Below are positions 1-64,000 of a DNA stretch of 64,000 nt, piece by piece. The notes below the pieces were generated by a model. It had not been told where the DNA came from and searched no databases. It saw only the letters and a program-made list of their open reading frames with translations. The stretch comes from Pseudorhodoplanes sinuspersici (GTDB lineage: Bacteria; Pseudomonadota; Alphaproteobacteria; Rhizobiales; Xanthobacteraceae): contig NZ_CP021112.1 of the NCBI RefSeq assembly GCF_002119765.1, positions 2,536,501-2,600,500 of the forward strand, read 5' to 3'. The position numbers and the translations under genes were made by a program. Each line of letters begins with the position of its first letter. Within the stretch, counting starts at the first letter, position 1.

Positions 1-848
1 TGCAGGATCTGTTCCTGAACGAGACCGCGCGCTTCGCCCATGTGTTCCTGCCGGGCTCGACCTTCCTCGAAAAGGACGGCACCTTCACCAATGCCGAACG
101 CCGCATCCAGCGCGTGCGCAAGGTGATGTCGCCCAAGAACGGCTATGGCGATTGGGAGATCACGCTGATGCTCTCCAAGGCGCTCGGCTATGAAATGCAA
201 TACGACCATCCCTCGCAGATCATGGACGAGATCGCACGGCTGACGCCGGGCTTTGCCAATGTCTCCTACGAGATGCTGGACGAGCGCGGTTCGGTGCAAT
301 GGCCGTGCAATGACAAGGCGCCGGAAGGCTCGCCGATCATGCATGTGAACGGCTTCGTACGCGGCAAGGGTAAGTTCATCATCACCGAATATGTGGCGAC
401 CGATGAACGCACCGGCCCGCGCTTCCCGCTGCTGCTCACCACCGGCCGCATCCTGTCGCAATACAATGTCGGCGCACAGACACGTCGCACCGAGAATTCG
501 ATGTGGCATGCCGAGGACGTGCTGGAAATCCATCCGCATGATGCCGAGCAGCGCGGCGTGCGTGATGGCGACTGGATCAAGCTGAGAAGCCGTGCCGGCG
601 AAACCACCTTGCGCGCGCAGATCACCGATCGCGTGTCGCCGGGCGTCGTCTACACGACCTTCCATCACCCGGACACGCAGGCCAACGTCATCACCACCGA
701 CTTCTCGGACTGGGCGACCAATTGTCCGGAATACAAGGTGACGGCGGTGCAGGTGACGCCGTCCAACGGCCCGTCGGACTGGCAGCGAGAATATGAGGAA
801 TTCTCGCGGCAGAGCCGCCGTATCGCTCCGATGGAAGCCGCTGAGTAG
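1..848 (+). CDS. fdsA: NAD-dependent formate dehydrogenase alpha subunit, C-terminal part
   Basis: The gene runs in from the left edge; the reading frame is open from base 3 and ends at 848, so about 281 residues of a roughly 950-residue protein are present. The piece is the C-terminal half of a molybdopterin oxidoreductase: a FLPGS/EKDGTFTN cofactor-binding stretch, then the MopB-type C-terminal barrel with LLLTTGRI and a TRRT segment, and a late FHHPDTQANVITT stretch typical of soluble FdsA. In this family the subunit oxidises formate to CO2 at a bis-MGD molybdenum site and passes electrons through Fe-S clusters to the FdsB/FdsG NAD module. fdhD and fdsD follow at once, the usual fds order. 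Only the missing N-terminus would carry the Fe-S motifs and the catalytic Cys/Sec. Confidence 0.9.
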   Translation, partial: QDLFLNETARFAHVFLPGSTFLEKDGTFTNAERRIQRVRKVMSPKNGYGDWEITLMLSKALGYEMQYDHPSQIMDEIARLTPGFANVSYEMLDERGSVQWPCNDKAPEGSPIMHVNGFVRGKGKFIITEYVATDERTGPRFPLLLTTGRILSQYNVGAQTRRTENSMWHAEDVLEIHPHDAEQRGVRDGDWIKLRSRAGETTLRAQITDRVSPGVVYTTFHHPDTQANVITTDFSDWATNCPEYKVTAVQVTPSNGPSDWQREYEEFSRQSRRIAPMEAAE

Positions 849-853
849 GGCGA

Positions 854-1687
854 ATGGTCCCGTCTTTTTCAATCGTTCCCCGCAAGTCGTGGCGTGCTGA
901 GGCGGCGCGTCCCGGCATGACGAACGGGATGCGGGGAATTCCGGAAGAGACGGCCATTGTCTTGACCTACAACGGCGGTTCGCATGCGGTGATGATGGCT
1001 TCGCCGCAGGATCTGACAGACTTCGCGTATGGGTTCAGTCTTCACGAAGGTATCGTGACGAGACACGAAGACATCGCCAAACTCGACATCGTCGAACATG
1101 CCGAAGGTATCGAATTGCGGATGTGGCTGAGTGAGGACCATTCGCAAAAGCTAAACGAACGGCGGCGGCATATCGCCGGGCCGACCGGCTGCGGGTTATG
1201 CGGGCTGGAAAGTCTGTCCGATGCGATGCGGCCTGCGCCTTTCGTGTCGGGCAGCGGCTTTGTCATGTCGCCGCGCCAGATCATGCAGGTCCTGTCCGCC
1301 ATGCCGCGCCTGCAGAACCTCAATCTGCAGACTCGTGCCGTTCACGCAGCGGCCTTCTGGGAGCCGTCGGCTGGTCTTGTCGCCTTGCGTGAGGATGTCG
1401 GCCGTCACAATGCGCTCGACAAGCTTGGCGGCGCTTTGGCTCGCATGGGGCGCTCCGGCAGCGGCGGCGCAGTGTTCGTCACCAGCCGTGTGTCGGTCGA
1501 AATGATCCAGAAGAGCACGGTGATCGGTGCGCCGGTCATCGTCGCCATGTCGGCGCCAACAGCGCTCGCCGTGCGGACCGCGGAGGCAGCCGGGATCACG
1601 CTGGTGGCCGTCGCCCGTGATGATGGATTTGAAGTCTTTACTCACCCTGTGCGTATCGAAGAGGATGTTGCCGCCCATGTCGCTTGA
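854..1687 (+). CDS. fdhD: Formate dehydrogenase accessory sulfurtransferase FdhD (FdsC)
   Basis: A 277-residue FdhD family protein. FdhD proteins carry sulfur from a cysteine desulfurase to the molybdenum cofactor so that formate dehydrogenase becomes active. The family landmarks are visible: a TGCGLCG loop holding the two conserved cysteines, REDVGRHNALDK, and a VTSRVSVEMIQK stretch. It begins five bases after fdsA stops and its end overlaps the start of fdsD, so the three genes are almost certainly one transcript. The GTG or ATG at the very start could be debated because residues 1-25 are poorly conserved; a somewhat later start cannot be excluded. Confidence in the function is high from motifs and context. 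Confidence 0.92.
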   Translation: MVPSFSIVPRKSWRAEAARPGMTNGMRGIPEETAIVLTYNGGSHAVMMASPQDLTDFAYGFSLHEGIVTRHEDIAKLDIVEHAEGIELRMWLSEDHSQKLNERRRHIAGPTGCGLCGLESLSDAMRPAPFVSGSGFVMSPRQIMQVLSAMPRLQNLNLQTRAVHAAAFWEPSAGLVALREDVGRHNALDKLGGALARMGRSGSGGAVFVTSRVSVEMIQKSTVIGAPVIVAMSAPTALAVRTAEAAGITLVAVARDDGFEVFTHPVRIEEDVAAHVA

Positions 1688-1922
1688 TCAGCCGCATGAC
1701 AAGTCGTCCGAGAAACTGGTTTATATGGCCAACCAGATCGGCAATTTTTTCGTCAGTCAGGGAGCGGATGAAGCTGTTGCGGGCACCGCTGAGCACATCA
1801 GGAAGTTCTGGGATCCACGCATGCGATCGACGATTTTCGCACATCTCGACAAGGGCGGTGCAGGGCTCGAGCCGCATGTGCGCGAAGCCCTGGTCAGATT
1901 GAAGGATACAGCCTCGACCTGA
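1677..1922 (+). CDS. fdsD: Formate dehydrogenase delta subunit
   Basis: An 81-residue protein starting at an ATG that overlaps the last codons of fdhD, in a different frame. It contains MANQIGNFFVSQ near residue 17 and HIRKFWDPRMRSTIFAHL near residue 40, the signature of the small FdsD subunit, ending in GLEPHVREALVRL. FdsD is a small part of the soluble NAD-linked formate dehydrogenase complex and is thought to help assemble or stabilise it. A longer reading frame upstream exists but lies inside fdhD and is a shadow; the ATG at 1677 gives the family's usual length of about 70-80 residues. Confidence 0.9.
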   Translation: MSLDQPHDKSSEKLVYMANQIGNFFVSQGADEAVAGTAEHIRKFWDPRMRSTIFAHLDKGGAGLEPHVREALVRLKDTAST

Positions 1923-1992
1923 GGCGCTGCCTTGCCAAATCCCGTTCTGTTTGCAAAATACGGAAGTTACGCGCAATGGCGCAGGATTTTGC

Positions 1993-2882
1993 ATGCAGCT
2001 ATTCACGACCAGCGAGGCGGCCGAGTATCTCCGGATCAAGGAGCGGAAACTGTACGAGCTGGTCGCCGAGAACGCGATCCTCTGCACGAAGACGACCGGA
2101 AAGTGGTTGTTTCCCCAGACCGAGTTGGATCGCTGGATCGCTGGATCGCTGATAGCCTGACCCGGCCTGAGCGCATGAAGCGGACGGAGCCCATGCCGAT
2201 TGTCGGTGGAAGTCACGATCCGCTTCTTGAATGGGCCTTGCGGGAAAGCGGCAGTGGTCTTGCCAGCCTGCCCGAAGGGAGCGCGGCGGGTCTTCAACGT
2301 TTTGTCGACGGAATGCCGTTGGCCGCTGCCATTCATCTGCATGCCATCGACGCCGACAGCGATGAAAATGTCGCAACGATGAAGAGCCTTTCGGTACTCC
2401 ATGATTCCGTACTGATTGCCTTCGCGCGGCGTGAACAGGGGATCGTGGTTGCTGACGGAAATCCGCTAGGCTTTCGATCGATCTGCGATCTCGCGAACAA
2501 GCGCGTGCGGGTGGCGGTGCGGCCGGCGGGCGCAGGCGCCCAGTTGCTGCTGGAATCGCTGCTGACGCGCGAGGGCCTGGACGTCGGCAAGCTCAATATC
2601 GTTTCTCCACCCTGTTCAACAGGACCCGATATTGCGCAAGCGATCCGAAACGGTTGGGCCGATTGTGGCATCGCGACGCGGAGCGTCGCCAATGCAGCAG
2701 GCCTCGGCTTCGTGTCTCTGGTCTGGGAACGGTTCGACCTTGTTGTGAGGCAGCGCGATTATTTTCGGCCACCGCTGCAAACGTTTTTCTCTTTCCTGAA
2801 AACGCCGGCCATGCAGCAGCGAGCCGACGACTGCGGCGGCTATGATATTTCCGGCGCGGGACGGATCAGATTTGCGCCGTAA
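1993..2882 (+). pseudogene. HTH / binding-protein-like regulator, frameshifted by an 8-bp repeat
   Basis: Two overlapping frames make one interrupted gene. The first (ATG 1993, AGGA ahead of it) encodes an excisionase-type helix-turn-helix, FTTSEAAEYLRIKERKLYEL, and reaches TELDRWIAGSLIA before a stop at 2158. The second frame picks up at once with DRWIADSLTRPERM and carries a periplasmic-binding-protein-like ligand domain (PMPIVGGSHDPLLEWALRES near its start) to 2882. The break lies in three tandem copies of GATCGCTG at 2128-2151; with two copies the frames join into about 293 residues. Proteins of this build often lie beside molybdenum-enzyme operons, and here it follows fdsD, so a regulator of formate dehydrogenase is a fair guess. 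As sequenced only the DNA-binding part would be made. Confidence 0.8.
2128..2151 (+). repeat. Three tandem copies of GATCGCTG
   Basis: The 8-bp unit GATCGCTG occurs three times head to tail (2128-2135, 2136-2143, 2144-2151) inside the regulator gene. Eight is not a multiple of three, so each gain or loss shifts the frame. Two copies restore a continuous protein; three give a stop seven bases later. Confidence 0.95.
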
Positions 2883-2993
2883 CTGCGTGCTGGGCGGCGG
2901 CGATTGTGCTGGTTTGAATGCCTCCAAGCTATTGATGTTGCAAGAAAATATTTGAAGCTTTAAATGCGGCGTCGTTAGTTAGAGTTTTCAGGC

Positions 2994-3340
2994 GTGACGT
3001 ATTCCACCATCTTCGACAGCGACGATCTGCTCAATCGCGCGATTGAAGCTCATTATACGGAGATAAAGTCCGCAGTCCGCCAGCGCGGTCATTCGAAAAG
3101 CGCCGCGGCCGATATCGTCCATGACCTCTATATCAAGCTGGCGGAAAGCCCGATGTCTTGCGCGATGAAGCGGCTAGCCTTGCTCCGTTTTATGCAATAA
3201 AATCGCTGTGTTATTCGACTTTAGGCGGGTCGCCGAATGAACCTGGGTATCCCGAGGAGATTTCGAAAAGCGCGCCGCTTTGATGTATCAGATGATCAAG
3301 ACGTCGCCTCAGTGTCCGTTGGCCGGTTCTCGCATACGAG
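2994..3340 (+). pseudogene. Remnant of an ECF (FecI-like) RNA polymerase sigma factor
   Basis: A GTG at 2994 opens a 68-residue frame whose first 55 residues look like region 2 of an ECF sigma factor: LLNRAIEAHYTEIKSAVRQRGHS, then AADIVHDLYIKLAESP. After that the frame runs into unrelated residues and stops at 3200. In another frame at about 3238-3320 an NLGIPRRFRKARRFDVSDDQD stretch matches the usual continuation (NLGIDRRR...) after region 2, so the gene carries a frameshift and internal damage. No region 4 helix-turn-helix or partner anti-sigma gene is seen. A FecI-type role in iron signalling is only a family-level guess. Confidence 0.65.
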
Positions 3341-3442
3341 CTTGCGGGCAGGCGCGCGGACGACACTATTCGTCCTTTGAACGCGCCTTGTCGCCCGATT
3401 TGAACCGCGTCTTGGACGTTGATTTGGCAGGATCCACAAACG

Positions 3443-4234
3443 ATGCGACGGAATGCTGCGCAAGGTATGCCGGGTAAGCCGGCAACCAAGAAAGCGCGCC
3501 CGAAATCGACAAGAAAAGCCTCGATCGCCACCTTGAGCATGCCGCTCAAGGAGCGCGCCTATCAACTCATCAAACATCGCATCCTCACCTGTGCATTCAA
3601 GCCGGGCGAGAATTTGAACGAGGCTGCCGTCGCCGACATGCTCAAACTTGGACGCACGCCCGTAAACCAGGCCTTCGACAGGCTAAGGTTGGAAGCTCTT
3701 GTCGATGTCATCCCGCGCAAAGGTATCGTCGTCCGGCATATTCATTTCGACGAAGTGCTGCAGATCAGTGAAGCCCGAATACTCAATGAAGCCTATGCGA
3801 TACGTCTCGCCGCCGAGCGAGCAAGCACGGCCGAAATTTCCGCCATGCGCGAGATCCTTGCCGAAGCCGCACACCTCAACGGTGACATCGAACGCTTCAT
3901 CATGCTGGATCGCGAATTCCACATGATGATTGCCAACGCCGCGCGAAACGAAGTGCTGTCCGATATCCTCCTCAATTTGAACGAAAGGTCACTCCGGCTC
4001 TGGTCCATCTCTCTTGCGGACGAGGAGCACAAGAAGAGTGTGAACACGGAGCACCACGAGATATTTCTTGCTCTCTGCCATCGCGATGCCAGTGCGGCCG
4101 AAGAAGCGATGCGTCGTCACATCGATTCCTTCCGGCTGACCATCCTGAAGAAATTGTCCGATCTTCAGAGCGATCTCGGGCAGATGCGCGAATCGTCTGC
4201 CGCTCAAAGGAAATCACTTTCGCTCCAGAAATAA
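3443..4234 (+). CDS. GntR family (FCD) transcriptional regulator
   Basis: A 263-residue regulator, taking the ATG at 3443 with AGGA ahead; a TTG 24 bases earlier is also open. The N-terminal 30 residues are basic (KKARPKSTRK). A winged helix follows at about 35-100 (AYQLIKHRILTCAFKPGENL, then GRTPVNQAFDRL and PRKGIVV). The rest is an FCD ligand domain, with ISEARILNEAYAIRLAA and DREFHMMIANAARNEVL holding the acidic and histidine positions that bind a metal or acid ligand. Such proteins usually repress catabolic or transport genes until a carboxylate appears. The convergent TctC-amidase-cupin operon is the likely target, but no operator could be identified. Confidence 0.88.
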   Translation: MRRNAAQGMPGKPATKKARPKSTRKASIATLSMPLKERAYQLIKHRILTCAFKPGENLNEAAVADMLKLGRTPVNQAFDRLRLEALVDVIPRKGIVVRHIHFDEVLQISEARILNEAYAIRLAAERASTAEISAMREILAEAAHLNGDIERFIMLDREFHMMIANAARNEVLSDILLNLNERSLRLWSISLADEEHKKSVNTEHHEIFLALCHRDASAAEEAMRRHIDSFRLTILKKLSDLQSDLGQMRESSAAQRKSLSLQK

Positions 4235-4280
4235 AATCCGCGGCTGCGACAGGCCGGCGGAAAGGTTCCTCATGCAAAAT

Positions 4281-4312
4281 TTCGCCTGCGCCGATGCTTC
4301 GGCGCAGGCGAA
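4281..4312. terminator. Hairpin terminator between convergent genes
   Basis: A perfect 13-bp inverted repeat, TTCGCCTGCGCCG and its complement, with a six-base loop. On the minus strand it is followed by ATTTTGC, so it should end the leftward TctC transcript; it may also help stop the rightward GntR transcript. Confidence 0.8.
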
Positions 4313-4337
4313 CAATCGTCGTTGGAGTAATCTGATC

Positions 4338-5318
4338 TTAGGGAATCCGTGCGCGGGATTGCTTGACGATATTTTGCATCCGCGCGGACTCCTGAGCAAT
4401 GAAAGCCTTGAACGCGTCGGGCTTATCGGCAATCACCGTCAGACCAAGGCTCTCGAGGCGGGACGTTACCTGCGGGTCGCGCAATGCATCGACAAAAGCT
4501 TTGTTCAGCTTCTCGACGATCTCTTTGGGAGTCGCCGCGGGAGCAACGAAGCCGTACCAGATGCCAGCCTCCAGATCCGGAGAGCCAGCCTGCGGAGACG
4601 CAGGCACGTCGGGAAGCTGCGGGCTCGGCGTCTTAGCCGTGACGACGATCGGCTTCAGCGTGCCACCGCGAACCTGCTGAACGACGTTCGACAGGTTATC
4701 GCAGATCATCGATACACGATCGCCCAATACGTCCTGAAGGGCCGGCGCGGGACCCTGATAGGGAATGTGAACGATATCGACGCCTTCGAGCACCTTCAGA
4801 GCCTCACCACAGATATGACTGGTGCTTCCGTTGCCGGCCGATGCAAACGACAGTTTGCCGGGCTCCGCTTTCGCCAGCGCTACCAGTTCCTTCAGAGTGC
4901 TTGCTTTCACCGAAGGATTGACGACGATCATATTCGGTGTCGACGCGGCATTGACGATCGGCGCGAAATCCTTCTCTGGAAAATATGTGGGCTTTTCGTA
5001 GATCCACTGATTGATCGCGAGCACGCCGGTCGTCGCCATCAAAAGCGTATAGCCATCGGGCGCGGATGACGCGACCCGCATCGCGCCGATCGAACCATTG
5101 GCACCGCCGCGGTTTTCGACAACGACCGGAACGCCAAGCGACTTCGACATCAATGGCCCGAGCAACCGTGGGATCATGTCGCTCGTGCTGCCGGCCGGAA
5201 ACGGGACAACGATTGTAATCGGCTTGTCCGGGTAACCGGTCGCATGCACAGGCGAGGCTGCGAGAGCGATCAGTGAGGCTGCAAGAGCAGGAATGAGTGT
5301 CTTCAACTTCATGTTCAT
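4338..5318 (-). CDS. TctC/Bug family tripartite tricarboxylate transporter binding protein
   Basis: A 326-residue exported solute-binding protein. The ATG at 5318 has GAGGGA eight bases ahead and begins a clear signal peptide (MKLKTLIPALAASLIALAASPVHA). The mature part starts YPDKPITIVVPFPAGSTSD and continues with VVENRGGANGSIGA and ASAPDGYTLL, the Bug-family ligand-loop signatures. Bug proteins bind carboxylates, amides or aromatic acids in the periplasm, usually for TctAB permeases encoded elsewhere. No TctA or TctB lies in this window. It is downstream of the amidase and cupin genes on the same strand, with 158 bases between, so it probably captures the same substrate or product. The ligand cannot be told from sequence. 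Confidence 0.92.
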   Translation of the reverse strand: MNMKLKTLIPALAASLIALAASPVHATGYPDKPITIVVPFPAGSTSDMIPRLLGPLMSKSLGVPVVVENRGGANGSIGAMRVASSAPDGYTLLMATTGVLAINQWIYEKPTYFPEKDFAPIVNAASTPNMIVVNPSVKASTLKELVALAKAEPGKLSFASAGNGSTSHICGEALKVLEGVDIVHIPYQGPAPALQDVLGDRVSMICDNLSNVVQQVRGGTLKPIVVTAKTPSPQLPDVPASPQAGSPDLEAGIWYGFVAPAATPKEIVEKLNKAFVDALRDPQVTSRLESLGLTVIADKPDAFKAFIAQESARMQNIVKQSRARIP

Positions 5319-5476
5319 GGATATATCCCTCGAGGAGTTGATCATTCGGAGCCGGCTTCTCCAAATGTCGGCTGATGTCGTGAACAACCGAAGATCTTTT
5401 GCGGTCAACGCTTCCCTTGACGTCCTTCCTAGTTTTCAAACGCGACTGAATGGCTGAACGCCATCGACTGACGGTG

Positions 5477-6850
5477 CTAGCCACCCCTCTGCGCAACAAT
5501 CGGCTCCAGCAACGCCGCCATCGACAACACATGCCGATCGGCGTCGGCCGCTGCCGCCAGCATGAGGCCAACGGGGGCCTCACCTTGCTTGTGGACCGGC
5601 AGCGAAATGGCACAGCCGTCCATCATGTTGATCAGGGTGCAGTTGCGCAGCGACAGCAGGTTGGCGCGACCATAGGCTTCATCCGATTGAAGATCGGCGA
5701 TGTGTGGCGGCGTCAGCGCGACGGTTGGCAATACGATTGCATCGTAGGACGCGATGCGACGTGTCGCGCGCTCGATCAGCGATGCCCTGGCCGCCAAGAG
5801 GTCGATGTAATCGGCGGCACTCTGTTCCGTGCCGCGCTCGATGCGGATTGATACACGCGGATCGTAGCTATCCCGCTGTTTCGACAGCAGCCGGCGATGC
5901 CACGCGTAGCTTTCCGCCGCAGTGAATCCGCCTTTGGCGTTGATGGTCGCGACTTCGTCAAATTCCGGAACCGGAACGTGATCGATCCGAACGCCCTTGG
6001 CCATGAGCCGATGCAAAGCCGCGTCAAACGCCGATGCCACTTCGTCATCGAGATCGGTCAGCGCAACGCCAACCGGCACGGCCAGATGTAAAACGTCGAT
6101 CTTCCGGGACAGCATTGGCCCGACCGGGGTATCTGACAGGACCGAATCCATGATCGCGCAACAGCCGACCGTGCGTGCGATCGGGCCGATGGAGTCGAGG
6201 TGAGACGACAGCGGCAATGCGCCACGCAAGGAAACGCGGCGTGCCGTCGGCTTGAAGCCGACCAGACCGGTAAAGGCCGCAGGGATTCGACAGGAACCGC
6301 CGGTATCGGTGCCGAGCGCAGCATGCGCCATGCCATCGGTCACGGAGATGGCGGCACCTGATGACGAGCCCCCAGGGACATGTCCCCGGTCGCGCCGCCA
6401 TGGATTGAGTGGCGTGCCGTAATGTGGATTGATGCCAAGACCCGAATAGGCAAATTCGGTCATGTTGGTGCGGCCGATCACCACAAAGCCGGCACGCCGA
6501 AGGCGTGCAACGGCGGTGGCATCCGCCGAAGCGGGCGGCGCATCGCGCAGGACCATCGATCCGGCGCAGGTGACCTGTCCTTCGATATCGAACAGATCCT
6601 TCACCGAAACCGGAATGCCGGCGTAGCAAGACAACGGCGCACCCGCCTGGCGCAATCGGTCCATCGCATCGGCAGCCATCCGGGCCGCTTCGCTGTCGAG
6701 ATGCGTGAAGACGCGAGATCCCTCACCCGCATCGTCCGTCGCCCGCGCCAGACACTCTTCGACCAGCGCACGCGACGTCGTGCCGCCCGATGCGAGCTCA
6801 CGCGCGAGATCTTTCAGCGTCGGTCCGTCGAGCATTTCAGGAACACCCAA
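5477..6850 (-). CDS. Amidase signature family hydrolase
   Basis: A 457-residue amidase of the GatA/AtzF fold. The Ser-cisSer-Lys machinery is present: Lys in GIPVSVKDLF, the GGSSSGAA loop with the cis-serine, and the nucleophile in GTDTGGSCRIPA, followed by GFKPTARRVS. The enzyme hydrolyses an amide to an acid and ammonia in the cytoplasm. It starts three bases after the cupin gene stops, so the two are co-translated. The C-terminal part is family typical (CTLINMMDGCAISLPV). A real GatA is unlikely because GatB and GatC are not beside it and the setting is catabolic. The substrate may be the amide of an aromatic or small acid handled by the divergent monooxygenase cluster. Confidence 0.9.
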   Translation of the reverse strand: MGVPEMLDGPTLKDLARELASGGTTSRALVEECLARATDDAGEGSRVFTHLDSEAARMAADAMDRLRQAGAPLSCYAGIPVSVKDLFDIEGQVTCAGSMVLRDAPPASADATAVARLRRAGFVVIGRTNMTEFAYSGLGINPHYGTPLNPWRRDRGHVPGGSSSGAAISVTDGMAHAALGTDTGGSCRIPAAFTGLVGFKPTARRVSLRGALPLSSHLDSIGPIARTVGCCAIMDSVLSDTPVGPMLSRKIDVLHLAVPVGVALTDLDDEVASAFDAALHRLMAKGVRIDHVPVPEFDEVATINAKGGFTAAESYAWHRRLLSKQRDSYDPRVSIRIERGTEQSAADYIDLLAARASLIERATRRIASYDAIVLPTVALTPPHIADLQSDEAYGRANLLSLRNCTLINMMDGCAISLPVHKQGEAPVGLMLAAAADADRHVLSMAALLEPIVAQRGG

Positions 6851-6853
6851 CGC

Positions 6854-7234
6854 TCAAACCGGATCGAAATAGTGGATTTCAAGCAGGAGGCAGCCCTTCT
6901 CCGACTTGAAAGGGCCGTGATAGGCGCCAGGCGGACGGCACGCATAGGTGAAGGGGCTGAACGATTCACCGCCATGCCCTTTGTCGTCATTGCCAACTGT
7001 TAGATCGCCCGACACCAGGAAGACTTCCTCCCAATAGTCATGAACGAATGGGGCGGTCGTGTAGACGCCCGGATCGAACCGCAGCAGGCGTGTCCTGCTG
7101 CCGCGCTTGTTCACCTCATCCAGGCCACCGGCCAGGATCTTCTGCTGAATGCCTAACGGATAGCCCGCCGGCACTTCCCAGCCTGTTGTCAGATCAAGCG
7201 TATGAAATTCGTCGTGCAGTTTGTTCACTGGCAT
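6854..7234 (-). CDS. Cupin-domain protein
   Basis: A 126-residue single-domain cupin from the ATG at 7234. The body has the barrel pattern RTRLLRFDPGVYT, then HDYWEEVFLVSGDLTVG (metal-binding His and Glu of motif 1) and CRPPGAYHGPFKSEKGCLLLEI (His of motif 2). Small cupins of this kind act as metal-dependent isomerases, lyases or dioxygenases, or as sensors; the activity is not predictable. It is the first gene of a leftward operon with the amidase and probably the TctC protein, divergent from the monooxygenase across a 240-bp gap. A longer frame upstream exists but has no conserved residues and a poor ribosome site. Confidence 0.8.
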   Translation of the reverse strand: MPVNKLHDEFHTLDLTTGWEVPAGYPLGIQQKILAGGLDEVNKRGSRTRLLRFDPGVYTTAPFVHDYWEEVFLVSGDLTVGNDDKGHGGESFSPFTYACRPPGAYHGPFKSEKGCLLLEIHYFDPV

Positions 7235-7474
7235 TTTTCGACACTCATTTTGGCAATCGGTGGGCCTGACCCGCCTGATGAGAAACCGGGGACCTCGTTT
7301 GTACCCCCCTCGGCTGAATGCATATTCCATCTGATACATCACAAATACAAGCCCAATACTCTTGCATCTTACGATTATAGAATAAGCTTGACCAAATGCT
7401 CCTCTAGTTGAAATATCAGAGTTAGGCGTTCTCGCCTACACGCTTGCACCAAGAAACGACGGGACTGCGACATC

Positions 7475-8677
7475 ATGAGTAAGGGAGGCCAGCGCATATT
7501 GATCGCCGGGGCAGGGCCGGTCGGGCTGGTTGCAGCCGCTCACCTGGTTCGTCAGGGCGTGCCGGTGACGGTGTTGGAGAGCGGTTCGGAGTTGAGCACC
7601 GAGTCTCGCGCATCGACCTTCCATCCGCCCACGCTGGATATGCTGCACGAGATCGGCGCAGCCGAGCCTCTGATCGCGCAGGGTCTGATCGCACCGAAGC
7701 TGCAATATCGCTCCAAGCGCGACGGCGTCATCGCGCAGTTCGATTTTGGCGACATCGCCGACCTAACGGGGCACCCCTATCGATTGCAGGCCGAACAGTT
7801 CAAGCTCACGCGCATTCTGCTCGATCAACTGCAGAAATTTCCCGAATTCGAGATCGAGTTCGATGCCGCGGTCGAGCACGTCGAGCAGGATGAGAATGCG
7901 GTCAATGCCCATGTCCGGCGCGGCGCCTCACTCGAGACCCGCTCAGGAGCATGGTTGATCGGCGCAGACGGCGCGCGGAGCGTGGTTCGCAACGCGCTGA
8001 ATATCGAGTTTGAAGGCTTCACCTGGCCGGAGCGCTTCCTGGTCGTCAGCACACCGTTCGATTACGATCAGGTGTTTCCTGATCTGGTGTCGGTGAATTA
8101 CTTCGCCGATCCGGTCTGCTGGCATTTCCTGTTGCGGGTCGGAGATGTCTGGCGTGTGATGTTCCCGATTCCAGCCGACGTCAGCGACGACGACGCGCGA
8201 AAGCCGGAATTTGCACAGGGAATGCTCTCGCGCATCGTGCCCGGCGTCGATCGCTACGAAATCCGCCACACGACGCTTTACCGCGTTCACCAGCGGGTCG
8301 CGAAGACATTCCGGTCTGGACGCACCTTCCTGGTCGGCGATGCTGCACATATCAACAATCCGCTCGGCGGCATGGGCATGAATGGCGGCATTCACGATTC
8401 CATCAATCTGTCGCAGCGACTGGCCGCTGTCTGGAAGGGCAACGCTCCGGACAAGGAGCTTGACCGCTATGACCTGCAGCGTCGCCAGGTTACGCTCGAA
8501 TATGTGCAGGCCCAGACCATCCAGAACAAGCGCGATCTGGAAGCCGCGGATGAAGCTGCACAGAACGAATTCCGCGACCGCCTCCGCCATACGCGGGATG
8601 AGCCGGACTTGCGTCGGACCTATCTGCAGAGAATTGCGATGATCAGCAGTCTCCGCCGCGCGGCCGAGCTTGGATAA
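7475..8677 (+). CDS. FAD-dependent aromatic monooxygenase (PheA/TfdB-like)
   Basis: A 400-residue class A flavoprotein hydroxylase with all three flavin/NADPH landmarks: GAGPVG at residues 12-17, the DG motif in LIGADGARSVVR, and GDAAHINNPLGGMGMNGGIHD near the C-terminal third. The enzyme hydroxylates an activated aromatic ring using NAD(P)H and O2. It lacks the extra C-terminal thioredoxin-like domain of phenol hydroxylase, so it is nearer to the short FAD_binding_3 enzymes. The DUF2848 gene follows 26 bases on. It is divergent from the cupin-amidase operon, which suggests a pathway that first opens an amide and then hydroxylates the ring, or the reverse. The substrate is unknown. Confidence 0.88.
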   Translation: MSKGGQRILIAGAGPVGLVAAAHLVRQGVPVTVLESGSELSTESRASTFHPPTLDMLHEIGAAEPLIAQGLIAPKLQYRSKRDGVIAQFDFGDIADLTGHPYRLQAEQFKLTRILLDQLQKFPEFEIEFDAAVEHVEQDENAVNAHVRRGASLETRSGAWLIGADGARSVVRNALNIEFEGFTWPERFLVVSTPFDYDQVFPDLVSVNYFADPVCWHFLLRVGDVWRVMFPIPADVSDDDARKPEFAQGMLSRIVPGVDRYEIRHTTLYRVHQRVAKTFRSGRTFLVGDAAHINNPLGGMGMNGGIHDSINLSQRLAAVWKGNAPDKELDRYDLQRRQVTLEYVQAQTIQNKRDLEAADEAAQNEFRDRLRHTRDEPDLRRTYLQRIAMISSLRRAAELG

Positions 8678-8703
8678 CTTCGGCCTTTGAAAAAGGACAA
8701 CAC

Positions 8704-9396
8704 ATGACGGGCCGTACGCTCGCACTGACGTTTGCAACCCGCAACGGAACGACGCATGAGGACGTGACGATCACCCAATGCGTCGTTGCCGGCTGGACCG
8801 GCCGCGACAAGGTGGCGCTTGAAAAGCATATCAAGGAGCTTGAGGAGCTCGGCGTGAAGCGGCCAGCCTCGACGCCGATCTTCTACCGGGTGTCGGCGCA
8901 GCGCCTCACCACGGCCGACGCTATCGAGGTGCTGGGCCATACGTCCAGCGGCGAAGTGGAATATGCGCTGCTGCAGCATGCCGGTCAGTTGTGGGTCGGC
9001 GTCGGCTCCGACCACACCGATCGCGAGGTTGAAACCTACGGGATCACGGTGTCCAAGCAGATCTGCGAAAAACCGCTCGCTCCCGTTTTCTGGCCGGTTG
9101 AAGAGGTCGCGCCGCATTGGGACAGCCTGGTGTTGCGCTCCTATATTCTCGAGAACGGCAAGAAGACGCTTTATCAGGAAGGCAAATTGGCTGGCATGCT
9201 TTCGCCTGACGACCTCATCAGGGATTATACGTCAGGGAAAGCATTGTCCGACGGAACGCTGATGTTCTGTGGCACTTTCGCAGCCATCGGCGGCATCCGG
9301 CCTGCATCGCGGTTTGACTTTGAGATCTCCGACGAAACCCTGGGCCGCACAATCAGTTCCGGTTACGATTCTGTGTCTCTGCCGATATTGGGGTGA
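8704..9396 (+). CDS. DUF2848 family protein
   Basis: A 230-residue protein matching the DUF2848 pattern: VVAGWTGRDKVALEKHIKELEELG, then TPIFYRVSAQRLTTA, GEVEYALL and VGVGSDHTDREVE, ending GTFAAIGGIRPASRFDFEI. The fold is thought to be related to fumarylacetoacetate hydrolase, and members occur beside aromatic and amide catabolic genes, but I know of no assigned reaction. The SDHTDRE and FDFEI stretches hold the acidic residues that would bind a divalent metal if it is a hydrolase. It shares a transcript with the upstream monooxygenase and could process that enzyme's product. Confidence 0.82.
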   Translation: MTGRTLALTFATRNGTTHEDVTITQCVVAGWTGRDKVALEKHIKELEELGVKRPASTPIFYRVSAQRLTTADAIEVLGHTSSGEVEYALLQHAGQLWVGVGSDHTDREVETYGITVSKQICEKPLAPVFWPVEEVAPHWDSLVLRSYILENGKKTLYQEGKLAGMLSPDDLIRDYTSGKALSDGTLMFCGTFAAIGGIRPASRFDFEISDETLGRTISSGYDSVSLPILG

Positions 9397-9958
9397 GATA
9401 CTTCTGTAGGGCCAACGGACATCGAGCTATCCACCTCAGACGGATGATGGTTTTCATGGTTATCCCATTGGCCTCGGCAATGTTTTCTTCGGCGGGCAGC
9501 GAACCCTTCGTGGGTAAATGCGCGATATGAAAGTCTGAACGGCTAATTTCTGATGGAGTGGCCGTGGTCGAGTAATGGCGTAAACACTATGAGCCTGCAC
9601 TCATCGGCGAAGTTATAGGTCTCCTGGGCCACAAACATCATCGCCCGGAAATGCTGCATCTGGATCGGAGTACGGCAATGCCACAATCTCTATCCTGCTG
9701 GTCCAAAATACCCACTCGCGGGGCCATTGTGGAAGCAGAGAAGCATTTCGGCATGTAGCCGACGGAATGCGCCGGTCAGAAGATCTACCGCGCGCGCTTG
9801 GTGGCAAGTGAGAGCCGCAGCAAGGATTGCGTCTCGTTCCAAACGTCGGTCCCGCGTTATTCAATCCTGACGAGAATGCCAATGAGATCGCAACGAACGC
9901 TGTAGCGACAAATGGCCGGTCCCGAAGGACCAGCCGCTGGATCTGGCGCCAGTCGTCG
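9397..9958. other. Gene-free stretch
   Basis: About 560 bases between the DUF2848 gene and the small secreted-protein gene. All frames are short or lack a plausible ribosome site and conserved residues. I see no repeat, tRNA or transposase remnant here. Confidence 0.5.
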
Positions 9959-10201
9959 TTACCAACAGCGGCGCACCCATCGGCAGCGGCGGTAATATCC
10001 GTAACCGCGGCAAATGCGGACGCTGCGACAGCGCGGTCCGCGATATCTGCGGTAGGGACGATATTGCATCTGCTCGACGACATTCAGCATGCTCGCGGCG
10101 CCAGCAATAGCAGCCCCGTTAGCCGGCGCGGCCGATACACCACCGGTACCTGCAAGACTCAAACCGATGGCGACCAACATCGCTATAAGGAATGTTTTCA
10201 T
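9959..10201 (-). CDS. Small secreted Arg/Cys/Tyr-rich protein
   Basis: An 80-residue protein from the ATG at 10201, with GGAGA about six bases ahead. Residues 1-25 form a signal peptide (MKTFLIAMLVAIGLSLAGTGGVSA) and the mature part ends in a very basic tail built from RPYRRYRG, RCRSVRICRGYGYYRR and RWVRRCW, holding four cysteines. Short exported proteins with such tails are common in Bradyrhizobium relatives and have no known job; binding of an anionic surface polymer or nucleic acid in the periplasm is possible. It stands alone, with no co-directional partner. Confidence 0.7.
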   Translation of the reverse strand: MKTFLIAMLVAIGLSLAGTGGVSAAPANGAAIAGAASMLNVVEQMQYRPYRRYRGPRCRSVRICRGYGYYRRCRWVRRCW

Positions 10202-10868
10202 TGAAATCTCCGTTCTTCTTCCCAAGGCGCGGATATCGTTCGTCTCGGAGCGGCTAGTAAGTCGCCGATAACATCGGTCCGATCTGCCGAACCAGCTGTT
10301 CGTCCGATATTACCGCAGCGATCACAATAGAGATGTTAGCAGAGAAAGCAGCGACATTGGGATGGATTGGCAGCGACTCATCGTCGCCGCGGCAACGTAC
10401 TGAACGAGCCGTCGTCGCGGACATTCTGCAGATCTTCCATGGTGATATCGCTCGGTAAGTGAGCGCATGATGCCACGGGCGTTTAGCGCGACAAAAGGGG
10501 TGCTGAGGGATCTGCGACCGAGGTGGGCAGAGCCGCTCGAATCTCAAACGCAGAGGCGGCGCATCCGACACGATTCGACCGTGTGACCTCCACCCCTCGG
10601 AGGCTGGAAAGACGGTTTGCGCGACCGGTTCGACCCGCACACCAGAGCGCGCTGAGACGCTGTAGTCGTTAGTTGGTTCTGGTTCTCGATACCGAAGCCA
10701 GTATTCCTGTGGCGCCCCCGAATTTCCGTCCTGGTACTTCCGTGGTGTTTCCGCGGAAAGAGTCCAAGGGAGCAGCGCAGCCGCAGGAGCAGGTCGCATG
10801 GCAAAGCTCCAGCAAGCGCATCGTCGATCACGCCGAAGCCGGCACGGGGCGCGGCCTAATAAAGTGGC

Positions 10869-10896
10869 TTGACAGCAAATCAAACCTCCCCATAAT
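10869..10896 (+). promoter_or_regulatory. Sigma-70-type promoter of the transporter-nic operon
   Basis: A perfect -35 TTGACA (10869-10874), a 16-base spacer and CATAAT (10891-10896, five of six to consensus). The start codon of the binding protein is about 120 bases downstream. The -10 overlaps an A+T-rich palindrome also found before nicC, which suggests repression at this promoter. Confidence 0.6.
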
Positions 10897-10914
10897 TAAT
10901 TATCTGATTAATAA
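10892..10914. promoter_or_regulatory. Candidate operator 1 (TAATTATCTGAT core)
   Basis: Two self-complementary ATTAAT blocks flank TATCTG. The core TAATTATCTGAT recurs on the opposite strand at 15601-15628, before nicC. The site covers the -10 and the likely start of transcription. A TetR regulator is encoded at the end of the same cluster. Confidence 0.55.
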
Positions 10915-11022
10915 AATAACTAAGAGACGACGAAGGTTCGTCTCTGTTGCGCTCAATGTGCCGGGTGGAAGCGATTTCTGATGGACGGCTGTTTCGCCGT
11001 CGGTAACAAAACAGGAGGGGAT

Positions 11023-12156
11023 ATGAAGCAAGCCATTTTAGCCAATATTATTTTGGCTACTGTCGGATTGGCAGTTTCGGCACATGCGCAAGAGGAGATC
11101 CGGATTGGGCTTGTGGAGCCTTTGACGGGCTCGGTGGCCTACAATGGAAACTCGGTCGTCGAAGGTGCAAAACTTGCCATTGCGGAGGTCAATGCCGTCG
11201 GCGGTATTCTCGGCAAGCAAGTCCGGCTCATTGTTGAGGACGGGCAATGCAAGCCGGCAAATTCAGTTAATGCAGTCGAAAAGCTCGTCCAGAAGGACAA
11301 GGTCGCGGTTCTCGTTGGTGCATTCTGCAGTTCAGCAACGGCAGCAATCATGCCGGTGGCGCAGAAATATAAGATCCCGCTGGTCACTGGCGTATCGTCG
11401 AAAGCTGATCTGACGGAGCAGAGCAATCCGTACTTCTTTCGCGCGGCCGAGACCGATGCGCTGATGGCGCGAGCTTTTGCCAAGATCCTTGCAAAAGATC
11501 TGAAGCTCACGAGCGTCGCTTATATTGGCGTAAATGATGACTGGGGTCGTGGCGGTGTTGAGGAGTTTGCGCGCGATCTGTCCGGACTTGGAGTCAAGAA
11601 AGCGCTGGTCGAATATTTTGATCATGGCACTACGGATTTTTATACATTGTTGGCGAAGCTCCGGGCGGCAAAGCCGGATGGTATCTTTGTTGCTGCCGAA
11701 ACGCAGGACGGATCGATCCTTGTCAAACAAATCCGCCAAATGGGGCTTAATACGAAAGTCTTTGGCGTCGGCTCGTGGGCAACGCCTGATTTCATCAATC
11801 TGACGGGAGAAGCCGCGGAAGGTATTCACGCTGCAGTCCCTTACGCTTCTAGCATGGATACGCCCCGGAATCAGGCATTCGTGAAGAAGTACGAGACGCA
11901 GTACAAGACGAAGCCCGGTAAGTACGGCGCCGCCGGTTACAACGCGATGAATATTGTCACGGCGGCCATTGCCAGAGCCGGCAGCACCGATCCGGAGGCG
12001 ATCCGCGAAGCGCTGCACAAGACACGCTATGAGGCGCCGAATGGCGTCTACGAATTCACCAAAAAGGGTCAAGCTTACGGCTTCGAAGCGGTCCTCGTCA
12101 GAATCGAGGGCAAGGAACCCAAAGTCATCGCATCGACGCCCGTCGCGATGCACTAG
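11023..12156 (+). CDS. Liv-type ABC transporter substrate-binding protein
   Basis: A 377-residue periplasmic binding protein starting at the ATG behind a strong AGGAGGGG; the upstream ATG at 10981 has no such site. Residues 1-22 are a signal peptide ending AVSAHA. The mature protein begins EEIRIGLVEPLTGSVAYNG and shows VNAVGGILGKQVRLIVEDGQC and GVNDDWGRGG, as in the branched-chain amino acid binding family. In catabolic clusters these proteins often bind aromatic or heteroaromatic acids rather than amino acids. It heads a run of four transporter genes that leads directly into the nic genes, so nicotinate or 6-hydroxynicotinate is the most likely ligand; this is inference from context. Confidence 0.9.
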   Translation: MKQAILANIILATVGLAVSAHAQEEIRIGLVEPLTGSVAYNGNSVVEGAKLAIAEVNAVGGILGKQVRLIVEDGQCKPANSVNAVEKLVQKDKVAVLVGAFCSSATAAIMPVAQKYKIPLVTGVSSKADLTEQSNPYFFRAAETDALMARAFAKILAKDLKLTSVAYIGVNDDWGRGGVEEFARDLSGLGVKKALVEYFDHGTTDFYTLLAKLRAAKPDGIFVAAETQDGSILVKQIRQMGLNTKVFGVGSWATPDFINLTGEAAEGIHAAVPYASSMDTPRNQAFVKKYETQYKTKPGKYGAAGYNAMNIVTAAIARAGSTDPEAIREALHKTRYEAPNGVYEFTKKGQAYGFEAVLVRIEGKEPKVIASTPVAMH

Positions 12157-12221
12157 CCGCAGCTGAGATCGCCTTCATCGGCCAAGTCCGGTGAAGGCTG
12201 CATGACTTTGCAAGGCGTGAC

Positions 12222-13094
12222 ATGGACCTCTTTCTCCAATTTCTGACAAACGGCCTCGTGATCGGCGCCTTCTATGCGCTGTCAGCGCTCGGGCTCACTC
12301 TGATCTTTGGGCTGATGCGTGTTGTCAATTTCGCGCATGGCGAGATCTATATGCTCGGCGGCGTCACGGGCTGGTTCTTTACATCCTATCTGGGCCTCAA
12401 TTTCTTTGTCGGCCTTGCTCTCGTGACAGCGTGCATCGCGGTGTTGGGGTGGCTTGTGGACCGCTTCCTCATCGAGCGTGTGCGAGGGCAGGGGGAGGAG
12501 CCTGGCATTCTTCTTACAATCGGCCTCTCGATCTTCCTCGCCAATTTCACGCTGCTTGTCGTGGGGCCGGCGCCCTTGAAGGTCGCCGGCGCCGTGAGCG
12601 AGGCGCCGATCTTCATTGGGCCTATTGTCATCACCAAGCTTCGGCTGACTGCGGTCCTCGTGACAATCGCGCTCATCATGGCGGCGCATCTTCTCATCCA
12701 GAAGACGCGGCTCGGGCAGGCCATGCGGGCCACATTTCAGGATTCCATGGCGGCCAATCTTGCCGGCATCCGGACCAAACAGGTTTATGCCGCGACTTTT
12801 GCGCTCGGCTGCACATTAGCGGCACTATCGGGCATGTTGCTCGCCTCCATTTATTCGGCGCAAGCTTCGATTGGTGGTCTTGTCAGCTTAAAAAGCTTCG
12901 TGGTGGTGATTCTGGGCGGCATGGGTAGCTTTGCGGGCGCTATCGTTGGGGGATTGCTGCTGGGCGTCGCTGAGGCGATGTGGGGCGGTTATGTGGCCAC
13001 CGGCATGGTCGATATCATCGGCTTCGTGCTCGTCATTCTGATCCTTCTGTTCCGGCCTCAAGGCATCTTCGCCTCCCACGCCGAAAGGGCATGA
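12222..13094 (+). CDS. Liv-type ABC transporter permease (LivH-like)
   Basis: A 290-residue inner-membrane protein with about eight hydrophobic segments. It begins FLTNGLVIGAFYALSALGLTLIFG and has VNFAHGEIYMLGG, the standard LivH opening, and GMGSFAGAIVGGLLLGVAE before the last helices. AAGG lies ahead of the ATG. It would pair with the LivM-like permease 4 bases downstream and the two ATPases to carry the ligand of the upstream binding protein into the cytoplasm. Confidence 0.92.
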   Translation: MDLFLQFLTNGLVIGAFYALSALGLTLIFGLMRVVNFAHGEIYMLGGVTGWFFTSYLGLNFFVGLALVTACIAVLGWLVDRFLIERVRGQGEEPGILLTIGLSIFLANFTLLVVGPAPLKVAGAVSEAPIFIGPIVITKLRLTAVLVTIALIMAAHLLIQKTRLGQAMRATFQDSMAANLAGIRTKQVYAATFALGCTLAALSGMLLASIYSAQASIGGLVSLKSFVVVILGGMGSFAGAIVGGLLLGVAEAMWGGYVATGMVDIIGFVLVILILLFRPQGIFASHAERA

Positions 13095-13098
13095 TCAG

Positions 13099-14058
13099 AT
13101 GAATATTGAGAGCAATACCCTTCTGACAGCGTTGGCGGCGGCGGTTCTCTTGCCCTTCGTCGTACATGATCAATATCTGCTGCACCTCGCGATCATGGCG
13201 CTGTTCTACGCCGTGCTTGCAAGCAGTCTGAATCTCGTTGTTGGCTATGTCGGCGAATTTTCACTTGGTCACACGGCCTTTCTCGGTGTCGGCGCCTATA
13301 CGGCCGCGCTTCTCTCGGCCAAGCTCGGCTTCCCGATGTGGATCACAATTCCCGTCGCGGGTGCCACATCGGCCGCGTTTGGCTATCTGATTGGTGCGAT
13401 CACACTTAGGCTTCAGGGGCCCTATTTTGTGATCGTCACCCTCTCTTTTGCGGAAGTCTTGAGGCTCGTTGCTAACAACTGGATCGGCCTGACCAACGGT
13501 CCCATGGGCCTTGCCGGCATCAGCCAGGACGGGATCGCCGACAAGCGCGCATTCTTTTACATCGTGCTCGGCATTGCCGTGCTGTCGTTTTATCTCTGCT
13601 ATCGCTTCGTCTATTCCAATTCCGGCCGTGGTGCGGTGGCCGTTCGCGAGAATCGCTATGTCGCCCAGTCGATTGGCGTGAATCCTTTCGAATCGGCGAT
13701 GCAAGCTTTCGTGCTGGGTGCGTTTCTTGCCGGCCTCGCCGGTGGATTTTACGCGCACTACATCTCGTTTGTCGGGCCCGAGGTATTCCAGTTCGCCTTT
13801 ATGGCCAGCATGATCATCATGGTGCTGATCGGCGGCAAAGGAACGTTGGTCGGGCCGCTGATCGGTGCGGTGATCGTTACGCTGCTTGAGGAATATCTGC
13901 GCGAAGTGCAGCAGTTGCGCCTGACGCTGTTTGGTCTGATCGTGATGGCGATCGTCCTGTTCCTCCCCAATGGTCTTATGAGCTTGATCCCCCGCAGAAA
14001 CGAAAGTCGAAATGTGGATCTTGTCGGCGCCGCTCCCGTCAAGGAGGGTTCGCTATGA
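13099..14058 (+). CDS. Liv-type ABC transporter permease (LivM-like)
   Basis: A 319-residue membrane protein of the LivM class. Landmarks are YAVLASSLNLVVGYVGEFSLGHTAFLGVGAYTAA, LRLQGPYFVIVTLSFAEVLR and GGKGTLVGPLIGA, with around nine membrane helices. Its stop overlaps the start of the ATPase gene (ATGA). It is the second half of the membrane channel of this transporter. The C-terminal 25 residues (RRNESRNVDLVGAAPVKEGSL) are hydrophilic and unlike the helices, and probably lie in the cytoplasm. Confidence 0.92.
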   Translation: MNIESNTLLTALAAAVLLPFVVHDQYLLHLAIMALFYAVLASSLNLVVGYVGEFSLGHTAFLGVGAYTAALLSAKLGFPMWITIPVAGATSAAFGYLIGAITLRLQGPYFVIVTLSFAEVLRLVANNWIGLTNGPMGLAGISQDGIADKRAFFYIVLGIAVLSFYLCYRFVYSNSGRGAVAVRENRYVAQSIGVNPFESAMQAFVLGAFLAGLAGGFYAHYISFVGPEVFQFAFMASMIIMVLIGGKGTLVGPLIGAVIVTLLEEYLREVQQLRLTLFGLIVMAIVLFLPNGLMSLIPRRNESRNVDLVGAAPVKEGSL

Positions 14059-14843
14059 CGATTGTTGAGACCAGCCAGCCGCTACTAAGGGCCGAGAATC
14101 TCACCATGCGCTTCGGCGGGATCACCGCGGTGAAGGCGTTCGATCTGGAAGTCATGTCCGGCGAAATTGTCGGATTAATCGGTCCGAACGGGGCCGGAAA
14201 GACGACGTGTTTCAATATGCTGACGGGCTTTTATGCGCCCACCGAGGGGCGCGTTTGGTTCAAGGGTGAGGACATTACCGACAGAAAGCCTTACGCAATC
14301 GCTCGGCTCGGTATCGTGCGCAGCTTCCAGAAGACCAACGTGATGAAGAAACTTTCGGTCTTCGAGAATGTGTTGACCGGACATTATATGGAAGGCCGGC
14401 AATCGCTCGTCAGCACGTTCTTTCCGGCTGGGAAGGTGCGGCAGACCGAGAAAGCGTTGCGCGAAAGTGCTGCTGCCATTGTCGACATGGTAGGTCTCGG
14501 GCGTCGAATGAATGCCCCGGCTCACCTTCTCTCCTGTGGTGAATTGCGGCTCCTTGAGGTTGGAGTCGCGCTTGCTGCGAAGCCATCGCTTCTGATGCTC
14601 GACGAGCCGGCCGCAGGCCTCAATAGTCATGAGGCGGCCGCCTTCGGCGAGGTGCTGAAGACGCTTGTCGGGCGCAGCGTTGAGGCGCTGCTGGTTGTGG
14701 AGCACAACATGGGACTCGTTATGGCGGTCTCCAGCCGTGTGGTGGTGCTGAATTTTGGTCAAAAACTCGCTGAAGGTCTTCCTGCGGATATTCAATCGAA
14801 TCCGGAAGTGATCGAGGCCTATCTTGGAAAGGCTGCGGCATGA
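14055..14843 (+). CDS. Liv-type ABC transporter ATPase (LivG-like)
   Basis: A 262-residue ATPase with Walker A GPNGAGKTT near residue 40, a LivG-type insert (FQKTNVMKKLSVFENVLTGHY), Walker B LLMLDEPAAGLN and the H-loop VVEHNM. The usual signature LSGG is here LSCGELRLLEVG, with Cys in place of Gly at the third position, an uncommon change. AAGGAGGG precedes the start. It energises uptake with the LivF-like partner that follows. Confidence 0.92.
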   Translation: MTIVETSQPLLRAENLTMRFGGITAVKAFDLEVMSGEIVGLIGPNGAGKTTCFNMLTGFYAPTEGRVWFKGEDITDRKPYAIARLGIVRSFQKTNVMKKLSVFENVLTGHYMEGRQSLVSTFFPAGKVRQTEKALRESAAAIVDMVGLGRRMNAPAHLLSCGELRLLEVGVALAAKPSLLMLDEPAAGLNSHEAAAFGEVLKTLVGRSVEALLVVEHNMGLVMAVSSRVVVLNFGQKLAEGLPADIQSNPEVIEAYLGKAAA

Positions 14844-14860
14844 TTCCGGAAGGTGGTGAC

Positions 14861-15571
14861 ATGCCAGCGCTTGCCGTGAAAAACTTGCATGTCGCTTATG
14901 GCAGCATTGCCGCCCTGCATGGCATCTCGCTCGATGTTCAGAAGGGGGAAACCGTCGCACTTATCGGCGCCAATGGCGCTGGCAAGAGTACGACGCTGCG
15001 CGCGATTTCCGGTCTCCTGCCGGTGAGTTCAGGCGATGTCCTTTGGGAGGGCCGCTCGATCGCCAACCTCGCTCCCGATCGGATTGTCGCAGCCGGTATC
15101 GCGCACTGTCCCGAGGAGCGGCATGTTTGGCCCCATATGACGGTCGCGGAAAATATCGCATTAGGAGCATATCTGTGCCGCTCCAAAGAGGAGGTCCAGC
15201 GCCGCACCGGCATGGCTTTTCACCGCTTCCCTCGATTGAGGGAGCGAGCGCACCAACTGGCCGGCACGCTTTCAGGTGGCGAGCAGCAGATGCTGGCAAT
15301 CGCTCGCGCGCTCATGTCGGAGCCTCGTCTTCTGATGTTGGACGAGCCGAGTCTTGGACTCAGCCCGAAAATGGCGGAAGAGGTGTTCGAGGTTGTGCGC
15401 TCGATCAATGTCCATGGCGTGACGGTGTTGCTGGTCGAGCAGAACATCCACAACGCCTTGAGCGTGGCGAACCGCGCCTATGTGGTCGAGACCGGCCGCA
15501 TCGTCGCGAGCCGGCTGTCGGGAGAGTTGCGGAACGATCCCGAATTGTTACGGGCTTATCTGGGCGGTTGA
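14861..15571 (+). CDS. Liv-type ABC transporter ATPase (LivF-like)
   Basis: A 236-residue ATPase from the ATG at 14861, which has AAGGTGG ahead; an ATG at 14840 overlapping the previous stop would add seven residues. Walker A GANGAGKST, signature LSGGEQQMLAIARAL, Walker B LLMLDEPSLGLS and H-loop VEQNIH are intact, and the CPEERHVWPHMTVAENI stretch is LivF-typical. It is the last transporter gene; an 86-base gap with a palindrome separates it from nicC. Confidence 0.92.
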   Translation: MPALAVKNLHVAYGSIAALHGISLDVQKGETVALIGANGAGKSTTLRAISGLLPVSSGDVLWEGRSIANLAPDRIVAAGIAHCPEERHVWPHMTVAENIALGAYLCRSKEEVQRRTGMAFHRFPRLRERAHQLAGTLSGGEQQMLAIARALMSEPRLLMLDEPSLGLSPKMAEEVFEVVRSINVHGVTVLLVEQNIHNALSVANRAYVVETGRIVASRLSGELRNDPELLRAYLGG

Positions 15572-15600
15572 TATTCGGGGTAGACGGGTGAAGTGTCCTG

Positions 15601-15628
15601 AAATAATTAAATGATCAGATAATTATTT
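15601..15628. promoter_or_regulatory. Candidate operator 2 upstream of nicC
   Basis: Inverted arms AATAATTA and TAATTATT are centred on TGATCA, giving a near-perfect dyad of 28 bases. Its reverse strand carries TAATTATCTGAT, the same 12 bases as candidate operator 1 at 10892-10914. It lies 30 bases before the nicC start codon, so nicC may have its own regulated promoter in addition to read-through. Confidence 0.6.
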
Positions 15629-15657
15629 GTCTGGCTCCCGGTTGGAGGAAAACGACG

Positions 15658-16884
15658 GTGGGATCAAAGCTGAGAATTGGCATCATAGGTGGCGGTATTG
15701 GCGGTGTTGCCCTGACCGGCTGCCTCCTGCAGCGCGGTTTTGAGGTGCGCCTCTTTGAACGCGCGCAGGGCTTCGGTGAAGTTGGGGCGGGCATTCAGAT
15801 GACACCGAATGCCGTCAAGGTCATGAAGGCGTTGGGACTGCTCGACAAGATGCTCGAGGCGGGGTTCCTGCCGCATGCGCTCGTCGGCCGTAATTGGCGA
15901 ACTGCGCGCGAGAACTTTCGTACGCCGCTGATTGATGTGTGTCCGGTGCTTTATGATGCGCCGTTCATTCATATCCATCGTGCCGATCTTCACGCCATTT
16001 TAGCTTCGCTCGTTTCCGATGCGGTGCCGAGCTTCAATGTCAATTGCGTCGGTGTCCGTCATGAGAAGAACACTGCGGTTGCGATGTTCGCCGACGGCAC
16101 CGAATACGAAGCGGATGTGATCGTCGGTGCGGACGGCGTCCGATCAATCGTCAGATCAGAGCTGTTTGGTGCGGAAGATCCACGCTTTACCGGTCATATG
16201 TGCTACCGGGCTGTCGTGCCCGTGGGCGGTGTGGTGGATTTCGTCAGTCCCGACACCTCGTTCTGGCTTGGCCCGAACGGTCATATCGTGACCTACTATG
16301 TGCGCGGCGGCCAGGCCGTGAACATTGTCGCGGTTGCCGAAACCAGGACCTGGGTTGAGGAATCCTGGAATGTTGCTTCAAGCAAGAGCGAGATGCTCGC
16401 TCAGTTTCAGAATTGGCATCGCAATATTCAGACACTCTTCGACCGGGTCGAAGATGTCTACAAATGGGGTCTGTTTGATCGGGACCCGATGACAAGTTGG
16501 TCCAAAGGGCGGGTGACGCTTCTCGGAGATGCGGCGCATCCCATGCTGCCGTTCCTGTCGCAGGGTGCCGCCATGGCGATCGAGGATGCGTATGTTCTGG
16601 CGGCTGCGCTGGATGGTCATGGAAGAGACGTGGCGTCAGCATTTCGAGATTATGAGGCGGAGCGTCTTCCGCGCACCAGCCGCGTTCAGCTCGAAGCACG
16701 AGAGCGCGGGCGCACCTACCATTTGCCGTCGGCATTCGCGCAGGCGAAGCGCGATTTCACCTATTGGGTCCGAGGTCTGTTCAATCCACAAACGTCAGGA
16801 ATTCGGGCGAACTGGGTTTATGAGTATGACGCGCGCAAGTTCCGACCAAACGTAGCCGACAAATCATCGCGGCTTGTGGCCTGA
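15658..16884 (+). CDS. nicC: FAD-dependent monooxygenase, probable 6-hydroxynicotinate 3-monooxygenase
   Basis: A 408-residue flavin hydroxylase starting at GTG with GGAGG eight bases ahead. It has GGGIGG at residues 11-16, VIVGADGVRSIVRSELFG, and LLGDAAHPMLPFLSQGAAMAIEDA. The family sequence IHIHRADLHAIL and the C-terminal NWVYEYD recall NicC, whose tail carries WVYGYD. NicC turns 6-hydroxynicotinate into 2,5-dihydroxypyridine with loss of CO2, exactly the substrate of the NicX encoded downstream. The protein is about 25 residues longer than the Pseudomonas enzyme and has a different mid region, so another 2,5-dihydroxypyridine-forming hydroxylase, such as the 6-hydroxy-3-succinoylpyridine enzyme of nicotine breakdown, remains possible. 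Confidence 0.72.
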   Translation: MGSKLRIGIIGGGIGGVALTGCLLQRGFEVRLFERAQGFGEVGAGIQMTPNAVKVMKALGLLDKMLEAGFLPHALVGRNWRTARENFRTPLIDVCPVLYDAPFIHIHRADLHAILASLVSDAVPSFNVNCVGVRHEKNTAVAMFADGTEYEADVIVGADGVRSIVRSELFGAEDPRFTGHMCYRAVVPVGGVVDFVSPDTSFWLGPNGHIVTYYVRGGQAVNIVAVAETRTWVEESWNVASSKSEMLAQFQNWHRNIQTLFDRVEDVYKWGLFDRDPMTSWSKGRVTLLGDAAHPMLPFLSQGAAMAIEDAYVLAAALDGHGRDVASAFRDYEAERLPRTSRVQLEARERGRTYHLPSAFAQAKRDFTYWVRGLFNPQTSGIRANWVYEYDARKFRPNVADKSSRLVA

Positions 16885-16910
16885 AATAACGACCAGAGAA
16901 GTGTTTTGTA

Positions 16911-17666
16911 ATGAGCAAAATATACCGCATCGGCCAAATCGTTCCGAGCTCCAACACGACCATGGAGACAGAGATTCCGGCTATGCTGAATGCGCATGCG
17001 CAGGCCCATGGAACGCGCTTCACCTTTCATGCGAGCCGCATGCGCATGAAAAAAGTGAAAAGGGAAGAACTTGCGGCGATGGATGCGGAGTCTGATCGTT
17101 GTGCGATGGAGCTGAGTGATGCCCATGTCGACGTGCTGGGTTATGCCTGTCTTGTCGCCATCATGAGTATGGGAAAGTCCTATCACCGTGTTTCACAAGA
17201 AAGGTTGCATGGCCATACGGTGGAGAATGGCGCGCCCGCGCCCGTGGTCACCAGCGCGGGCGCTCTGGTCGATGCGCTACATACCCTGAGCGCCAAACGC
17301 ATTGCTGTCGTCGCGCCTTATATGAAGCCGTTAACGCAGCTCGTGATCGATTATATCGAGCACGAGGGTGTTGAGGTGATCGACTCGCGCGCTTTGGAGA
17401 TTCCCGACAATATCGAAGTGGGACGGCACGATCCCGCCCGACTGCCTGATATTGTTTCTGGCATGAATGGCGTCGCTAATGTCGATGCCATCGTTCTCTC
17501 AGCCTGCGTGCAAATGCCGTCCCTGCCCGTGATTGCCGAAGTCGAGGCTCGTACAGGTAAACCTGTGATCACGGCCGCCGTTGCCACCACCTATGCGATG
17601 CTGAAAGCGCTCGAACTGAAGCCCTTTGTGCCGGGCGCAGGCGCGCTTCTGTCCGGCGCCTATTGA
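16911..17666 (+). CDS. nicE: Maleate cis-trans isomerase
   Basis: A 251-residue Asp/Glu-racemase-fold enzyme beginning YRIGQIVPSSNTTMETEIPAML, which is close to Pseudomonas NicE as I remember it. The two catalytic cysteines are Cys80 (GYACLVAIM) and Cys199 (SACVQMPS). It isomerises maleate to fumarate, the last step of the nicotinate route before the TCA cycle. It follows nicC by 26 bases and its stop nearly touches nicD. High confidence, since the neighbours supply the rest of the pathway. Confidence 0.93.
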   Translation: MSKIYRIGQIVPSSNTTMETEIPAMLNAHAQAHGTRFTFHASRMRMKKVKREELAAMDAESDRCAMELSDAHVDVLGYACLVAIMSMGKSYHRVSQERLHGHTVENGAPAPVVTSAGALVDALHTLSAKRIAVVAPYMKPLTQLVIDYIEHEGVEVIDSRALEIPDNIEVGRHDPARLPDIVSGMNGVANVDAIVLSACVQMPSLPVIAEVEARTGKPVITAAVATTYAMLKALELKPFVPGAGALLSGAY

Positions 17667-17683
17667 AGATCGGGGGGGGCATT

Positions 17684-18490
17684 TTGACCAGCACGTTCCA
17701 ATACGGGGCCAATATTCGCGCTAACGGTATCCGTCAACATTTTCTGCGCTATGGCGGCGCAGGTCGAAATGTCGTGATCCTGCCTGGCATCACGAGTCCT
17801 TCCATCACGTGGGGGTTTGTTGGCGAGCGGTTCGGTCGCAACTTCGACACCTATATCCTGGATGCGCGGGGCCGGGGTTTGTCCGAGACGGGCGACGGTC
17901 TCGATTACAGCCTCGATGCCATGGCTGCCGATGCTGCTGCCTTCGTCACGGCGCTCGATCTTGAAGATTATGTGTTCGTCGGTCACTCCATGGGAGCTCG
18001 CATTGCGCTCCGTGCGGTGAGCCGCCATGGCGCCAAGCCCGGCGCAATGGTCATGGTCGACCCGCCTGTCTCCGGTCCAGGCCGCCGCCATTATCCGGCG
18101 AAGCTTCCTTGGTATGTGGACTCCATCCGTCTGTCCCGCGAGGGCTGCGATCAGGAAGCGATCCGTCCATTCTGCCCGACCTGGAGCGACGAACAATTGC
18201 GGCTGAGAGCTGAGTGGCTGCACACTTGTCACGAGGGCGCCATTGTCACGGCTTTTGAAGCCTTCAAAACCGACGACATTCATTCGGATTTCTCGCGTAT
18301 CTCCTGTCCGTCGATGATGATGGTGGCCGGCCGTGCCGGTGTCATCCTGCCTGAAGACGAGAAAGAGATCAGCACGCTTCAACCCGCTCTCAGAATCGTC
18401 AAAGTGGAGAACGCCGGACACATGATCCCCTGGGACGACGAGGAAGGCTTTTACCGAGCGTTCGGAGATTTTCTCGGCAGAGCGGTCTGA
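17684..18490 (+). CDS. nicD: N-formylmaleamate deformylase
   Basis: A 268-residue alpha/beta hydrolase taking the TTG at 17684, which follows a run of eight G and matches the family start (STF...GANIRANGIRQHFLRYGG). The triad is visible: Ser102 in VGHSMGAR, Asp126 in VMVDPPVSG, and the late His in ENAGHMIPWD. NicD removes formate from N-formylmaleamate to give maleamate. An earlier TTG at 17663 overlapping nicE is also open. The released formate could feed the formate dehydrogenase encoded at the left end of this window. Confidence 0.92.
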   Translation: MTSTFQYGANIRANGIRQHFLRYGGAGRNVVILPGITSPSITWGFVGERFGRNFDTYILDARGRGLSETGDGLDYSLDAMAADAAAFVTALDLEDYVFVGHSMGARIALRAVSRHGAKPGAMVMVDPPVSGPGRRHYPAKLPWYVDSIRLSREGCDQEAIRPFCPTWSDEQLRLRAEWLHTCHEGAIVTAFEAFKTDDIHSDFSRISCPSMMMVAGRAGVILPEDEKEISTLQPALRIVKVENAGHMIPWDDEEGFYRAFGDFLGRAV

Positions 18491-18531
18491 ATGGATTTCG
18501 AGCAACACTAATCAGATGTGAGGATCATCCA

Positions 18532-19578
18532 ATGCCCGTCAGTGATGCCGATATGGTTCGTGCATGGACGCACGTTCTCAGCTTGTCCAAGCTTCAGCCG
18601 AAGCAGACAGTCACGATTCTGACCAGTCAGACCACGCATCCGCAAACATTATCGACCGCCATCATAGCGGCCTCCAATCTCGGCGCGACGGTAAATCGAC
18701 TGGATTTGTCGCCTGTGAATGCGGAATTTGCTCATAGTCGGGATAGTCTGGCCTATCTCGGCACAACGCCCTTGACCGGTAACCGGCCAGCCATCGCTGC
18801 GCTGAAGGAGAGCGATCTTGTACTTGATCTCATGACGCTTCTCTTTTCGCCAGAGCAGGCTGAAATTCTGGAGAGTGGTACAAAGATTCTGCTCGCTGTC
18901 GAGCCGCCGGAGGTGCTGGTCCGTCTTCTGCCATCTCTGGAAGACAAGGCTCGTGTTGGGGAGTCAGCAGCGCTCTTGCAAGGTGCCAGGGAAATGCGAG
19001 TGACATCCAAGGCCGGCACTGATCTGCATCTGCCGATGGGAGAATTCCCTGTCATTCAGGAATATGGTTTTGTGGATGAGCCCGGCAGATGGGATCATTG
19101 GCCAAGCGGCTTCAGTCTTACTTTCCCCAACGAGGGCCAGGCTTCCGGCCGCGTCGTGCTTGATCGTGGTGATATCCTGTTGCCGATGAAAACATATATC
19201 AATACGCCGATCGAGATGATCGTCGAGAAGGGCTATGTTACGTCGATCAAGGGTGATGTCGATGCCGATCTCCTGAACGACTATATGGGATCGTTCGACG
19301 ATCGCGAGGCCTATGCAATTTCCCACATCGGCTGGGGACAACAGAAGCGGGCCCGCTGGTCGACCCTCGGGCTCTATGATCGCGAACAGACCATCGGCAT
19401 GGATGCACGGGCCTTTGAAGGGAACTTCCTATTTTCCATGGGCCCGAACAATGAAGCTGGCGGTTCGCGGACGACGGCGTGCCACATCGATATTCCCATG
19501 CGCAACTGCACCGTCTTGCTCGACGGTCAAGAAGTTGTGCGTGAGGGCAAGGTGGTGTCCTTGAAGCAGGCTGCATGA
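18532..19578 (+). CDS. nicX: 2,5-dihydroxypyridine 5,6-dioxygenase
   Basis: A 348-residue protein, the family's usual length of about 350, with GAGG ahead of its ATG. NicX is an unusual mononuclear iron(II) extradiol-type dioxygenase that opens 2,5-dihydroxypyridine to N-formylmaleamate. The probable iron ligands are the His of AYAISHIGWG and the His and Asp of ACHIDIP. The N-terminal part (VLSLSKLQPKQTVTILTSQTTHP) is typical of this M29-aminopeptidase-like fold. Its stop overlaps the nicF start. Confidence 0.93.
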   Translation: MPVSDADMVRAWTHVLSLSKLQPKQTVTILTSQTTHPQTLSTAIIAASNLGATVNRLDLSPVNAEFAHSRDSLAYLGTTPLTGNRPAIAALKESDLVLDLMTLLFSPEQAEILESGTKILLAVEPPEVLVRLLPSLEDKARVGESAALLQGAREMRVTSKAGTDLHLPMGEFPVIQEYGFVDEPGRWDHWPSGFSLTFPNEGQASGRVVLDRGDILLPMKTYINTPIEMIVEKGYVTSIKGDVDADLLNDYMGSFDDREAYAISHIGWGQQKRARWSTLGLYDREQTIGMDARAFEGNFLFSMGPNNEAGGSRTTACHIDIPMRNCTVLLDGQEVVREGKVVSLKQAA

Positions 19579-20195
19579 CGAACGGCGCTTCTGAGGAAGA
19601 TATCTACAGCCGGCAGGGATTCGGCCATTCTCTGGGGATCCAGGGACAGGTCGGGTTCCTGATGGTCGACTTCGTCAACGGCTTTTCCGATCCGGCCGTG
19701 TTCGGTGGTGGCAATATTGCTAGCGCCATTGAACAGACGCATGACGTGCTGATGCTGGCACGAAACCGCCGATGGCCGGTGGCTCATTCCCGGATTGTCT
19801 ATGCCGACAACGGTGCGGACGCGAATGTGTTTTCGGCGAAGGTGCCAGGGATGTTGACCTTGACCGAGAACGCTTCGATCAGCGCCATTGTCCCAAGCCT
19901 GGCGCCGATCTCGGGTGAATGCATCGTACGCAAGACCGCGCCGTCGGCCTTTTTCGGTACGGGGCTTGCGCCCTGGCTGACGATGCACCGGGTCGAGACG
20001 CTTCTGATCGCCGGCTGCACCACCAGCGGCTGCGTGCGCGCCAGCGTGGTCGATGCGATGTGCCACGGTTTCCGCCCGGTTGTCATCGCCGATTGTGTTG
20101 GGGACAGGGCCATGGGGCCTCATCAGGCGAGCCTTTTCGATATCGCCCAGAAGTACGGAGATGTCGTCCGCAGAGCGAGCATTCTGGCTTTGTGA
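19575..20195 (+). CDS. nicF: Maleamate amidohydrolase
   Basis: A 206-residue cysteine hydrolase of the isochorismatase fold. The opening YSRQGFGHSLGIQGQVGFLMVDFVNGF fits NicF. The catalytic set is Asp in MVDFVNGF, Lys in CIVRKTAPSAFFGT, and Cys in IAGCTTSGCVRAS. It converts maleamate to maleate and ammonia between NicD and NicE. Translation is coupled to nicX by an ATGA overlap. It is the last pathway gene before the regulator. Confidence 0.92.
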   Translation: MTNGASEEDIYSRQGFGHSLGIQGQVGFLMVDFVNGFSDPAVFGGGNIASAIEQTHDVLMLARNRRWPVAHSRIVYADNGADANVFSAKVPGMLTLTENASISAIVPSLAPISGECIVRKTAPSAFFGTGLAPWLTMHRVETLLIAGCTTSGCVRASVVDAMCHGFRPVVIADCVGDRAMGPHQASLFDIAQKYGDVVRRASILAL

Positions 20196-20285
20196 ACCTC
20201 TGGCCGGGTGATAAAGCATCGGTGGTTATGTGGGGCTCGCATTCAATATGACGGGGCCCTCCGGTGCGGTTATTGCAGCTAGATC

Positions 20286-21095
20286 ATGAGCACGTCTAAA
20301 TCGAAACTTTCTGCTTCCGTCGGTGAGCGAAAAAGGGCCGGCGCTCGGGCGGGGGAGTTAAAAGAACGCCGCCGCCGAGCTGGGCCGGGCCGGCCTGAGG
20401 GCGTCAGCAATGTCCGCGATGAGATTCTCGACGCTGCTGAGATCGAGTTCGCCAGCCTGGGCTATGCGGGAACAAGCCTCCGCAATGTTGCGGAACGGGC
20501 GCATGTCACGCAGGCACTTATCAATTACTATTTTGGCTCTAAATACGGTCTTTTCGAAAGCGTCTTTCTGCGGCGGGCGCGACAGATTGTAGACGAGCGT
20601 ATGAGACTCCTCGATGAGCTACGACGTTCGCATCGATCGTTTCAGGTCCGCGATGTCCTCAAAGCTTTTTTGATGCCAGCTTTGTCGATGCGAGAAACGC
20701 CGGGCGGGCGGATCTTCATGCGTCTGCAGGCCCGGCTGCATACTGAGCCGCCCGAGATCTCTTATAAGCTTCGTAATGAAGCCTATGATGAGTCGACCCG
20801 GATCTTTGCTGAAGCGCTGCATGACTTGTTGCCCCACCTTTCCGAAAAGGATGTCTATTGGCGTATGACCATGGTCGTTGGGGGATATCTCTATGCTTTC
20901 TCCGACACTCATCGTCTGGAGGTGATGGCGCCGGGTATCTGCAATCCCAATGACGTCGACGAAGTCTTGAGTGCCATCAGCAGCTTTATGACGGCTGGCA
21001 TGCTTGCGCCAAGTCCAAAGGGGAATTCGGCAAAGCAGGAATCGGTTCGCAAGCCCAAAGCATTACTCACGGGGCGTACGAGACGGGGTACTTGA
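20286..21095 (+). CDS. TetR family regulator of the nic cluster
   Basis: A 269-residue TetR/AcrR regulator. After a basic 40-residue lead (KRAGARAGELKERRRRAG) the helix-turn-helix is clear: RDEILDAAEIEFASLGYAGTSLRNVAERAHVTQALINYYFGSKYGLFESVF. The C-terminal part is a ligand domain with ISYKLRNEAYDESTRIFAEAL. It lies 90 bases after nicF on the same strand and is the only regulator in the cluster, so it is the likely reader of the two A+T-rich palindromes at 10892 and 15601. Pseudomonas uses a MarR protein, NicR, for this, so the control differs here. Activation versus repression is not decidable from sequence. Confidence 0.85.
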   Translation: MSTSKSKLSASVGERKRAGARAGELKERRRRAGPGRPEGVSNVRDEILDAAEIEFASLGYAGTSLRNVAERAHVTQALINYYFGSKYGLFESVFLRRARQIVDERMRLLDELRRSHRSFQVRDVLKAFLMPALSMRETPGGRIFMRLQARLHTEPPEISYKLRNEAYDESTRIFAEALHDLLPHLSEKDVYWRMTMVVGGYLYAFSDTHRLEVMAPGICNPNDVDEVLSAISSFMTAGMLAPSPKGNSAKQESVRKPKALLTGRTRRGT

Positions 21096-21426
21096 CGGGT
21101 GCGACCTACGAACGAAATGCGCTCAATGCAGTGCTCAATCGGCGCGGCCGCCCTCAGTTACGAACACAACCCTTCCGTGTGCGGCGCGGCACTGCTCGCG
21201 CTATCACAGCCCGTCGCTGTGCTGGCGCCCGCGCCGATTGAGGCCCACCAAGAATGTCACGTAACGGCATAGGGCGGATCGTTGCATGGCCTTATATGGA
21301 CCCGCACCGGTTTTAGTGAGAGACTACCTTCGACTAATAAGCCGGACGTTGATTCAATTCCGAGTCGTCACGATTTGATTCCTCGAAAAATTGTAGCGAT
21401 CGGAAGGCGATTGTTGGTCCTTAACC
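21096..21426. other. Gene-free stretch
   Basis: About 330 bases between tetR and the Crp-type gene. Only short frames without family features occur. I see no promoter or repeat I would defend. Confidence 0.5.
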
Positions 21427-22143
21427 GTGGCGAAAAATCCGACTTCGGGCGCATCTGCACCGTGTGGTGACAAGCTAGCGTTCTTGCGGAATCATCCAAT
21501 TTTCGGAGTTCTCGATTCCGATCTTTTGGAACGACTTCGCGCGCATGCGTTGCAGAAAACTTTCTCCCACGGGACAACGATTTTTTCCAAAGGGGATGCG
21601 GGCAGCAGTCTGTTCGTGATCCTTGAGGGCCAGGTAAAAGTGATTTCTTTTTCGCCGTTGGGAAAGAACGCTGTGTTCAATGTGCTCAGCGCTGGCGATA
21701 TTTTTGGGGAAATTGCCTTGCTGGATGGTGGCGAGCGCACGGCCGATGTAACGGCGGTCACCGATTGTAAGCTGATGGTGATCGAACGTCGCGATTTCTT
21801 GCCGCTTGTTCACGGCAGGCCGGATATTGCTCAGAAGCTGATCGAGGTTTTGTGCGCCCGACTGCGGAATACCAGCCGTCAAGTCGAAGAAGTCATGTTT
21901 CTGGATCTTGCTGCGCGGCTCGCGAAGGCTCTTATTCGCCTCCTTCCTCCAAACAGCAAAAGCGGTCACAACAAGCTGATGCTCACGCAGAATGAGATTG
22001 CGCAGATTGTCGGAGCATCCCGAGAAAGCACCAACAAGCAGCTTCGTGAATGGGAGGAAAAGAAGTGGGTTCGCCTCGAGCGAGGGGGGCTGATCGTGTT
22101 GTCACCTGACGCGCTATCGGTGCTGGCGGGCGCGGATGAATAA
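21427..22143 (+). CDS. Crp/Fnr family transcriptional regulator
   Basis: A 238-residue regulator starting at GTG. Residues 25-140 form a cyclic-nucleotide-binding domain with GDIFGEIALLDGGERTADV, which keeps the Glu and the Arg-Thr pair that hold cAMP in Crp-like proteins. No Fnr-type cysteine cluster is present. The winged helix has LTQNEIAQIVGASRESTNKQLREWE; the Arg-Glu of SRES matches the Arg-Glu that reads TGTGA in E. coli Crp, with Lys where Crp has the third contact Arg. Two perfect TGTGA-N6-TCACA sites and a class III cyclase lie within 6 kb, so a cAMP response is likely. Not coupled to a neighbour. Confidence 0.9.
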   Translation: MAKNPTSGASAPCGDKLAFLRNHPIFGVLDSDLLERLRAHALQKTFSHGTTIFSKGDAGSSLFVILEGQVKVISFSPLGKNAVFNVLSAGDIFGEIALLDGGERTADVTAVTDCKLMVIERRDFLPLVHGRPDIAQKLIEVLCARLRNTSRQVEEVMFLDLAARLAKALIRLLPPNSKSGHNKLMLTQNEIAQIVGASRESTNKQLREWEEKKWVRLERGGLIVLSPDALSVLAGADE

Positions 22144-22175
22144 GCTCAGTTTGTGCCGAGGTGGCCGCTTTTTTC

Positions 22176-22391
22176 TCAATCCTGGCATTCGAGTTGGATT
22201 GTGAGTGGGCACAGCTCGTCTGTTTGTACGGGAACGTGACCGTGTGTCAGCCAGCGCATGTCCTCGATATAGGGTTCTATTGCGCTTGTGTCGGCACCAC
22301 AATTACAGCTTGCGACAGCGTCGCCTGGTAGAAATTGCGCGAGGCATAGCAACACGGCGGACCCCAACGCCGCTTTCTTGAATATCTCCAT
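22176..22391 (-). CDS. Small secreted cysteine-containing protein
   Basis: A 71-residue protein from the ATG at 22391 with GGAGG well placed. Residues 1-28 are a signal peptide (FKKAALGSAVLLCLAQFLPGDAVAS), then CNCGADTSAIEPYIEDMRW and a C-terminal pair of cysteines (ELCPLTIQLECQD). I do not recognise the family. The four mature cysteines suggest disulfides in the periplasm. It is convergent with the Crp-type gene and only 32 bases from it. Confidence 0.65.
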   Translation of the reverse strand: MEIFKKAALGSAVLLCLAQFLPGDAVASCNCGADTSAIEPYIEDMRWLTHGHVPVQTDELCPLTIQLECQD

Positions 22392-22706
22392 GATACAACC
22401 TCCACTGTGCATGCCGGCTGAGCCAACGTGCTGGTGGGGCTTAGGCCCTCACTGCAGGGAGGTCTGTGAGATGGATTACTCAGGCTCTCATTATGGTGAT
22501 CGTGAATCCCACATCATAGTTCCGCTATATACTCCCGATCGTGAGAGTAGCGCATGGTATAGTTTTCGATCGTCTGCATAACCTTATGGCCGGTCCGAAA
22601 GGCGTGAAGTAAATACGGATATCGACAACGTCGGCATATATGTGCGGCGTTTCGGCATGCCGTCCTCCATATGGAAGGTTTTATGTGATGTCGTCATGCC
22701 TTGTTC

Positions 22707-22722
22707 TGTAAGCCACATCACA
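22707..22722. promoter_or_regulatory. Near-perfect Crp-type site (TGTAA-N6-TCACA)
   Basis: TGTAA, six bases, then TCACA: one mismatch from the consensus dyad. It lies 77 bases left of the perfect site at 22799-22814. A lone TGTGA half site follows the same pattern at 22684. Confidence 0.5.
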
Positions 22723-22798
22723 TTCGTACGGGTTAAAAACGCAAATTTTTGATGCTGCGCTCCTGGGGTGGGCGTCGTGGGCAAGTTTTTCCTTCAAA

Positions 22799-22814
22799 TG
22801 TGATGCGGCTCACA
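22799..22814. promoter_or_regulatory. Perfect Crp-type site (TGTGA-N6-TCACA)
   Basis: TGTGA TGCGGC TCACA, 164 bases before the patatin-like gene. The flanks (CAA before, CAGAGGCTAT after) resemble those of the second perfect site at 27703-27718, so the two promoters look related by descent. Confidence 0.7.
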
Positions 22815-22977
22815 GAGGCTATCCGACACGCTGGTCTAATGCGTTCGGTAATTCAGCCGCGATCGACAATTGGAGTATTCGACAAGTCCCCGGAACTTGC
22901 ACTATCATTGCGTTTAATGGCGAGTGAATTGTTCTGTCTGCAAGTCGTTTCCCAGTCTGTCGCTTCGGAGAATGGCA

Positions 22978-24054
22978 ATGAAACGGGCAATCACGCTTGC
23001 CGGCGGCGGTCCTGCAGCCGGTCTTCATATTGGTGCTTTGAAAAGATTGGAAGAGGCGAACATCAATTTCGATGTTTGGGCGCTATCCTGCATCGGTGCT
23101 TGGGTCGGAATTGTTTATAACCAATTCGAGAAGGGCCATCAGGCCGATCGTACATATGAGTTTTTCCGGAACGGCGTCTTCCGCGACGACGTTTCGTATT
23201 CACGCTTTCCGATCAACACGGTCTTTGGTCCCGATTGGGGTACGATCGGAAAGGCGGCAATGGAGTTCTTCTTAGACCCAAGGAGCTATCAAAATCTTTG
23301 GCTGCCTGACAAAGTCATGAAATCCGCACAGGAAACGCTTAATTTTCTCGATGATCGATCAAAGTGGAATGAGGGCGACGCAAATAATTGGATTCTCAAT
23401 CACGTCATGGCGGTCAATCCATTTGTCCGCTTCTGGACATCGATGATGTACCTCTCCAACGTCGACGGTTTGTCTCGTATCTATTATCCGGGAAGCAGCT
23501 TTCTGAACGCGATTGATTTTCGGTGCCTTTCCGAGAAGGACAAGCCTTTCATTTTTCACAATGCGTGGAATCTGAGCAAGCAAAAGCTTGAGCTGTTTTC
23601 AAATCATCCAGGGGATGGTTACAGGCCAATAACAGCCCAGACGTTATGCGCTTGTTCTGCCTTGCCGTTTGTTGAAGGAACGGTGGATATCGACGGCGAT
23701 ACCTATTGCGAAGGGGCGTTGATCGATACGGTCAATTTCTGGCGGTTGCTCGAGGACAACAAGGATCTGGATGAAATCTGGGTTAGTAGAATTGTCGATG
23801 CTACCCAGGTCAAGGCTCCGAAAAACCTCACTGAAGCATTAGGTAATCTGTGCATGTTGTTTGCGGCGACGGTCGGCGAGGACGATATCAAGCTTTTCAA
23901 GCATCACGTACGAGAAGAAGGGAAATGGCACGGCAGAATCATCGAGATCAAGGTTGATGCCAATATCAACTTCGACTGGAGTCATGCCAATCTGGATAAC
24001 GGCTGGGATCGCGGCTATCACGCAGCGGGCGAGGCTTTGAAGAACTATTCCTAG
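22978..24054 (+). CDS. Patatin-like protein with altered catalytic dyad
   Basis: A 358-residue protein from the ATG at 22978 with CGGAG seven bases ahead. It opens with the patatin oxyanion loop, MKRAITLAGGGPAAGLHIGALKRLEE. At the nucleophile elbow, where patatins read GTSxGA, this reads LSCIGAW, so Cys38 sits where the serine belongs. The second catalytic motif DG(A/G) is EGA at Glu245 (YCEGALID). The fold is kept, but the dyad is Cys-Glu rather than Ser-Asp. Patatins are lipid acyl hydrolases; this one may use cysteine, have a different reaction, or be a binding protein. No signal peptide. It lies downstream of a perfect Crp-type site. Confidence 0.85.
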   Translation: MKRAITLAGGGPAAGLHIGALKRLEEANINFDVWALSCIGAWVGIVYNQFEKGHQADRTYEFFRNGVFRDDVSYSRFPINTVFGPDWGTIGKAAMEFFLDPRSYQNLWLPDKVMKSAQETLNFLDDRSKWNEGDANNWILNHVMAVNPFVRFWTSMMYLSNVDGLSRIYYPGSSFLNAIDFRCLSEKDKPFIFHNAWNLSKQKLELFSNHPGDGYRPITAQTLCACSALPFVEGTVDIDGDTYCEGALIDTVNFWRLLEDNKDLDEIWVSRIVDATQVKAPKNLTEALGNLCMLFAATVGEDDIKLFKHHVREEGKWHGRIIEIKVDANINFDWSHANLDNGWDRGYHAAGEALKNYS

Positions 24055-24165
24055 AGCGGATGCCGAAAGGAGGCAGAGGCAACGTCTTTCGGGCGACATC
24101 AAGGTCTAACGTGTAGAACCGATCAACTGTGGCTTTGGATCGAGTTGATCCAGGGGTGTCGTGAT

Positions 24166-27100
24166 TTAGCTGCCGGCGTCCAGAAGCGACTTAGCTCGTT
24201 TCAGATCCAAAGTGTCATGACCTTCAGTGAAGCGTTCATAGATTGGTACGATGGTTTCGCGGCAGGCCTGAAAATCACCGCGTGTTATCTCGATAGCTGC
24301 CAAATCCGTAGCCAAACGCAGCGCGAGCGATATAGCGCGCTGTTTGTTTGCAATAGCAAGTGCGCTTTTCAGCAGAGAAGTTGACTTGTCTATCGCATCG
24401 GCGGCGCCATATCCAAATGCGACCTGCGCTTTCAGCCGCAACAACTCGGGTTCAAAAAGACGCTCGGAATTGTCTTGAACTACTGCAAGCCCCTTTTCGA
24501 TAATTTCCCTGGCATGCTCCATTTTCCTCTGGGAAAGGTAGGTGTCAGCGAGCAACACATAGAGAGCGGTGATGCCAAGCTGATACCCCGATGTTTTGTA
24601 CTCCTGCAGCGCTGGGACGACCTCTTCGGCGGTTTTGGAATCTGGGTCTAGCTTTGTCATGCTGATGCCGCGAACAGCCCGGGAAAGCCCACGCCATTGG
24701 CGAAATCCGTGCTCTTCTGACAATGCAAGACAGCGCTCCGCATGCGCAAGCGCAATGGAGGATTCTCCACGCAGAGCGTGCAAAACCGAGGCGTAATAGC
24801 AGGCATAGGCGAGCGAATGGGAGTGCCCAATAGTTTCCGCCCGCGCGATCGCCTCGGAGACACGGGCGACAGCGGTGTCGACCGATCCGAGAAGCCATAA
24901 GCACCACGACATCAGCGCCATGTCGGCGACACCGGCATCCTGTCCTGCAGCGCGAGCGGCCAGTCGCACCTCGTCGCTGCTGGTATTGAAGGCGTCCAGT
25001 GCGTGTTCGATGACTGTGCTGGCTTCCGTCAACTGTCCTAGGAATAGCAGGATCATGGCTTGCCCGCGCGTCGCGTTGAGAAGCGCTGGCTTGTCGTCCC
25101 TCTTGTGCGCACGCTCTAGCAGCACGCTGATTGTTTCGCGTGCAAGCGGCAATTCTCCACGTATGACGCTCGCGGTGGTGAGCCAAAACATGACCTGGAG
25201 ATATTCCGGTGGATCGCCCAGTTGTTCGCACAGATCTCGAGAGCGGATGAAGGTCTCGACGGCCGCGGTTGAAGCCGGCCCCTGCGTTGCGATCAGACAA
25301 GGTCCCAGGGCTAACCTGAAATCGAGCTCTTGCCTGATCTTTTCGGGGCTATTCGGAACGCGAGGGAATGTAGCGAGGCCGCGTTGAAGGTGAGCGATTG
25401 CCTCGAGATTGGCGGATCGCATGGCCGCTTTTTTTCCGGCCGCGAGCCAGTAGTCACGGGCCCGGTCGACGAGTGTCGCTTCAGTAAGATGATGGGCCAG
25501 CGTCTCCGGCTGAGCCTCGACGATTTCGGGAAAGCGGCGTTCAAATGTGTCCGCAATTGCAGCGTGAAGCTGAATCCGGCGGCTCTTCAAGAGGCTCTCG
25601 TAGGCGGCATCGCGCACAAGGGCGTGCTTGAACGTGAAAACCGACTGGGGCATTTCGCCACGACAAAAGACCAGTTCCGAGCTGACAAGCTGCCCCAGCG
25701 CGGCATCAAGCCGATCCTTTGGCAAATCGGCAACGGCCATCAGAAGCTCGTAGGAAAATTGCCGGCCAACAACAGCTCCGATCTGCGCAATTTCCCTAAC
25801 CGGTGCGAGGCGGTCGAGGCGAGCCGTCAGTGAAGCTTGCAACGTGGTTGGGATGGCCATTGTCGGTAACGGATGATCGAGCTCATAATGGTCATCGTGC
25901 TCATGCAGCAGCCGGCTTTCCAGAATCGTCTTGGTCAGTTCCTCGACAAACAGAGGGACGCCGTCGGTGCGCGCCAGAATTTCATTGACGACCGTGTCGG
26001 GAAGCACCTTTCCCGCTGCCACCTGCTGTATGAGGGCGATACCGCTGCTCTTGCTAAGGCGTGTGAGCGGTGTGGTTGTCACATGTGCGTGGCTGGGCCA
26101 CGGCGGAATGAATTCGGGTCGGGCTGTGATCAGGACCAGTGCCCGCAAATGGCTGACATGTTCGACCAAGATGGTCAGCAGCTCGAGAGAGGTCGGATCA
26201 ATCCAGTGGACATCCTCAAACAATAACAGAAGTGGTTGTTCGGCGGCTTGGCGCTCAAGAATTTCCATGATCGAGGCGAGGGTCTTTTCCTTATGCTTCT
26301 GCGGATTGAGCTCCGATGGCGAGTAGCCCACGTTCGGTGGCAACGATAGAAGGCTCGCCAATGTCGCCAGTGTTTCGGCGCTTTTGGGGTCCGACGCTGC
26401 GACGAATGTCTTCAGCTTTTCGAATTTTTCGACGGGTGAATCGCCGCGTTCGAAGCGCGCCGCACGCTCAATCTGACTAATAAAAGGAAAAAGAACGCTG
26501 TTGGTATGGTGGGCTGAACAATAATACCGGAAGGCAACGTGAGGTTCGGACTTTAGTCGTTCTTGCAACGCAAGAGCGATATGCGATTTTCCAATTCCCG
26601 GTTCGCCAGTCAGTACAAAGACGCGGCCTTCACCTTGTGCCGCGCTTCGCCAGCGCCGCATGAGCAGCTCGATTTCTTCTTCACGGCCGATCAGAGGCGA
26701 GAGCGCTGCGGGGTGTTGCGCTTCGAAGCGGCTCTCAGTTTCGATTGGGCGCACAACGCGCCAGGCGCGCAGCGGCTGTGACCATCCTTTAACGGTCGAT
26801 GGGCCGATTTCCCGGTATTCGAACTGGCCTTCGGTCAGACGCCGTGTGTTCGGACAGATGACCACTGTGCTTGGCGCAGCGATCGTCTGAAGGCGTGCGG
26901 CGAGATTGGGGGTTTCACCAACGACGCCTTGTTCTTGATCGCTGCCGGCGATCAGAAGGTCACCGACAACCACCGTTCCAGTGGCGATTCCGACGCGGAC
27001 TTGCAAACCAATTCCGCTTTCGAACTCAAGACCAGAAACCGCTTCGATCAGTTTGAGAGCTGCGCGAACGGCCTGTTCGGCATCATCCTCATGCGCTTCC

Positions 27101-27522
27101 GGATAGCCAAAATACGCAAGCACGCCGTCGCCCATGTAGCGCGCGACAATGCCGTTGTGATCCCGAACGACCTGTGTGATTTCCGAATGGTGACGGCTGA
27201 TGATCGTGCGCAAATCTTCGGGATCGAGCCGGACTGAAAGCGCCGTGGAACCGACCATGTCGCAGAACAATACCGTAAGTTGACGCCGTTCAGCGGCGTC
27301 CCGTGTTTTTTCGGTGCCCCGCGACGGCTCGACTCCCGCCGTGCTGGTCAATTCAGTGATTGCCCGCAACAGCTTGCGACGATGCCCAAGCGGGATACCG
27401 ATGTCCTTCAGGTCGGCTTCAGACAGATCGGGGAGTACCGAAAGATCGATTGCGTGCTCCTGAAAGAGCGGAAGATATTCCGAAAGGCCGATCGACCCGA
27501 GCCACTCGTTCAAACGGTTCAT
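24166..27522 (-). CDS. SAM-class III cyclase-AAA ATPase-TPR protein
   Basis: An 1118-residue signalling protein. Residues 1-60 form a SAM domain (LNEWLGSIGLSEYLPLFQEH). Residues about 78-215 are a class III cyclase domain with metal aspartates Asp88 (LFCDMVGST) and Asp132 (YMGDGVLAYFG) and the VVGETPNLAARLQ stretch. The residue that usually is the adenine-reading lysine just before the second motif is Arg128. A STAND-type ATPase follows, with Walker A GEPGIGKS at 306-313 and LLLLFEDVHW as Walker B. The last 500 residues are TPR-like helices. Such proteins are common in Bradyrhizobium relatives; input and cyclase activity are mostly unproven. It may supply cAMP to the nearby Crp-type regulator. 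Confidence 0.9.
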   Translation of the reverse strand: MNRLNEWLGSIGLSEYLPLFQEHAIDLSVLPDLSEADLKDIGIPLGHRRKLLRAITELTSTAGVEPSRGTEKTRDAAERRQLTVLFCDMVGSTALSVRLDPEDLRTIISRHHSEITQVVRDHNGIVARYMGDGVLAYFGYPEAHEDDAEQAVRAALKLIEAVSGLEFESGIGLQVRVGIATGTVVVGDLLIAGSDQEQGVVGETPNLAARLQTIAAPSTVVICPNTRRLTEGQFEYREIGPSTVKGWSQPLRAWRVVRPIETESRFEAQHPAALSPLIGREEEIELLMRRWRSAAQGEGRVFVLTGEPGIGKSHIALALQERLKSEPHVAFRYYCSAHHTNSVLFPFISQIERAARFERGDSPVEKFEKLKTFVAASDPKSAETLATLASLLSLPPNVGYSPSELNPQKHKEKTLASIMEILERQAAEQPLLLLFEDVHWIDPTSLELLTILVEHVSHLRALVLITARPEFIPPWPSHAHVTTTPLTRLSKSSGIALIQQVAAGKVLPDTVVNEILARTDGVPLFVEELTKTILESRLLHEHDDHYELDHPLPTMAIPTTLQASLTARLDRLAPVREIAQIGAVVGRQFSYELLMAVADLPKDRLDAALGQLVSSELVFCRGEMPQSVFTFKHALVRDAAYESLLKSRRIQLHAAIADTFERRFPEIVEAQPETLAHHLTEATLVDRARDYWLAAGKKAAMRSANLEAIAHLQRGLATFPRVPNSPEKIRQELDFRLALGPCLIATQGPASTAAVETFIRSRDLCEQLGDPPEYLQVMFWLTTASVIRGELPLARETISVLLERAHKRDDKPALLNATRGQAMILLFLGQLTEASTVIEHALDAFNTSSDEVRLAARAAGQDAGVADMALMSWCLWLLGSVDTAVARVSEAIARAETIGHSHSLAYACYYASVLHALRGESSIALAHAERCLALSEEHGFRQWRGLSRAVRGISMTKLDPDSKTAEEVVPALQEYKTSGYQLGITALYVLLADTYLSQRKMEHAREIIEKGLAVVQDNSERLFEPELLRLKAQVAFGYGAADAIDKSTSLLKSALAIANKQRAISLALRLATDLAAIEITRGDFQACRETIVPIYERFTEGHDTLDLKRAKSLLDAGS

Positions 27523-27702
27523 GAGAGCTGGCCTGCTGACTCAATCCGCACAGACTACCACAAAACGACGGAAAAAGCGCCGTGGGCTATCCGCGTTCGG
27601 GGATCGGCCTTGACGCCTTTGCGTGCAAACCGGTCGCACCGGCCTCCGTTTCCTGCCGTATTCAGTCGGCTACGGCGGCCTTATCTGCAAATTTTCGTCC
27701 AA

Positions 27703-27718
27703 TGTGAGCTGCTTCACA
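27703..27718. promoter_or_regulatory. Perfect Crp-type site (TGTGA-N6-TCACA)
   Basis: TGTGA GCTGCT TCACA, 58 bases before the small membrane-protein gene at 27776 and about 180 bases before the divergent cyclase gene. It could act on either. Confidence 0.7.
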
Positions 27719-27775
27719 GCGGCTATGTCGGCATAGGGTTAGTCTTAGGGGCGACCACAAAACGGAGGCGTCCCC

Positions 27776-28333
27776 ATGAGTACGAAATGTCCGACACGGA
27801 CTTCAGCGACTGAAAACAAATGTCCTGTGCCGCGGGTAACCTGGGGACACGTTGGCTGTCTAACAGCAATTGTGGGCGTATTTGCTTTTTTGATCATGAA
27901 TAATGGGCCGCTTGGTGCGGCCAATAACAGCCCCGCGGAAAGTAAAATTGCCGGCCAAGGTGTCGTGACCGAGAATTCGAACGCGACGACAGCAGCTCTT
28001 CTTTCTCAAGGTCGGCCTGCAGAAACTCGTCCTATTCAACCGCCCAGCGATGCGGCACAGTTGCAAGCTGATTCCACCGCGCGGTCAGGAGGATTAGGTC
28101 TTCTTCCGTCTTTGGCTCTTGGCAATATACAAGCGGGAGCGGGGAGGTGCGACACCAGCGACGTTTGCCATTACAGCATGGCGTTGATCGGAGCCGAGGC
28201 ACAAATGGCCGAGCGGTCAGAGGCTGGGACGGCCGTATCGCTTGAACCAATATGCGCGGCCAAAGATCTGGACGCGACTACGCGGACAGAGCAGGTTGGG
28301 ACAATTGAAGTGCCATCGGACAAACTATGCTGA
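27776..28333 (+). CDS. Small membrane-anchored protein of unknown function
   Basis: A 185-residue protein with GGAGG six bases before its ATG. After 25 polar residues with two cysteines comes one hydrophobic segment (VGCLTAIVGVFAFLIM, about 25-41) and then a long low-complexity outer part rich in Ala, Gln, Ser and Thr. The C-terminal part has four cysteines (GRCDTSDVCHYSMALIGAEAQM, EPICAAKD and a terminal Cys). I do not recognise a family. It is likely a single-pass inner-membrane protein with a periplasmic disulfide-bonded end. It is controlled, by position, from the Crp-type site at 27703. Confidence 0.6.
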   Translation: MSTKCPTRTSATENKCPVPRVTWGHVGCLTAIVGVFAFLIMNNGPLGAANNSPAESKIAGQGVVTENSNATTAALLSQGRPAETRPIQPPSDAAQLQADSTARSGGLGLLPSLALGNIQAGAGRCDTSDVCHYSMALIGAEAQMAERSEAGTAVSLEPICAAKDLDATTRTEQVGTIEVPSDKLC

Positions 28334-28544
28334 TGACGGCACGTGCAAATTGTGCTCATGGCGCGGATCGCGGAAGCACTTGAGCAATGTAAACCACGGG
28401 TTGGGAGGCCCCCCGTAGACCTTTAGGTGACCCGATCTGAAGGGCAAGTGTCCCGCAGCGCTGACAGATAACTCCGGTCGGTTCGCTGGCGAGGAACCGT
28501 TCCGACATCGCGCACGTTCCAACCCGTAGCGGCTGGAGCCTTCG

Positions 28545-29353
28545 ATGCTAACACGTCCCTATGCAATCATCGAAGCGCCTTCCACGCTGGGTCTTGCGGC
28601 TGACGGTGTGGAGGGCTTGCCCGATCGGCTGCTCGCGTTGGGCCTTGCTGAGCATATTCTCGCGCGCCGCGCTGGGCGGCTGGCTGTGCCGCCGAAGGAT
28701 CGAACGCCCGATCCCGAAACCTGCACCCTGAACGCTAAGGCGATCACAACCTAGTTGTCCGAACTCGCCGATGCTGTAGAGGAGATATTGAATGCGGCAG
28801 AGTTTCCGGTGGTGTTGGGCGGCGACTGCACGATCCTCCTAGGCTCGATGCTCGCGCTGCTGCGGCGTGGTCGCTATGTCCTGTTCTTCATCGACGGCCA
28901 CGCTGACTTCTTCCGCCGGAGGCCGAACCAAATGCTGAGGGCGCATCCATGGAGCTGGCCTTCGTCACCGGTTACGGGCCGGCACTGCTGACAAATCTGG
29001 AAGGTCGCCGTCCGCTGGTGCGGACAGAGGATGCCGTCGCGTTTGCGTATCGCGACCACGAAGACCAGGCCGCTTACGGCAGCCAGTCCTTGCCTCCACA
29101 GCTCCGGGCCTTCGATCTCTACGCTGTGCGCAGCCTGGGCGTGGAAAGCGGTGCCCATGCGGCAGTTGACCACCTGACGCGGGCAGAGCTGGACGGTTTC
29201 TTCATCCATCTGGATGCCGACTGTCTCGATGACGCAATCATGCCAGCGGTCGATTTCCGCATGCCGGGCGGGCTGTCACGGGATGAGCTCAAAGCGGCTC
29301 TTCAGATCATCCTGGCGAGCGGAAAATCCCCGCCAGCAAGCGATCTGACATGA
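28545..29353 (+). pseudogene. Arginase/agmatinase family gene, broken
   Basis: Three pieces add up to one ureohydrolase-like gene. Piece 1 (28545-28754) reads [28 protein letters not shown] and stops at an in-frame TAG. The same frame resumes with LADAVEEILNAAEFPVVLGGDCTILLG and FFIDGHADFF, the metal motif GGDC and DGHAD. A one-base loss near 28915 then moves the frame to one that reads PEAEPNAEGASMELAFVTGYGP and continues through FFIHLDADCLDD, the second metal motif. The end after ASGKS is missing, so the C-terminal metal/substrate region is lost. A stop, a frameshift and a truncation together mark it as dead. The intact family hydrolyses guanidino compounds. Confidence 0.85.
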
Positions 29354-29426
29354 GCTGGCGCTTTTTCACATCCGGATTTTGCGCATTAGCTGACTGTGCG
29401 GCGGATGTTTGTAGTGAGAAGACACG

Positions 29427-30181
29427 CTAACGCTCTCGAACGATGCGCTTTCCCCGTTTGATTCGTAGAGCAGGCTTGCGACTGGTCTCGGCGGAAGGAT
29501 CTTCGCCGTAGGTATCAATGCCGACCAGAAAATCGGTGCCCGCGCGGATGACGTGTTCAGCCGCCAGCGTTGCGGCGGCGCGTTCATCGCCGACAATGAT
29601 GGCGCGCAGGATCGCGGCGTGCTCGTCCCAAGCGCGGGCTTGGCGGGCGGGATCGGTAGGCGAGAACAGCATGGCGGTTCGCTGGCGCAATTTGGTCAGT
29701 AATTCGCCTAGCACCTTGTTCTGTCCCGCCGCCGCCAGTTCGTGATGGAACTGCCGATTGAGATCGGCAAGTTGGTCAAATCTCTTGGCCGCGACTGCCG
29801 CCGTTCCCTTATTCAGAACGGCCTCGATACGTTTAATGATCTGCTTGTCCTGGCGGCGCGCGGCAAGCCTGGCGTTCTGCCCTTCCAACAACGCCCGCAC
29901 CTCGACCGTCTCGCGAGCCTCCTGGTCTGTCATGGCCATGACAGTGGCCCCCGGCGCGCGGTCACTTCCACCAGCCCCTCAGATGAAAGGGCACGAATGG
30001 CCTCGCGCACGGGATTGCGAGATACGCCCATCTCTTCCGCCAGTCGTCCCTCGACCAGCCGCTCGCCCGGTTTCAACTGGCCGGACAGGATGGCAAGACG
30101 GAGCTCTTCGATGACCCGGCCATGCAAAGGCGGATGATCATCGCCCAATCGCTGCTTCGAACTTCCGTATTTGATCGGCAT
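29427..30181 (-). pseudogene. GntR family (FCD) regulator, one-base frameshift
   Basis: The first frame (ATG 30181) gives 83 residues with a GntR winged helix (LHGRVIEELRLAILSGQLKPGERL, then GVSRNPVREAIRALSSEGLVEV) and ends in TARRGPLSWP. The other frame begins at once with MTDQEARETVEVRALLEGQNARLAA and forms an FCD ligand domain to 29427 (DLNRQFHHELAAAGQNKVL). The break is at a run of five G on the coding strand (29948-29952); six would give RRGATVMAMTDQEA and a normal protein of about 251 residues. A lost base in a homopolymer can be a real mutation, a switch or a sequencing error. It is the likely regulator of the diiron-oxidase cluster to its right. Confidence 0.85.
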
Positions 30182-30281
30182 GATGTGGACCCGTAAGCAG
30201 ATTCTGCCAACGCGCATGTCCGGCTGGCGCAACTTTGACCAGAGCGCGTTTCAGCCAAAGGCGAATCTGGCGACCGGCACC

Positions 30282-30287
30282 GTATAC
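30282..30287. promoter_or_regulatory. GTATAC-centred site A
   Basis: GTATAC with flanks CACC and AGTC, 101 bases before the start of the frameshifted GntR gene. It is the weakest of five similar sites and could serve autoregulation. Confidence 0.35.
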
Positions 30288-30431
30288 AGTCTACAGTCAG
30301 CCGGGGCCACCCTTCATCCTTACGTGTGGAAATTTCTTCGTTGCTACAACGATTTGCGTGGATTTTCCGCAATTTTTGCGCCAAATCGCTCCACCTGATC
30401 CCGTATGGCGGCGGGATCAGGTGCCTTCGCC

Positions 30432-31265
30432 TTAGGACAATGCGCTGACGAGGAAGCGTGCCGACGCGATGAGCAGGAACAGGCCAAAAGCAATTTCCAG
30501 CCCACGCCGGGGTATGCGGTGTGCCAAATGCGCTCCGTAAGACGCAACGAAACCCGAGATCGGCGCCATGATTCCGAAGCCGATCAGCGAGACAAAACCA
30601 ACGGAGAAGATCGGTAGCGAGCCTTGATGCGGCAGGCCGGCCAGCATGTATCCAATGGTCCCAGCGAGAGTGATTGGAACGCCAAGCCCAGCCGATGTCG
30701 CGATCGCACTGTGGATTGACTTGCCATAGAGCGTGAGGATCACGGTTGCCATCGACCCGCCGCTGACACCCATCAGCGATGAGAGCAGACCCACAACGAA
30801 ACCATATGCAGTCATAGCCGCCCGGCCCGGAAGGTCATCGGCAATGCGCCACTTTTCATTTCCGAACAGGAGTCGCACGGCGATCAGGCATGCGATAAAC
30901 GAAAAGATTACCTTGAATATGGCTCCCGGCGCGAAGGCTGCGGCCGTCGCGCCGATAGCTACGCCCACGACGGCGGGTACGCTCCACAGCCGCATGACTC
31001 GTTCAATCACCAATCCAGAGGCCTGGTGCGCAAGATAGGAGCGTATGGTCGTCGGAACGATGATGGCGAGCGAGGTCCCGATGCACAATTGCATACGGAC
31101 GTCCTCAGGCACGTCGAGAAACCGGAATGCCTCGTAGAGTACTGGGATGATAACAGCCCCGCCGCCGATCCCGAACAAGCCGGCGAGAATCCCAGTCGCC
31201 ATGCCTGCTGCGATGATTGCGGCCGTAAGCCAAAGCAATTCCTCGAACGTAACCCCTAGTAGCAT
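30432..31265 (-). CDS. TSUP (TauE/SafE) family membrane transporter
   Basis: A 277-residue protein if the ATG at 31265 is used; a TTG at 31331 would add 22 polar residues, and the ribosome site for 31265 (AGGA directly adjacent) is poor, so the start is uncertain. It has about eight membrane helices in two repeats, with the paired GGGxx signatures of the family: GILAGLFGIGGGAVIIPVL and GLLSSLMGVSGGSMATVIL. TSUP proteins move sulfite, sulfoacetate, thiosulfate or small organic acids, often outward. It closes the operon with the oxidase and ferredoxins (133-base gap), which suggests export of a product or an anionic by-product, perhaps sulfur-containing. Confidence 0.87.
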   Translation of the reverse strand: MLLGVTFEELLWLTAAIIAAGMATGILAGLFGIGGGAVIIPVLYEAFRFLDVPEDVRMQLCIGTSLAIIVPTTIRSYLAHQASGLVIERVMRLWSVPAVVGVAIGATAAAFAPGAIFKVIFSFIACLIAVRLLFGNEKWRIADDLPGRAAMTAYGFVVGLLSSLMGVSGGSMATVILTLYGKSIHSAIATSAGLGVPITLAGTIGYMLAGLPHQGSLPIFSVGFVSLIGFGIMAPISGFVASYGAHLAHRIPRRGLEIAFGLFLLIASARFLVSALS

Positions 31266-31398
31266 TCCTGATCTCAAATTGGCGTGATGCCCCGCTACGC
31301 CAGACCGGATGGTCCGCGGGACTGCGAGCAATGGATGTCATGGTCAGAGTCGAATGATGCCGCTTGGGATTATATCGGCGTCGCCGAAGCATCTGGGC

Positions 31399-31689
31399 TC
31401 ACCAGGATACGCTCACATCGCCGTTGACGAAGGTCTGGCAGGCCATGCGATAGCCCTCCTTGATCTGCTCCTCGGTCAAGTGCTTGCGTTCCTTGGCCTT
31501 GACCGTGTCGGTATGCTCGAGACCCTTCTCGATCCTGCACTTGCAGGTGCCGCAAAGCCCGCCGCCGCATTTGAACGGGATGCCGCCTTTTTCGCGCAAA
31601 GAGACCCTGAGCAGATTGCTATTTCCGGGTGCGCTGACCAACATGCTATTGTTGGTGAGGAAGGTGATCCGGATCACGATGTTGTCCAC
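31399..31689 (-). CDS. [2Fe-2S] plant-type ferredoxin
   Basis: A 96-residue ferredoxin. The cluster loop is CGGGLCGTCKC, followed by a distant fourth Cys in YRMACQTF, the plant-type pattern. The N-terminal strand (VIRITFLTNNSMLV) and the loop GGIPFKCGGG are typical. It lies ten bases after the 101-residue gene on the same strand. One of two ferredoxins in this operon, presumably supplying electrons to the diiron oxidase at its head. Confidence 0.92.
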   Translation of the reverse strand: MDNIVIRITFLTNNSMLVSAPGNSNLLRVSLREKGGIPFKCGGGLCGTCKCRIEKGLEHTDTVKAKERKHLTEEQIKEGYRMACQTFVNGDVSVSW

Positions 31690-31698
31690 CAGGATCGG

Positions 31699-32004
31699 TC
31701 AACGTTGGATGATGGCAGCCTTGCGCAGCGCCGTTTCCATGGTGCCAAAGCTTGTCAAATGGTTCAGTTCGGTGAGCGCCTGCTCGGGACTTTCGAATTT
31801 CTCGAGAAACTTCGATGGCACGTCGTTGACGATCTCGGATTCTTCCTCGATCACCCTGATCTTGGTGTCCTTGAGCAATTCCGCGATCACGAAGTATGCT
31901 TTCTTGTGGCCGTAGAACAGATAATCATAAGCCTCGAGCGGACGCAGGCCGTCGACCAACTCGGTTCGAAACTGTCCGGGTTTACTGGTCAGAATCACGT
32001 ACAT
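31699..32004 (-). CDS. Unrecognised 101-residue protein between two ferredoxin genes
   Basis: Starts at the ATG at 32004 with GGAAGGA seven bases ahead. It is a mixed alpha/beta small protein: MYVILTSKPGQFRTEL, a strand-like YDYLFYGHKKAYFVIAEL, a charged strand TKIRVIEEESEIVND, then helices to the end. No cysteine or metal motif is seen, and I do not recognise a family. Its position between two ferredoxins and behind the diiron oxidase suggests an accessory or effector-like subunit of an oxygenase, comparable in size to the coupling proteins of multicomponent monooxygenases. That is inference from context only. It is strongly coding by ribosome site and gene spacing. Confidence 0.8.
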   Translation of the reverse strand: MYVILTSKPGQFRTELVDGLRPLEAYDYLFYGHKKAYFVIAELLKDTKIRVIEEESEIVNDVPSKFLEKFESPEQALTELNHLTSFGTMETALRKAAIIQR

Positions 32005-32068
32005 TGGAAATCCTTCCGTCCTCATTCCTCGCCAGAACACCATTGCGCATGATCGCGCACGCAAACGT

Positions 32069-32398
32069 TCACGCTGATGCGGGCGCCGCCGGCTCAAGCG
32101 GCTGCAGGTCTTGGGCGAGCTCGATGTCATGATTGAGCCAAAGCTGGCAGATCAGGCGGTAACCCTGCTCAAGCCTGACGGCGCCCAACTGCTTTTTCTC
32201 CTTCCAGTTGGGCGCAGGAAGATGTTCGCCACCTTTGAGGATACGGCATGCGCACTTGGCGCATTTCCCCATTCCACATCCGTAACGCAGGTTGGGATAG
32301 GGAAACTGCTTAATACCCGCCCTCACGACGAGGTTGGTATTGTCCTTGACCTCGTCCTGATAGACCTGACCGTCTCGGTGAAGAACAACTTTGGGCAC
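32069..32398 (-). CDS. [2Fe-2S] plant-type ferredoxin
   Basis: A 109-residue ferredoxin starting at GTG (VPKVVLHRDGQVYQDEV), four bases after the oxidase stop. The cluster loop reads YGCGMGKCAKCACRIL, with a fourth Cys in YRLICQLWL. The longer frame upstream lies inside the oxidase gene. It differs in loop sequence from the other ferredoxin of this operon (GMGK versus GGGL), so the two may have different potentials or partners. The C-terminal end is acidic and Pro/Ala rich. Confidence 0.9.
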   Translation of the reverse strand: MPKVVLHRDGQVYQDEVKDNTNLVVRAGIKQFPYPNLRYGCGMGKCAKCACRILKGGEHLPAPNWKEKKQLGAVRLEQGYRLICQLWLNHDIELAQDLQPLEPAAPASA

Positions 32399-32402
32399 CT
32401 CG

Positions 32403-33173
32403 TCACGCCTGCAGCAATTCGCGTTCGGCTTGCGGCACCTTCTTCTCAACGAGATCAAGCTCCGACAGCGGGATGTCCTTTGCCACATAATCGTAATAGA
32501 GGGCGGTGGTGTAGAGCAGCCGCATCTGGGCGCCGATCTCGCAAATCTTGAGACACCGCTGCTGCAGCTCGACCGTATTGGCGTGTTCGAGGACGATCTG
32601 ATAGCCACGCTCTCCGTGAATTTCGTCGGAGACGATGTGCAGATCGAAGAATTCGACTTCCTCATCGGTGAATTTGTACTTCTCGCGCAGCGTCGGTGTT
32701 TGCTTGCGATAGATGGAAGGGACTTGCGATTCCAGACCGACAACTAAGCCCGCTACGGCGACGATGGGGTCTTCACGCATCGCAACCGTATAGCACCAGC
32801 TCTGCAGGCCGCGAGTCGTGGCGGTCATGTTGTCCGGATCCTTGACGCGTTCCTCGGTCGTTCCGCAGGCTTTGGCAAAGCGGATGAGCAGATCGGTGTG
32901 ACGATCGCCGCCGATCTCCTCCTCGTACATATTGGCCAGCAGAAAATCTTTCGCTTCGGTATATCGATCGGGCATTCGGGCGTAGATGTATGCCAGATAC
33001 TCCGCGAACGGGCCGACATAGTGGAAGTGATTTTCGGCCCAGCGTGCGAGATGTGCGCGGCTGAGTTTGCCGCTGGCCCAAGCGATGCTGAAGGGCGCCT
33101 TGTTGGCGCTCTTGCCCTTGATGGCGTTTTCAAGGGCGCTTCGAAGTTCAACGTGATTCATCAATTTGGGCAT
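32403..33173 (-). CDS. Haem-oxygenase-like diiron oxidase (HDO; CADD/PqqC/TenA fold)
   Basis: A 256-residue all-helical enzyme. The metal ligands of the HDO family can all be placed: Glu85 and His92 (YEEEIGGDRH, seven apart), Glu148 (VGLESQV), then His179, Asp183 and His186 (DLHIVSDEIHGE, spacing H-x3-D-x2-H). This matches the CADD pattern of E, H, E, H, D, H in order and spacing. The family uses O2 for reactions such as C-C cleavage, N-oxygenation or decarboxylation. It heads a leftward operon with two ferredoxins, a 101-residue protein and a TSUP exporter. A dedicated ferredoxin chain is unusual for this family as I know it. PqqC is excluded by context and ligand set. Confidence 0.88.
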   Translation of the reverse strand: MPKLMNHVELRSALENAIKGKSANKAPFSIAWASGKLSRAHLARWAENHFHYVGPFAEYLAYIYARMPDRYTEAKDFLLANMYEEEIGGDRHTDLLIRFAKACGTTEERVKDPDNMTATTRGLQSWCYTVAMREDPIVAVAGLVVGLESQVPSIYRKQTPTLREKYKFTDEEVEFFDLHIVSDEIHGERGYQIVLEHANTVELQQRCLKICEIGAQMRLLYTTALYYDYVAKDIPLSELDLVEKKVPQAERELLQA

Positions 33174-33227
33174 TGCTGTGCTCCAGCTTGGGTTTGAAGA
33201 AAGCCTATCACGGTCTTTTTGTACATT

Positions 33228-33233
33228 GTATAC
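33228..33233. promoter_or_regulatory. GTATAC-centred site B
   Basis: ATTGTATACCGT, 55 bases before the diiron-oxidase start. One of two sites in the 173-base divergent gap. GTATAC is self-complementary, as expected for a GntR dimer. Confidence 0.5.
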
Positions 33234-33304
33234 CGTTTTATTTGATGGTCAATGCATAAAAATGAGCTTTTAGCTTACATTATTGGCTTGAATGTCGGAT
33301 GACA

Positions 33305-33310
33305 GTATAC
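33305..33310. promoter_or_regulatory. GTATAC-centred site C
   Basis: GACAGTATACAAAA, about 40 bases before the permease start. With site B it gives one palindrome in front of each divergent operon. Confidence 0.5.
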
Positions 33311-33346
33311 AAAACTTATTCCAATTAGACGTTGAGGGGGTGGCTA

Positions 33347-34891
33347 ATGGGACAACACATCACAATCACTGCCGCGCATTGGGTTTACTTGGCGGGCGTC
33401 GCGGCCATCGTGCTGACAATGATTTTACGGGCCAACGTCGTTGTGCCATCCATCGTGGCGACGTTTCTTGTTGCGCTTGCCTGGACACACAATCCGGTGA
33501 GCGCCTTTGGTAGTATCTTCAATGCGAGCTTTGTCGCGGCCAAGGAACTGTTCAATATTTTTCTGGTGATCGCTCTGGTCACAGCGCTGCTGAATGCGCT
33601 GAAGACGCTCCGCTCGGATGTCCGTATGATCGAGCCGTTCCGCGCGATCATAAAAAATGGGCATACGGCGTTCTTCGTTCTGGCGGCTGTCACCTATGTC
33701 ATATCGTTGTTCTTCTGGCCGACGCCGGCGGTGCCACTGGTGGCGGCCGTGCTGTTGCCAGCGGCGATCGTCGCCGGACTTCCGCCGCTTGCAGGCGCAA
33801 TGGCCATTGCGATTGCAGGACAGGGGATGGCCCTGTCGTCCGATTATGTGATCGGTGTTGCTCCGGGAATTAGTGCCAAGGCCGCCGGGGAAGCCATTAG
33901 TGCCGCCGCAGTAGCTGACCGTGCGCTGGTCTTGTCGCTGATCACGGGCGGCATTGCGTTGACGCTCGCCTATTTTTCCATTCGGAAGCTTATCCAGAAA
34001 CCCAGCGAATCGCTGTTGGAAAGTTGGCAGGCGCAATCGGGTAATGGCGATCTCGCGCGGTTCGAAGCTGCCGGAAGTTTTGACAAGGCGGAGATCGCGC
34101 GAGGGACAGGCTACGACGGCTCGCTGACGGATGGTGTACAGCTTTGCAAGGAACTATCGGCGGTCGAGCTGCGGCGTATTGGCTGGTCCAAACTGTTTGC
34201 CATCGCGACCCCTCTTGCTTTCGCATCCGTGATCGCGGTCATGGTGCTGCCTAAGCTGGGAACCGGTCTGCCCGACCTGAAGGGTGGCGACGCCGCGGCA
34301 TTGGTTGGGGGAATGGCGGCGATCTTGATGATCTGCGCGACATTCGCCGCCGATGGCCCATGGAGGTCGCTTGAGGTTGCTGCCGAGCATGTGACGGCCG
34401 GTTTCGTCTTTGCCTTTAGGGCTATGGGTTCGGTCCTGCCGATTGCGGGCTTTTTCTTCACGGGTGCCGGTGGTGATCTCGCCGCCTCCATTCTCAATGT
34501 ACCAACCGGTCAAGCCCCGTCACTGCTGTTCGATCTTGTTCAGTCCGGGCAAGCGTTGATCCCCAACAATCATGTCTTTGTCGCCTTCGGCGTCCTGATC
34601 GTCGGTATGGTGACCGGCATTGACGGGTCCGGATTTTCCGGGCTGCCGCTCACCGGGGCGCTTTCAGGTGCGTTAGGGCCGACCGTCGGGTTCAACATTA
34701 CGACCTTGTGCGCCATCGGCCAGATGGGCGCGATCTGGACCGGCGGCGGCACGCTCATGGCGTGGTCGTCCCTCATCGCGGTTGCAGGCTTTGCACGCGT
34801 GCCGGTGCTCGATGCAGTCCGGGCGCTGACGCTGCCGGTATTGGCGGGCCTTGTCGTATCGACGGTCTGCGCTGTGCTCTTCTGGAATTAA
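33347..34891 (+). CDS. Putative multi-pass permease (carboxylate/ion transporter type)
   Basis: A 514-residue membrane protein from the ATG at 33347, with GAGGGGG ahead. About twelve hydrophobic segments are visible, including VLTMILRANVVVPSIVATFLVALAW, FFVLAAVTYVISLFFWP and GGGTLMAWSSLIAVAGF. Two repeated re-entrant-like stretches (PTPAVPLVAAVLLPAAIVAG and GSGFSGLPLTGALSGALGP) resemble the ion-transporter superfamily that includes dicarboxylate and gluconate carriers. A hydrophilic loop of about 90 residues splits the halves. I cannot name the substrate. It is the first gene of the rightward operon with the dehydrogenase, HbpS-like protein, reductase and gamma-glutamyltransferase-like enzyme. 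Confidence 0.75.
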   Translation: MGQHITITAAHWVYLAGVAAIVLTMILRANVVVPSIVATFLVALAWTHNPVSAFGSIFNASFVAAKELFNIFLVIALVTALLNALKTLRSDVRMIEPFRAIIKNGHTAFFVLAAVTYVISLFFWPTPAVPLVAAVLLPAAIVAGLPPLAGAMAIAIAGQGMALSSDYVIGVAPGISAKAAGEAISAAAVADRALVLSLITGGIALTLAYFSIRKLIQKPSESLLESWQAQSGNGDLARFEAAGSFDKAEIARGTGYDGSLTDGVQLCKELSAVELRRIGWSKLFAIATPLAFASVIAVMVLPKLGTGLPDLKGGDAAALVGGMAAILMICATFAADGPWRSLEVAAEHVTAGFVFAFRAMGSVLPIAGFFFTGAGGDLAASILNVPTGQAPSLLFDLVQSGQALIPNNHVFVAFGVLIVGMVTGIDGSGFSGLPLTGALSGALGPTVGFNITTLCAIGQMGAIWTGGGTLMAWSSLIAVAGFARVPVLDAVRALTLPVLAGLVVSTVCAVLFWN

Positions 34892-34908
34892 GGAAAGGCG
34901 ATAACCTT

Positions 34909-36408
34909 ATGGCCGAAGCTTCGATATCGATGAAGCGTGCTGCTGAACAACGCACGCAGACGATTGAAGAATACCACAACTATATCGACGGGAAATGGAT
35001 TGCGAGCCGGAGCGGTTCGCAATTCGACGACATCAATCCCGCAGATACGTCCGACGTCGTCGGCCGTTTCCCGGCCTCTTCGGCCGCTGACGCCGAAGCG
35101 GCCGTCCTCGCGGCTTCGCTCGCCTTTAACGACTGGAAGAAGACGTCGATTTCGGCACGCGCCAAAGTCCTCAATCGCGCTGCCGATTATCTCGAAAACC
35201 ATGTCGATCAGTTTGCAGAGGAATTAACCCGCGAGGAAGGCAAGGCCCTCAATCTGAGCAAAGACGAGATTCTGCGTTCGGCGCAGACATTGCGCTTCTA
35301 TGCGGTGGAGGGGCAATCCTTCACCGGTGAGACCTTTCCGAACGACGATTCCGATATGGTGGTCTATTCGCAGCGAGAGCCGCTGGGAGTCGTCACGGTG
35401 ATTACGCCGTGGAACTTTCCTGTGTCCATCCCGGCGCGCAAAATCGCTCCTGCTCTCATCGCGGGCAACACTGTGGTTTTCAAGCCGTCTTCGGATGCGC
35501 CATTGAGTGGCTATCGTCTCATGGAAGCGTTCGTCGCCGCCGGAATTCCCAAGGGCGTGCTCAATTTCATTACAGGCTCGGCGGCAGAAGTCGGTCCTGC
35601 CATCACCGAGCCGGCTGTCATTCGCGCGGTGTCATTCACGGGCTCGACGGCGGCCGGAGAGAAAATTCACCGCTCGGTCGCTTTCACCACACGCACACAG
35701 ATGGAACTCGGCGGGAAGAATCCGCTGATCGTGATGGAGGATGCCGATCTCGACAAGGCGGTGGACCTGACGATCAAGGGCGGACTGTCGTTGAGCGGCC
35801 AGGCGTGTACCGGCACCAGCCGTGTTCTGGCCATGAAACAGGTCAAAGAAGAATTCACGGCGAAACTCGTTGCCAAGGTCAAGTCTCTTAAGATCGGGTG
35901 TGGCCTCGTTGCTGGCATGGATATCGGTCCGCTCGCGACTGCGAGGCAACTGGAAACTGTGCTGCGCTATGTCGAGATTGGTAAACGTGAGGCGACCTTG
36001 CTGTGCGGTGGCGAGCGCCTTACCGGCCCTGCTTACGATCGCGGCTATTACCTGTCGCCAGCCATTTTCACCGATGTGACGCAGGATATGCGGATCGCTC
36101 GCGAGGAAATTTTCGGTCCGGTGATCGCGATTATCGAGGTTACGAGCTATGCCGATGCGATCACGAAAGCCAACGATAGCGAATATGGTCTCTCGGCTGC
36201 GATTGCGACGCGCAATCCGCGCTACATGCACGACTTTGCACGGGACATTGAATCGGGAACGGTGAAGATCAATCGCACGACCACCGGCAATCTGATCAAT
36301 GCGCCATTTGGCGGTCTCAAGCGGTCGAGCACATCCACATTTCGCGAATCCGGGCGAACGGGCCTGGAATTCTACACCCAGATCAAAACCGTCTATCGCG
36401 GTTGTTGA
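34909..36408 (+). CDS. NAD(P)-dependent aldehyde dehydrogenase
   Basis: A 499-residue aldehyde dehydrogenase with the full catalytic set: Asn169 (TPWNFP), Lys192 (VVFKPSS), Glu266 (MELGGKNP) and Cys300 (SGQACTGTSR). The GQAC-TGTSR context and overall length resemble alpha-ketoglutaric semialdehyde and related semialdehyde dehydrogenases. AAGGAAAGG precedes the ATG, 18 bases after the permease. It oxidises an aldehyde to an acid, presumably the aldehyde formed by the oxidase or by the gamma-glutamyltransferase-like route of this cluster. The exact substrate is not readable from sequence. Confidence 0.92.
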   Translation: MAEASISMKRAAEQRTQTIEEYHNYIDGKWIASRSGSQFDDINPADTSDVVGRFPASSAADAEAAVLAASLAFNDWKKTSISARAKVLNRAADYLENHVDQFAEELTREEGKALNLSKDEILRSAQTLRFYAVEGQSFTGETFPNDDSDMVVYSQREPLGVVTVITPWNFPVSIPARKIAPALIAGNTVVFKPSSDAPLSGYRLMEAFVAAGIPKGVLNFITGSAAEVGPAITEPAVIRAVSFTGSTAAGEKIHRSVAFTTRTQMELGGKNPLIVMEDADLDKAVDLTIKGGLSLSGQACTGTSRVLAMKQVKEEFTAKLVAKVKSLKIGCGLVAGMDIGPLATARQLETVLRYVEIGKREATLLCGGERLTGPAYDRGYYLSPAIFTDVTQDMRIAREEIFGPVIAIIEVTSYADAITKANDSEYGLSAAIATRNPRYMHDFARDIESGTVKINRTTTGNLINAPFGGLKRSSTSTFRESGRTGLEFYTQIKTVYRGC

Positions 36409-36489
36409 TGCCAAACACGCTGCAGCGTCCGTTCCTTCCGGATTTCTGCGGCTGGCTATCTGTCTCTAATCCAACCCAGGAAAGACCTT

Positions 36490-36969
36490 ATGAGAAATTC
36501 GTTTAAGCTGGAACTGAAGGAAGCCCGTCATATGGTTGCGGCGGCACTTCGGAAATCGGCAGAGATCGGCGTGCTGGAGACGGTATGCATCGTGGACGAG
36601 GGCGGCTACCCTCTGGCGCTCGAGCGCATGGATGGCGCGCGTATCACCGGACCGCAGATTGCCTGGAACAAGGCCTTCACCGCCGCTGGCCACAAGCGTT
36701 CAACCCATCTGTTCAATCAGATGCCCAATGGACCGGCGCTGCCCGGCAACGAAGCCTTCGGCATTCAGTGGAGCTTTGAGGGCAAGTTCGCCGTATTCGT
36801 TGGTGGCTATCCTATTGTCGTGGATGACGAAGTGATCGGTGGTGTTGGTCTGAGTGGCGGCAATGGTGAGCAAGACACGCTGTGCGGCGTCGCCGCTCTT
36901 CAGGCGCTGCACGAGTTGCTGGCGCCGGAAAAACGCCGTGTTCTGGTCCAAGCCGACATCAAGAAGTGA
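36490..36969 (+). CDS. GlcG/HbpS family protein
   Basis: A 159-residue protein of the HbpS/GlcG (DUF336) fold: LKEARHMVAAALRKSAEIGV, VDEGGYPLALERMDGA, KAFTAAGHKRST, and the late GGVGLSGGNGEQDTLCGVAAL. Members bind haem, corrinoid or small ligands, and many occur beside oxidoreductase operons without a known reaction. A good CAGGAAAG site lies ahead. It sits between the dehydrogenase and the flavin reductase and is probably part of the same transcript. Confidence 0.87.
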   Translation: MRNSFKLELKEARHMVAAALRKSAEIGVLETVCIVDEGGYPLALERMDGARITGPQIAWNKAFTAAGHKRSTHLFNQMPNGPALPGNEAFGIQWSFEGKFAVFVGGYPIVVDDEVIGGVGLSGGNGEQDTLCGVAALQALHELLAPEKRRVLVQADIKK

Positions 36970-36983
36970 CGCGCGGAGGTCTC

Positions 36984-37997
36984 ATGTCCTACCGGGTGCA
37001 AGTGTTGCAAACGCAGGAAATGTTCGCCGTAAATCCCGATGAGTCGATCCTCGCTGCGGCCCAGCGGGCCAATGTGAATCTGGCGCATGACTGCACGCTG
37101 GGCGGTTGCGGGACCTGCCGCATCAAGTTGATCGAAGGCCGTGTCATCTACAACGAGCCTCCCTTCGCCTTGACGCCGGAGGAGGAGAGCGAGGGCTATG
37201 CGCTTGCCTGCCAGGCGATGCCGACGAGCGATCTCGTCATCAGCGCCGCAGCGCTTGCCGATGTGGTCGTGGAGCCGGCGCGTCACACGGCGATCATCAG
37301 CGACATACAACAGCTCGGTACCGATGTGAGCCGTCTGGTGCTTGAAATACCAGAAAACGATGTGCTGACCTATTTGCCGGGACAATACATGAATGTGTTG
37401 CTTCCGGACGGAAGCACACGCAGCTTCTCGATGGCTTCCGCCCCGAAAGACACGTTTGTTGACTTCCACGTGCGCAGGATCGATGGAGGCGCGTTCACCG
37501 AAGGGAAGCTGCCGTATATGCGTGCCGGCGACCGCCTCGACGTGGAGTTTCCACACGGTACTTTCGTTTTCCATGCGCGAGACGATCGGCCGCTTCTTAT
37601 GGTGGCGACAGGAACCGGGCTCGCGCCGATCAAGGCGATCTTGGAAGCGCTCATGGACAATCCCGACTGTCCGCCTGTCAGCCTCTATTGGGGCGCGCGC
37701 AGCGCCTCCGATCTTTATCTGCATGACGAGATTCAGGCATGGGGTGAGCGGCTCTATGAATTTCGTTATGTTCCGGTGCTGTCGCGGCCGGATAGATCCT
37801 GGCAAGGGTGTCGCGGTTACGTGCAGGACGCGGTGGCGGGTGATCTCGACGATCTGTCGGACTATGCCATTTATCTTTGCGGATCGCCCGCGATGATCTT
37901 TGACGCCAAGCAAACTTTCATCACGCGAGGTGCGGCCATCGATCATATCTACACGGAAGGATTCACCTTCCAGCATGCACAATCGGCGGCCGCGTGA
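36984..37997 (+). CDS. Ferredoxin-fused NAD(P)H:acceptor reductase
   Basis: A 337-residue electron-transfer flavoprotein of the BenC/DmpP type. Residues 1-95 form a plant-type [2Fe-2S] domain (CTLGGCGTCRIKL and a fourth Cys in ALACQAMP). A FAD domain follows with GQYMNVLLPDGSTRSFSMAS, and an NAD(P)H domain with VATGTGLAPIKAIL and YLCGSPAMI. This protein would take electrons from NADH and hand them to an oxygenase or to free ferredoxins. The partner most likely is the diiron oxidase and its two ferredoxins in the divergent operon, because no other oxygenase lies in this block. ATG 36984 has GGAGG well placed. Confidence 0.92.
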   Translation: MSYRVQVLQTQEMFAVNPDESILAAAQRANVNLAHDCTLGGCGTCRIKLIEGRVIYNEPPFALTPEEESEGYALACQAMPTSDLVISAAALADVVVEPARHTAIISDIQQLGTDVSRLVLEIPENDVLTYLPGQYMNVLLPDGSTRSFSMASAPKDTFVDFHVRRIDGGAFTEGKLPYMRAGDRLDVEFPHGTFVFHARDDRPLLMVATGTGLAPIKAILEALMDNPDCPPVSLYWGARSASDLYLHDEIQAWGERLYEFRYVPVLSRPDRSWQGCRGYVQDAVAGDLDDLSDYAIYLCGSPAMIFDAKQTFITRGAAIDHIYTEGFTFQHAQSAAA

Positions 37998-38048
37998 TTG
38001 ACGCAAGGCGTTGCTTTTTCGGCGCGCCTTTCAACGAAATGACCTCTG

Positions 38049-39866
38049 ATGAAGATCGCGCAGATTCCCAAGATCAACCCTGATACCTTCACGACGCGAC
38101 CCGAAATCGAGGGCACGTTCGGCGTGGTCGCCTCGACACACTGGATTGCCACCGCGGTCGGCATGGCCATCCTTGAGAAAGGCGGCAATGCATTCGACGC
38201 CGGTGTCGCCACCGCCTTCACGCTGCAGGTTGTGGAGCCGCATCTCAATGGGCCAGGCGGGGATGTTCCGATCCTTGTCCACGACGTCAGACGCGGCAAG
38301 ACCGAAGTCATCTGCGGCCAGGGACCGGCGCCGGCGAGGGCGACGATTGCTCATTATCGTGCCCAGGGGCTCGACATCGTGCCAGGCACAGGTCTGCTCG
38401 CCGCCTGTGTGCCCGGAACGTTTGACGCCTGGATGTTGCTGTTGCGTGACTACGGCACTTTATCGCTTGCGGATGTGCTGTCGCCGGCGATCGCCTATGC
38501 GCAAAATGGTCATCCATTGCTTGAGCGCGCCAATGCGACCATTGCGACCGTCGCCGATCTGTTCCGGACCTACTGGCCGACTTCAGCGGCGGTCTATCTG
38601 CCGGGAGGAAATGTACCGACGACCGGATCGCTGTTCGCCAACCCGGCCCTTGCCGGAACCTACACGCGTATTCTCCAGGAGGCGGAGAAAGCGGGAGGTG
38701 ATCGCATTGCGCAGATCGAGCGTGCACGCAGAGTATGGTCGCAGGGCTTTGTCGCCGAAGCGGTCGACCGGTTTTTCCGCACCCAGTCTGTGATGGATGT
38801 GTCCGGTTCGCCGCATCGTGGCGTCCTGACTGGCGAGGATATGGCGCGCTGGCAGGCACATGTCGAAGCGCCACTGACCTACGATTATCACGGCTACACT
38901 GTCTGTAAGGCCGGCCCCTGGAGCCAGGGGCCAGTGATGCTGCAGCAACTTGCATTGCTCAAGGGCTTTGATCTCACCGGTCTCGACCCCGTCGGGCCCG
39001 ATTTCATTCACTTACAGATTGAATGCGCCAAACTGGCTTATGCGGACCGGGAAAAATTCTATGGCGATCCCGCCTTTGTCGACGTGCCGATGCAGACGTT
39101 GTTGTCTGACGCTTACAATGACGAGCGGCGCCGCCTCGTCGGAGAGAACGCGTCGCTGGAATTGCGGCCTGGCTCGGTCGAAGGATTCGGCGCCGTACTG
39201 GCGCTGCGCCGTGAGGAGGGACAACGCAGCGCCGTTGGAGCCCTGGGTTCGGGCGAGCCGACGGTCGGCCGCCTGGGCGAAGTTCGCGGGGATACGGTGC
39301 ATTTCGATATCGTCGATCATGCGGGCAACATGGTCGCGGCGACCCCTTCGGGAGGCTGGCTACAGTCTTCTCCGGTCATTCCGGAGTTGGGCTTTGGGAT
39401 GGGGACACGCGCGCAGATGTTCTGGCTCGAAGACAATCATCCCGCTTCGCTTGCGCCCGGCAAGCGGCCGCGCACGACATTGTCGCCGACCATCGCGTTG
39501 CGCGGCGGCAAGCCTTATCTCGCTTGGGGCTCGCCGGGCGGTGACCAGCAGGATCAATGGATTGCGCAGTATTTTCTGCGGCATGTCCACGCCGGAATGA
39601 ATCTGCAGGAGGCGATGGATGCGCCGGCCTGGCACTCCGAGCACTTTCCGATCTCATTCTGGCCGCGCACGGCACGGCCAGGCGTACTGGTGATCGAGAG
39701 CCGCGTGCCGGATGCCACGATCAAGGAATTGCGCAAGCGAGGTCACGAGGTCGAGATTGGACCGGCCTGGTCGGAAGGCCGGCTGACCGCCGCTGCGCGC
39801 GTCGATCCGTTTCGCCGCGCGGCCGCCAATCCACGCGGAATGCAGGGCTATGCGGCGGGCCGCTAG
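38049..39866 (+). CDS. Gamma-glutamyltransferase-like Ntn hydrolase
   Basis: A 605-residue member of the gamma-glutamyltransferase family. The self-cleavage and nucleophile site is GDTVHF, with Thr416 as the new N-terminus; GGNAFDAGVATAF and FWLEDNHPASLAPGKRPRTTLSP are family typical. There is no signal peptide, so it should act in the cytoplasm. In true enzymes an Arg in an RExAP motif holds the glutamyl alpha-carboxylate; here the region reads CGQGPAPA, without it. This fits the YwrD/acylase-like branch rather than glutathione hydrolysis. Its stop codon lies inside a palindromic repeat. The substrate is probably an acyl-amide intermediate of the cluster. Confidence 0.87.
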   Translation: MKIAQIPKINPDTFTTRPEIEGTFGVVASTHWIATAVGMAILEKGGNAFDAGVATAFTLQVVEPHLNGPGGDVPILVHDVRRGKTEVICGQGPAPARATIAHYRAQGLDIVPGTGLLAACVPGTFDAWMLLLRDYGTLSLADVLSPAIAYAQNGHPLLERANATIATVADLFRTYWPTSAAVYLPGGNVPTTGSLFANPALAGTYTRILQEAEKAGGDRIAQIERARRVWSQGFVAEAVDRFFRTQSVMDVSGSPHRGVLTGEDMARWQAHVEAPLTYDYHGYTVCKAGPWSQGPVMLQQLALLKGFDLTGLDPVGPDFIHLQIECAKLAYADREKFYGDPAFVDVPMQTLLSDAYNDERRRLVGENASLELRPGSVEGFGAVLALRREEGQRSAVGALGSGEPTVGRLGEVRGDTVHFDIVDHAGNMVAATPSGGWLQSSPVIPELGFGMGTRAQMFWLEDNHPASLAPGKRPRTTLSPTIALRGGKPYLAWGSPGGDQQDQWIAQYFLRHVHAGMNLQEAMDAPAWHSEHFPISFWPRTARPGVLVIESRVPDATIKELRKRGHEVEIGPAWSEGRLTAAARVDPFRRAAANPRGMQGYAAGR

Positions 39867-39941
39867 TGAAGCGGATTTGACATTCGCTACCCACCTGGCC
39901 GCAGGCTCGCCAAGCGAATGTCAAACCCAAAGCTCCACTAG
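39863..39941. repeat. Palindromic repeat element 1
   Basis: A 79-base dyad bounded by CTAGTG and CACTAG, with a perfect 13-bp inner stem TTTGACATTCGCT / AGCGAATGTCAAA. The gamma-glutamyltransferase stop TAG is within the left end. Element 2 follows 13 bases on with a related core. Confidence 0.75.
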
Positions 39942-39954
39942 AATCTAATACTTG

Positions 39955-40030
39955 CTAGTGGTCCTTTGCTTCTAACATTCGCAAAAGAGCCTGCCGAGAA
40001 GGGATGCGAATGTTAGAGTCGGACCACCAG
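39955..40030. repeat. Palindromic repeat element 2
   Basis: A 76-base dyad beginning CTAGTGGTCC and closing GGACCACC, with a perfect inner stem TCTAACATTCGCA / TGCGAATGTTAGA. It shares ACATTCGC in the stem and the CTAGTG boundary with element 1. Confidence 0.75.
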
Positions 40031-40102
40031 ACCATAGCATCGGAAACGCCAAGCGACTTTAGGGCGAGGTCGTGCCCGGGTGGCATTGGAAGCGACGCGC
40101 TT

Positions 40103-40133
40103 ATGACCTTGGATCGATTCGATCCAAGGTCAT
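40103..40133. repeat. 31-base perfect palindrome
   Basis: Fifteen-base arms ATGACCTTGGATCGA and complement around one centre base. No T run follows, so it is not a standard terminator, but it lies just beyond the 3' end of the leftward ABC operon (40163) and could stop or stabilise that transcript. A weaker relative (TTGGATC-GAGTT-GATCCA) occurs near 24134, after the patatin gene. Confidence 0.7.
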
Positions 40134-40162
40134 CGCGGTCCAGCAATGATATTGCCATCGGA

Positions 40163-41026
40163 TCAGTCGGCAGAGCGGGGTGACCCGCTGCGCCGAAGCA
40201 CGATCGTCTCAAGCGCCTGAATGGCGATGAACAGCACGGATGAGATGGCAGCCAAGATAACGATCGAGGTCATGACAAGATTCATCTGGAAGATCTGGCT
40301 TCCATAGGTAATGAGATAACCGAGCCCGGCTTTCGCCGCCTGAAACTCCCCAACGACCACGCCCACCAATGCGAGCCCGACATTGACTTTGAGAGTCGAA
40401 ATCATGCTCGGCACACTGGCTGGAAGCACGATCTTACGAAGGATCTGCCATTTCGATGCACCGAACAATTGAACCAGCTTGATCTTGTCCGGATCAATGG
40501 CGTTGAAACCGGTATAGAGCATGATGATGGTGACAAAAACGCTCACAGCGATGGCCATGGCGTAGATGGAAGCCACGTCGCCAAGCCAGATATAGAAAAT
40601 CGGCACCAGCGCGATTTTCGGCATGGCATTGAGCACGACGATGAACGGGTCGAGCACACGGTGAAGGAACGGTGAGGACCACAGCGCCACGGCGCAGACC
40701 AAACCAATTACCATCCCGCCACTGAATCCGATCACGGTTTCGCTGAAGGTCGTCCATGTATGGAGCACGAGGCTTCCGTCCTGCAACATGACCATGAGCG
40801 TTTTCGCGACGGCAGACGGATAGCTCGTCAGCATCGGATTGATCCACCCAGCGCGCGGGGCGATCTCCCATACAATAAGAAAAAACATGATCAGCCCGAT
40901 TTGCCATGCCTGGATGGTGAGCGCCCGACGGCGCAGACCACGTAGATATGCCTCATAGGCCGCGCTTGGCGCGGCAGAAACCGGCGCAGTCGATGCGGCA
41001 GGTGCCGTCATTGCTTCAGTCGTCAT
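40163..41026 (-). CDS. SsuC/TauC-type ABC transporter permease
   Basis: A 287-residue inner-membrane protein with six hydrophobic segments after a 35-residue polar lead. The EAA-type loop for the ATPase is FGASKWQILRKIVLPASVPSMISTLKVNVGLALVGVVVGEF, as in sulfonate, taurine, nitrate and pyrimidine-precursor importers. It begins ten bases after the ATPase gene stops. The ligand of this importer is set by the binding protein two genes up. The repeated palindromes lie just past its 3' end. Confidence 0.92.
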   Translation of the reverse strand: MTTEAMTAPAASTAPVSAAPSAAYEAYLRGLRRRALTIQAWQIGLIMFFLIVWEIAPRAGWINPMLTSYPSAVAKTLMVMLQDGSLVLHTWTTFSETVIGFSGGMVIGLVCAVALWSSPFLHRVLDPFIVVLNAMPKIALVPIFYIWLGDVASIYAMAIAVSVFVTIIMLYTGFNAIDPDKIKLVQLFGASKWQILRKIVLPASVPSMISTLKVNVGLALVGVVVGEFQAAKAGLGYLITYGSQIFQMNLVMTSIVILAAISSVLFIAIQALETIVLRRSGSPRSAD

Positions 41027-41035
41027 GCGGCGCTC

Positions 41036-41848
41036 CTATTGCATGTGATGGGCGTCAAGTTCGTCCCATATCGTCTGGAAATACATGCCAAATTCTTGGC
41101 ACTTGCGCGCTTGGAAGGGCGTTGGACGACTTGGCCCGAAGCTCGGATAGGCCACATCATGAATTGATTTGATGCGACCGGGGCGTCGGCTCATGACGAT
41201 GACTCGATCGGCCATGCTGATGGCTTCGCCGATGTCATGCGTTACGAGGACCACGGTTTTCCTTTCATTGGCCAGAATTGCGGCGATCTCATCCGAAAGC
41301 GCGAGCCGCGTCTGGTAGTCGAGGGCGGAGAACGGTTCGTCGAGCAGCAGCAGTTCGGGATCTGGACACAGCGTTCGTGCGAGAGCCGCGCGCTGACGCA
41401 TGCCGCCTGAAAGTTGACCTGGGAGACTGTGCATGAACTCACCAAGGCCATAGCGGGTTAGCAGATCTTCTGCACGGCCGCGCGACGCTTGCCGATCAAG
41501 ACCCAGGAGTTCCGGGCCCAACAAAACGTTGTCGAGCACGGTCCGCCATTCGAGCAGCGTGTCCTTTTGGAACATGTAGCCGGCGCGGGGAGAGGGCGCG
41601 GTAACCTCTTTGCCGTTGATTTGAATGACGCCACGTGACGGCCGCATGAGTCCGGAGATGAGCGAGAGCAACGTGCTCTTGCCGCATCCCGATGACCCAA
41701 CAATTGCGACGAATTCCCCCTGTGCGATGTCCAGCGATATATTGGAAAGGGCGAGCGTTTCGCGCTCGGGCGAGAAGTAGTTGAGTGTGACGTCGCGGAT
41801 CGTCACGGCGGGGAGCGCTGTCCCCGCCGGCTGAGATGTTTCGATCAT
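41036..41848 (-). CDS. SsuB/TauB-type ABC transporter ATPase
   Basis: A 270-residue ATPase with Walker A GSSGCGKST, Q-loop in MFQKDTLLEWRTVLDNV, signature LSGGMRQRAALARTL, Walker B LLLLDEPFSALD and H-loop VTHDIGEA. The MFQKD.LL.W stretch is typical of the nitrate/sulfonate/taurine class. It follows the binding protein by seven bases and precedes the permease, an ordinary importer operon. Confidence 0.93.
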   Translation of the reverse strand: MIETSQPAGTALPAVTIRDVTLNYFSPERETLALSNISLDIAQGEFVAIVGSSGCGKSTLLSLISGLMRPSRGVIQINGKEVTAPSPRAGYMFQKDTLLEWRTVLDNVLLGPELLGLDRQASRGRAEDLLTRYGLGEFMHSLPGQLSGGMRQRAALARTLCPDPELLLLDEPFSALDYQTRLALSDEIAAILANERKTVVLVTHDIGEAISMADRVIVMSRRPGRIKSIHDVAYPSFGPSRPTPFQARKCQEFGMYFQTIWDELDAHHMQ

Positions 41849-41855
41849 AAGGACC

Positions 41856-42872
41856 TCATTTGCTAGCGCTCTTTTTTTCGGCCGCGCCGGAAAATGTGGT
41901 GGTGACGATTTTCTCGTAAGGGACTTTCTTGTCGGCCGGCAGGACGCCGCCCATGATCATGATTTCCTGCGCCTTGGCCAGGCCGCCCTCATCGACAGAC
42001 GTGCTGGAGGCCCAGATCGGCACCCCGGCACTCCGATATCGGCTTACGACCGCGATGTTGTCATCCAGGCTGAGCCCAGGAAAATAGGGCGCGATGGCTT
42101 CGGCGATATCCTTTTCGCTCGCGGTTGCGACCCAAGCCTGCGCCTTTGCGATCGCGTTCGTCCATTTTTGTGCAGCCGCCGGGTTCTTTTCAATCCAGCT
42201 GCGCTTCGCAAAGAACACCGTATAGTCCGCTCTCCCGACTTCCTTCCCGATGGAAGTGATCATGTGCGCCTGACCGGCCTTCTCCAGCTTGCTGAGGTTC
42301 GGCTCCATGAAGATGCCAAAATCCCCGGTGCCCGAAATCCATGCTCCGTCGCGCGCCGGAATACCGATATTCGTCACGACATTGCCGATGGTTGCGGCAT
42401 CGACGCCGTGCTGCTTCAGCGTATAGTTGAGGTAGAGGCCAGGGGTGCTGCCAGGCCGCCAGCCAATGATCTTCTTGCCGTTGAGCATCGACCAATCGAA
42501 TTTGTCGAGCTTTGTGCGTGACGCCAGGAAGAACCCGTCGGTCGCCGTGAGCGCGCAAAAGATAAGCGGCTTGTCAGTGGATTCGCTGTTGTAGATGTAG
42601 ATCGGTACTTCCGGGCCGGCGAGTCCAAAATCGGCCTGGCCGGACAGAATCAAAGCGCCGGCACGGTCGCCGCCATTGGCCGTCACGAGTTCGATGTCGA
42701 GTCCTTCCGCTGCGGCAAAGCCTTTCGACAGGGCGACATACATCGGAATGTAGAGCTGCGATCGTATGACCTCGGCGAGCTTGATTTTGATGCGCTCCGC
42801 CGCAACGGCTTGCCAACTGAATGCGGTGATGAAGAATGCTGCACCGAGCAATCGGATGATGCGATAGACCAT
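41856..42872 (-). CDS. SsuA/NMT1-type ABC transporter binding protein
   Basis: A 338-residue exported protein. The ATG at 42872 has AAGGGA ahead and leads into a signal peptide (LLGAAFFITAFSWQAVAAE). The mature part begins RIKIKLAEVIRSQLYIPMYVALSKGFAAAEGLDIELVTANGGDRA and has GQADFGLAGPEVPIYI, as in NMT1/SsuA proteins. These bind sulfonates, taurine, pyrimidine precursors or aromatic anions. With a TSUP exporter in the neighbouring operon, an organosulfur substrate is possible, though not shown. A GTATAC site lies 46 bases upstream, as for the oxidase operon, which argues that the two are controlled together. Confidence 0.92.
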   Translation of the reverse strand: MVYRIIRLLGAAFFITAFSWQAVAAERIKIKLAEVIRSQLYIPMYVALSKGFAAAEGLDIELVTANGGDRAGALILSGQADFGLAGPEVPIYIYNSESTDKPLIFCALTATDGFFLASRTKLDKFDWSMLNGKKIIGWRPGSTPGLYLNYTLKQHGVDAATIGNVVTNIGIPARDGAWISGTGDFGIFMEPNLSKLEKAGQAHMITSIGKEVGRADYTVFFAKRSWIEKNPAAAQKWTNAIAKAQAWVATASEKDIAEAIAPYFPGLSLDDNIAVVSRYRSAGVPIWASSTSVDEGGLAKAQEIMIMGGVLPADKKVPYEKIVTTTFSGAAEKKSASK

Positions 42873-42917
42873 ATCGTTGTCCCTTCCCCCTCTGAATCGA
42901 CGCATGCATTGAATATT

Positions 42918-42923
42918 GTATAC
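42918..42923. promoter_or_regulatory. GTATAC-centred site D
   Basis: TATTGTATACTAAG, 46 bases before the ABC binding-protein start, at nearly the same distance as site B from the oxidase. Confidence 0.5.
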
Positions 42924-43208
42924 TAAGATTGGTCAACGCCTGCTGAGGCTCTCGCCGTCGAAAACGTTGGGCTCTCTCATTCAATTTCGATGCCAACGCG
43001 CCCGTCTGCTGCAGTGCAGCGTGTTTCCAAAAGCGGGTTTGGAAATCGCAGAAAATTGCCAATTTTCGGGTATTTTTGGTGATGGAGCAGTTCCGTCGGC
43101 CTGCTTCCTTTGCACAAAGATGATGCAATTTCGCGATGATTTTTGATGCTGATTTCCAGGCGAAACTTGCGTAACGTGAGAGTGTCTTCGATACGATTTT
43201 TGTATTTA

Positions 43209-43214
43209 GTATAC
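43209..43214. promoter_or_regulatory. GTATAC-centred site E
   Basis: TTTAGTATACCGAA, 247 bases before the cysteine-hydrolase start and about 340 before the binding protein. Far from both, so its target is unclear. Confidence 0.4.
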
Positions 43215-43460
43215 CGAAATTCGGCTGTACGCTTTGGATGGGGACGGGAAAGGTGCATCGCAGACCTCAAGCTCGGATCGGCCGCGGCCATGCTACGGGA
43301 TGTTTGAGCTATTTATCAAATCGGGTGTTTTGCTCACAGGTTGTAAGTTCTCCTGACCAGAATCGATGCAATCGCCGTACGTTTCATCAAGAGGGCGACG
43401 CGCCAGAGGACCAAATCAGGTTAACGCTGAACATCACTTCTTAAAATGGAGAAGAGGCCG

Positions 43461-44159
43461 ATGCACAAATTGTCGATGCCGCCTGAACTGATAGAGCGTG
43501 TGACGAAACGGGCCGGGCGGCCGCATCCTTTCGATGTTATCGATCCGGCAAAGACGGCGTTCGTCGTCATCGATATGCAAAACTATTTTATGAAGCCGGG
43601 TTTTATGGGGGAGGTGCCTGAGGCGCGAGAGATTGTGCCGAACGTGAACCGCATGGCTGCGGCGCTGCGCACCCGAGGCGGGCATGTGGTGTGGGTCAAA
43701 AACGCCACCAACGGCACCCGCGAAAACTGGAGCGTAATGCACGATTGTCTCATGACGCCGCAAAATCGCGATCTGCGCTACGCGACCATGGACGTTGCGC
43801 ATGAGGGGCACAGCCTGTGGCCAGAGCTTGAGGTGCGGCCGGAAGACAGTCAGATCGCCAAAAGCCGTTTCAGTGCCTTCATTGAGGGATCATCGAATAT
43901 CGTGTCGTGCTTGCGGCAGAGCGGCATCGATACGCTACTTATAGGTGGGACTGCGACCAATATCTGCTGCGAAAGCTCGGCGCGTGACGCGATGATGCTA
44001 AATTTCAAGGTGACGATGGTTGCCGATGCGCTCGCGACCTATAGCGATGCCGAGCATAACGCCTCTCTGGCGACCTTTTATTCGATCTTCGGCGATGTGC
44101 AGACGGTCGATGAAGCCATCGCTTCTCTCGATCGCGGAAGAAGCATGGCGGCGGCCTGA
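43461..44159 (+). CDS. Isochorismatase-family cysteine hydrolase
   Basis: A 232-residue enzyme from the ATG at 43461 (GGAG nine bases ahead); an ATG 15 bases earlier lacks a ribosome site. The catalytic set is Asp in FVVIDMQNYF, Lys in QIAKSRFSAFI, and Cys in TNICCESSARDAM. Such enzymes hydrolyse amides, ureido acids or isochorismate. It is longer than NicF and differs around the active site. It stands after the importer, divergent from it, at the edge of the GTATAC region, and may act on an amide of the imported compound. Confidence 0.88.
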   Translation: MHKLSMPPELIERVTKRAGRPHPFDVIDPAKTAFVVIDMQNYFMKPGFMGEVPEAREIVPNVNRMAAALRTRGGHVVWVKNATNGTRENWSVMHDCLMTPQNRDLRYATMDVAHEGHSLWPELEVRPEDSQIAKSRFSAFIEGSSNIVSCLRQSGIDTLLIGGTATNICCESSARDAMMLNFKVTMVADALATYSDAEHNASLATFYSIFGDVQTVDEAIASLDRGRSMAAA

Positions 44160-44790
44160 CGTCGCGTTATGCCGTCACGCGATCGTCGCGTATCAAGCCG
44201 GGCAACGAACAGGTGTTCGTGCGGCGCTCGAGCTGATGGCGTCGGATTTCTCGCGCTGCTACGTCCCAATGCACCTTGATCGATACCATCGTAACGGTGC
44301 TCGCCCGGAGTGTCGGCAGCGCCAGTGCGCCCCGTCGTGACGTTGCTGTGGCCCAAGAGAGGCAGGAGCCAGCAGACGAGTTGAGGGCGGTTTGACATCC
44401 ATCGCCCCAGACGAAATGGCGTGGTTTGAAACAGTGCGGCTCGAAATATCTGAGAGACGGTTTCGTCGATACAAGCATCTGTATGCCACCAAAATGTGCA
44501 AATGGGCAGATTTTTAGCAGATGAATGGATCGCCACGGGCAATCAGCGTTCAAAATCTTGAGCGAATTCAGCTCCTCCCAGCGCGCTGCTTATTGGCACA
44601 TCGATTGCTTACAAGCTGACCAGTCAATGACGACTGCCACCCACCGGGGTGCTGAAGCCAACGCTGGCTGAAGCGCAGGAATAGGTTAAGCGATCCAGTT
44701 CAGGGCGCTTGGTGCAGTCTGTCGTCAGCCATGCCTCGATGGCTCATTCCTGTTTCCGATTGGGTGTGCGGTTGGAACGCAGGGTGACGC
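44160..44790. other. Gene-free stretch and nirB leader
   Basis: About 630 bases. The left part has only shadow frames. One leftward frame contains LLPLLGHSNVTT, which faintly recalls tyrosine recombinases, but no other motif supports it. The right part holds two small hairpins, AGCCA/TGGCT at 44656-44669 and AGCCAT/ATGGCT at 44727-44744, in what should be the nirB leader. Confidence 0.5.
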
Positions 44791-47268
44791 ATGAGCCAGG
44801 ACGACGTATCGCGCAGACGGAAACTGCTTGTTCTCGGCAACGGCATGGCAGCCGGTCGCGTGCTGGAGGAACTCTTTGCGCGCGCGCCCGATCGCTATGA
44901 CGTGACCATCTTTGGTGCCGAACCTCGCGTCAATTACGACCGGATCATGCTTTCACCCGTGCTGGCGGGTGAAAAGAAGTTCGACGACATCGTCGTCCAT
45001 GACGACGCGTGGTACGCCAAGCACAACGTCGACTTGCGTAAAGGTGAGACCGTCGTCGCCATCGATCGCGCGGCCCGGAACGTGCGTACCCATTCCGGTA
45101 TCGTCGAGCGCTACGACGATCTCATCATCGCGACTGGCTCCAGGCCGATTCTCATCCCTGTTCCCGGGGCCGAGCTTCCCGGTGTCGTCACGTTTCGTGA
45201 TCTTGATGATGTGAACGCGATGCTCGCCGCTGCTTCTGGCGGCGGCAATGCGGTGGTGATCGGCGGTGGTCTTCTCGGCCTCGAAGCGGCGGCGGGCCTC
45301 GCAGCCAACGGAATGAGGACAACCGTCGTTCATCTCATGCCGACGCTGATGGAGCGTCAGCTCGATCCCAATGCGGCCTATCTTCTCCAGAAAGCGATTG
45401 AAAAACGCGGAATCGAAGTTCTGACCAGCGCCAACACCAACGCCATTCTGGGTGACACTCACGTGACCGGTGTGCGGCTTGAAGACGGCCGCACGCTATC
45501 GGCCGATCTCGTCGTCATGGCCGTCGGCATTCGCCCAAACATCGCGCTGGCGAAGGAAGCGGGACTGGAGGTCAAGCGCGGCGTTATCGTCGATGATCTG
45601 CTCAGGACCAGTGATGAGAACATTTTCGCCGTCGGTGAATGCGTCGAGCATCGTGGCCAGTGCTATGGTCTGGTTGCGCCGCTCTATGAAATGGCAAAGA
45701 CGCTCGCCGCCAGCCTCGCCGGCGAACAGGTCAGCGGCTACACCGGGTCTGCTACCTCGACCAAGTTGAAAGTGACCGGCGTCGACCTCTTCTCCGCGGG
45801 CGATTTCTCCGAGGGCAACGAGAATGACGAAGTCGTGCTGCGCGATCCACGCCGCGGCATCTACAAACGTGTCATCCTGCGCGACAACAAGATCATCGGC
45901 GCGGTGCTCTATGGTGATACGGCCGACGGCTCCTGGTATTTCGATCTGCTCAAGAAGGGCGCAGACATCGCCGAGATGCGCGACACGCTGATCTTCGGCC
46001 AGGCCTACCAGGGCGGGGTGCCGATGGACCCAGCGGCCGCAATCGCAGCACTGTCGGAAGATGCGGAAATCTGCGGCTGCAACGGCGTTTGCAAGGGCGC
46101 GATCAGCCAGGCGATCATTACCAAGGGCCTGACGACCATTGATGACGTCCGCGCCCAGACCAAGGCGTCATCCTCCTGCGGCCAGTGCACCTCGAAGGTC
46201 GAATCCATCCTCAAGTTCACACTCGGCGACAGTTATTCCGCCGCCGGGCGCAAGGCGATGTGCAAGTGCACCGACCTCACGCACGAAGAGGTGCGCGGCT
46301 TCATCATCTCAAAGTCGCTAAAGTCGGTTCCCGCGGTCATGCAGGAACTCGGCTGGAAGACCTCCTGCGGCTGCCCGACCTGCCGGCCGGCGATGAATTA
46401 CTATCTCCTCTGCGCATGGCCCGGTGAATACCGCGACGACGCGCAGTCGCGCTACATCAACGAACGCGTCCACGCCAACATCCAGAAGGACGGCACTTTC
46501 TCCATCGTTCCGCGGATGTGGGGCGGGGTCACGACGCCCGACGAGTTGCGCGCTATCGCCGATGTGGCGGAGCGCTTCAACATCAAGACCGTGAAGGTGA
46601 CCGGTGGCCAGCGCATTGATTTGCTCGGCTTCAAGAAATCCGATCTTCCCGCAGCATGGGCGCAGCTCAACGCCGCGGGCCTTATGTCCGGTGCTGCCTA
46701 CGCCAAGGGCTTGCGCACAGTAAAAACTTGCGTCGGCAGTGAGTGGTGCCGCTTTGGCACGCAAGATTCCACCGGCCTCGGCATCAAGCTCGAACGCTTC
46801 CTCTGCGGTTCCTGGACGCCGGCCAAGTTGAAGCTCGGCGTCTCCGGCTGTCCACGCAACTGTGCGGAAGCCACCGTGAAGGACATCGGCATCATCTGCG
46901 TGGAGTCAGGCTACGATATCCACATCGCAGGTGCTGCGGGCCTGCATGTCCGCGGCACCGATCTCCTTGGCCATGTCGACACAGAGGAGGATGCGATCGA
47001 ATATGTTGCGGCCTTCATGCAGCTCTATCGCGAGCAGGCCGCCTATCTCGAGCGCGTCTGGAAGTGGGTCGAGAAGTATGGCCTCGACCGGGTCCGCACC
47101 GAGATCATGGATGACCACGACGGCCGCAAGGCGCTGCTTGAACGCTTCCAGAAATCGCAATTGGCCGTTCGGCGCGACCCGTGGGCCGAACGCGCCGCGG
47201 GCCGCGAGTTGCACGAGTTCACGCCGCTCGCCGCTCTCGCGCCGATCACCGCCGTCGCTGCCGAATGA
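44791..47268 (+). CDS. nirB: Assimilatory NADH-nitrite reductase large subunit
   Basis: An 825-residue NirB of normal length. The first 400 residues are the FAD/NADH domains (LVLGNGMAAGRVLEEL, ATGSRPILIP, VVIGGGLLGLEAA, VGECVEHRG). Two BFD-like Fe-S segments follow (CGCNGVCKGAI and CGQCTSKVE; then CGCPTCRPAM). The C-terminal sirohaem/[4Fe-4S] domain has CVGSEWCRFG and GCPRNCAEA, the four cluster cysteines. It reduces nitrite to ammonium with NADH. nirD overlaps its stop codon. All catalytic elements look intact. Confidence 0.96.
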   Translation: MSQDDVSRRRKLLVLGNGMAAGRVLEELFARAPDRYDVTIFGAEPRVNYDRIMLSPVLAGEKKFDDIVVHDDAWYAKHNVDLRKGETVVAIDRAARNVRTHSGIVERYDDLIIATGSRPILIPVPGAELPGVVTFRDLDDVNAMLAAASGGGNAVVIGGGLLGLEAAAGLAANGMRTTVVHLMPTLMERQLDPNAAYLLQKAIEKRGIEVLTSANTNAILGDTHVTGVRLEDGRTLSADLVVMAVGIRPNIALAKEAGLEVKRGVIVDDLLRTSDENIFAVGECVEHRGQCYGLVAPLYEMAKTLAASLAGEQVSGYTGSATSTKLKVTGVDLFSAGDFSEGNENDEVVLRDPRRGIYKRVILRDNKIIGAVLYGDTADGSWYFDLLKKGADIAEMRDTLIFGQAYQGGVPMDPAAAIAALSEDAEICGCNGVCKGAISQAIITKGLTTIDDVRAQTKASSSCGQCTSKVESILKFTLGDSYSAAGRKAMCKCTDLTHEEVRGFIISKSLKSVPAVMQELGWKTSCGCPTCRPAMNYYLLCAWPGEYRDDAQSRYINERVHANIQKDGTFSIVPRMWGGVTTPDELRAIADVAERFNIKTVKVTGGQRIDLLGFKKSDLPAAWAQLNAAGLMSGAAYAKGLRTVKTCVGSEWCRFGTQDSTGLGIKLERFLCGSWTPAKLKLGVSGCPRNCAEATVKDIGIICVESGYDIHIAGAAGLHVRGTDLLGHVDTEEDAIEYVAAFMQLYREQAAYLERVWKWVEKYGLDRVRTEIMDDHDGRKALLERFQKSQLAVRRDPWAERAAGRELHEFTPLAALAPITAVAAE

Positions 47269-47615
47269 GTGCCATGATGAAACAGGAAAAGGACTTCTGG
47301 TTCGACGTTGGCCCCCTCAACGCGATCCCGCCGCGCGGCGCCCGCACGGTGAAAACCCCGCGCCGCGAGATCGCGATCTTCCGTACCGCGAGCGATGAGG
47401 TGTTCGCGCTCGAGAACCGCTGTCCGCACAAGGGCGGTCCGCTCGCCGACGGCATCGTGCATGGCCGGAAGGTCGCTTGCCCGCTGCATAACTGGATCAT
47501 CAATCTTGAAGATGGCGAAGCGACCGGCGCCGACAAGGGGTGCGCCCGCAGCTTTCCGGTCAAATTGGAGAACGGCCGCATCTATCTCGACATGAGCGTC
47601 GCAGCCGCTCTGTAA
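47265..47615 (+). CDS. nirD: Nitrite reductase small subunit (Rieske-type)
   Basis: A 116-residue NirD. The Rieske-like motifs are complete, CPHKGG and CPLHNW, which is not always so in NirD proteins; some lack ligands, this one keeps two Cys and two His. Its ATG overlaps the nirB stop; ATGs 9 and 12 bases later are alternatives. It pairs with NirB in nitrite reduction. Confidence 0.94.
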   Translation: MSAMMKQEKDFWFDVGPLNAIPPRGARTVKTPRREIAIFRTASDEVFALENRCPHKGGPLADGIVHGRKVACPLHNWIINLEDGEATGADKGCARSFPVKLENGRIYLDMSVAAAL

Positions 47616-47664
47616 CAAAAACAAACCTCGCTTCAATCGCCCAGGAAATCAGGGGGACCCTTCA

Positions 47665-48486
47665 ATGGCCTATCTCGCTCCGTCGGAATTTGTCACCAAG
47701 ATGGTGGACGCCGGCGAATCCAAAATCTTCATGTCGACGCGCGACACGATCATCCGCGCCTATATGGCCGGCGCCATCCTTGCGTTGGCCGCCTGGTTCG
47801 CGATCACGATCAACGTGAATACGGGGCAGCCGCTTCTCGGAGCGGTCCTGTTCCCGGTCGGTTTCAGTATGCTCTATCTTTTCGGCTTCGACCTCCTGAC
47901 CGGGGTGTTTGTCCTGTGCCCGCTGGCCCTGATCGATGGGCGCCCGGGCGTGACGCTCAACGGTGTGCTCCGCAACTGGGGTCTCGTCTTTATCGGTAAT
48001 TTCGGCGGCGCCTTCACGGTTGCGGTGATGGCGGCAATCGTCACCACCTTCGGATTCTCGTCGCCGCCCGATAAGGTTGGCGTTGCGCTCGGCCACATCG
48101 GCGAAAGCCGCACCGTGGGCTATGCCGCGCACGGTGCCGCCGGCATGCTGACACTGTTCGTTCGAGGCATGCTCTGCAACTGGATGGTCTCGGCCGGCGT
48201 GGTCGGTGCGATGATCTCCACCACGGTGCCCGGCAAGGTGCTCGCCATGTGGATGCCGATCATGTTGTTCTTCTATATGACCTTTGAGCACTCGATCGTG
48301 AACATGTTCCTGTTCCCGTCGGGTCTGCTGCTGGGAGGTCACTTCACGTGGTTCGACTATCTGTTCTGGAACGAGATCCCGACGGTGGTCGGCAATCTGG
48401 TTGGCGGCCTCGCCTTTACCGGGCTGACGCTCTACGCCACCCACATCAGGACCGCGCCGAAGCGCGGTATCGTTCCGGCCGAGTGA
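47665..48486 (+). CDS. nirC: Formate/nitrite transporter family channel
   Basis: A 273-residue FNT channel with six membrane helices: YMAGAILALAAWFAITI, GAVLFPVGFSMLYLFGFDLLTGVF, then the LRNWGLVFIGNFGGAF loop, GMLCNWMV and FEHSIVNMFLFPSGLL. These match the omega loop and slit histidine of FocA/NirC. In the nirBD context nitrite (uptake, or export when toxic) is the likely cargo. Its start has AGGGGG ahead, 50 bases after nirD. A hairpin terminator follows. Confidence 0.92.
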   Translation: MAYLAPSEFVTKMVDAGESKIFMSTRDTIIRAYMAGAILALAAWFAITINVNTGQPLLGAVLFPVGFSMLYLFGFDLLTGVFVLCPLALIDGRPGVTLNGVLRNWGLVFIGNFGGAFTVAVMAAIVTTFGFSSPPDKVGVALGHIGESRTVGYAAHGAAGMLTLFVRGMLCNWMVSAGVVGAMISTTVPGKVLAMWMPIMLFFYMTFEHSIVNMFLFPSGLLLGGHFTWFDYLFWNEIPTVVGNLVGGLAFTGLTLYATHIRTAPKRGIVPAE

Positions 48487-48502
48487 TCTGGACATCGGCG
48501 CG

Positions 48503-48531
48503 GCCTCGGCCTGCTAAGGCCGAGGCATTTT
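48503..48531 (+). terminator. Hairpin terminator after nirC
   Basis: GCCTCGGCC, a six-base loop, GGCCGAGGC, then ATTTT. A perfect 9-bp stem. It lies between nirC and the kinase-phosphatase gene and probably lowers but may not abolish read-through. Confidence 0.7.
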
Positions 48532-48576
48532 GCCGAGGCATGATCCCGGAAATGAAACGGTTTTCGGAATAGGATC

Positions 48577-50325
48577 ATGTCCAGACATGAGACGATGCCC
48601 GCCACACTGAAAATATCGGTCGGACAGCACTCCGACAAAGGCCGAAAGCTGGTCAACCAGGACTTTCACGGCGTACTGTTCCCGAAGGAGCCGCTGCTGA
48701 GCCTGAAGGGCATCGCCATCGTGCTCGCGGACGGGATCAGCAGCAGCAACGTCAGTCAGATCGCAAGCGAGTCGGCTGTAAAGAGCTTCCTGACGGATTA
48801 CTACTGCACGTCCGAATCCTGGTCGGTAAAAACCTCGGCGCAGCGCGTGATCGCGGCAACGAACTCCTGGCTGCATGCCCAGACACGACGAAGCCAGCAT
48901 GCTTACGAAAAAGACAAGGGCTATGTGTGCACGTTCAGCGCGATGATCGTCAAATCATCGGCGGCGCATCTTTTTCACATTGGCGACGCGCGCATCTACC
49001 GCCTTGTCGGCAACGGCTTGGAGCAGTTGACCGAAGATCACCGCGTCGTTCTGTCTTCGAAAGAGAGCTACCTCGGCCGTGCGCTCGGGGTAAATCCTCA
49101 GGTCGAAATCGACTATCGGATTCTTAAGGTCGAGAGTGGCGACGTTTTCCTGCTCGCGACGGATGGTGTTTACGAATATGTCGGTGCGCGCTTCATCAGC
49201 AAGGCGATTAATGACAGCGCGGATGATCTGGATGGTGCTGCCGCAAGCATCGTAGAAGAGGCCTACCAGAAAGGCAGCACTGACAACCTCACTGTGCAAA
49301 TCGTCAGGATCGACAGCGTCCCGCATGGCGACGCGAGCGAGCTTTTCGGGCAAGCACCGGAGCTGCCGCTACCGCCGCTTCTCGAAGCGAGAATGGATTT
49401 CGATGGCTATAGGATCGTGAGGGAACTGCATAGCAGCAGCCGCAGCCATATCTATCTCGCGACAGACATTGCGACAGATATGCTGGTCGCGCTGAAAATC
49501 CCATCAATCGATCTGCGCAACGATCCTGCTTACATCAAGCGCTTCATGATGGAAGAATGGGTCGCGCGGCGTATCAAAAGCGCGCACGTGTTGAAGCCGT
49601 GTCTGCAGTCGAGAAAGCGCAGCTATCTCTACGTTGTCATGGAGTTCGTTGACGGGCAGACGCTGAAGCAATGGATGATCGATAATCCAAGGCCCGATCT
49701 GGAAACCGTCCGCGGGATGGTGGAGCAGATCGCCAAAGGCCTCCAGGCGTTTCACCGGATGGAGATGCTCCATCAGGACCTCAGGCCTGACAATATCATG
49801 ATCGACAAAACCGGCACGGTGAAGATCATCGATTTCGGCTCCACGAGAGTGCAGGGCGTTGTCGAGGCGGCGCCCTCGACGGACGCGAACGATATTCTGG
49901 GGACGGTCCAATACACCGCACCAGAATATTTCCTGGGAGAGAGCGGATCGCTCTGCTCGGACATATTTTCGCTGGGAGTCATCACCTATCAGATGTTGAC
50001 CGGGAGGCTGCCCTATGGCGCCGAGGTCGCGAAAGCCAGGACCAGGTCACAGCAGAGAAAGCTGAAATACGTTTCCGCCGTCGATGATAATCGGGAGATT
50101 CCGGCATGGATCGACGAGGTGCTCAGGAAGTCTGTGCAGCTTGATCCACACAAGCGCTACGCCGAGTTGTCCGAATATGTTTACGAGCTTCGGCACCCCA
50201 ACAAAAGCTATCTAAACGCTCCGCCAACGCCGCTGATAGAGCGTAATCCGCTGCTGTTTTGGAAGTCTCTGACCTTAATACTCGCCGGTGTCGTTCTGTT
50301 GTTGCTATTCAGCAAATATCACTGA
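48577..50325 (+). CDS. PP2C phosphatase / Ser-Thr kinase fusion
   Basis: A 582-residue bifunctional protein. Residues about 10-245 form a PP2C phosphatase (SVGQHSDKGRKLVNQDF, VLADGISSSN, HIGDARIYRL, LLATDGVYE, STDNLTVQIV). Residues about 270-525 form a Hanks-type kinase: VALKIP for the ATP-binding lysine, EFVDG in the hinge, LHQDLRPDNIMI as catalytic loop, IDFGS, and YTAPE. The catalytic loop has His-Gln-Asp rather than His-Arg-Asp, so it is a non-RD kinase. A single membrane helix (LTLILAGVVLLLLF) closes the C-terminus. Fusions of this kind lie in nitrate/nitrite assimilation operons of proteobacteria. Its targets are unknown. ATG 48598 is an alternative start. Confidence 0.9.
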   Translation: MSRHETMPATLKISVGQHSDKGRKLVNQDFHGVLFPKEPLLSLKGIAIVLADGISSSNVSQIASESAVKSFLTDYYCTSESWSVKTSAQRVIAATNSWLHAQTRRSQHAYEKDKGYVCTFSAMIVKSSAAHLFHIGDARIYRLVGNGLEQLTEDHRVVLSSKESYLGRALGVNPQVEIDYRILKVESGDVFLLATDGVYEYVGARFISKAINDSADDLDGAAASIVEEAYQKGSTDNLTVQIVRIDSVPHGDASELFGQAPELPLPPLLEARMDFDGYRIVRELHSSSRSHIYLATDIATDMLVALKIPSIDLRNDPAYIKRFMMEEWVARRIKSAHVLKPCLQSRKRSYLYVVMEFVDGQTLKQWMIDNPRPDLETVRGMVEQIAKGLQAFHRMEMLHQDLRPDNIMIDKTGTVKIIDFGSTRVQGVVEAAPSTDANDILGTVQYTAPEYFLGESGSLCSDIFSLGVITYQMLTGRLPYGAEVAKARTRSQQRKLKYVSAVDDNREIPAWIDEVLRKSVQLDPHKRYAELSEYVYELRHPNKSYLNAPPTPLIERNPLLFWKSLTLILAGVVLLLLFSKYH

Positions 50326-50461
50326 AGTCGATCGGGTTCGCCGGTGCAGACTATTGCTGGCGCATGTGGTCGCAAAACTATACTGCAGTCTCGCTGATCT
50401 AAGGTTCGCGGTCTGTTCGGACAAGGAAGTGTTTTCTGCTGCTTTGCGTGCACCGATGTGC

Positions 50462-51454
50462 TCACGTTTTTGCACGTGCTCCACGGCTCCGCGTCGATTT
50501 CTTTGAGGTGCTGATCTTTTGCGCGACTGAGCGGAGCGCTTCGGCCAGTTTTTGTACTGCGGGCGAGGGTGTTCGGTCGCGGATATGCGCCATCATGAAG
50601 GGTGATGGACCAGGGCTGGGCGGAAACGCCAGGATCTTAAGCTGCTTCAGGCCCTCGAAATAGCGGGCGATGTCCTCCGACAGTACCCAGAGCAGATCCG
50701 TGCGCCGGTTGAGCAGGCCCACATTCGTCTGGATCGAAGAGGACTCGACGACACAGACCCTTGGCCATGTCTTTGCGCGGCGGAACATCGCCTCCATTGC
50801 CGATCGCATCGGCGTCCCGACCTCGGGTAATATCCATTGCTGTTGTGCGAGATCGCTTAAACTCAAATTTCGCCGGGCCGCGAGCGGATTGTTAATTCCA
50901 GAAACGATCGTCATGGGCGGATCATACAAATCCTCGATCACCAGATCAGCATGTGCGCCCAGATTCTCAATCCGCCCGACCAGTAGATCAATCTTGCCGT
51001 CTCGCAGCTTCGCGACAAGCTCCTCCATAGGCCCTTCCTGAATCGCAATCGAAGCGCGGGGAGCAGATTGCAGCAGAAGATCGACTGCCGTCGGTATCAG
51101 AACATAACAGGCCGCAACGCCGGAGCCGATTGAGATCTGGCCGGTCAACCCCTGATCGATCGCCGCCAGTTCCTTGTCGATGCGATCAATGTCCACAATG
51201 ATCGAATTGGCGCGGCGTAACAGGGTTTTACCGGCGGCCGTCGGACGCAATGTTCGGCCTGCGCGTTCGAACAACTGAATGCCGAGTTCGTCGGCGAGCG
51301 TGCGTAGCAGCCGCGAAGCCGCGGGTTGTGTGATGTTCGTCGCTTTCGCAGCAGCTCCCAAGGTCTCCGCGTGGTCGATCGCGGCCAGAAGCTCAAGCTG
51401 TGACAGTCGAATGATGCGCCGGAGACGTGCTGGCCGCCGAGTTGGCGCCGCCAT
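50462..51454 (-). CDS. LysR family transcriptional regulator
   Basis: A 330-residue LysR regulator with GAGGGA eight bases before the ATG. The N-terminal helix-turn-helix reads LSQLELLAAIDHAETLGAAAKATNITQPAASRLLRTLADELGIQLFERAGRTLRPT, and a periplasmic-binding-like inducer domain follows (IGSGVAACYVLIPTAVDLLL). The tail is basic (KKSTRSRGARAK). It diverges from the glutaredoxin gene, and ATCATTTGAT palindromes lie before both that gene and the ligase-dioxygenase operon. It likely activates the latter in response to the aromatic amine or acid substrate. Confidence 0.9.
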   Translation of the reverse strand: MAAPTRRPARLRRIIRLSQLELLAAIDHAETLGAAAKATNITQPAASRLLRTLADELGIQLFERAGRTLRPTAAGKTLLRRANSIIVDIDRIDKELAAIDQGLTGQISIGSGVAACYVLIPTAVDLLLQSAPRASIAIQEGPMEELVAKLRDGKIDLLVGRIENLGAHADLVIEDLYDPPMTIVSGINNPLAARRNLSLSDLAQQQWILPEVGTPMRSAMEAMFRRAKTWPRVCVVESSSIQTNVGLLNRRTDLLWVLSEDIARYFEGLKQLKILAFPPSPGPSPFMMAHIRDRTPSPAVQKLAEALRSVAQKISTSKKSTRSRGARAKT

Positions 51455-51491
51455 GATTCATTCCCTCTTTGGTATGTTTCAGCTCGAATAA

Positions 51492-51501
51492 ATCATTTGA
51501 T
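51492..51501. promoter_or_regulatory. LysR-type palindrome 1 (ATCATTTGAT)
   Basis: ATCA-TT-TGAT in the divergent gap between lysR and the glutaredoxin gene, followed by TGTTCAG. The same core and flank recur at 52003-52012. Confidence 0.55.
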
Positions 51502-51589
51502 TGTTCAGCTTGCAAGGCATCTAATTTGTGTTGCTGCTGAATGCTGGAAGCGCATCGTTACCAGAACAAGTTTTCGGACGGCAAATGTC

Positions 51590-51862
51590 ATGTCCCAAAA
51601 GGTTGAGATCTACACATCGCGCTATTGTCCATATTGCAAGTCAGCAAAGATGTTGCTTGCCCGGAAAGGAATCCCCTTCGAGGAGATCGATATCGCTGCG
51701 AACGGAGAACGGCTGGAGGAAATGATCACGAGATCGGGTGGTGTTGCGATCGTCCCGCAGATATTTCTGGGTGAATGGCATGTCGGCGACAGTCGCATGC
51801 TTGAAGAACTCGATCGTCGCGGTGAACTGGAGCGTTTGTTGCCACCCGTGACGCCCGATTGA
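51590..51862 (+). CDS. Glutaredoxin (GrxC type)
   Basis: A 90-residue dithiol glutaredoxin with CPYC at residues 12-15 (SRYCPYCKSAKMLLARKG), the TVP-loop equivalent VAIVPQIF, and the glutathione-binding GEWHVGDSRMLEELD. It would use glutathione to reduce disulfides. It lies between the LysR regulator and the dioxygenase operon, with a palindrome on each side. An electron or thiol role for the dioxygenase, which lacks a reductase gene here, is possible but unproven. Confidence 0.93.
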   Translation: MSQKVEIYTSRYCPYCKSAKMLLARKGIPFEEIDIAANGERLEEMITRSGGVAIVPQIFLGEWHVGDSRMLEELDRRGELERLLPPVTPD

Positions 51863-52002
51863 AAGTGCCGTCATGAGGCTGCCCAAGCACAAGTTCAGCC
51901 AATAGTCGTTTGAGTGGTTGCAGAGAGTGCGATGCGTGGAAGTTCACCAACGATAGCGATCGATGAAAACATCCCATTTCTGGTATATGTTATCGCCAAT
52001 TT

Positions 52003-52012
52003 ATCATTTGAT
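52003..52012. promoter_or_regulatory. LysR-type palindrome 2 (ATCATTTGAT)
   Basis: The same ten bases as at 51492, followed by TATTCTG, 70 bases before the ligase gene. The agreement extends over AAT-N2-ATCATTTGATTRTTCWG. Confidence 0.6.
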
Positions 52013-52082
52013 TATTCTGATTTCAGATCGAATATAGGCGCTGCCTTGAGAGATGAAGCAGCCTTAACTTGGGAATAGCCGC

Positions 52083-53564
52083 GTGGGTTTCATCCGGACG
52101 TTCGATCTTTGGAGTGAAGACCAGCGCCGGCTGGCACATGATCTCAAGCGAAGGATTGAGAAGAATGGTCTCAGGCTCGTCCGCGTGGCCTGGGCGGATT
52201 CGCATGGCGTGTCGCGCGCGAAAACGCTGACGATACCGGCCTTTCTCGGCGCACTGGAGAACGGCTTCAACATCAATGTAGCGACAACGACGCTCGACGC
52301 TTCTGGCGCCCGCGTGTTTTCGTCATTCACGCGGGGCGGCGGGATGGGCCTCGACGAGATGACCGGTTCGCCGAATCTGGTGGTGGTTCCCGACCCCGAA
52401 ACCTTCCGCGTGTTGCCATGGGAACCGGACGTGGGCTGGGTTCTGTGCGACGAATATTTCGTCGACGGCCAGCCGTTTTATTTTTCGACGCGTCAGCTAT
52501 TGCGCAAGCAAATCGCTGCGCTTGAGAAGCGGGGGCTGCGGAGCGTCGTCGGCCTTGAGATCGAATGGTATCTCGCCCGCAACGCCGAGCCGGAACTGTC
52601 TTTTGATCATGTCGGGCGTCCCGGCTTGCGCGGAAGAGCGGTGCGCGTCATTCCGGCCGAGCCCGGATTCTCGCTTCACTCTGAAAGCAACATGGATCAA
52701 GTCCATCGCGTGGTCGCGGCCTTGGCGGATGCGTGTGAACATCTCAACCTGCCGCTACGCTCCATCGAGAATGAGTGGGGCCCCGGACAGCTTGAATGCA
52801 CGTTCGCGCCGCGCATCGCGCTTGAGACCGCCGACAATCTCGTATTGTTTCGGTCTGCGGCCCGGCAAATCTGTCGTCGTCTCGGCTATGTTGCGAGTTT
52901 CATGTCTCGCCCCGGCTTGAAGAACTATTATTCAAGCGGCTGGCATCTGCATCAATCGCTGGTCGAGACCAATTCAGGCCGGAACCTGTTCGCGCCGGCG
53001 GACGTCGGTCAGCATCTCTCCGAGACCGGCAAATATTATCTCGGCGGTCTGTTGCATCACGCAGTGAGCGCGACCGTGTTCTCCAGTCCGACCGTCAATG
53101 GTTATCGGCGGTTTCGGGCAAACTCGCTCGCTCCCGATCGCGTCGCGTGGGGCGTCGATCATCGCGGTGCCATGCTGCGCGTGCTGAGCGGCGTCAACGA
53201 TCCTGCCAGCCGCATCGAAAACCGTGTCGGCGAACCATCGGCCAATCCGTATCTTTATATCGCGTCGCAATTGGCGTCCGGCATGGACGGCATTGCGAAC
53301 AAGTTTGATCCCGGCGCGCCCGACACCGATCCCTACAGCTCATTACGCCCGATGCTGCCAAAAAGCCTGTCGCAGGCGCTGAATGCGCTTGAGAAAGAGC
53401 CACTATTCGCGGCGGAGCTCGGTGGCCTCTTCATCGACTATTACCTGAAGCTCAAGCGCGTCGAGGTCGGGCGTTTCGAAGCCTTCCTGAAGGAGAACGG
53501 GCTGGTGGATGATGGCGAAACCACCACAGCCTGGGAGCACGACGAATATTTCGACACCTTTTAG
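52083..53564 (+). CDS. Glutamine synthetase-like gamma-glutamyl ligase
   Basis: A 493-residue GSI-type ligase with intact active-site motifs: GLEIEWYLAR (metal Glu pair), IENEWGPGQLE, SGWHLHQSL (His of the N-loop) and ENRVGEPSANPYLYIAS (substrate Arg). The N-terminal part differs from true glutamine synthetase (LRLVRVAWADSHGVSRAKT), as in PuuA, IpuC or the aniline ligases TdnQ/AtdA1. Such ligases attach glutamate to an amine using ATP. It is followed at once by two Rieske dioxygenase subunits, the same pair as in aniline pathways where the gamma-glutamyl anilide is made and then oxidised. So an aromatic or alkyl amine is the likely substrate. Confidence 0.9.
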   Translation: MGFIRTFDLWSEDQRRLAHDLKRRIEKNGLRLVRVAWADSHGVSRAKTLTIPAFLGALENGFNINVATTTLDASGARVFSSFTRGGGMGLDEMTGSPNLVVVPDPETFRVLPWEPDVGWVLCDEYFVDGQPFYFSTRQLLRKQIAALEKRGLRSVVGLEIEWYLARNAEPELSFDHVGRPGLRGRAVRVIPAEPGFSLHSESNMDQVHRVVAALADACEHLNLPLRSIENEWGPGQLECTFAPRIALETADNLVLFRSAARQICRRLGYVASFMSRPGLKNYYSSGWHLHQSLVETNSGRNLFAPADVGQHLSETGKYYLGGLLHHAVSATVFSSPTVNGYRRFRANSLAPDRVAWGVDHRGAMLRVLSGVNDPASRIENRVGEPSANPYLYIASQLASGMDGIANKFDPGAPDTDPYSSLRPMLPKSLSQALNALEKEPLFAAELGGLFIDYYLKLKRVEVGRFEAFLKENGLVDDGETTTAWEHDEYFDTF

Positions 53565-53611
53565 CCGCAGCCCCGCGCCGCGGCACGGAGACTGCAGAAG
53601 GACACGAGGCC

Positions 53612-55003
53612 ATGACGATCGCTCGCACGAAGGTATCCAATCGTCTTCGCAACGCTCCGCTCTATGACTGGGACGAGCTGGTGCAGGAGGATCGCGTTCA
53701 CCGGCTGCTTTATACCGATCCGGCGATCTTCGACGCCGAGATGACGCACATCTTCGGCGGCACCTGGGTCTATCTGGCGCATGAAAGCCAGATACCCAAT
53801 CCGAACGATTTCATCACGGCCAAGCTTGGACTGCGTCCGCTGATCATGACGCGCGATGAAAACGGCGTCATCCGCGCGCTCTACAATCGCTGCACGCATC
53901 GCGGCACGACACTGTGCCGCTGGGATCGTGGCAACAGCCGCTCGTTCCAGTGTCCCTATCACGGATGGAATTTCGCCAATACCGGCAAGCTGCGCGGCGT
54001 GCCCTGGGCGGATGGTTATGCCGAAAAGCTCGTCAAGGATCCGAAATACAACCTGGCGCAGGTGCCGCGCGTGGAATCCTATCGCGGCTTTATCTTCGGG
54101 ACACTGAATCTCGATGCGCCGCCGCTTGGCGACTATCTCGGTCCGATCCGCAAACCGATAGACGAATGGCTCGACCGCAATCCGGGCGGCAAAGTCATCG
54201 TCTGTGAAGCAAACCGGCTGAAATACAAGGGCAACTGGAAACTCGCCTACGACAATTCGGGTGACGGCTATCACGTCGTCTACTCGCATCGCTCCTTGTT
54301 GGAGACGGAGAACCGCTTCAGGGACGAAGACACCTCGAAGGGCATGTCCTATTACCAGACGTCGTCACCGGACTCGTTACCGATGTACATCCAGTACATG
54401 GGCAACGGGCATCATTTCAAGGACAAGCGGCCGAACCTGCAGAGCCGGCCCGGTGGATTATGGGCGATCGAGTCTCTGCATCCGGGCATGGAGCATGTGC
54501 AAGGCAAGTTGCGCCAGCGTTACGGCGAGCGAGCCGAATCGATGCTGGATCTTGCCGGTTCGGAGCCCGTAAACATCAATGTCTTCCCCAACCTCTCGCT
54601 GCTCGGGAATCATATCCAGGTGTTCCAACCCGTCTCTATGGAGGAGACCGACGCGATTTGGTACGGCACCATGATCGAGGATGTCGACGGAACGCTCGGT
54701 GAGGATGTGGTCAAGGACATCAATGCGCTGCGGATGCGCACCCAAGAGGGTTTTCCGAATTTTGGCGAGGTCGACGACATCACCAATTTCGAGCAGATCC
54801 AGCGTGGCCTGATGTGCCCCGAGGACGAATGGATCTACATGAACCGCGGGCTTGGCATTCCGGATCGTATTCACACGCTCGAGGACGGCACCATCAAGGG
54901 GCCCGCGACAGATGAATTATTCATGCGCGAATATATTCGCGAGTGGAAACGTCTGATGAAGGCGGAACCGAACATCGCGATCGAGCGGGAGATTCGGGCA
55001 TGA
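53612..55003 (+). CDS. Rieske non-haem iron dioxygenase, large subunit
   Basis: A 463-residue alpha subunit. The Rieske ligands are CTHRG and CPYHGW, and the mononuclear iron site is DNSGDGYHVVYSH (Asp-x2-His-x4-His) with a late acidic ligand in the DINALRM region. The oxygenase inserts both O atoms into an aromatic ring. Length and the second-half sequence (MCPEDEWIYMNRGLG) fit the benzoate/anthranilate/aniline-type group. It is 47 bases after the ligase, and its stop overlaps the small-subunit start. Confidence 0.93.
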   Translation: MTIARTKVSNRLRNAPLYDWDELVQEDRVHRLLYTDPAIFDAEMTHIFGGTWVYLAHESQIPNPNDFITAKLGLRPLIMTRDENGVIRALYNRCTHRGTTLCRWDRGNSRSFQCPYHGWNFANTGKLRGVPWADGYAEKLVKDPKYNLAQVPRVESYRGFIFGTLNLDAPPLGDYLGPIRKPIDEWLDRNPGGKVIVCEANRLKYKGNWKLAYDNSGDGYHVVYSHRSLLETENRFRDEDTSKGMSYYQTSSPDSLPMYIQYMGNGHHFKDKRPNLQSRPGGLWAIESLHPGMEHVQGKLRQRYGERAESMLDLAGSEPVNINVFPNLSLLGNHIQVFQPVSMEETDAIWYGTMIEDVDGTLGEDVVKDINALRMRTQEGFPNFGEVDDITNFEQIQRGLMCPEDEWIYMNRGLGIPDRIHTLEDGTIKGPATDELFMREYIREWKRLMKAEPNIAIEREIRA

Positions 55004-55593
55004 GCGCACAAGCAGCGGCCGATCCATCACGCTATTCCTATTATGTGACCGACGAGAGCTATAGCGAACTCGTCGACGACTTCGCAGATTGGCAACGCGA
55101 TGATATGTCGGTGCAGGACGCGACGGAGCGAGATCTGTTCCGCAGTGCTGTCGAGCGCGAAGCGCGCATTCTCGACAGGCTGCTGTTCGAAGACTGGTTG
55201 AAGCTCTACACGCCTGATTGCTTCTATTGGGTGCCATCGACGCCAAATGGCGGCGACCCACGGCGTGAGATCGCGGTCATGTTCGATGACCGCCGCCGCC
55301 TGGAGGATCGCGTCTATCGTCTGCGAACCGGCTATGCGTGGTCGCAGGCACCGTCATCGCGGACATCGCGGCTGGTTTCGAACGTTGAAGTGTTTTTGTC
55401 GACGCGCGGCGACCAGCGCATGGTGAGATCCAATTTCGCGATCAGTGAATTCTGGGACGGAGAAATACGGGTGCTTGCCGGCTGGACTGGACACCGATTC
55501 CGGCGGATTGGTGGTGCCTGGCTGATCTCGGCGAAGCAGGTGAACCTACTCAATTGCGACCAATGCATTCGAAACCCGAGTATTATTCTTTGA
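55000..55593 (+). CDS. Rieske dioxygenase, small subunit
   Basis: A 197-residue beta subunit of the ring-hydroxylating dioxygenase, coupled by ATGA overlap to the large subunit. Typical features are ARILDRLLFEDWLKLYTPDCFYWVP, RREIAVMFDDRRRLEDRVYRLRTGYAWSQAPSSRTSRLVSNVEV, and WLISAKQVNLLNCDQC. It stabilises the alpha3-beta3 complex. No ferredoxin or reductase gene follows, so the electron source must lie elsewhere, perhaps the reductase at 36984 or another locus. Confidence 0.92.
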   Translation: MSAQAAADPSRYSYYVTDESYSELVDDFADWQRDDMSVQDATERDLFRSAVEREARILDRLLFEDWLKLYTPDCFYWVPSTPNGGDPRREIAVMFDDRRRLEDRVYRLRTGYAWSQAPSSRTSRLVSNVEVFLSTRGDQRMVRSNFAISEFWDGEIRVLAGWTGHRFRRIGGAWLISAKQVNLLNCDQCIRNPSIIL

Positions 55594-55761
55594 CACCGCT
55601 TTAGCGGTTTGGCGCAAGTTGACGGGACGAACGGCTCGCAAATAGGCGCCGCCGGGTGGAGTGACAGGCCTGGGCTGGCCGGGACGGTCTCGCTGACAAC
55701 GGGCTTGCCAATATTTCGCCAAAGCATTCGGATACCCGTCGAGTCGCTCGGGGGGCAAATC

Positions 55762-57843
55762 ATGAATCAATGGCACCGGTTTCCCGCTGTTTTGACGGCA
55801 TCGTTGCCGGTCGCGGGCATAGCCCTACTCGTCCTGTTCACATCAGGAGCCGCGAAGGCGCAAACGGCGGCGGCCCAGTGCGAAGAAGCAGCCGAGATCG
55901 CTGTGCTTCCTTCGCCTGTTGCGCCGTGGAAGGGGGCGCCACTGCGTGTCCTCATTGCCGCGGAGAAGCCGTTTCAAGGTGAATTGTCGCTGATTGCGCC
56001 GAATGGAAGTATCGCCGCCAAAACGCGCGACCGGCATGGTGGCCCGCCCTATTTCTGGTCTGCCGAAGTCTCCGCACCGGCCGCTGGAACCTGGCGTGTC
56101 AGTCTTGCCCCCGACAATGCCTCATCCTCGTGCAGCAAAATCGAGCGCGAAGTCGTCGTCGCGGCCGCACAGCCGGCGAAGCCGCGCGCCGTGTCCGGCA
56201 GCGTCTGGCCGTTGCGCAACACTTGGAACCGCGAGACCGAAAATCTTTACTCCGCCTGGATCGAAACGCTGTTCGACGCGCCGCTCGACGCGTCGCCATC
56301 ATGGCCGGCGTTACATGTCGTGCTGCGTGATCGTTCACGCAATTTCCTGTTCAATCACCTCGGTCTTGGTGAAGACCAGGCTGGCCTCTTCATTCGTCCC
56401 GATTGTGCCGACCTGCCGTACTTCCTGCGCGCCTATTTCGCGTTCAAGATGGGACTGCCATTCGGCTACGCAAAATGTACACGTGGTGGCGGCGGTCAAC
56501 CGCCGCGCTGTCCGGCGTGGTGGAACATCCAGAACGAGGAACCACGGCGCGAAGCGCCCGAGGATCTGGTGGCATCGGCCGACGCCGCATCGCCTGGCAC
56601 GCCGACGGGATCAACAGCAACGGCGTCCGCCAATCCGTTCGATCTGTTTCGTCAACCGACACCCAAATCCGCACCGGCATCGCAGAAGCCGGCTATGCGG
56701 ACACCGGGCATCGCGGTGCCGCCCTCTGGCCCTGCTGTGAAGCCGCCAGCAGGACCTCCGCGGCGGCCGGCAGGACTCGTGCAAGGGTTCGGACATTATC
56801 TGAAGTGGAGCATCGGCGACGGCGTTCATTCCGGTGCGGGCAGAACCCGCGCCACCGACGACGGCGCCGATTTCTATCCCGTGGCTCTCAGCGAAGACAC
56901 GCTGCGGCCGGGTACCGTCTATGCCGACCCCTATGGGCATCTTCTCGTGCTCGCGCGGCGCGTATCGCAGGCGGAAGGTGATGCGGGCGTCTTTCTGGCC
57001 GTCGACGCGCAGCCCGACGGGACGGTCGCGCGCAAACGTTTCTGGCGCGGCAATTTCCTGTTTGCGCAGGATCCGGCGCTTGGAGACGCTGGTTTCAAGC
57101 GATTCCGGCCAGTCATGCGCGACAAGAACGGCAATTTGCGGCGGCTGACGAATGCCGAAATCGCGAAAAACTCAGAATATGGCGATGTTTCGCTCGAACA
57201 GACGAAGCTCACGGTCGAAGCCTTCTACGATCGGATGGACGATGTGATGTCGCCATCGCCGCTCGATCCGGTGCGTGCCATGACCGAGGCGATTACCTCG
57301 CTTGAGGAGCAGGTGAAAGCGCGCGTGACATCGGTCGAGAACGGGCGGAAATTCCAGAATAGCGGCAAGGGCACAGCCAGCATGCCCGATGGTGCGGCAA
57401 TCTTCGAAACCACGGGTGCGTGGGAGGATTTCGCAACGCCGTCACGCGATTTGCGTCTGTTGATTGCGATGGATGTCGTACGCAATTTTCCAGATCGCGT
57501 CGTCCGGCGCCCCGAACGATATGCGATGCCAGCGGGCAGGGCGGCCGGTGACGTGAAAGCCGAGCTGGACCGTGTGCTCGCGTCCGAGCTTTCATCGCGC
57601 AAGTTCTCATATCCGCGCAGCGATGGCTCGCAGTGGACGCTGACGCTCAAGGACGTCATCGACCGCGTGACCGATCTGGAGATGGCTTATAACGTGAATG
57701 ACTGCGTCGAGCTTCGGTGGGGCGCTCCAGAGAAAAGCGAGGAAGCGTCGACCTGCAAGCAGTTTGCGCCGCAGGCGCAACGCGCGAAGATGGTCAATTA
57801 CCGTGCCTGGTTCCACGAACGGCGCCGGCCCCCGCGCAGCTAG
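55762..57843 (+). CDS. Secreted protein with a papain-like (NlpC/transglutaminase) candidate core
   Basis: A 693-residue protein from the ATG at 55762 with a G-rich site ahead. Residues 1-34 are a signal peptide (ALLVLFTSGAAKA). An Ig-like stretch follows, then RPDCADLPYFLRAYFAFKMGLPFGYAKC with Cys215 at the start of a helix, and much later ADPYGHLLVLAR with His393 in a strand. Cys-helix plus Gly-His-strand is the core pattern of papain-like hydrolases. Residues about 290-350 are Pro/Ala/Thr-rich and disordered. The C-terminal 250 residues are helical with unknown role. It is probably periplasmic and may act on peptidoglycan or proteins. No partner gene is evident. The assignment is inference. 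Confidence 0.6.
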   Translation: MNQWHRFPAVLTASLPVAGIALLVLFTSGAAKAQTAAAQCEEAAEIAVLPSPVAPWKGAPLRVLIAAEKPFQGELSLIAPNGSIAAKTRDRHGGPPYFWSAEVSAPAAGTWRVSLAPDNASSSCSKIEREVVVAAAQPAKPRAVSGSVWPLRNTWNRETENLYSAWIETLFDAPLDASPSWPALHVVLRDRSRNFLFNHLGLGEDQAGLFIRPDCADLPYFLRAYFAFKMGLPFGYAKCTRGGGGQPPRCPAWWNIQNEEPRREAPEDLVASADAASPGTPTGSTATASANPFDLFRQPTPKSAPASQKPAMRTPGIAVPPSGPAVKPPAGPPRRPAGLVQGFGHYLKWSIGDGVHSGAGRTRATDDGADFYPVALSEDTLRPGTVYADPYGHLLVLARRVSQAEGDAGVFLAVDAQPDGTVARKRFWRGNFLFAQDPALGDAGFKRFRPVMRDKNGNLRRLTNAEIAKNSEYGDVSLEQTKLTVEAFYDRMDDVMSPSPLDPVRAMTEAITSLEEQVKARVTSVENGRKFQNSGKGTASMPDGAAIFETTGAWEDFATPSRDLRLLIAMDVVRNFPDRVVRRPERYAMPAGRAAGDVKAELDRVLASELSSRKFSYPRSDGSQWTLTLKDVIDRVTDLEMAYNVNDCVELRWGAPEKSEEASTCKQFAPQAQRAKMVNYRAWFHERRRPPRS

Positions 57844-58011
57844 CAATCGTCAAATGGCGAATTTCTGAATTCGCTGCCACGGCGGTATCACCATCGTCGT
57901 GATCACCATCGTCGCGCCGGGCGTTTCAGAGACGCGGGCAATCGACGCGGCCTTTCGGATTTTGTGCAGGCCGCGTGCCGGGGGAGGGGTGCGTGCCGGG
58001 GCTCATGCGTT

Positions 58012-58051
58012 GTGGGAAAAATCCCACTAAATCTCCCATCCCCTTTATAAT
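58012..58051 (+). promoter_or_regulatory. Promoter and repeat region of the methyltransferase gene
   Basis: A perfect TATAAT at 58046-58051 lies 42 bases before the start codon, without a good -35. Just ahead sits the dyad GTGGGA-AAAA-TCCCAC (58012-58027), and TCCCA recurs at 58035. A protein-binding site replacing the -35 is likely. Confidence 0.5.
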
Positions 58052-58093
58052 TCGGCTAAGCCCACGATCTTTCCCACCAAGTAAGGCCCGCAA

Positions 58094-59203
58094 ATGCAAC
58101 GTACCAAGCCGCCCTTCCGCGCCGATCAAGTCGGCAGTTTCCTTCGCCCCGAGCCGCTGAAGCAGGCCCGGGCCCAATACGAAAAGGGCGCCATCACTGC
58201 CGCACAGTTGAAGGCGGTGGAGGATGACGAAATCCGCAAGCTCATCGGCAAGCAGGAAGAGGTTGGTATGCAGCTGGCGACCGACGGCGAATTCCGGCGG
58301 TCCTGGTGGCACTTTGATTTTCTCGGCCTGCTTGATGGCGTGAAGCTGGTCAGCGCGGATCAGGGCATTCAGTTCGCCGGTGTGCAGACCAAGGCGCAGA
58401 CCCTCAAGATCGATGGCAAGGTCGATTTTCCCTCGGATCACCCCTTCCTCGAGCACTTCCGATTTTTGAAGGCGAACACCAAAGTTACTCCGAAGATGAC
58501 CATTCCGGCACCGACGGTGCTGCATTTCCGTGGCGGCCGCCGGGCGATCAGCGAGACGGTCTATCCGGATATGGACTCGTTCTTCTTTGATACCGGCAAG
58601 GCCTATGCGAAAGCGGTGAAGGAGTTTTACGCCGCCGGTTGCCGCTACCTGCAATTTGACGACACGGTCTGGGCTTATCTCTGCTCGCCTGCGGAATTGC
58701 AAAAGGCGAAAGACCGCGGCGACGATCCGGCCGGCTTGCAGGAAAAATACACCGACATGATCAATCTGGCGCTGAAGGACAAACCGGCAGACATGGTCAT
58801 CACCACGCATGTCTGCCGTGGCAATTTCCGCTCCACCTGGATTTCCGAGGGCGGTTATGAACCGGTCGCCGAAGCGATGCTCGGCAAGTGCGACTACGAC
58901 GGCTATTTTCTCGAATACGATACCGAGCGTGCCGGTGGGTTCGAGCCGCTGCGATTTCTGCCGAAGGGTAACAAGCAGGTCGTGCTCGGCCTCATCACCT
59001 CGAAGAGCGGCACGCTTGAAAACAAGGATGATGTGAAGCGCCGCGTCGATGAAGCAACAAAATTTGCGCCGCTCGAGCAATTCTGTTTGTCGCCGCAATG
59101 CGGCTTTGCCTCAACCGAGGAAGGCAACGTGCTCACGGAGGACCAGCAATGGGCCAAGATGCGCGAAGTCGTCGAAATATCGAAAGAAATCTGGGGCCAA
59201 TAA
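58094..59203 (+). CDS. MetE-type cobalamin-independent methyltransferase (short form)
   Basis: A 369-residue protein equal to the C-terminal half of MetE, the YxjG/YxjH class. The opening RADQVGSFLRP, the middle KMTIPAPTVLHFRGG and YLQFDDTVWAYLCSP, and the zinc-binding residues in TTHVCRGN and LSPQCGFAST are visible. These enzymes move a methyl group to a thiol such as homocysteine; the methyl donor of the short form is often not methyl-tetrahydrofolate-triglutamate, so methylated sulfur compounds are possible. A strong terminator follows. It appears to be a single-gene unit with its own promoter. Confidence 0.9.
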   Translation: MQRTKPPFRADQVGSFLRPEPLKQARAQYEKGAITAAQLKAVEDDEIRKLIGKQEEVGMQLATDGEFRRSWWHFDFLGLLDGVKLVSADQGIQFAGVQTKAQTLKIDGKVDFPSDHPFLEHFRFLKANTKVTPKMTIPAPTVLHFRGGRRAISETVYPDMDSFFFDTGKAYAKAVKEFYAAGCRYLQFDDTVWAYLCSPAELQKAKDRGDDPAGLQEKYTDMINLALKDKPADMVITTHVCRGNFRSTWISEGGYEPVAEAMLGKCDYDGYFLEYDTERAGGFEPLRFLPKGNKQVVLGLITSKSGTLENKDDVKRRVDEATKFAPLEQFCLSPQCGFASTEEGNVLTEDQQWAKMREVVEISKEIWGQ

Positions 59204-59235
59204 CCTCTCCTAACGTCTCCATCCGTTGATGATGA

Positions 59236-59268
59236 AGCCCGGCGCAGGCCAGCTGCGCCGGGCTTTTT
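59236..59268 (+). terminator. Rho-independent terminator
   Basis: A perfect 12-bp stem AGCCCGGCGCAG / CTGCGCCGGGCT with a five-base loop and a run of five T, 32 bases after the methyltransferase stop. Confidence 0.92.
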
Positions 59269-59408
59269 GTGCGCAAATCCGATTTGCTGCGAAACAATAC
59301 GCGCGGGCGTGAAAGTCAGAATGCCCATTAATTAAATACTAAAAGGTTTTGTAAAATATGATCCTTAAGAACAATTCTGAGTCGTAACCGACCGGCAGAA
59401 GGCCGCGA

Positions 59409-61283
59409 ATGGCCGTATTTCGTCCCTTCTCAGAGTCAATCATGCATATCAGAAGCATCACGATCTCCGCCAAACTGTACATCCTGTTTTCCCTGCTCGG
59501 TTTCCTGACGGTGGTTCTGGCTGGCTACGCGGTATTCAATTCGCGCCACAATGCGGTGCTCTCGCATCAACTCGAATTGTCCTTTGCTGGCGCTCAGAAC
59601 GTGGAGCGCGTCAACAGCCTGATCTATGCCGTCGTCATGGAATCGCGCGGCGTCTACATGGCGAGCGACAAAGCCGTTGCGAAGCGTTTCGGCGATAATC
59701 TGCTGGCTTTCAACGCTCAGATCACCAAGGTTGTCGATGCTTGGAAAGCAGTTGTTCAGGCTGACGATGCTGATGCTTTTCGCACATTCTCGCAACGCGT
59801 GGCGCAGTTTCAGGATTTCCGGAGGGAACTGGTGCGACTTGGCGTGGAAGTCAGCCCGGCTGCGGGTCGCGAGTGGGGGGACAATGATGCAAATCGCAGC
59901 GTCCGCTCCGCTCTGAACAAGGATCTTGAAGCGCTCGCGCTGCTTTATCAGAAGCGGACCGCCCGCATTAATGACGAGTTGTCCGTAGGGATTGACCGGA
60001 TGACGATGGTCATGAGTGTGCTCGGTATCATCGCGATGGTGTTTGCAGTTTGCGGGGTCGTTTTCACCGGCAGAAGTGTCATCAATCCGCTGAAGAAGCT
60101 GGTGCAAACCATGGGTCAGCTCGCGAGCGGCGATTTGGCTGTCGAAGTGCTCGGTCAGAAAAGAGGCGATGAAGTCGGCGCGATGGCCAAGGCTGTACAG
60201 GTCTTCAAGGACAATGCGCTGGCACTCAAAGACTCTGAAGAGCGCGCTGCGGAACAGCGCCACATCACCGAACAGGAACGGGCCCGTAATGAGGCCGCAA
60301 AGGCGGAAGCGGCCCGTCAGGTTCAGATGGTTGTCAATGGTCTCGGAACGGGACTCGAACGTCTGGCGCAAGGCGACCTGACGTATCGTGTGGATGCGGA
60401 TTGGTCGGCCGAATACGTCAAGATCCGCGACGATTTCAACATCGCGATTGGCCATTTGCAGAAAACGATCAGAAATATCGCAGTGTCAAGTTCGGAGGTC
60501 TCGAACGCGGCTTCCGAAATCTCCACCAGCACGACCGATCTTTCGCAACGCACCGAGGAGCAGGCTGCAAGCCTTGAAGAAACCTCGGCATCGATGGAAG
60601 AGATTGCGGCAACGGTGCGGAAAAACGCGGATAATGCGCAGCAGGCCAATAAGCTGGTGCAGGATACGCAGGGAATCGCAAACCGTGGCGGCAGTGTTGT
60701 GATGGAGGCCGTTACCGCGATGGCTCGCATCGAGGAATCCTCCGGGCGGATGTCGGATATCATCTCGGTGATCGACGAAATCGCCCGGCAGACCAATCTG
60801 CTTGCGCTGAACGCCGCAGTGGAAGCGGCGCGCGCCGGAGAGGCCGGCCGTGGCTTTGCGGTGGTTGCGTCGGAGGTGCGGAGCCTTGCCCAGCGCTCTT
60901 CGCAGGCCGCCAAGGATATCCAGGCGCTGATCGGCACATCGTCGGGGCAGGTGCGCGAGGGCGTCGAACTGGTCAATCGTGCGGGGCACTCACTCAGCGA
61001 GATTGTCAATTCGATCGAGAGCGTTGCACAGCTCGTTGCCGATATCGCCAATTCAAGTTCCGAGCAAGCGGTGGGCATTGATCAGGTCAACCTCGCATTG
61101 ACGCAGATGGATGATGTCACTCAGCAGAATTCGGCGTTGGTTGAGGAAAATGCCGCGACCGCCAAGACACTGGAACAACAGCAAGTCGCGATGCATGAAC
61201 AGGTGGCCTATTTTCGGTTTAGCGAGGAGCGGGACGAAGGTGCTCCGCCGTCACAGATGAAGATGCGCCGGTCAGCCGCGTGA
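59409..61283 (+). CDS. Methyl-accepting chemotaxis protein
   Basis: A 624-residue chemoreceptor. A first membrane helix ([21 protein letters not shown]) precedes a helical sensor domain of about 145 residues (with [10 protein letters not shown]), then a second helix ([19 protein letters not shown]), a HAMP region with [12 protein letters not shown], a second HAMP-like [13 protein letters not shown], and the signalling hairpin tip [27 protein letters not shown]. No CheR-binding pentapeptide is seen at the C-terminus. The start has AGAAGG ahead; an ATG at 59442 ([14 protein letters not shown]) is the more usual family start. The ligand is unknown. No other che gene is near. Confidence 0.93.
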
Positions 61284-61533
61284 TATGCATAAACACCAAG
61301 ACCGCGAAAATGGTATCGACGAACTCACTGTTTAAGTCTTTGAGGGTTCGCTTTTTCGATTAAAGTAACCTCCAGATATCTTCACGCCGAGTAAGCTGCG
61401 TCGATAAGAGACGCGCCAGTATTCGCGCGACGGTCGACGATTACGGTGATGCCCGGGTGCCCTTTACAATAAGCGTTGATTTCGCTGACAGATCCGCGCA
61501 TTCACTCGGCCGGCATCTCAAAGAGAAATTCGC

Positions 61534-63399
61534 ATGGCACACGTTGCGGCTGTCAATTGGCTCAACCGTCCGGTCGATGAAAGCCGAGATCACGTGCTCG
61601 GTCCCAGCAACGCCGAGATCACGCTGGTCGAATATGGCAGCTATGACTGCCCCTATTGCCGGCGCGCCAATGAGCGCATTGCCGATATCCGGGACCAGCT
61701 CGGCGACCGCCTCCGTTACGTGTTCCGGCACAAGCCGATCACCGGCAGCGAGATCGCGCGGCGCGCCGCCGACCTTGCCGAATGCGCCGCGACGCGCGAG
61801 CAGTTCTGGGATGCGCATGTCAAACTGATGTCGCGCTCGGCAACCCTGACGGAGGACGATTTGCGCGTCGTCCGGGCCGATCTTGGCTTGCCCGAGCATG
61901 GCGAGACCAAAGCAGGCGCCCGGCATAAGGTCGATGAGGATATCGCCAGTGCGAAGGCAAGCGGTGTGCGCTTCACGCCGACCTTTTTTATCAATGGCCG
62001 GCGCTATGACGGCGCCTGGGATGAGGCCTCGTTCTATGACGCGATGCTCGGCCGGCTCGGCCATCGTGTGCGCGCTGCTGCACTCGATTTTGCGAGCTGG
62101 GCGCCATCGACCGGCGCGCTGCTGCTGCTCGCGACCGTCGTGGCGGTGCTTTTGACCAACTCACCGCTGGGTCACGCGCTCGAGGAATTCTGGGAGCGTC
62201 CGTTCGGCCTCAGTTTCGGCGATGCCAACTTCTCGATGTCGCTACGGCACTGGATCAACGACGCGCTGCTCAGCGTGTTCTTTCTGGTTGTGGGGCTTGA
62301 GATCAAACGAGAATTCACGGTCGGCCGGCTCGTCAGCCGCCGCTCGGCCGCTTTGCCGATTGCGGGCGCCATCGGCGGCATGGCCGCGCCGGCGCTACTC
62401 TATCTTCTCATTGTCCCGCAGGGGCCATGGTCGCACGGCTGGGGCGTGCCGATGGCGACCGACACCGCTTTTGCCGTCGCTTTGATCGCGATGCTTGGCG
62501 CGCGCGTGCCGATTGAATTGCGAATCTTTCTCACCGCAGCGGCGATTGTCGACGATATCGGCGCGATCATCGTCGTCGCGATCTTCTATTCGAGCAAGCT
62601 GGACTTCGCATGGCTCGCACTCGCCGTGATCGTTTTCGGCGCGTTGTTTGCCCTCAACCGCGCCGGTGTTTACCGTACTCTTCCCTATATGGTCCTTGGC
62701 ACGATCCTGTGGATCTCCGTTCATGCTGGCGGCCTGCATGCGACGCTCGCGGGCGTGCTCCTTGCTTTCGTAATCCCGACGCTACCGCCCGCCGACCTCA
62801 AGGCGCTGATGGCGCAGGCAACAGCCATCATCAATGTGGAGTCACAGCGCGCACATGAAGCAATGCATCACGGCCCCTCTTCACTCGCCTTGCGCGGACT
62901 CGATGCCATTCACGACCGGCTTGAGTCACCCGCCGATCGGCTGCTGCGCCATGTCGAGCCGTGGTCCAGTTACGTCGTCCTGCCGCTGTTCGCGCTTGCC
63001 AATGCCGGCGTGATCATTTCAACGAGCGTGCTAGGCGGCGGCCATGAGTATCTGATGCTGGCGATCATCGCGGGTCTCTCAATCGGCAAGCCGCTCGGGA
63101 TGACGCTGCTCTGCGCGCTCGCGGTATGGGTCGGCGTGGCCCGGAAACCGAAAGAGTATTCCTGGACGCATCTTGCCGGCGCCGGTGCGCTGGCTGGCAT
63201 CGGCTTCACGATGTCGCTGTTCATCGCCGGCCAGGCCTTCGCCTTGCCGGCTGATTTCGCTGCGGCCAAGATCGCGGTCTTTGCCGCCTCGGTGCTGTCG
63301 GCGATCATCGGCATTGCAATTCTTCTGGCGGCTCCTGCCCAGGACAACGGGGCCGATGAAGAGTCAGGTGATAAACCGAGCAATGTCACCCCCGTATGA
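61534..63399 (+). CDS. nhaA: DsbA-like thioredoxin domain fused to NhaA Na+/H+ antiporter
   Basis: A 621-residue fusion. Residues 1-180 form a DsbA-type thioredoxin domain: CPYC at residues 39-42, the alpha-helical insert, and cis-proline in VRFTPTFFING. From about 185 on it is NhaA, with DALLSVFFLVVGLEIKREF, GVPMATDTAFAVALIAMLG and AAAIVDDIGAIIVVAIFY, which hold the Asp pair for ion exchange, and SIGKPLGMTLL near the C-terminal part. There is no signal peptide, so the thioredoxin domain faces the cytoplasm. NhaA proteins with this N-terminal domain are known in high-GC bacteria, but the role of the redox domain is unproven. Confidence 0.93.
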   Translation: MAHVAAVNWLNRPVDESRDHVLGPSNAEITLVEYGSYDCPYCRRANERIADIRDQLGDRLRYVFRHKPITGSEIARRAADLAECAATREQFWDAHVKLMSRSATLTEDDLRVVRADLGLPEHGETKAGARHKVDEDIASAKASGVRFTPTFFINGRRYDGAWDEASFYDAMLGRLGHRVRAAALDFASWAPSTGALLLLATVVAVLLTNSPLGHALEEFWERPFGLSFGDANFSMSLRHWINDALLSVFFLVVGLEIKREFTVGRLVSRRSAALPIAGAIGGMAAPALLYLLIVPQGPWSHGWGVPMATDTAFAVALIAMLGARVPIELRIFLTAAAIVDDIGAIIVVAIFYSSKLDFAWLALAVIVFGALFALNRAGVYRTLPYMVLGTILWISVHAGGLHATLAGVLLAFVIPTLPPADLKALMAQATAIINVESQRAHEAMHHGPSSLALRGLDAIHDRLESPADRLLRHVEPWSSYVVLPLFALANAGVIISTSVLGGGHEYLMLAIIAGLSIGKPLGMTLLCALAVWVGVARKPKEYSWTHLAGAGALAGIGFTMSLFIAGQAFALPADFAAAKIAVFAASVLSAIIGIAILLAAPAQDNGADEESGDKPSNVTPV

Positions 63400-63713
63400 T
63401 GGAAGCGCCTCGATAGAAGAAAGTAGCCGTACACAGCGATGACGAGAGCGCGCCTTCACCAGCCCAGAGGACGAACGGAACCTAGGCACCGAACGTTGGT
63501 GTGAAAATGGACCTTGTATTCAGCTTTCGCCCGCCTCAGATGACGATTTGTCGCTTGCGACCGTACCTTCTGCTCGCAGCGGCGAATGTCCGGATAGGAT
63601 TCTGTTAGCGATAGTAGCGAAAAAGCCAATTCAGATCTTGGAAGTGCGAAGCAAGATTGGTTTGGTCCGATCGGACGGTAAAGGGGTGGCAACCGACAAA
63701 AATGAGAACCGGG
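63400..63713. other. Gene-free stretch
   Basis: About 310 bases between nhaA and the PAS-domain gene. Short frames only; no clear promoter or terminator. Confidence 0.5.
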
Positions 63714-64000
63714 ATGCGAAGCGACCCCAAGCATCAAAAAAATGCTGACACAGCGGCTCATTCGCCAGATTTGGCGGCCAGACTGAATTCACTTCGACCG
63801 TCTCCGCTGACGTCTGCCAGTTCAATGCAGGCCATCATCAATGCGATGCCAAATCCAGTTATGTTAAAAGACCGATTTCATAGGTTAGTTCTTGTAAATG
63901 ATGCTTTTTGCGAACTTCTGAATCAAACCCGGGAGGATCTTCTAGGCGAGGAAGGTGAGAAAATTCCCGATGACCAAAGGGATGTCTTCTGGGAAATTGA
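63714..64000 (+). CDS. PAS-domain protein, N-terminal part
   Basis: An open frame from the ATG at 63714 (alternatives at 63702 and 63825) to the window edge, 95 residues. After a 37-residue polar lead comes a PAS start: MQAIINAMPNPVMLKDRFHRLVLVNDAFCELLNQTREDLLGE. PAS domains of this form begin sensor kinases, diguanylate cyclases or phosphodiesterases; the output lies beyond the window. It is not coupled to nhaA. Confidence 0.7.
   Translation, partial: MRSDPKHQKNADTAAHSPDLAARLNSLRPSPLTSASSMQAIINAMPNPVMLKDRFHRLVLVNDAFCELLNQTREDLLGEEGEKIPDDQRDVFWEI

What the first reader, a model, noticed from the sequence alone, without database searches (positions are those of the whole stretch)
30432..39866. 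Candidate new oxygenase system: HDO enzyme with two ferredoxins, a small coupling-like protein and a ferredoxin-fused reductase
The 256-residue HDO protein has the full E-H-E-H-D-H ligand set with CADD-like spacing. It is encoded with two distinct [2Fe-2S] ferredoxins, a 101-residue orphan and a TSUP exporter, and diverges from a permease, aldehyde dehydrogenase, HbpS-like protein, BenC-type reductase and a gamma-glutamyltransferase-like hydrolase. HDO enzymes known to me act without such a chain. This looks like a multicomponent oxygenase whose terminal part is an HDO, feeding an aldehyde to the dehydrogenase. The SsuABC-type importer and TSUP exporter hint at an organosulfur or amino-sulfonate substrate.
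Basis: partly seen in the sequence, partly recalled or inferred. Interest (0 to 1): 0.8.

Follow-up and report, generated by a model that had tools for sequence, protein, structure and literature searches.

The report
Oxygenase with dedicated ferredoxin pair
A conserved set of soil-bacterial genes appears to build a new kind of oxygen-using enzyme, in which a diiron oxidase of a family mostly known to work alone has its own two electron-carrier proteins and a small helper protein of unknown fold, probably to break down a nitrogen-containing nutrient.

Summary
A CADD-like haem-oxygenase-fold protein (HDO) with all six metal ligands is encoded with two plant-type [2Fe-2S] ferredoxins, a 101-residue protein (p101) matching no family, and, divergently, a permease, aldehyde dehydrogenase, HbpS-like protein, ferredoxin-fused reductase and GGT-like hydrolase.

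The linkage is not chance. Of 80 loci found with the HDO alone, 79 carry Fd-p101-Fd and one is cut by a contig end; the triad is contiguous in 84 of 84 loci across five arrangements. Of 40 other PF14518 regions (of 56 listed), none has a plant-type ferredoxin or p101. p101 models confidently (pLDDT 94) without a PDB match at E<=0.001. A GTATAC core precedes the HDO in 79 of 85 loci; the window's five lie at module promoters, extending the module to 29427-44159 with an importer and an isochorismatase-family hydrolase.

CADD's sacrificial Tyr27 and Lys152 are Ser29 and Gln158, so this is not a pABA synthase. Best reading: a multicomponent catabolic HDO oxygenase, NADH > reductase > ferredoxins > HDO, with p101 as effector or scaffold. 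Relatives near UbiD, Mo-hydroxylase and amidohydrolase genes favour a nitrogen-containing aromatic or heterocyclic acid over a sulfonate. Activity and substrate are untested.

The parts
32403..33173 (-). HDO: haem-oxygenase-like diiron oxidase/oxygenase, 256 aa, ligands E85 H92 E148 H179 D183 H186
   Evidence: PF14518 E=3.2e-35; aligned to CADD/CT610; ligands invariant; Foldseek to PqqC/CADD/UndA
32069..32398 (-). Fd2: plant-type [2Fe-2S] ferredoxin, 109 aa (GTG start)
   Evidence: Fer2 E=1.8e-6; present in 84 of 85 loci
31699..32004 (-). p101: 101-aa protein without family, encoded between the two ferredoxins; proposed effector/scaffold
   Evidence: no Pfam/NCBIfam hit; AF2 pLDDT 93.9; no PDB fold at E<=0.001; triad contiguous in 84 of 84
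31399..31689 (-). Fd1: plant-type [2Fe-2S] ferredoxin, 96 aa (GTG start)
   Evidence: Fer2 E=8.8e-13; 84 of 85 loci; in one frame with an alpha/beta hydrolase in L031
30432..31265 (-). TSUP-family (TauE/SafE) anion transporter
   Evidence: PF01925 E=4.4e-39; TSUP in 35 of 69 full-flank loci
29427..30181 (-). GntR/FadR-type regulator gene, apparent frameshift near 29935
   Evidence: two overlapping frames; GntR in 67 of 69 full-flank loci
30282..30287 (.). GTATAC operator core upstream of the GntR gene
33228..33310 (.). two GTATAC operator cores (33228-33233, 33305-33310) in the divergent HDO/permease promoter
   Evidence: upstream of HDO in 79 of 85 loci, shuffled 3.3
33347..34891 (+). multi-spanning permease of a family without Pfam hit
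   Evidence: homologues in 61 of 69 full-flank loci
34909..36408 (+). aldehyde dehydrogenase, closest to alpha-ketoglutaric semialdehyde dehydrogenases
   Evidence: PF00171; NF042993 562 bits, below cut-off 770
36490..36969 (+). HbpS-like (DUF336) protein, near-universal partner
   Evidence: PF03928 E=6.5e-33; 68 of 69 full-flank loci
36984..37997 (+). NAD(P)H reductase: [2Fe-2S] + FAD + NAD domains, BenC-like
   Evidence: Fer2, FAD_binding_6, NAD_binding_1; PDB relatives 5ogx, 1krh
38049..39866 (+). gamma-glutamyltransferase-family hydrolase
   Evidence: PF01019 E=4.3e-116; GGT family in 7 of 69 full-flank loci
40163..42905 (-). NMT1/Ssu-like ABC importer: permease, ATPase, binding protein
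   Evidence: same set beside the module in L065, L071-L073, L075
42918..43214 (.). two GTATAC operator cores (42918, 43209) between importer and hydrolase
43446..44159 (+). isochorismatase-family (RutB/biuret-hydrolase-like) amidohydrolase
   Evidence: PF00857 E=3.1e-37; RutB 78 bits, below cut-off 378; co-occurs in 5 loci

Best explanation
A catabolic multicomponent oxygenase whose terminal component is an HDO. Proposed working: NADH reduces the BenC-like reductase (or a housekeeping one where none is linked); electrons pass through the two [2Fe-2S] ferredoxins to the diferric HDO; the diferrous enzyme activates O2 on a bound small carboxylate; p101, encoded between the two ferredoxins in every complete locus, acts as a redox-inactive effector or scaffold that holds the ferredoxins to the HDO or gates it. 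The oxidised product is handled by the HbpS-like protein and oxidised by the aldehyde dehydrogenase; an amide nitrogen is released by an amidohydrolase (isochorismatase, GGT, amidase or BD-FAE family, depending on the genome). Uptake is by the permease or the NMT1-type ABC importer, and a GntR regulator acting on GTATAC sites controls the set. Shown: gene content, co-occurrence, conserved ligands, operator-like sites. Inferred: electron flow, p101's role, reaction, regulation. Guessed: substrate, most likely a nitrogen-containing aromatic or heterocyclic acid.
For: Of 80 loci retrieved with the HDO alone, 79 hold Fd2, p101 and Fd1; the exception, L054, has only 538 bases of contig before the HDO. 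Triad contiguous and co-directional in 84 of 84, in five arrangements relative to the HDO. Control: 0 of 40 other PF14518 regions (of 56 listed) have a plant-type ferredoxin or p101, against 71 of 71 module loci with a full 4 kb on each side. In one family the HDO is bimodal: 36 of 200 genomes at E<1e-150, next 5e-12. Six ligands invariant; fold as PqqC/CADD/UndA. Shared operator core. Catabolic neighbours: aldehyde dehydrogenase 63, HbpS 68, reductase 45 of 69. In 6 of the 9 stretches around outside relatives, UbiD, Asp/Glu racemase, DOPA dioxygenase, Mo-hydroxylase or isochorismatase genes lie nearby (Pfam for those in L218, L220, L222; others by eye). The nearest relative, L170 (44% identity), keeps HbpS and GntR next to a Rieske protein.
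Against: No activity, metal content or electron transfer is shown. The reductase is not seen within the locus in 24 of 69 full-flank loci and the aldehyde dehydrogenase in 6. HDOs studied so far need no protein effector (PMC13108848, first part and passages read), and MboA's partner is one reductase. The ferredoxins and p101 vary more than the HDO (p101 38-78%, Fd2 57-84%, Fd1 63-82%, HDO 82-92% identity to the window copy), which is unexpected for tightly fitted partners. In 24 loci the triad stands more than 0.9 kb from the HDO on the other strand, so it could serve another enzyme. Only 9 of 34 triad operons that do not follow the HDO carry GTATAC upstream (shuffled 0.6). The window's GntR gene looks broken.
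Confidence: 0.72

Rival explanations
1. Cofactor maintenance: the Fd2-p101-Fd1 triad does not feed each turnover but loads or re-reduces the labile diiron site of the HDO, as YfaE is said (recall) to do for class I ribonucleotide reductase.
For: Weak YfaE-model hits: Fd1 24.5 bits and the reductase 43 bits, cut-off 75. HDO cofactors are labile (PMC13108848, part 1 read).
Against: Two ferredoxins plus p101 in every locus not cut short and a linked BenC-like reductase in 45 of 69 seem more than maintenance would need (inference); none of 40 other PF14518 regions has such ferredoxins.
Confidence: 0.13
2. Organosulfonate monooxygenase: the HDO hydroxylates a sulfonate carbon, giving an aldehyde for the dehydrogenase and sulfite for the TSUP exporter; the Ssu-like ABC imports the sulfonate.
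For: TSUP in 35 of 69 full-flank loci; SsuABC-like importer beside the same operator core; sulfite-oxidase-like neighbour in 9 of 85 loci, eight Achromobacter and one Cupriavidus plasmid.
Against: SsuA model 38 bits against cut-off 163.5; NMT1-like binding proteins have wide use (recall); the amide hydrolases and the OCD or aspartate-dehydrogenase genes are not explained; relatives sit in aromatic-type clusters.
Confidence: 0.08
3. The module is part of an already reported pathway that I could not read, for example the homarine (N-methylpicolinate) pathway reported in Nat Microbiol 2026.
For: Pyridine-2-carboxylates could give an imino acid, an aldehyde and an amide nitrogen, matching OCD, aldehyde dehydrogenase and amidohydrolase (my reasoning). 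The paper is cited in PMC13390433 (passages) and is not held.
Against: That citation ties homarine to the N-methylglutamate dehydrogenase operon; I recognised no such genes in the neighbourhoods that I listed, but I ran no search for them. Among the 289 genomes drawn from the window's class only its own has an HDO above 46% identity.
Confidence: 0.07
4. A CADD-type self-sacrificing p-aminobenzoate synthase with incidental neighbours.
For: Closest solved relatives by sequence are CADD/CT610 and 4-aminobenzoate synthases.
Against: Sacrificial Tyr27 and Lys152 of CADD (PMC11965152, passages) align with Ser29 and Gln158, both invariant in 16 homologues; score under half of the TIGR04305 cut-off.
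Confidence: 0.01

Closest known systems
MboA/MboB (mangotoxin HDO acetylenase with FAD/[2Fe-2S] reductase; PMC13185094, passages read)
   Same: An HDO with a dedicated NAD(P)H/FAD/[2Fe-2S] reductase that reductants and mediators cannot replace
   Different: MboB is one reductase; no separate ferredoxins and no p101-like protein appear in the passages that I read; biosynthetic peptide desaturation, not catabolism
CADD / NePabS (HDO p-aminobenzoate synthases)
   Same: Closest solved relatives by sequence, same six ligands and spacing
   Different: Sacrificial Tyr and Lys replaced by Ser29 and Gln158; no redox-partner genes known to me
Bacterial multicomponent monooxygenases (toluene/methane monooxygenase type) and ferredoxin-using Rieske systems (recall)
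   Same: Reductase plus [2Fe-2S] protein, and in the former a small redox-inactive effector, feeding a nonheme iron oxygenase
   Different: Those oxygenases are ferritin-like diiron or Rieske/mononuclear; here the terminal fold is haem-oxygenase-like, there are two ferredoxins, and p101 matches no solved fold at E<=0.001 in Foldseek
HbpS/DUF336 family (EfgA, PduO C-terminal domain, HbpS, NahX)
   Same: The near-universal partner protein belongs here
   Different: Role in the module unknown; 58-82 bits to the four closest solved members by phmmer

Membership tests
HDO superfamily (3H/3C haem-oxygenase-like dimetal oxidases) | Six ligands E, H, E, H, D, H on the core helices | tested here: met
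   E85 H92 E148 H179 D183 H186 aligned with CADD, invariant
HDO superfamily (3H/3C haem-oxygenase-like dimetal oxidases) | Seven-helix haem-oxygenase fold | tested here: met
   Foldseek to PqqC, CtCADD (target TM 0.82), UndA, HrmI; model pLDDT 77
HDO superfamily (3H/3C haem-oxygenase-like dimetal oxidases) | Bound dimetal cofactor and O2 activation | not testable with these tools
CADD/PabS p-aminobenzoate synthases | Sacrificial Tyr27 and amine-donor Lys152 | tested here: not met
   Align with Ser29 and Gln158; residues from PMC11965152
CADD/PabS p-aminobenzoate synthases | TIGR04305 score over curated cut-off | tested here: not met
   94.2 bits against 200
PqqC | TIGR02111 score over curated cut-off | tested here: not met
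   48.2 bits against 240
Multicomponent oxygenases (as a way of working) | Linked NAD(P)H reductase with FAD and [2Fe-2S] | tested here: met
   Window P0008; linked in 45 of 69 full-flank loci, not seen in 24
Multicomponent oxygenases (as a way of working) | Separate [2Fe-2S] ferredoxin component that goes with the oxygenase gene | tested here: met
   79 of 80 HDO-retrieved loci, exception cut by contig end
Multicomponent oxygenases (as a way of working) | Small effector protein required for O2 activation | tested here: inconclusive
   p101 present, carries no invariant Cys or His, but no functional test; no fold match
Multicomponent oxygenases (as a way of working) | Electrons actually pass reductase to ferredoxin to oxygenase | not testable with these tools
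   Needs purified components
Bacterial multicomponent (ferritin-like diiron) monooxygenases | Ferritin-like hydroxylase subunits | tested here: not met
   Terminal protein is PF14518
Aliphatic sulfonate utilisation (Ssu) | Binding protein over the SsuA cut-off | tested here: not met
   37.8 bits against 163.5

The most novel reading that the evidence does not exclude
This is the first of a new class of multicomponent oxygenases, next to Rieske, ferritin-like diiron and P450 systems: an HDO terminal oxygenase fed by two distinct [2Fe-2S] ferredoxins held together by p101, a dedicated effector of a fold not yet in the PDB, opening an uncharacterised bacterial pathway for a nitrogen-containing (hetero)aromatic acid. 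Relatives that lie beside a Rieske protein (L170/L197) or near an adrenodoxin-type ferredoxin (L220, by motif) would then show that HDOs recruited [2Fe-2S] partners repeatedly.
Probability: 0.4. Interest if true: 0.87.

Novelty: new variant of a known kind. Interest (0 to 1): 0.73.

Why it matters
HDOs are an expanding oxidase superfamily with about a dozen validated members, mostly biosynthetic, and the 2026 review states that those studied need no protein effector (PMC13108848); what reduces them in cells is, to my knowledge, largely open. A locus in which an HDO goes together with its own ferredoxins, an effector candidate and often a reductase makes physiological electron delivery and gating of an HDO directly testable, and points to HDOs as catabolic oxygenases in common soil bacteria (Bradyrhizobium, Cupriavidus, Achromobacter, Variovorax, Paraburkholderia).

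Tried and rejected
pABA synthase: rejected on Tyr27/Lys152 replacement. Sulfonate oxygenase: tested through SsuA score, TSUP frequency and sulfite-oxidase neighbours, weak support only. Dipicolinate, picolinate and homarine degradation: the paper searches listed no matching gene cluster (listings only); the homarine paper is not held. Prior description of this arrangement: searches listed none in the held library (I read listings, and passages of a few papers); subscription papers and preprints are missing, so this is not proof. p101 relatives: phmmer and profile searches of PDB sequences gave only chance-level hits; of 274 genomes searched with the profile two matched, one a module genome and one weakly (E=0.006, not followed); none in phage records. 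Gene clustering merged low-complexity frames into one giant group and was replaced. Further regulon members: the pattern AYWGTATACNR has 15 matches in the 6 Mb genome (some are one site on both strands), 4 in the module, while its reversed control has 21, so the pattern is not enriched genome-wide; of the six other stretches that I fetched, five look by eye to hold their own GntR-type gene and L245 did not. The GTATAC core is therefore probably a general GntR-family signature, and the module argument rests on its position.

Control limits: the 40 control regions are 40 of the 56 PF14518 matches listed beside the window's own; several come from one genome, and some are weak PF14518 matches. The first positive count used whole loci and was redone at 4 kb. 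At 4 kb, 12 of 71 full loci show only one ferredoxin-domain frame; all 12 are Cupriavidus loci in which the triad stands apart from the HDO. The control saw only plant-type ferredoxins; L170, one of the 40, has a Rieske protein. Loci L086-L090 were fetched through p101 hits on plasmids, so they are not independent for p101; the 69 full-flank loci are 64 from the HDO scan and these 5. Many loci are congeners; counts are species, not independent events. The 80 HDO loci are the best of 296, so divergent members were not sampled there. HDO and permease share one divergent promoter in many loci, so their GTATAC counts overlap.
Full report
WHAT IS THERE. The window is bases 2536501-2600500 of a single-contig 5.97 Mb genome; among its closest named relatives at this locus are Bradyrhizobium species. 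On the minus strand lie HDO (32403-33173), Fd2 (32069-32398), p101 (31699-32004), Fd1 (31399-31689) and a TSUP transporter (30432-31265), followed by a GntR gene. On the plus strand, divergent from the HDO, lie a permease, an aldehyde dehydrogenase, an HbpS-like protein, a BenC-like reductase and a GGT-family protein. The HDO matches PF14518 at 3.2e-35. Its closest solved relatives by sequence are CADD/CT610 and 4-aminobenzoate synthases. The best NCBIfam model, TIGR04305, scores under half its cut-off. p101 has no Pfam or NCBIfam hit.

IS IT MORE THAN CHANCE. A genome scan with the HDO alone gave 296 relatives, of which the best 80 were kept, 82-92% identical, from alpha- and betaproteobacteria. 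Five further loci came from plasmid records found with p101. Of these 85 loci, 84 contain Fd2, p101 and Fd1; the exception (L054) is cut by a contig end. Among the 69 loci with at least 18 kb (64 from the scan, 5 plasmid), all 69 have Fd2, p101 and Fd1, 68 HbpS, 67 GntR, 63 aldehyde dehydrogenase, 61 permease, 45 reductase, 35 TSUP, 35 ornithine-cyclodeaminase family (OCD), 19 amidase, 7 GGT, 5 isochorismatase, 5 SsuA-like, 4 BD-FAE hydrolase and 1 aspartate dehydrogenase. Fd2-p101-Fd1 is contiguous and co-directional in 84 of 84 measurable loci, while its position relative to the HDO varies in five ways: directly downstream 50, divergent and apart 24, divergent and adjacent 8, two others 1 each. 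Linkage that survives rearrangement argues for a functional tie. As a control, 40 regions around other PF14518 genes (of 56 listed; 4 kb each side where the contig allows) contained no plant-type ferredoxin and no p101; of 71 module loci with full 4 kb flanks all 71 had at least one such domain and 59 at least two. In 200 genomes of one family, 36 have the HDO at E<1e-150 and the next match is 5e-12: a discrete family, and a scattered one (4 of 397 genomes drawn from the window's order, its own included).

THE METAL SITE. E85, H92, E148, H179, D183 and H186 align with the ligands of CADD (the ligand identities in CADD are recall, the 3H/3C motif is in PMC13108848), are invariant in 16 module proteins, and are kept in all 27 proteins of a wider tree. 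The AF2 model has pLDDT 77, low at 148-150, and matches PqqC, CtCADD, UndA, FlcD and HrmI. CADD's sacrificial Tyr27 and Lys152 (PMC11965152, passages read; also PMC13108848, passages) correspond to Ser29 and Gln158. So it should be a true enzyme and not a pABA synthase.

p101. It is more variable than the HDO (38-78% against 82-92% identity to the window copy) but is missing only from the truncated locus. It has no invariant Cys or His, so it is unlikely to bind a cluster or metal. AF2 gives a confident model (pLDDT 93.9, pTM 0.84), seven strands and one helix. Foldseek finds no PDB match at E<=0.001; the best is E=0.26, and among the 50 listed no TM exceeds 0.34. One Foldseek search does not prove a new fold.

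REGULATION. A GTATAC core lies upstream of the HDO in 79 of 85 loci (shuffled 3.3) and of the permease in 72 of 74 (shuffled 3.4; often the same divergent promoter), against 11 of 85 in a coding control. The 64 kb window has five GTATAC sites: one before the GntR gene, two between HDO and permease, and two between the Ssu-like importer and the isochorismatase-family gene. Chance would give about two, and 4 of 100 shuffles reach five, but the placement is striking. Importer and hydrolase also accompany the module in four Variovorax loci and one Candidimonas locus. I therefore set the module as 29427-44159. Elsewhere in the genome similar sites often lie beside other GntR-type genes, and the longer pattern is not enriched genome-wide, so the core is not specific to this regulator.

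RELATIVES AND SUBSTRATE. The closest outside relative, L170 (44% identity), keeps HbpS and GntR and is divergent from a Rieske protein. Of more distant ones (33-35%), L218 has UbiD, Asp/Glu-racemase and DOPA-dioxygenase genes (Pfam); L223 and L224 share racemase-like and SDR genes by eye, without a visible UbiD, and L224 has two isochorismatase-like genes by eye; L220 has UbiD (Pfam) and, by motif only, an adrenodoxin-type ferredoxin (no Pfam hit); L221 and L222 hold several HDO paralogues with Mo-hydroxylase genes, and L222 an isochorismatase gene (Pfam for L222 only); L219 has hydantoinase-like genes by eye; L198, a CADD-like relative, shows none of these. These are mostly degradative surroundings. 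In the module the recurring amide-hydrolase families and the OCD or, in L022, aspartate-dehydrogenase gene (NF009825 over cut-off) suggest release of an amide nitrogen and reduction of an imino acid. A pyridine- or pyrrole-2-carboxylate would supply imino acid, aldehyde and amide together; this is a guess. The sulfonate idea has weaker support: TSUP genes in about half of the loci and a sulfite-oxidase-like neighbour in nine (eight Achromobacter, one Cupriavidus plasmid).

PRECEDENT. The 2026 review says that HDOs studied so far do not require a protein effector (PMC13108848; first part and passages read). MboA/MboB is described by its authors as possibly the first dedicated HDO-redox partner pair (PMC13185094, passages read). 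I found no description of an HDO with separate ferredoxins or of p101 in the searches listed under Tried and rejected; the library lacks most subscription papers.

VERDICT. Real, conserved and apparently undescribed; best read as a multicomponent catabolic HDO oxygenase. Mechanism and substrate remain to be tested.

Noticed in passing
window 10981-21095: Looks like a nicotinate-type cluster (names recalled: NicC, NicE, NicD, NicX, NicF-like); Pfam gives FAD_binding_3, Amdase and Isochorismatase for three of the four genes tested and nothing for 18532-19578.
   Followed up: partly
window 29427-30232: The GntR gene of the module is split into two overlapping frames near 29935, whereas a relative such as L022 has one frame; a sequencing error or a broken regulator.
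   Followed up: partly
L031 7705-9033: Fd1 is in one reading frame with an alpha/beta hydrolase that clusters with the BD-FAE-type hydrolase of L087, an apparent natural fusion of electron carrier and pathway hydrolase.
   Followed up: partly
L035 and G293 (L004, L005): Two HDO copies about 4 and 9 kb apart in one genome; the ferredoxin triad is seen beside one of them.
   Followed up: no
L221, L222: Several HDO paralogues in one locus next to Mo-hydroxylase-like genes; an isochorismatase gene in L222.
   Followed up: partly
L197 7419-9262: A Rieske protein and a 285-aa protein without Pfam hit lie divergent from an HDO-HbpS-GntR set, a possible sister system with another [2Fe-2S] partner.
   Followed up: partly
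L219: An HDO of the wider clade lies near genes that look hydantoinase/5-oxoprolinase-like by eye.
   Followed up: no
window 33347-34891: The permease, conserved in 61 of 69 full-flank loci, has no Pfam or NCBIfam hit; an uncharacterised transporter family.
   Followed up: partly
L087, L090: The module lies on Caballeronia plasmids with ISNCY transposase genes and Rieske dioxygenase genes nearby, suggesting mobility.
   Followed up: no
window 44791-47268: Nitrite/sulfite-reductase-like protein (NIR_SIR, BFD, Pyr_redox domains) just beyond the module.
   Followed up: no
window 28949-29353: Short frame that looks like a fragment of an arginase-family gene (by eye, not tested).
   Followed up: no
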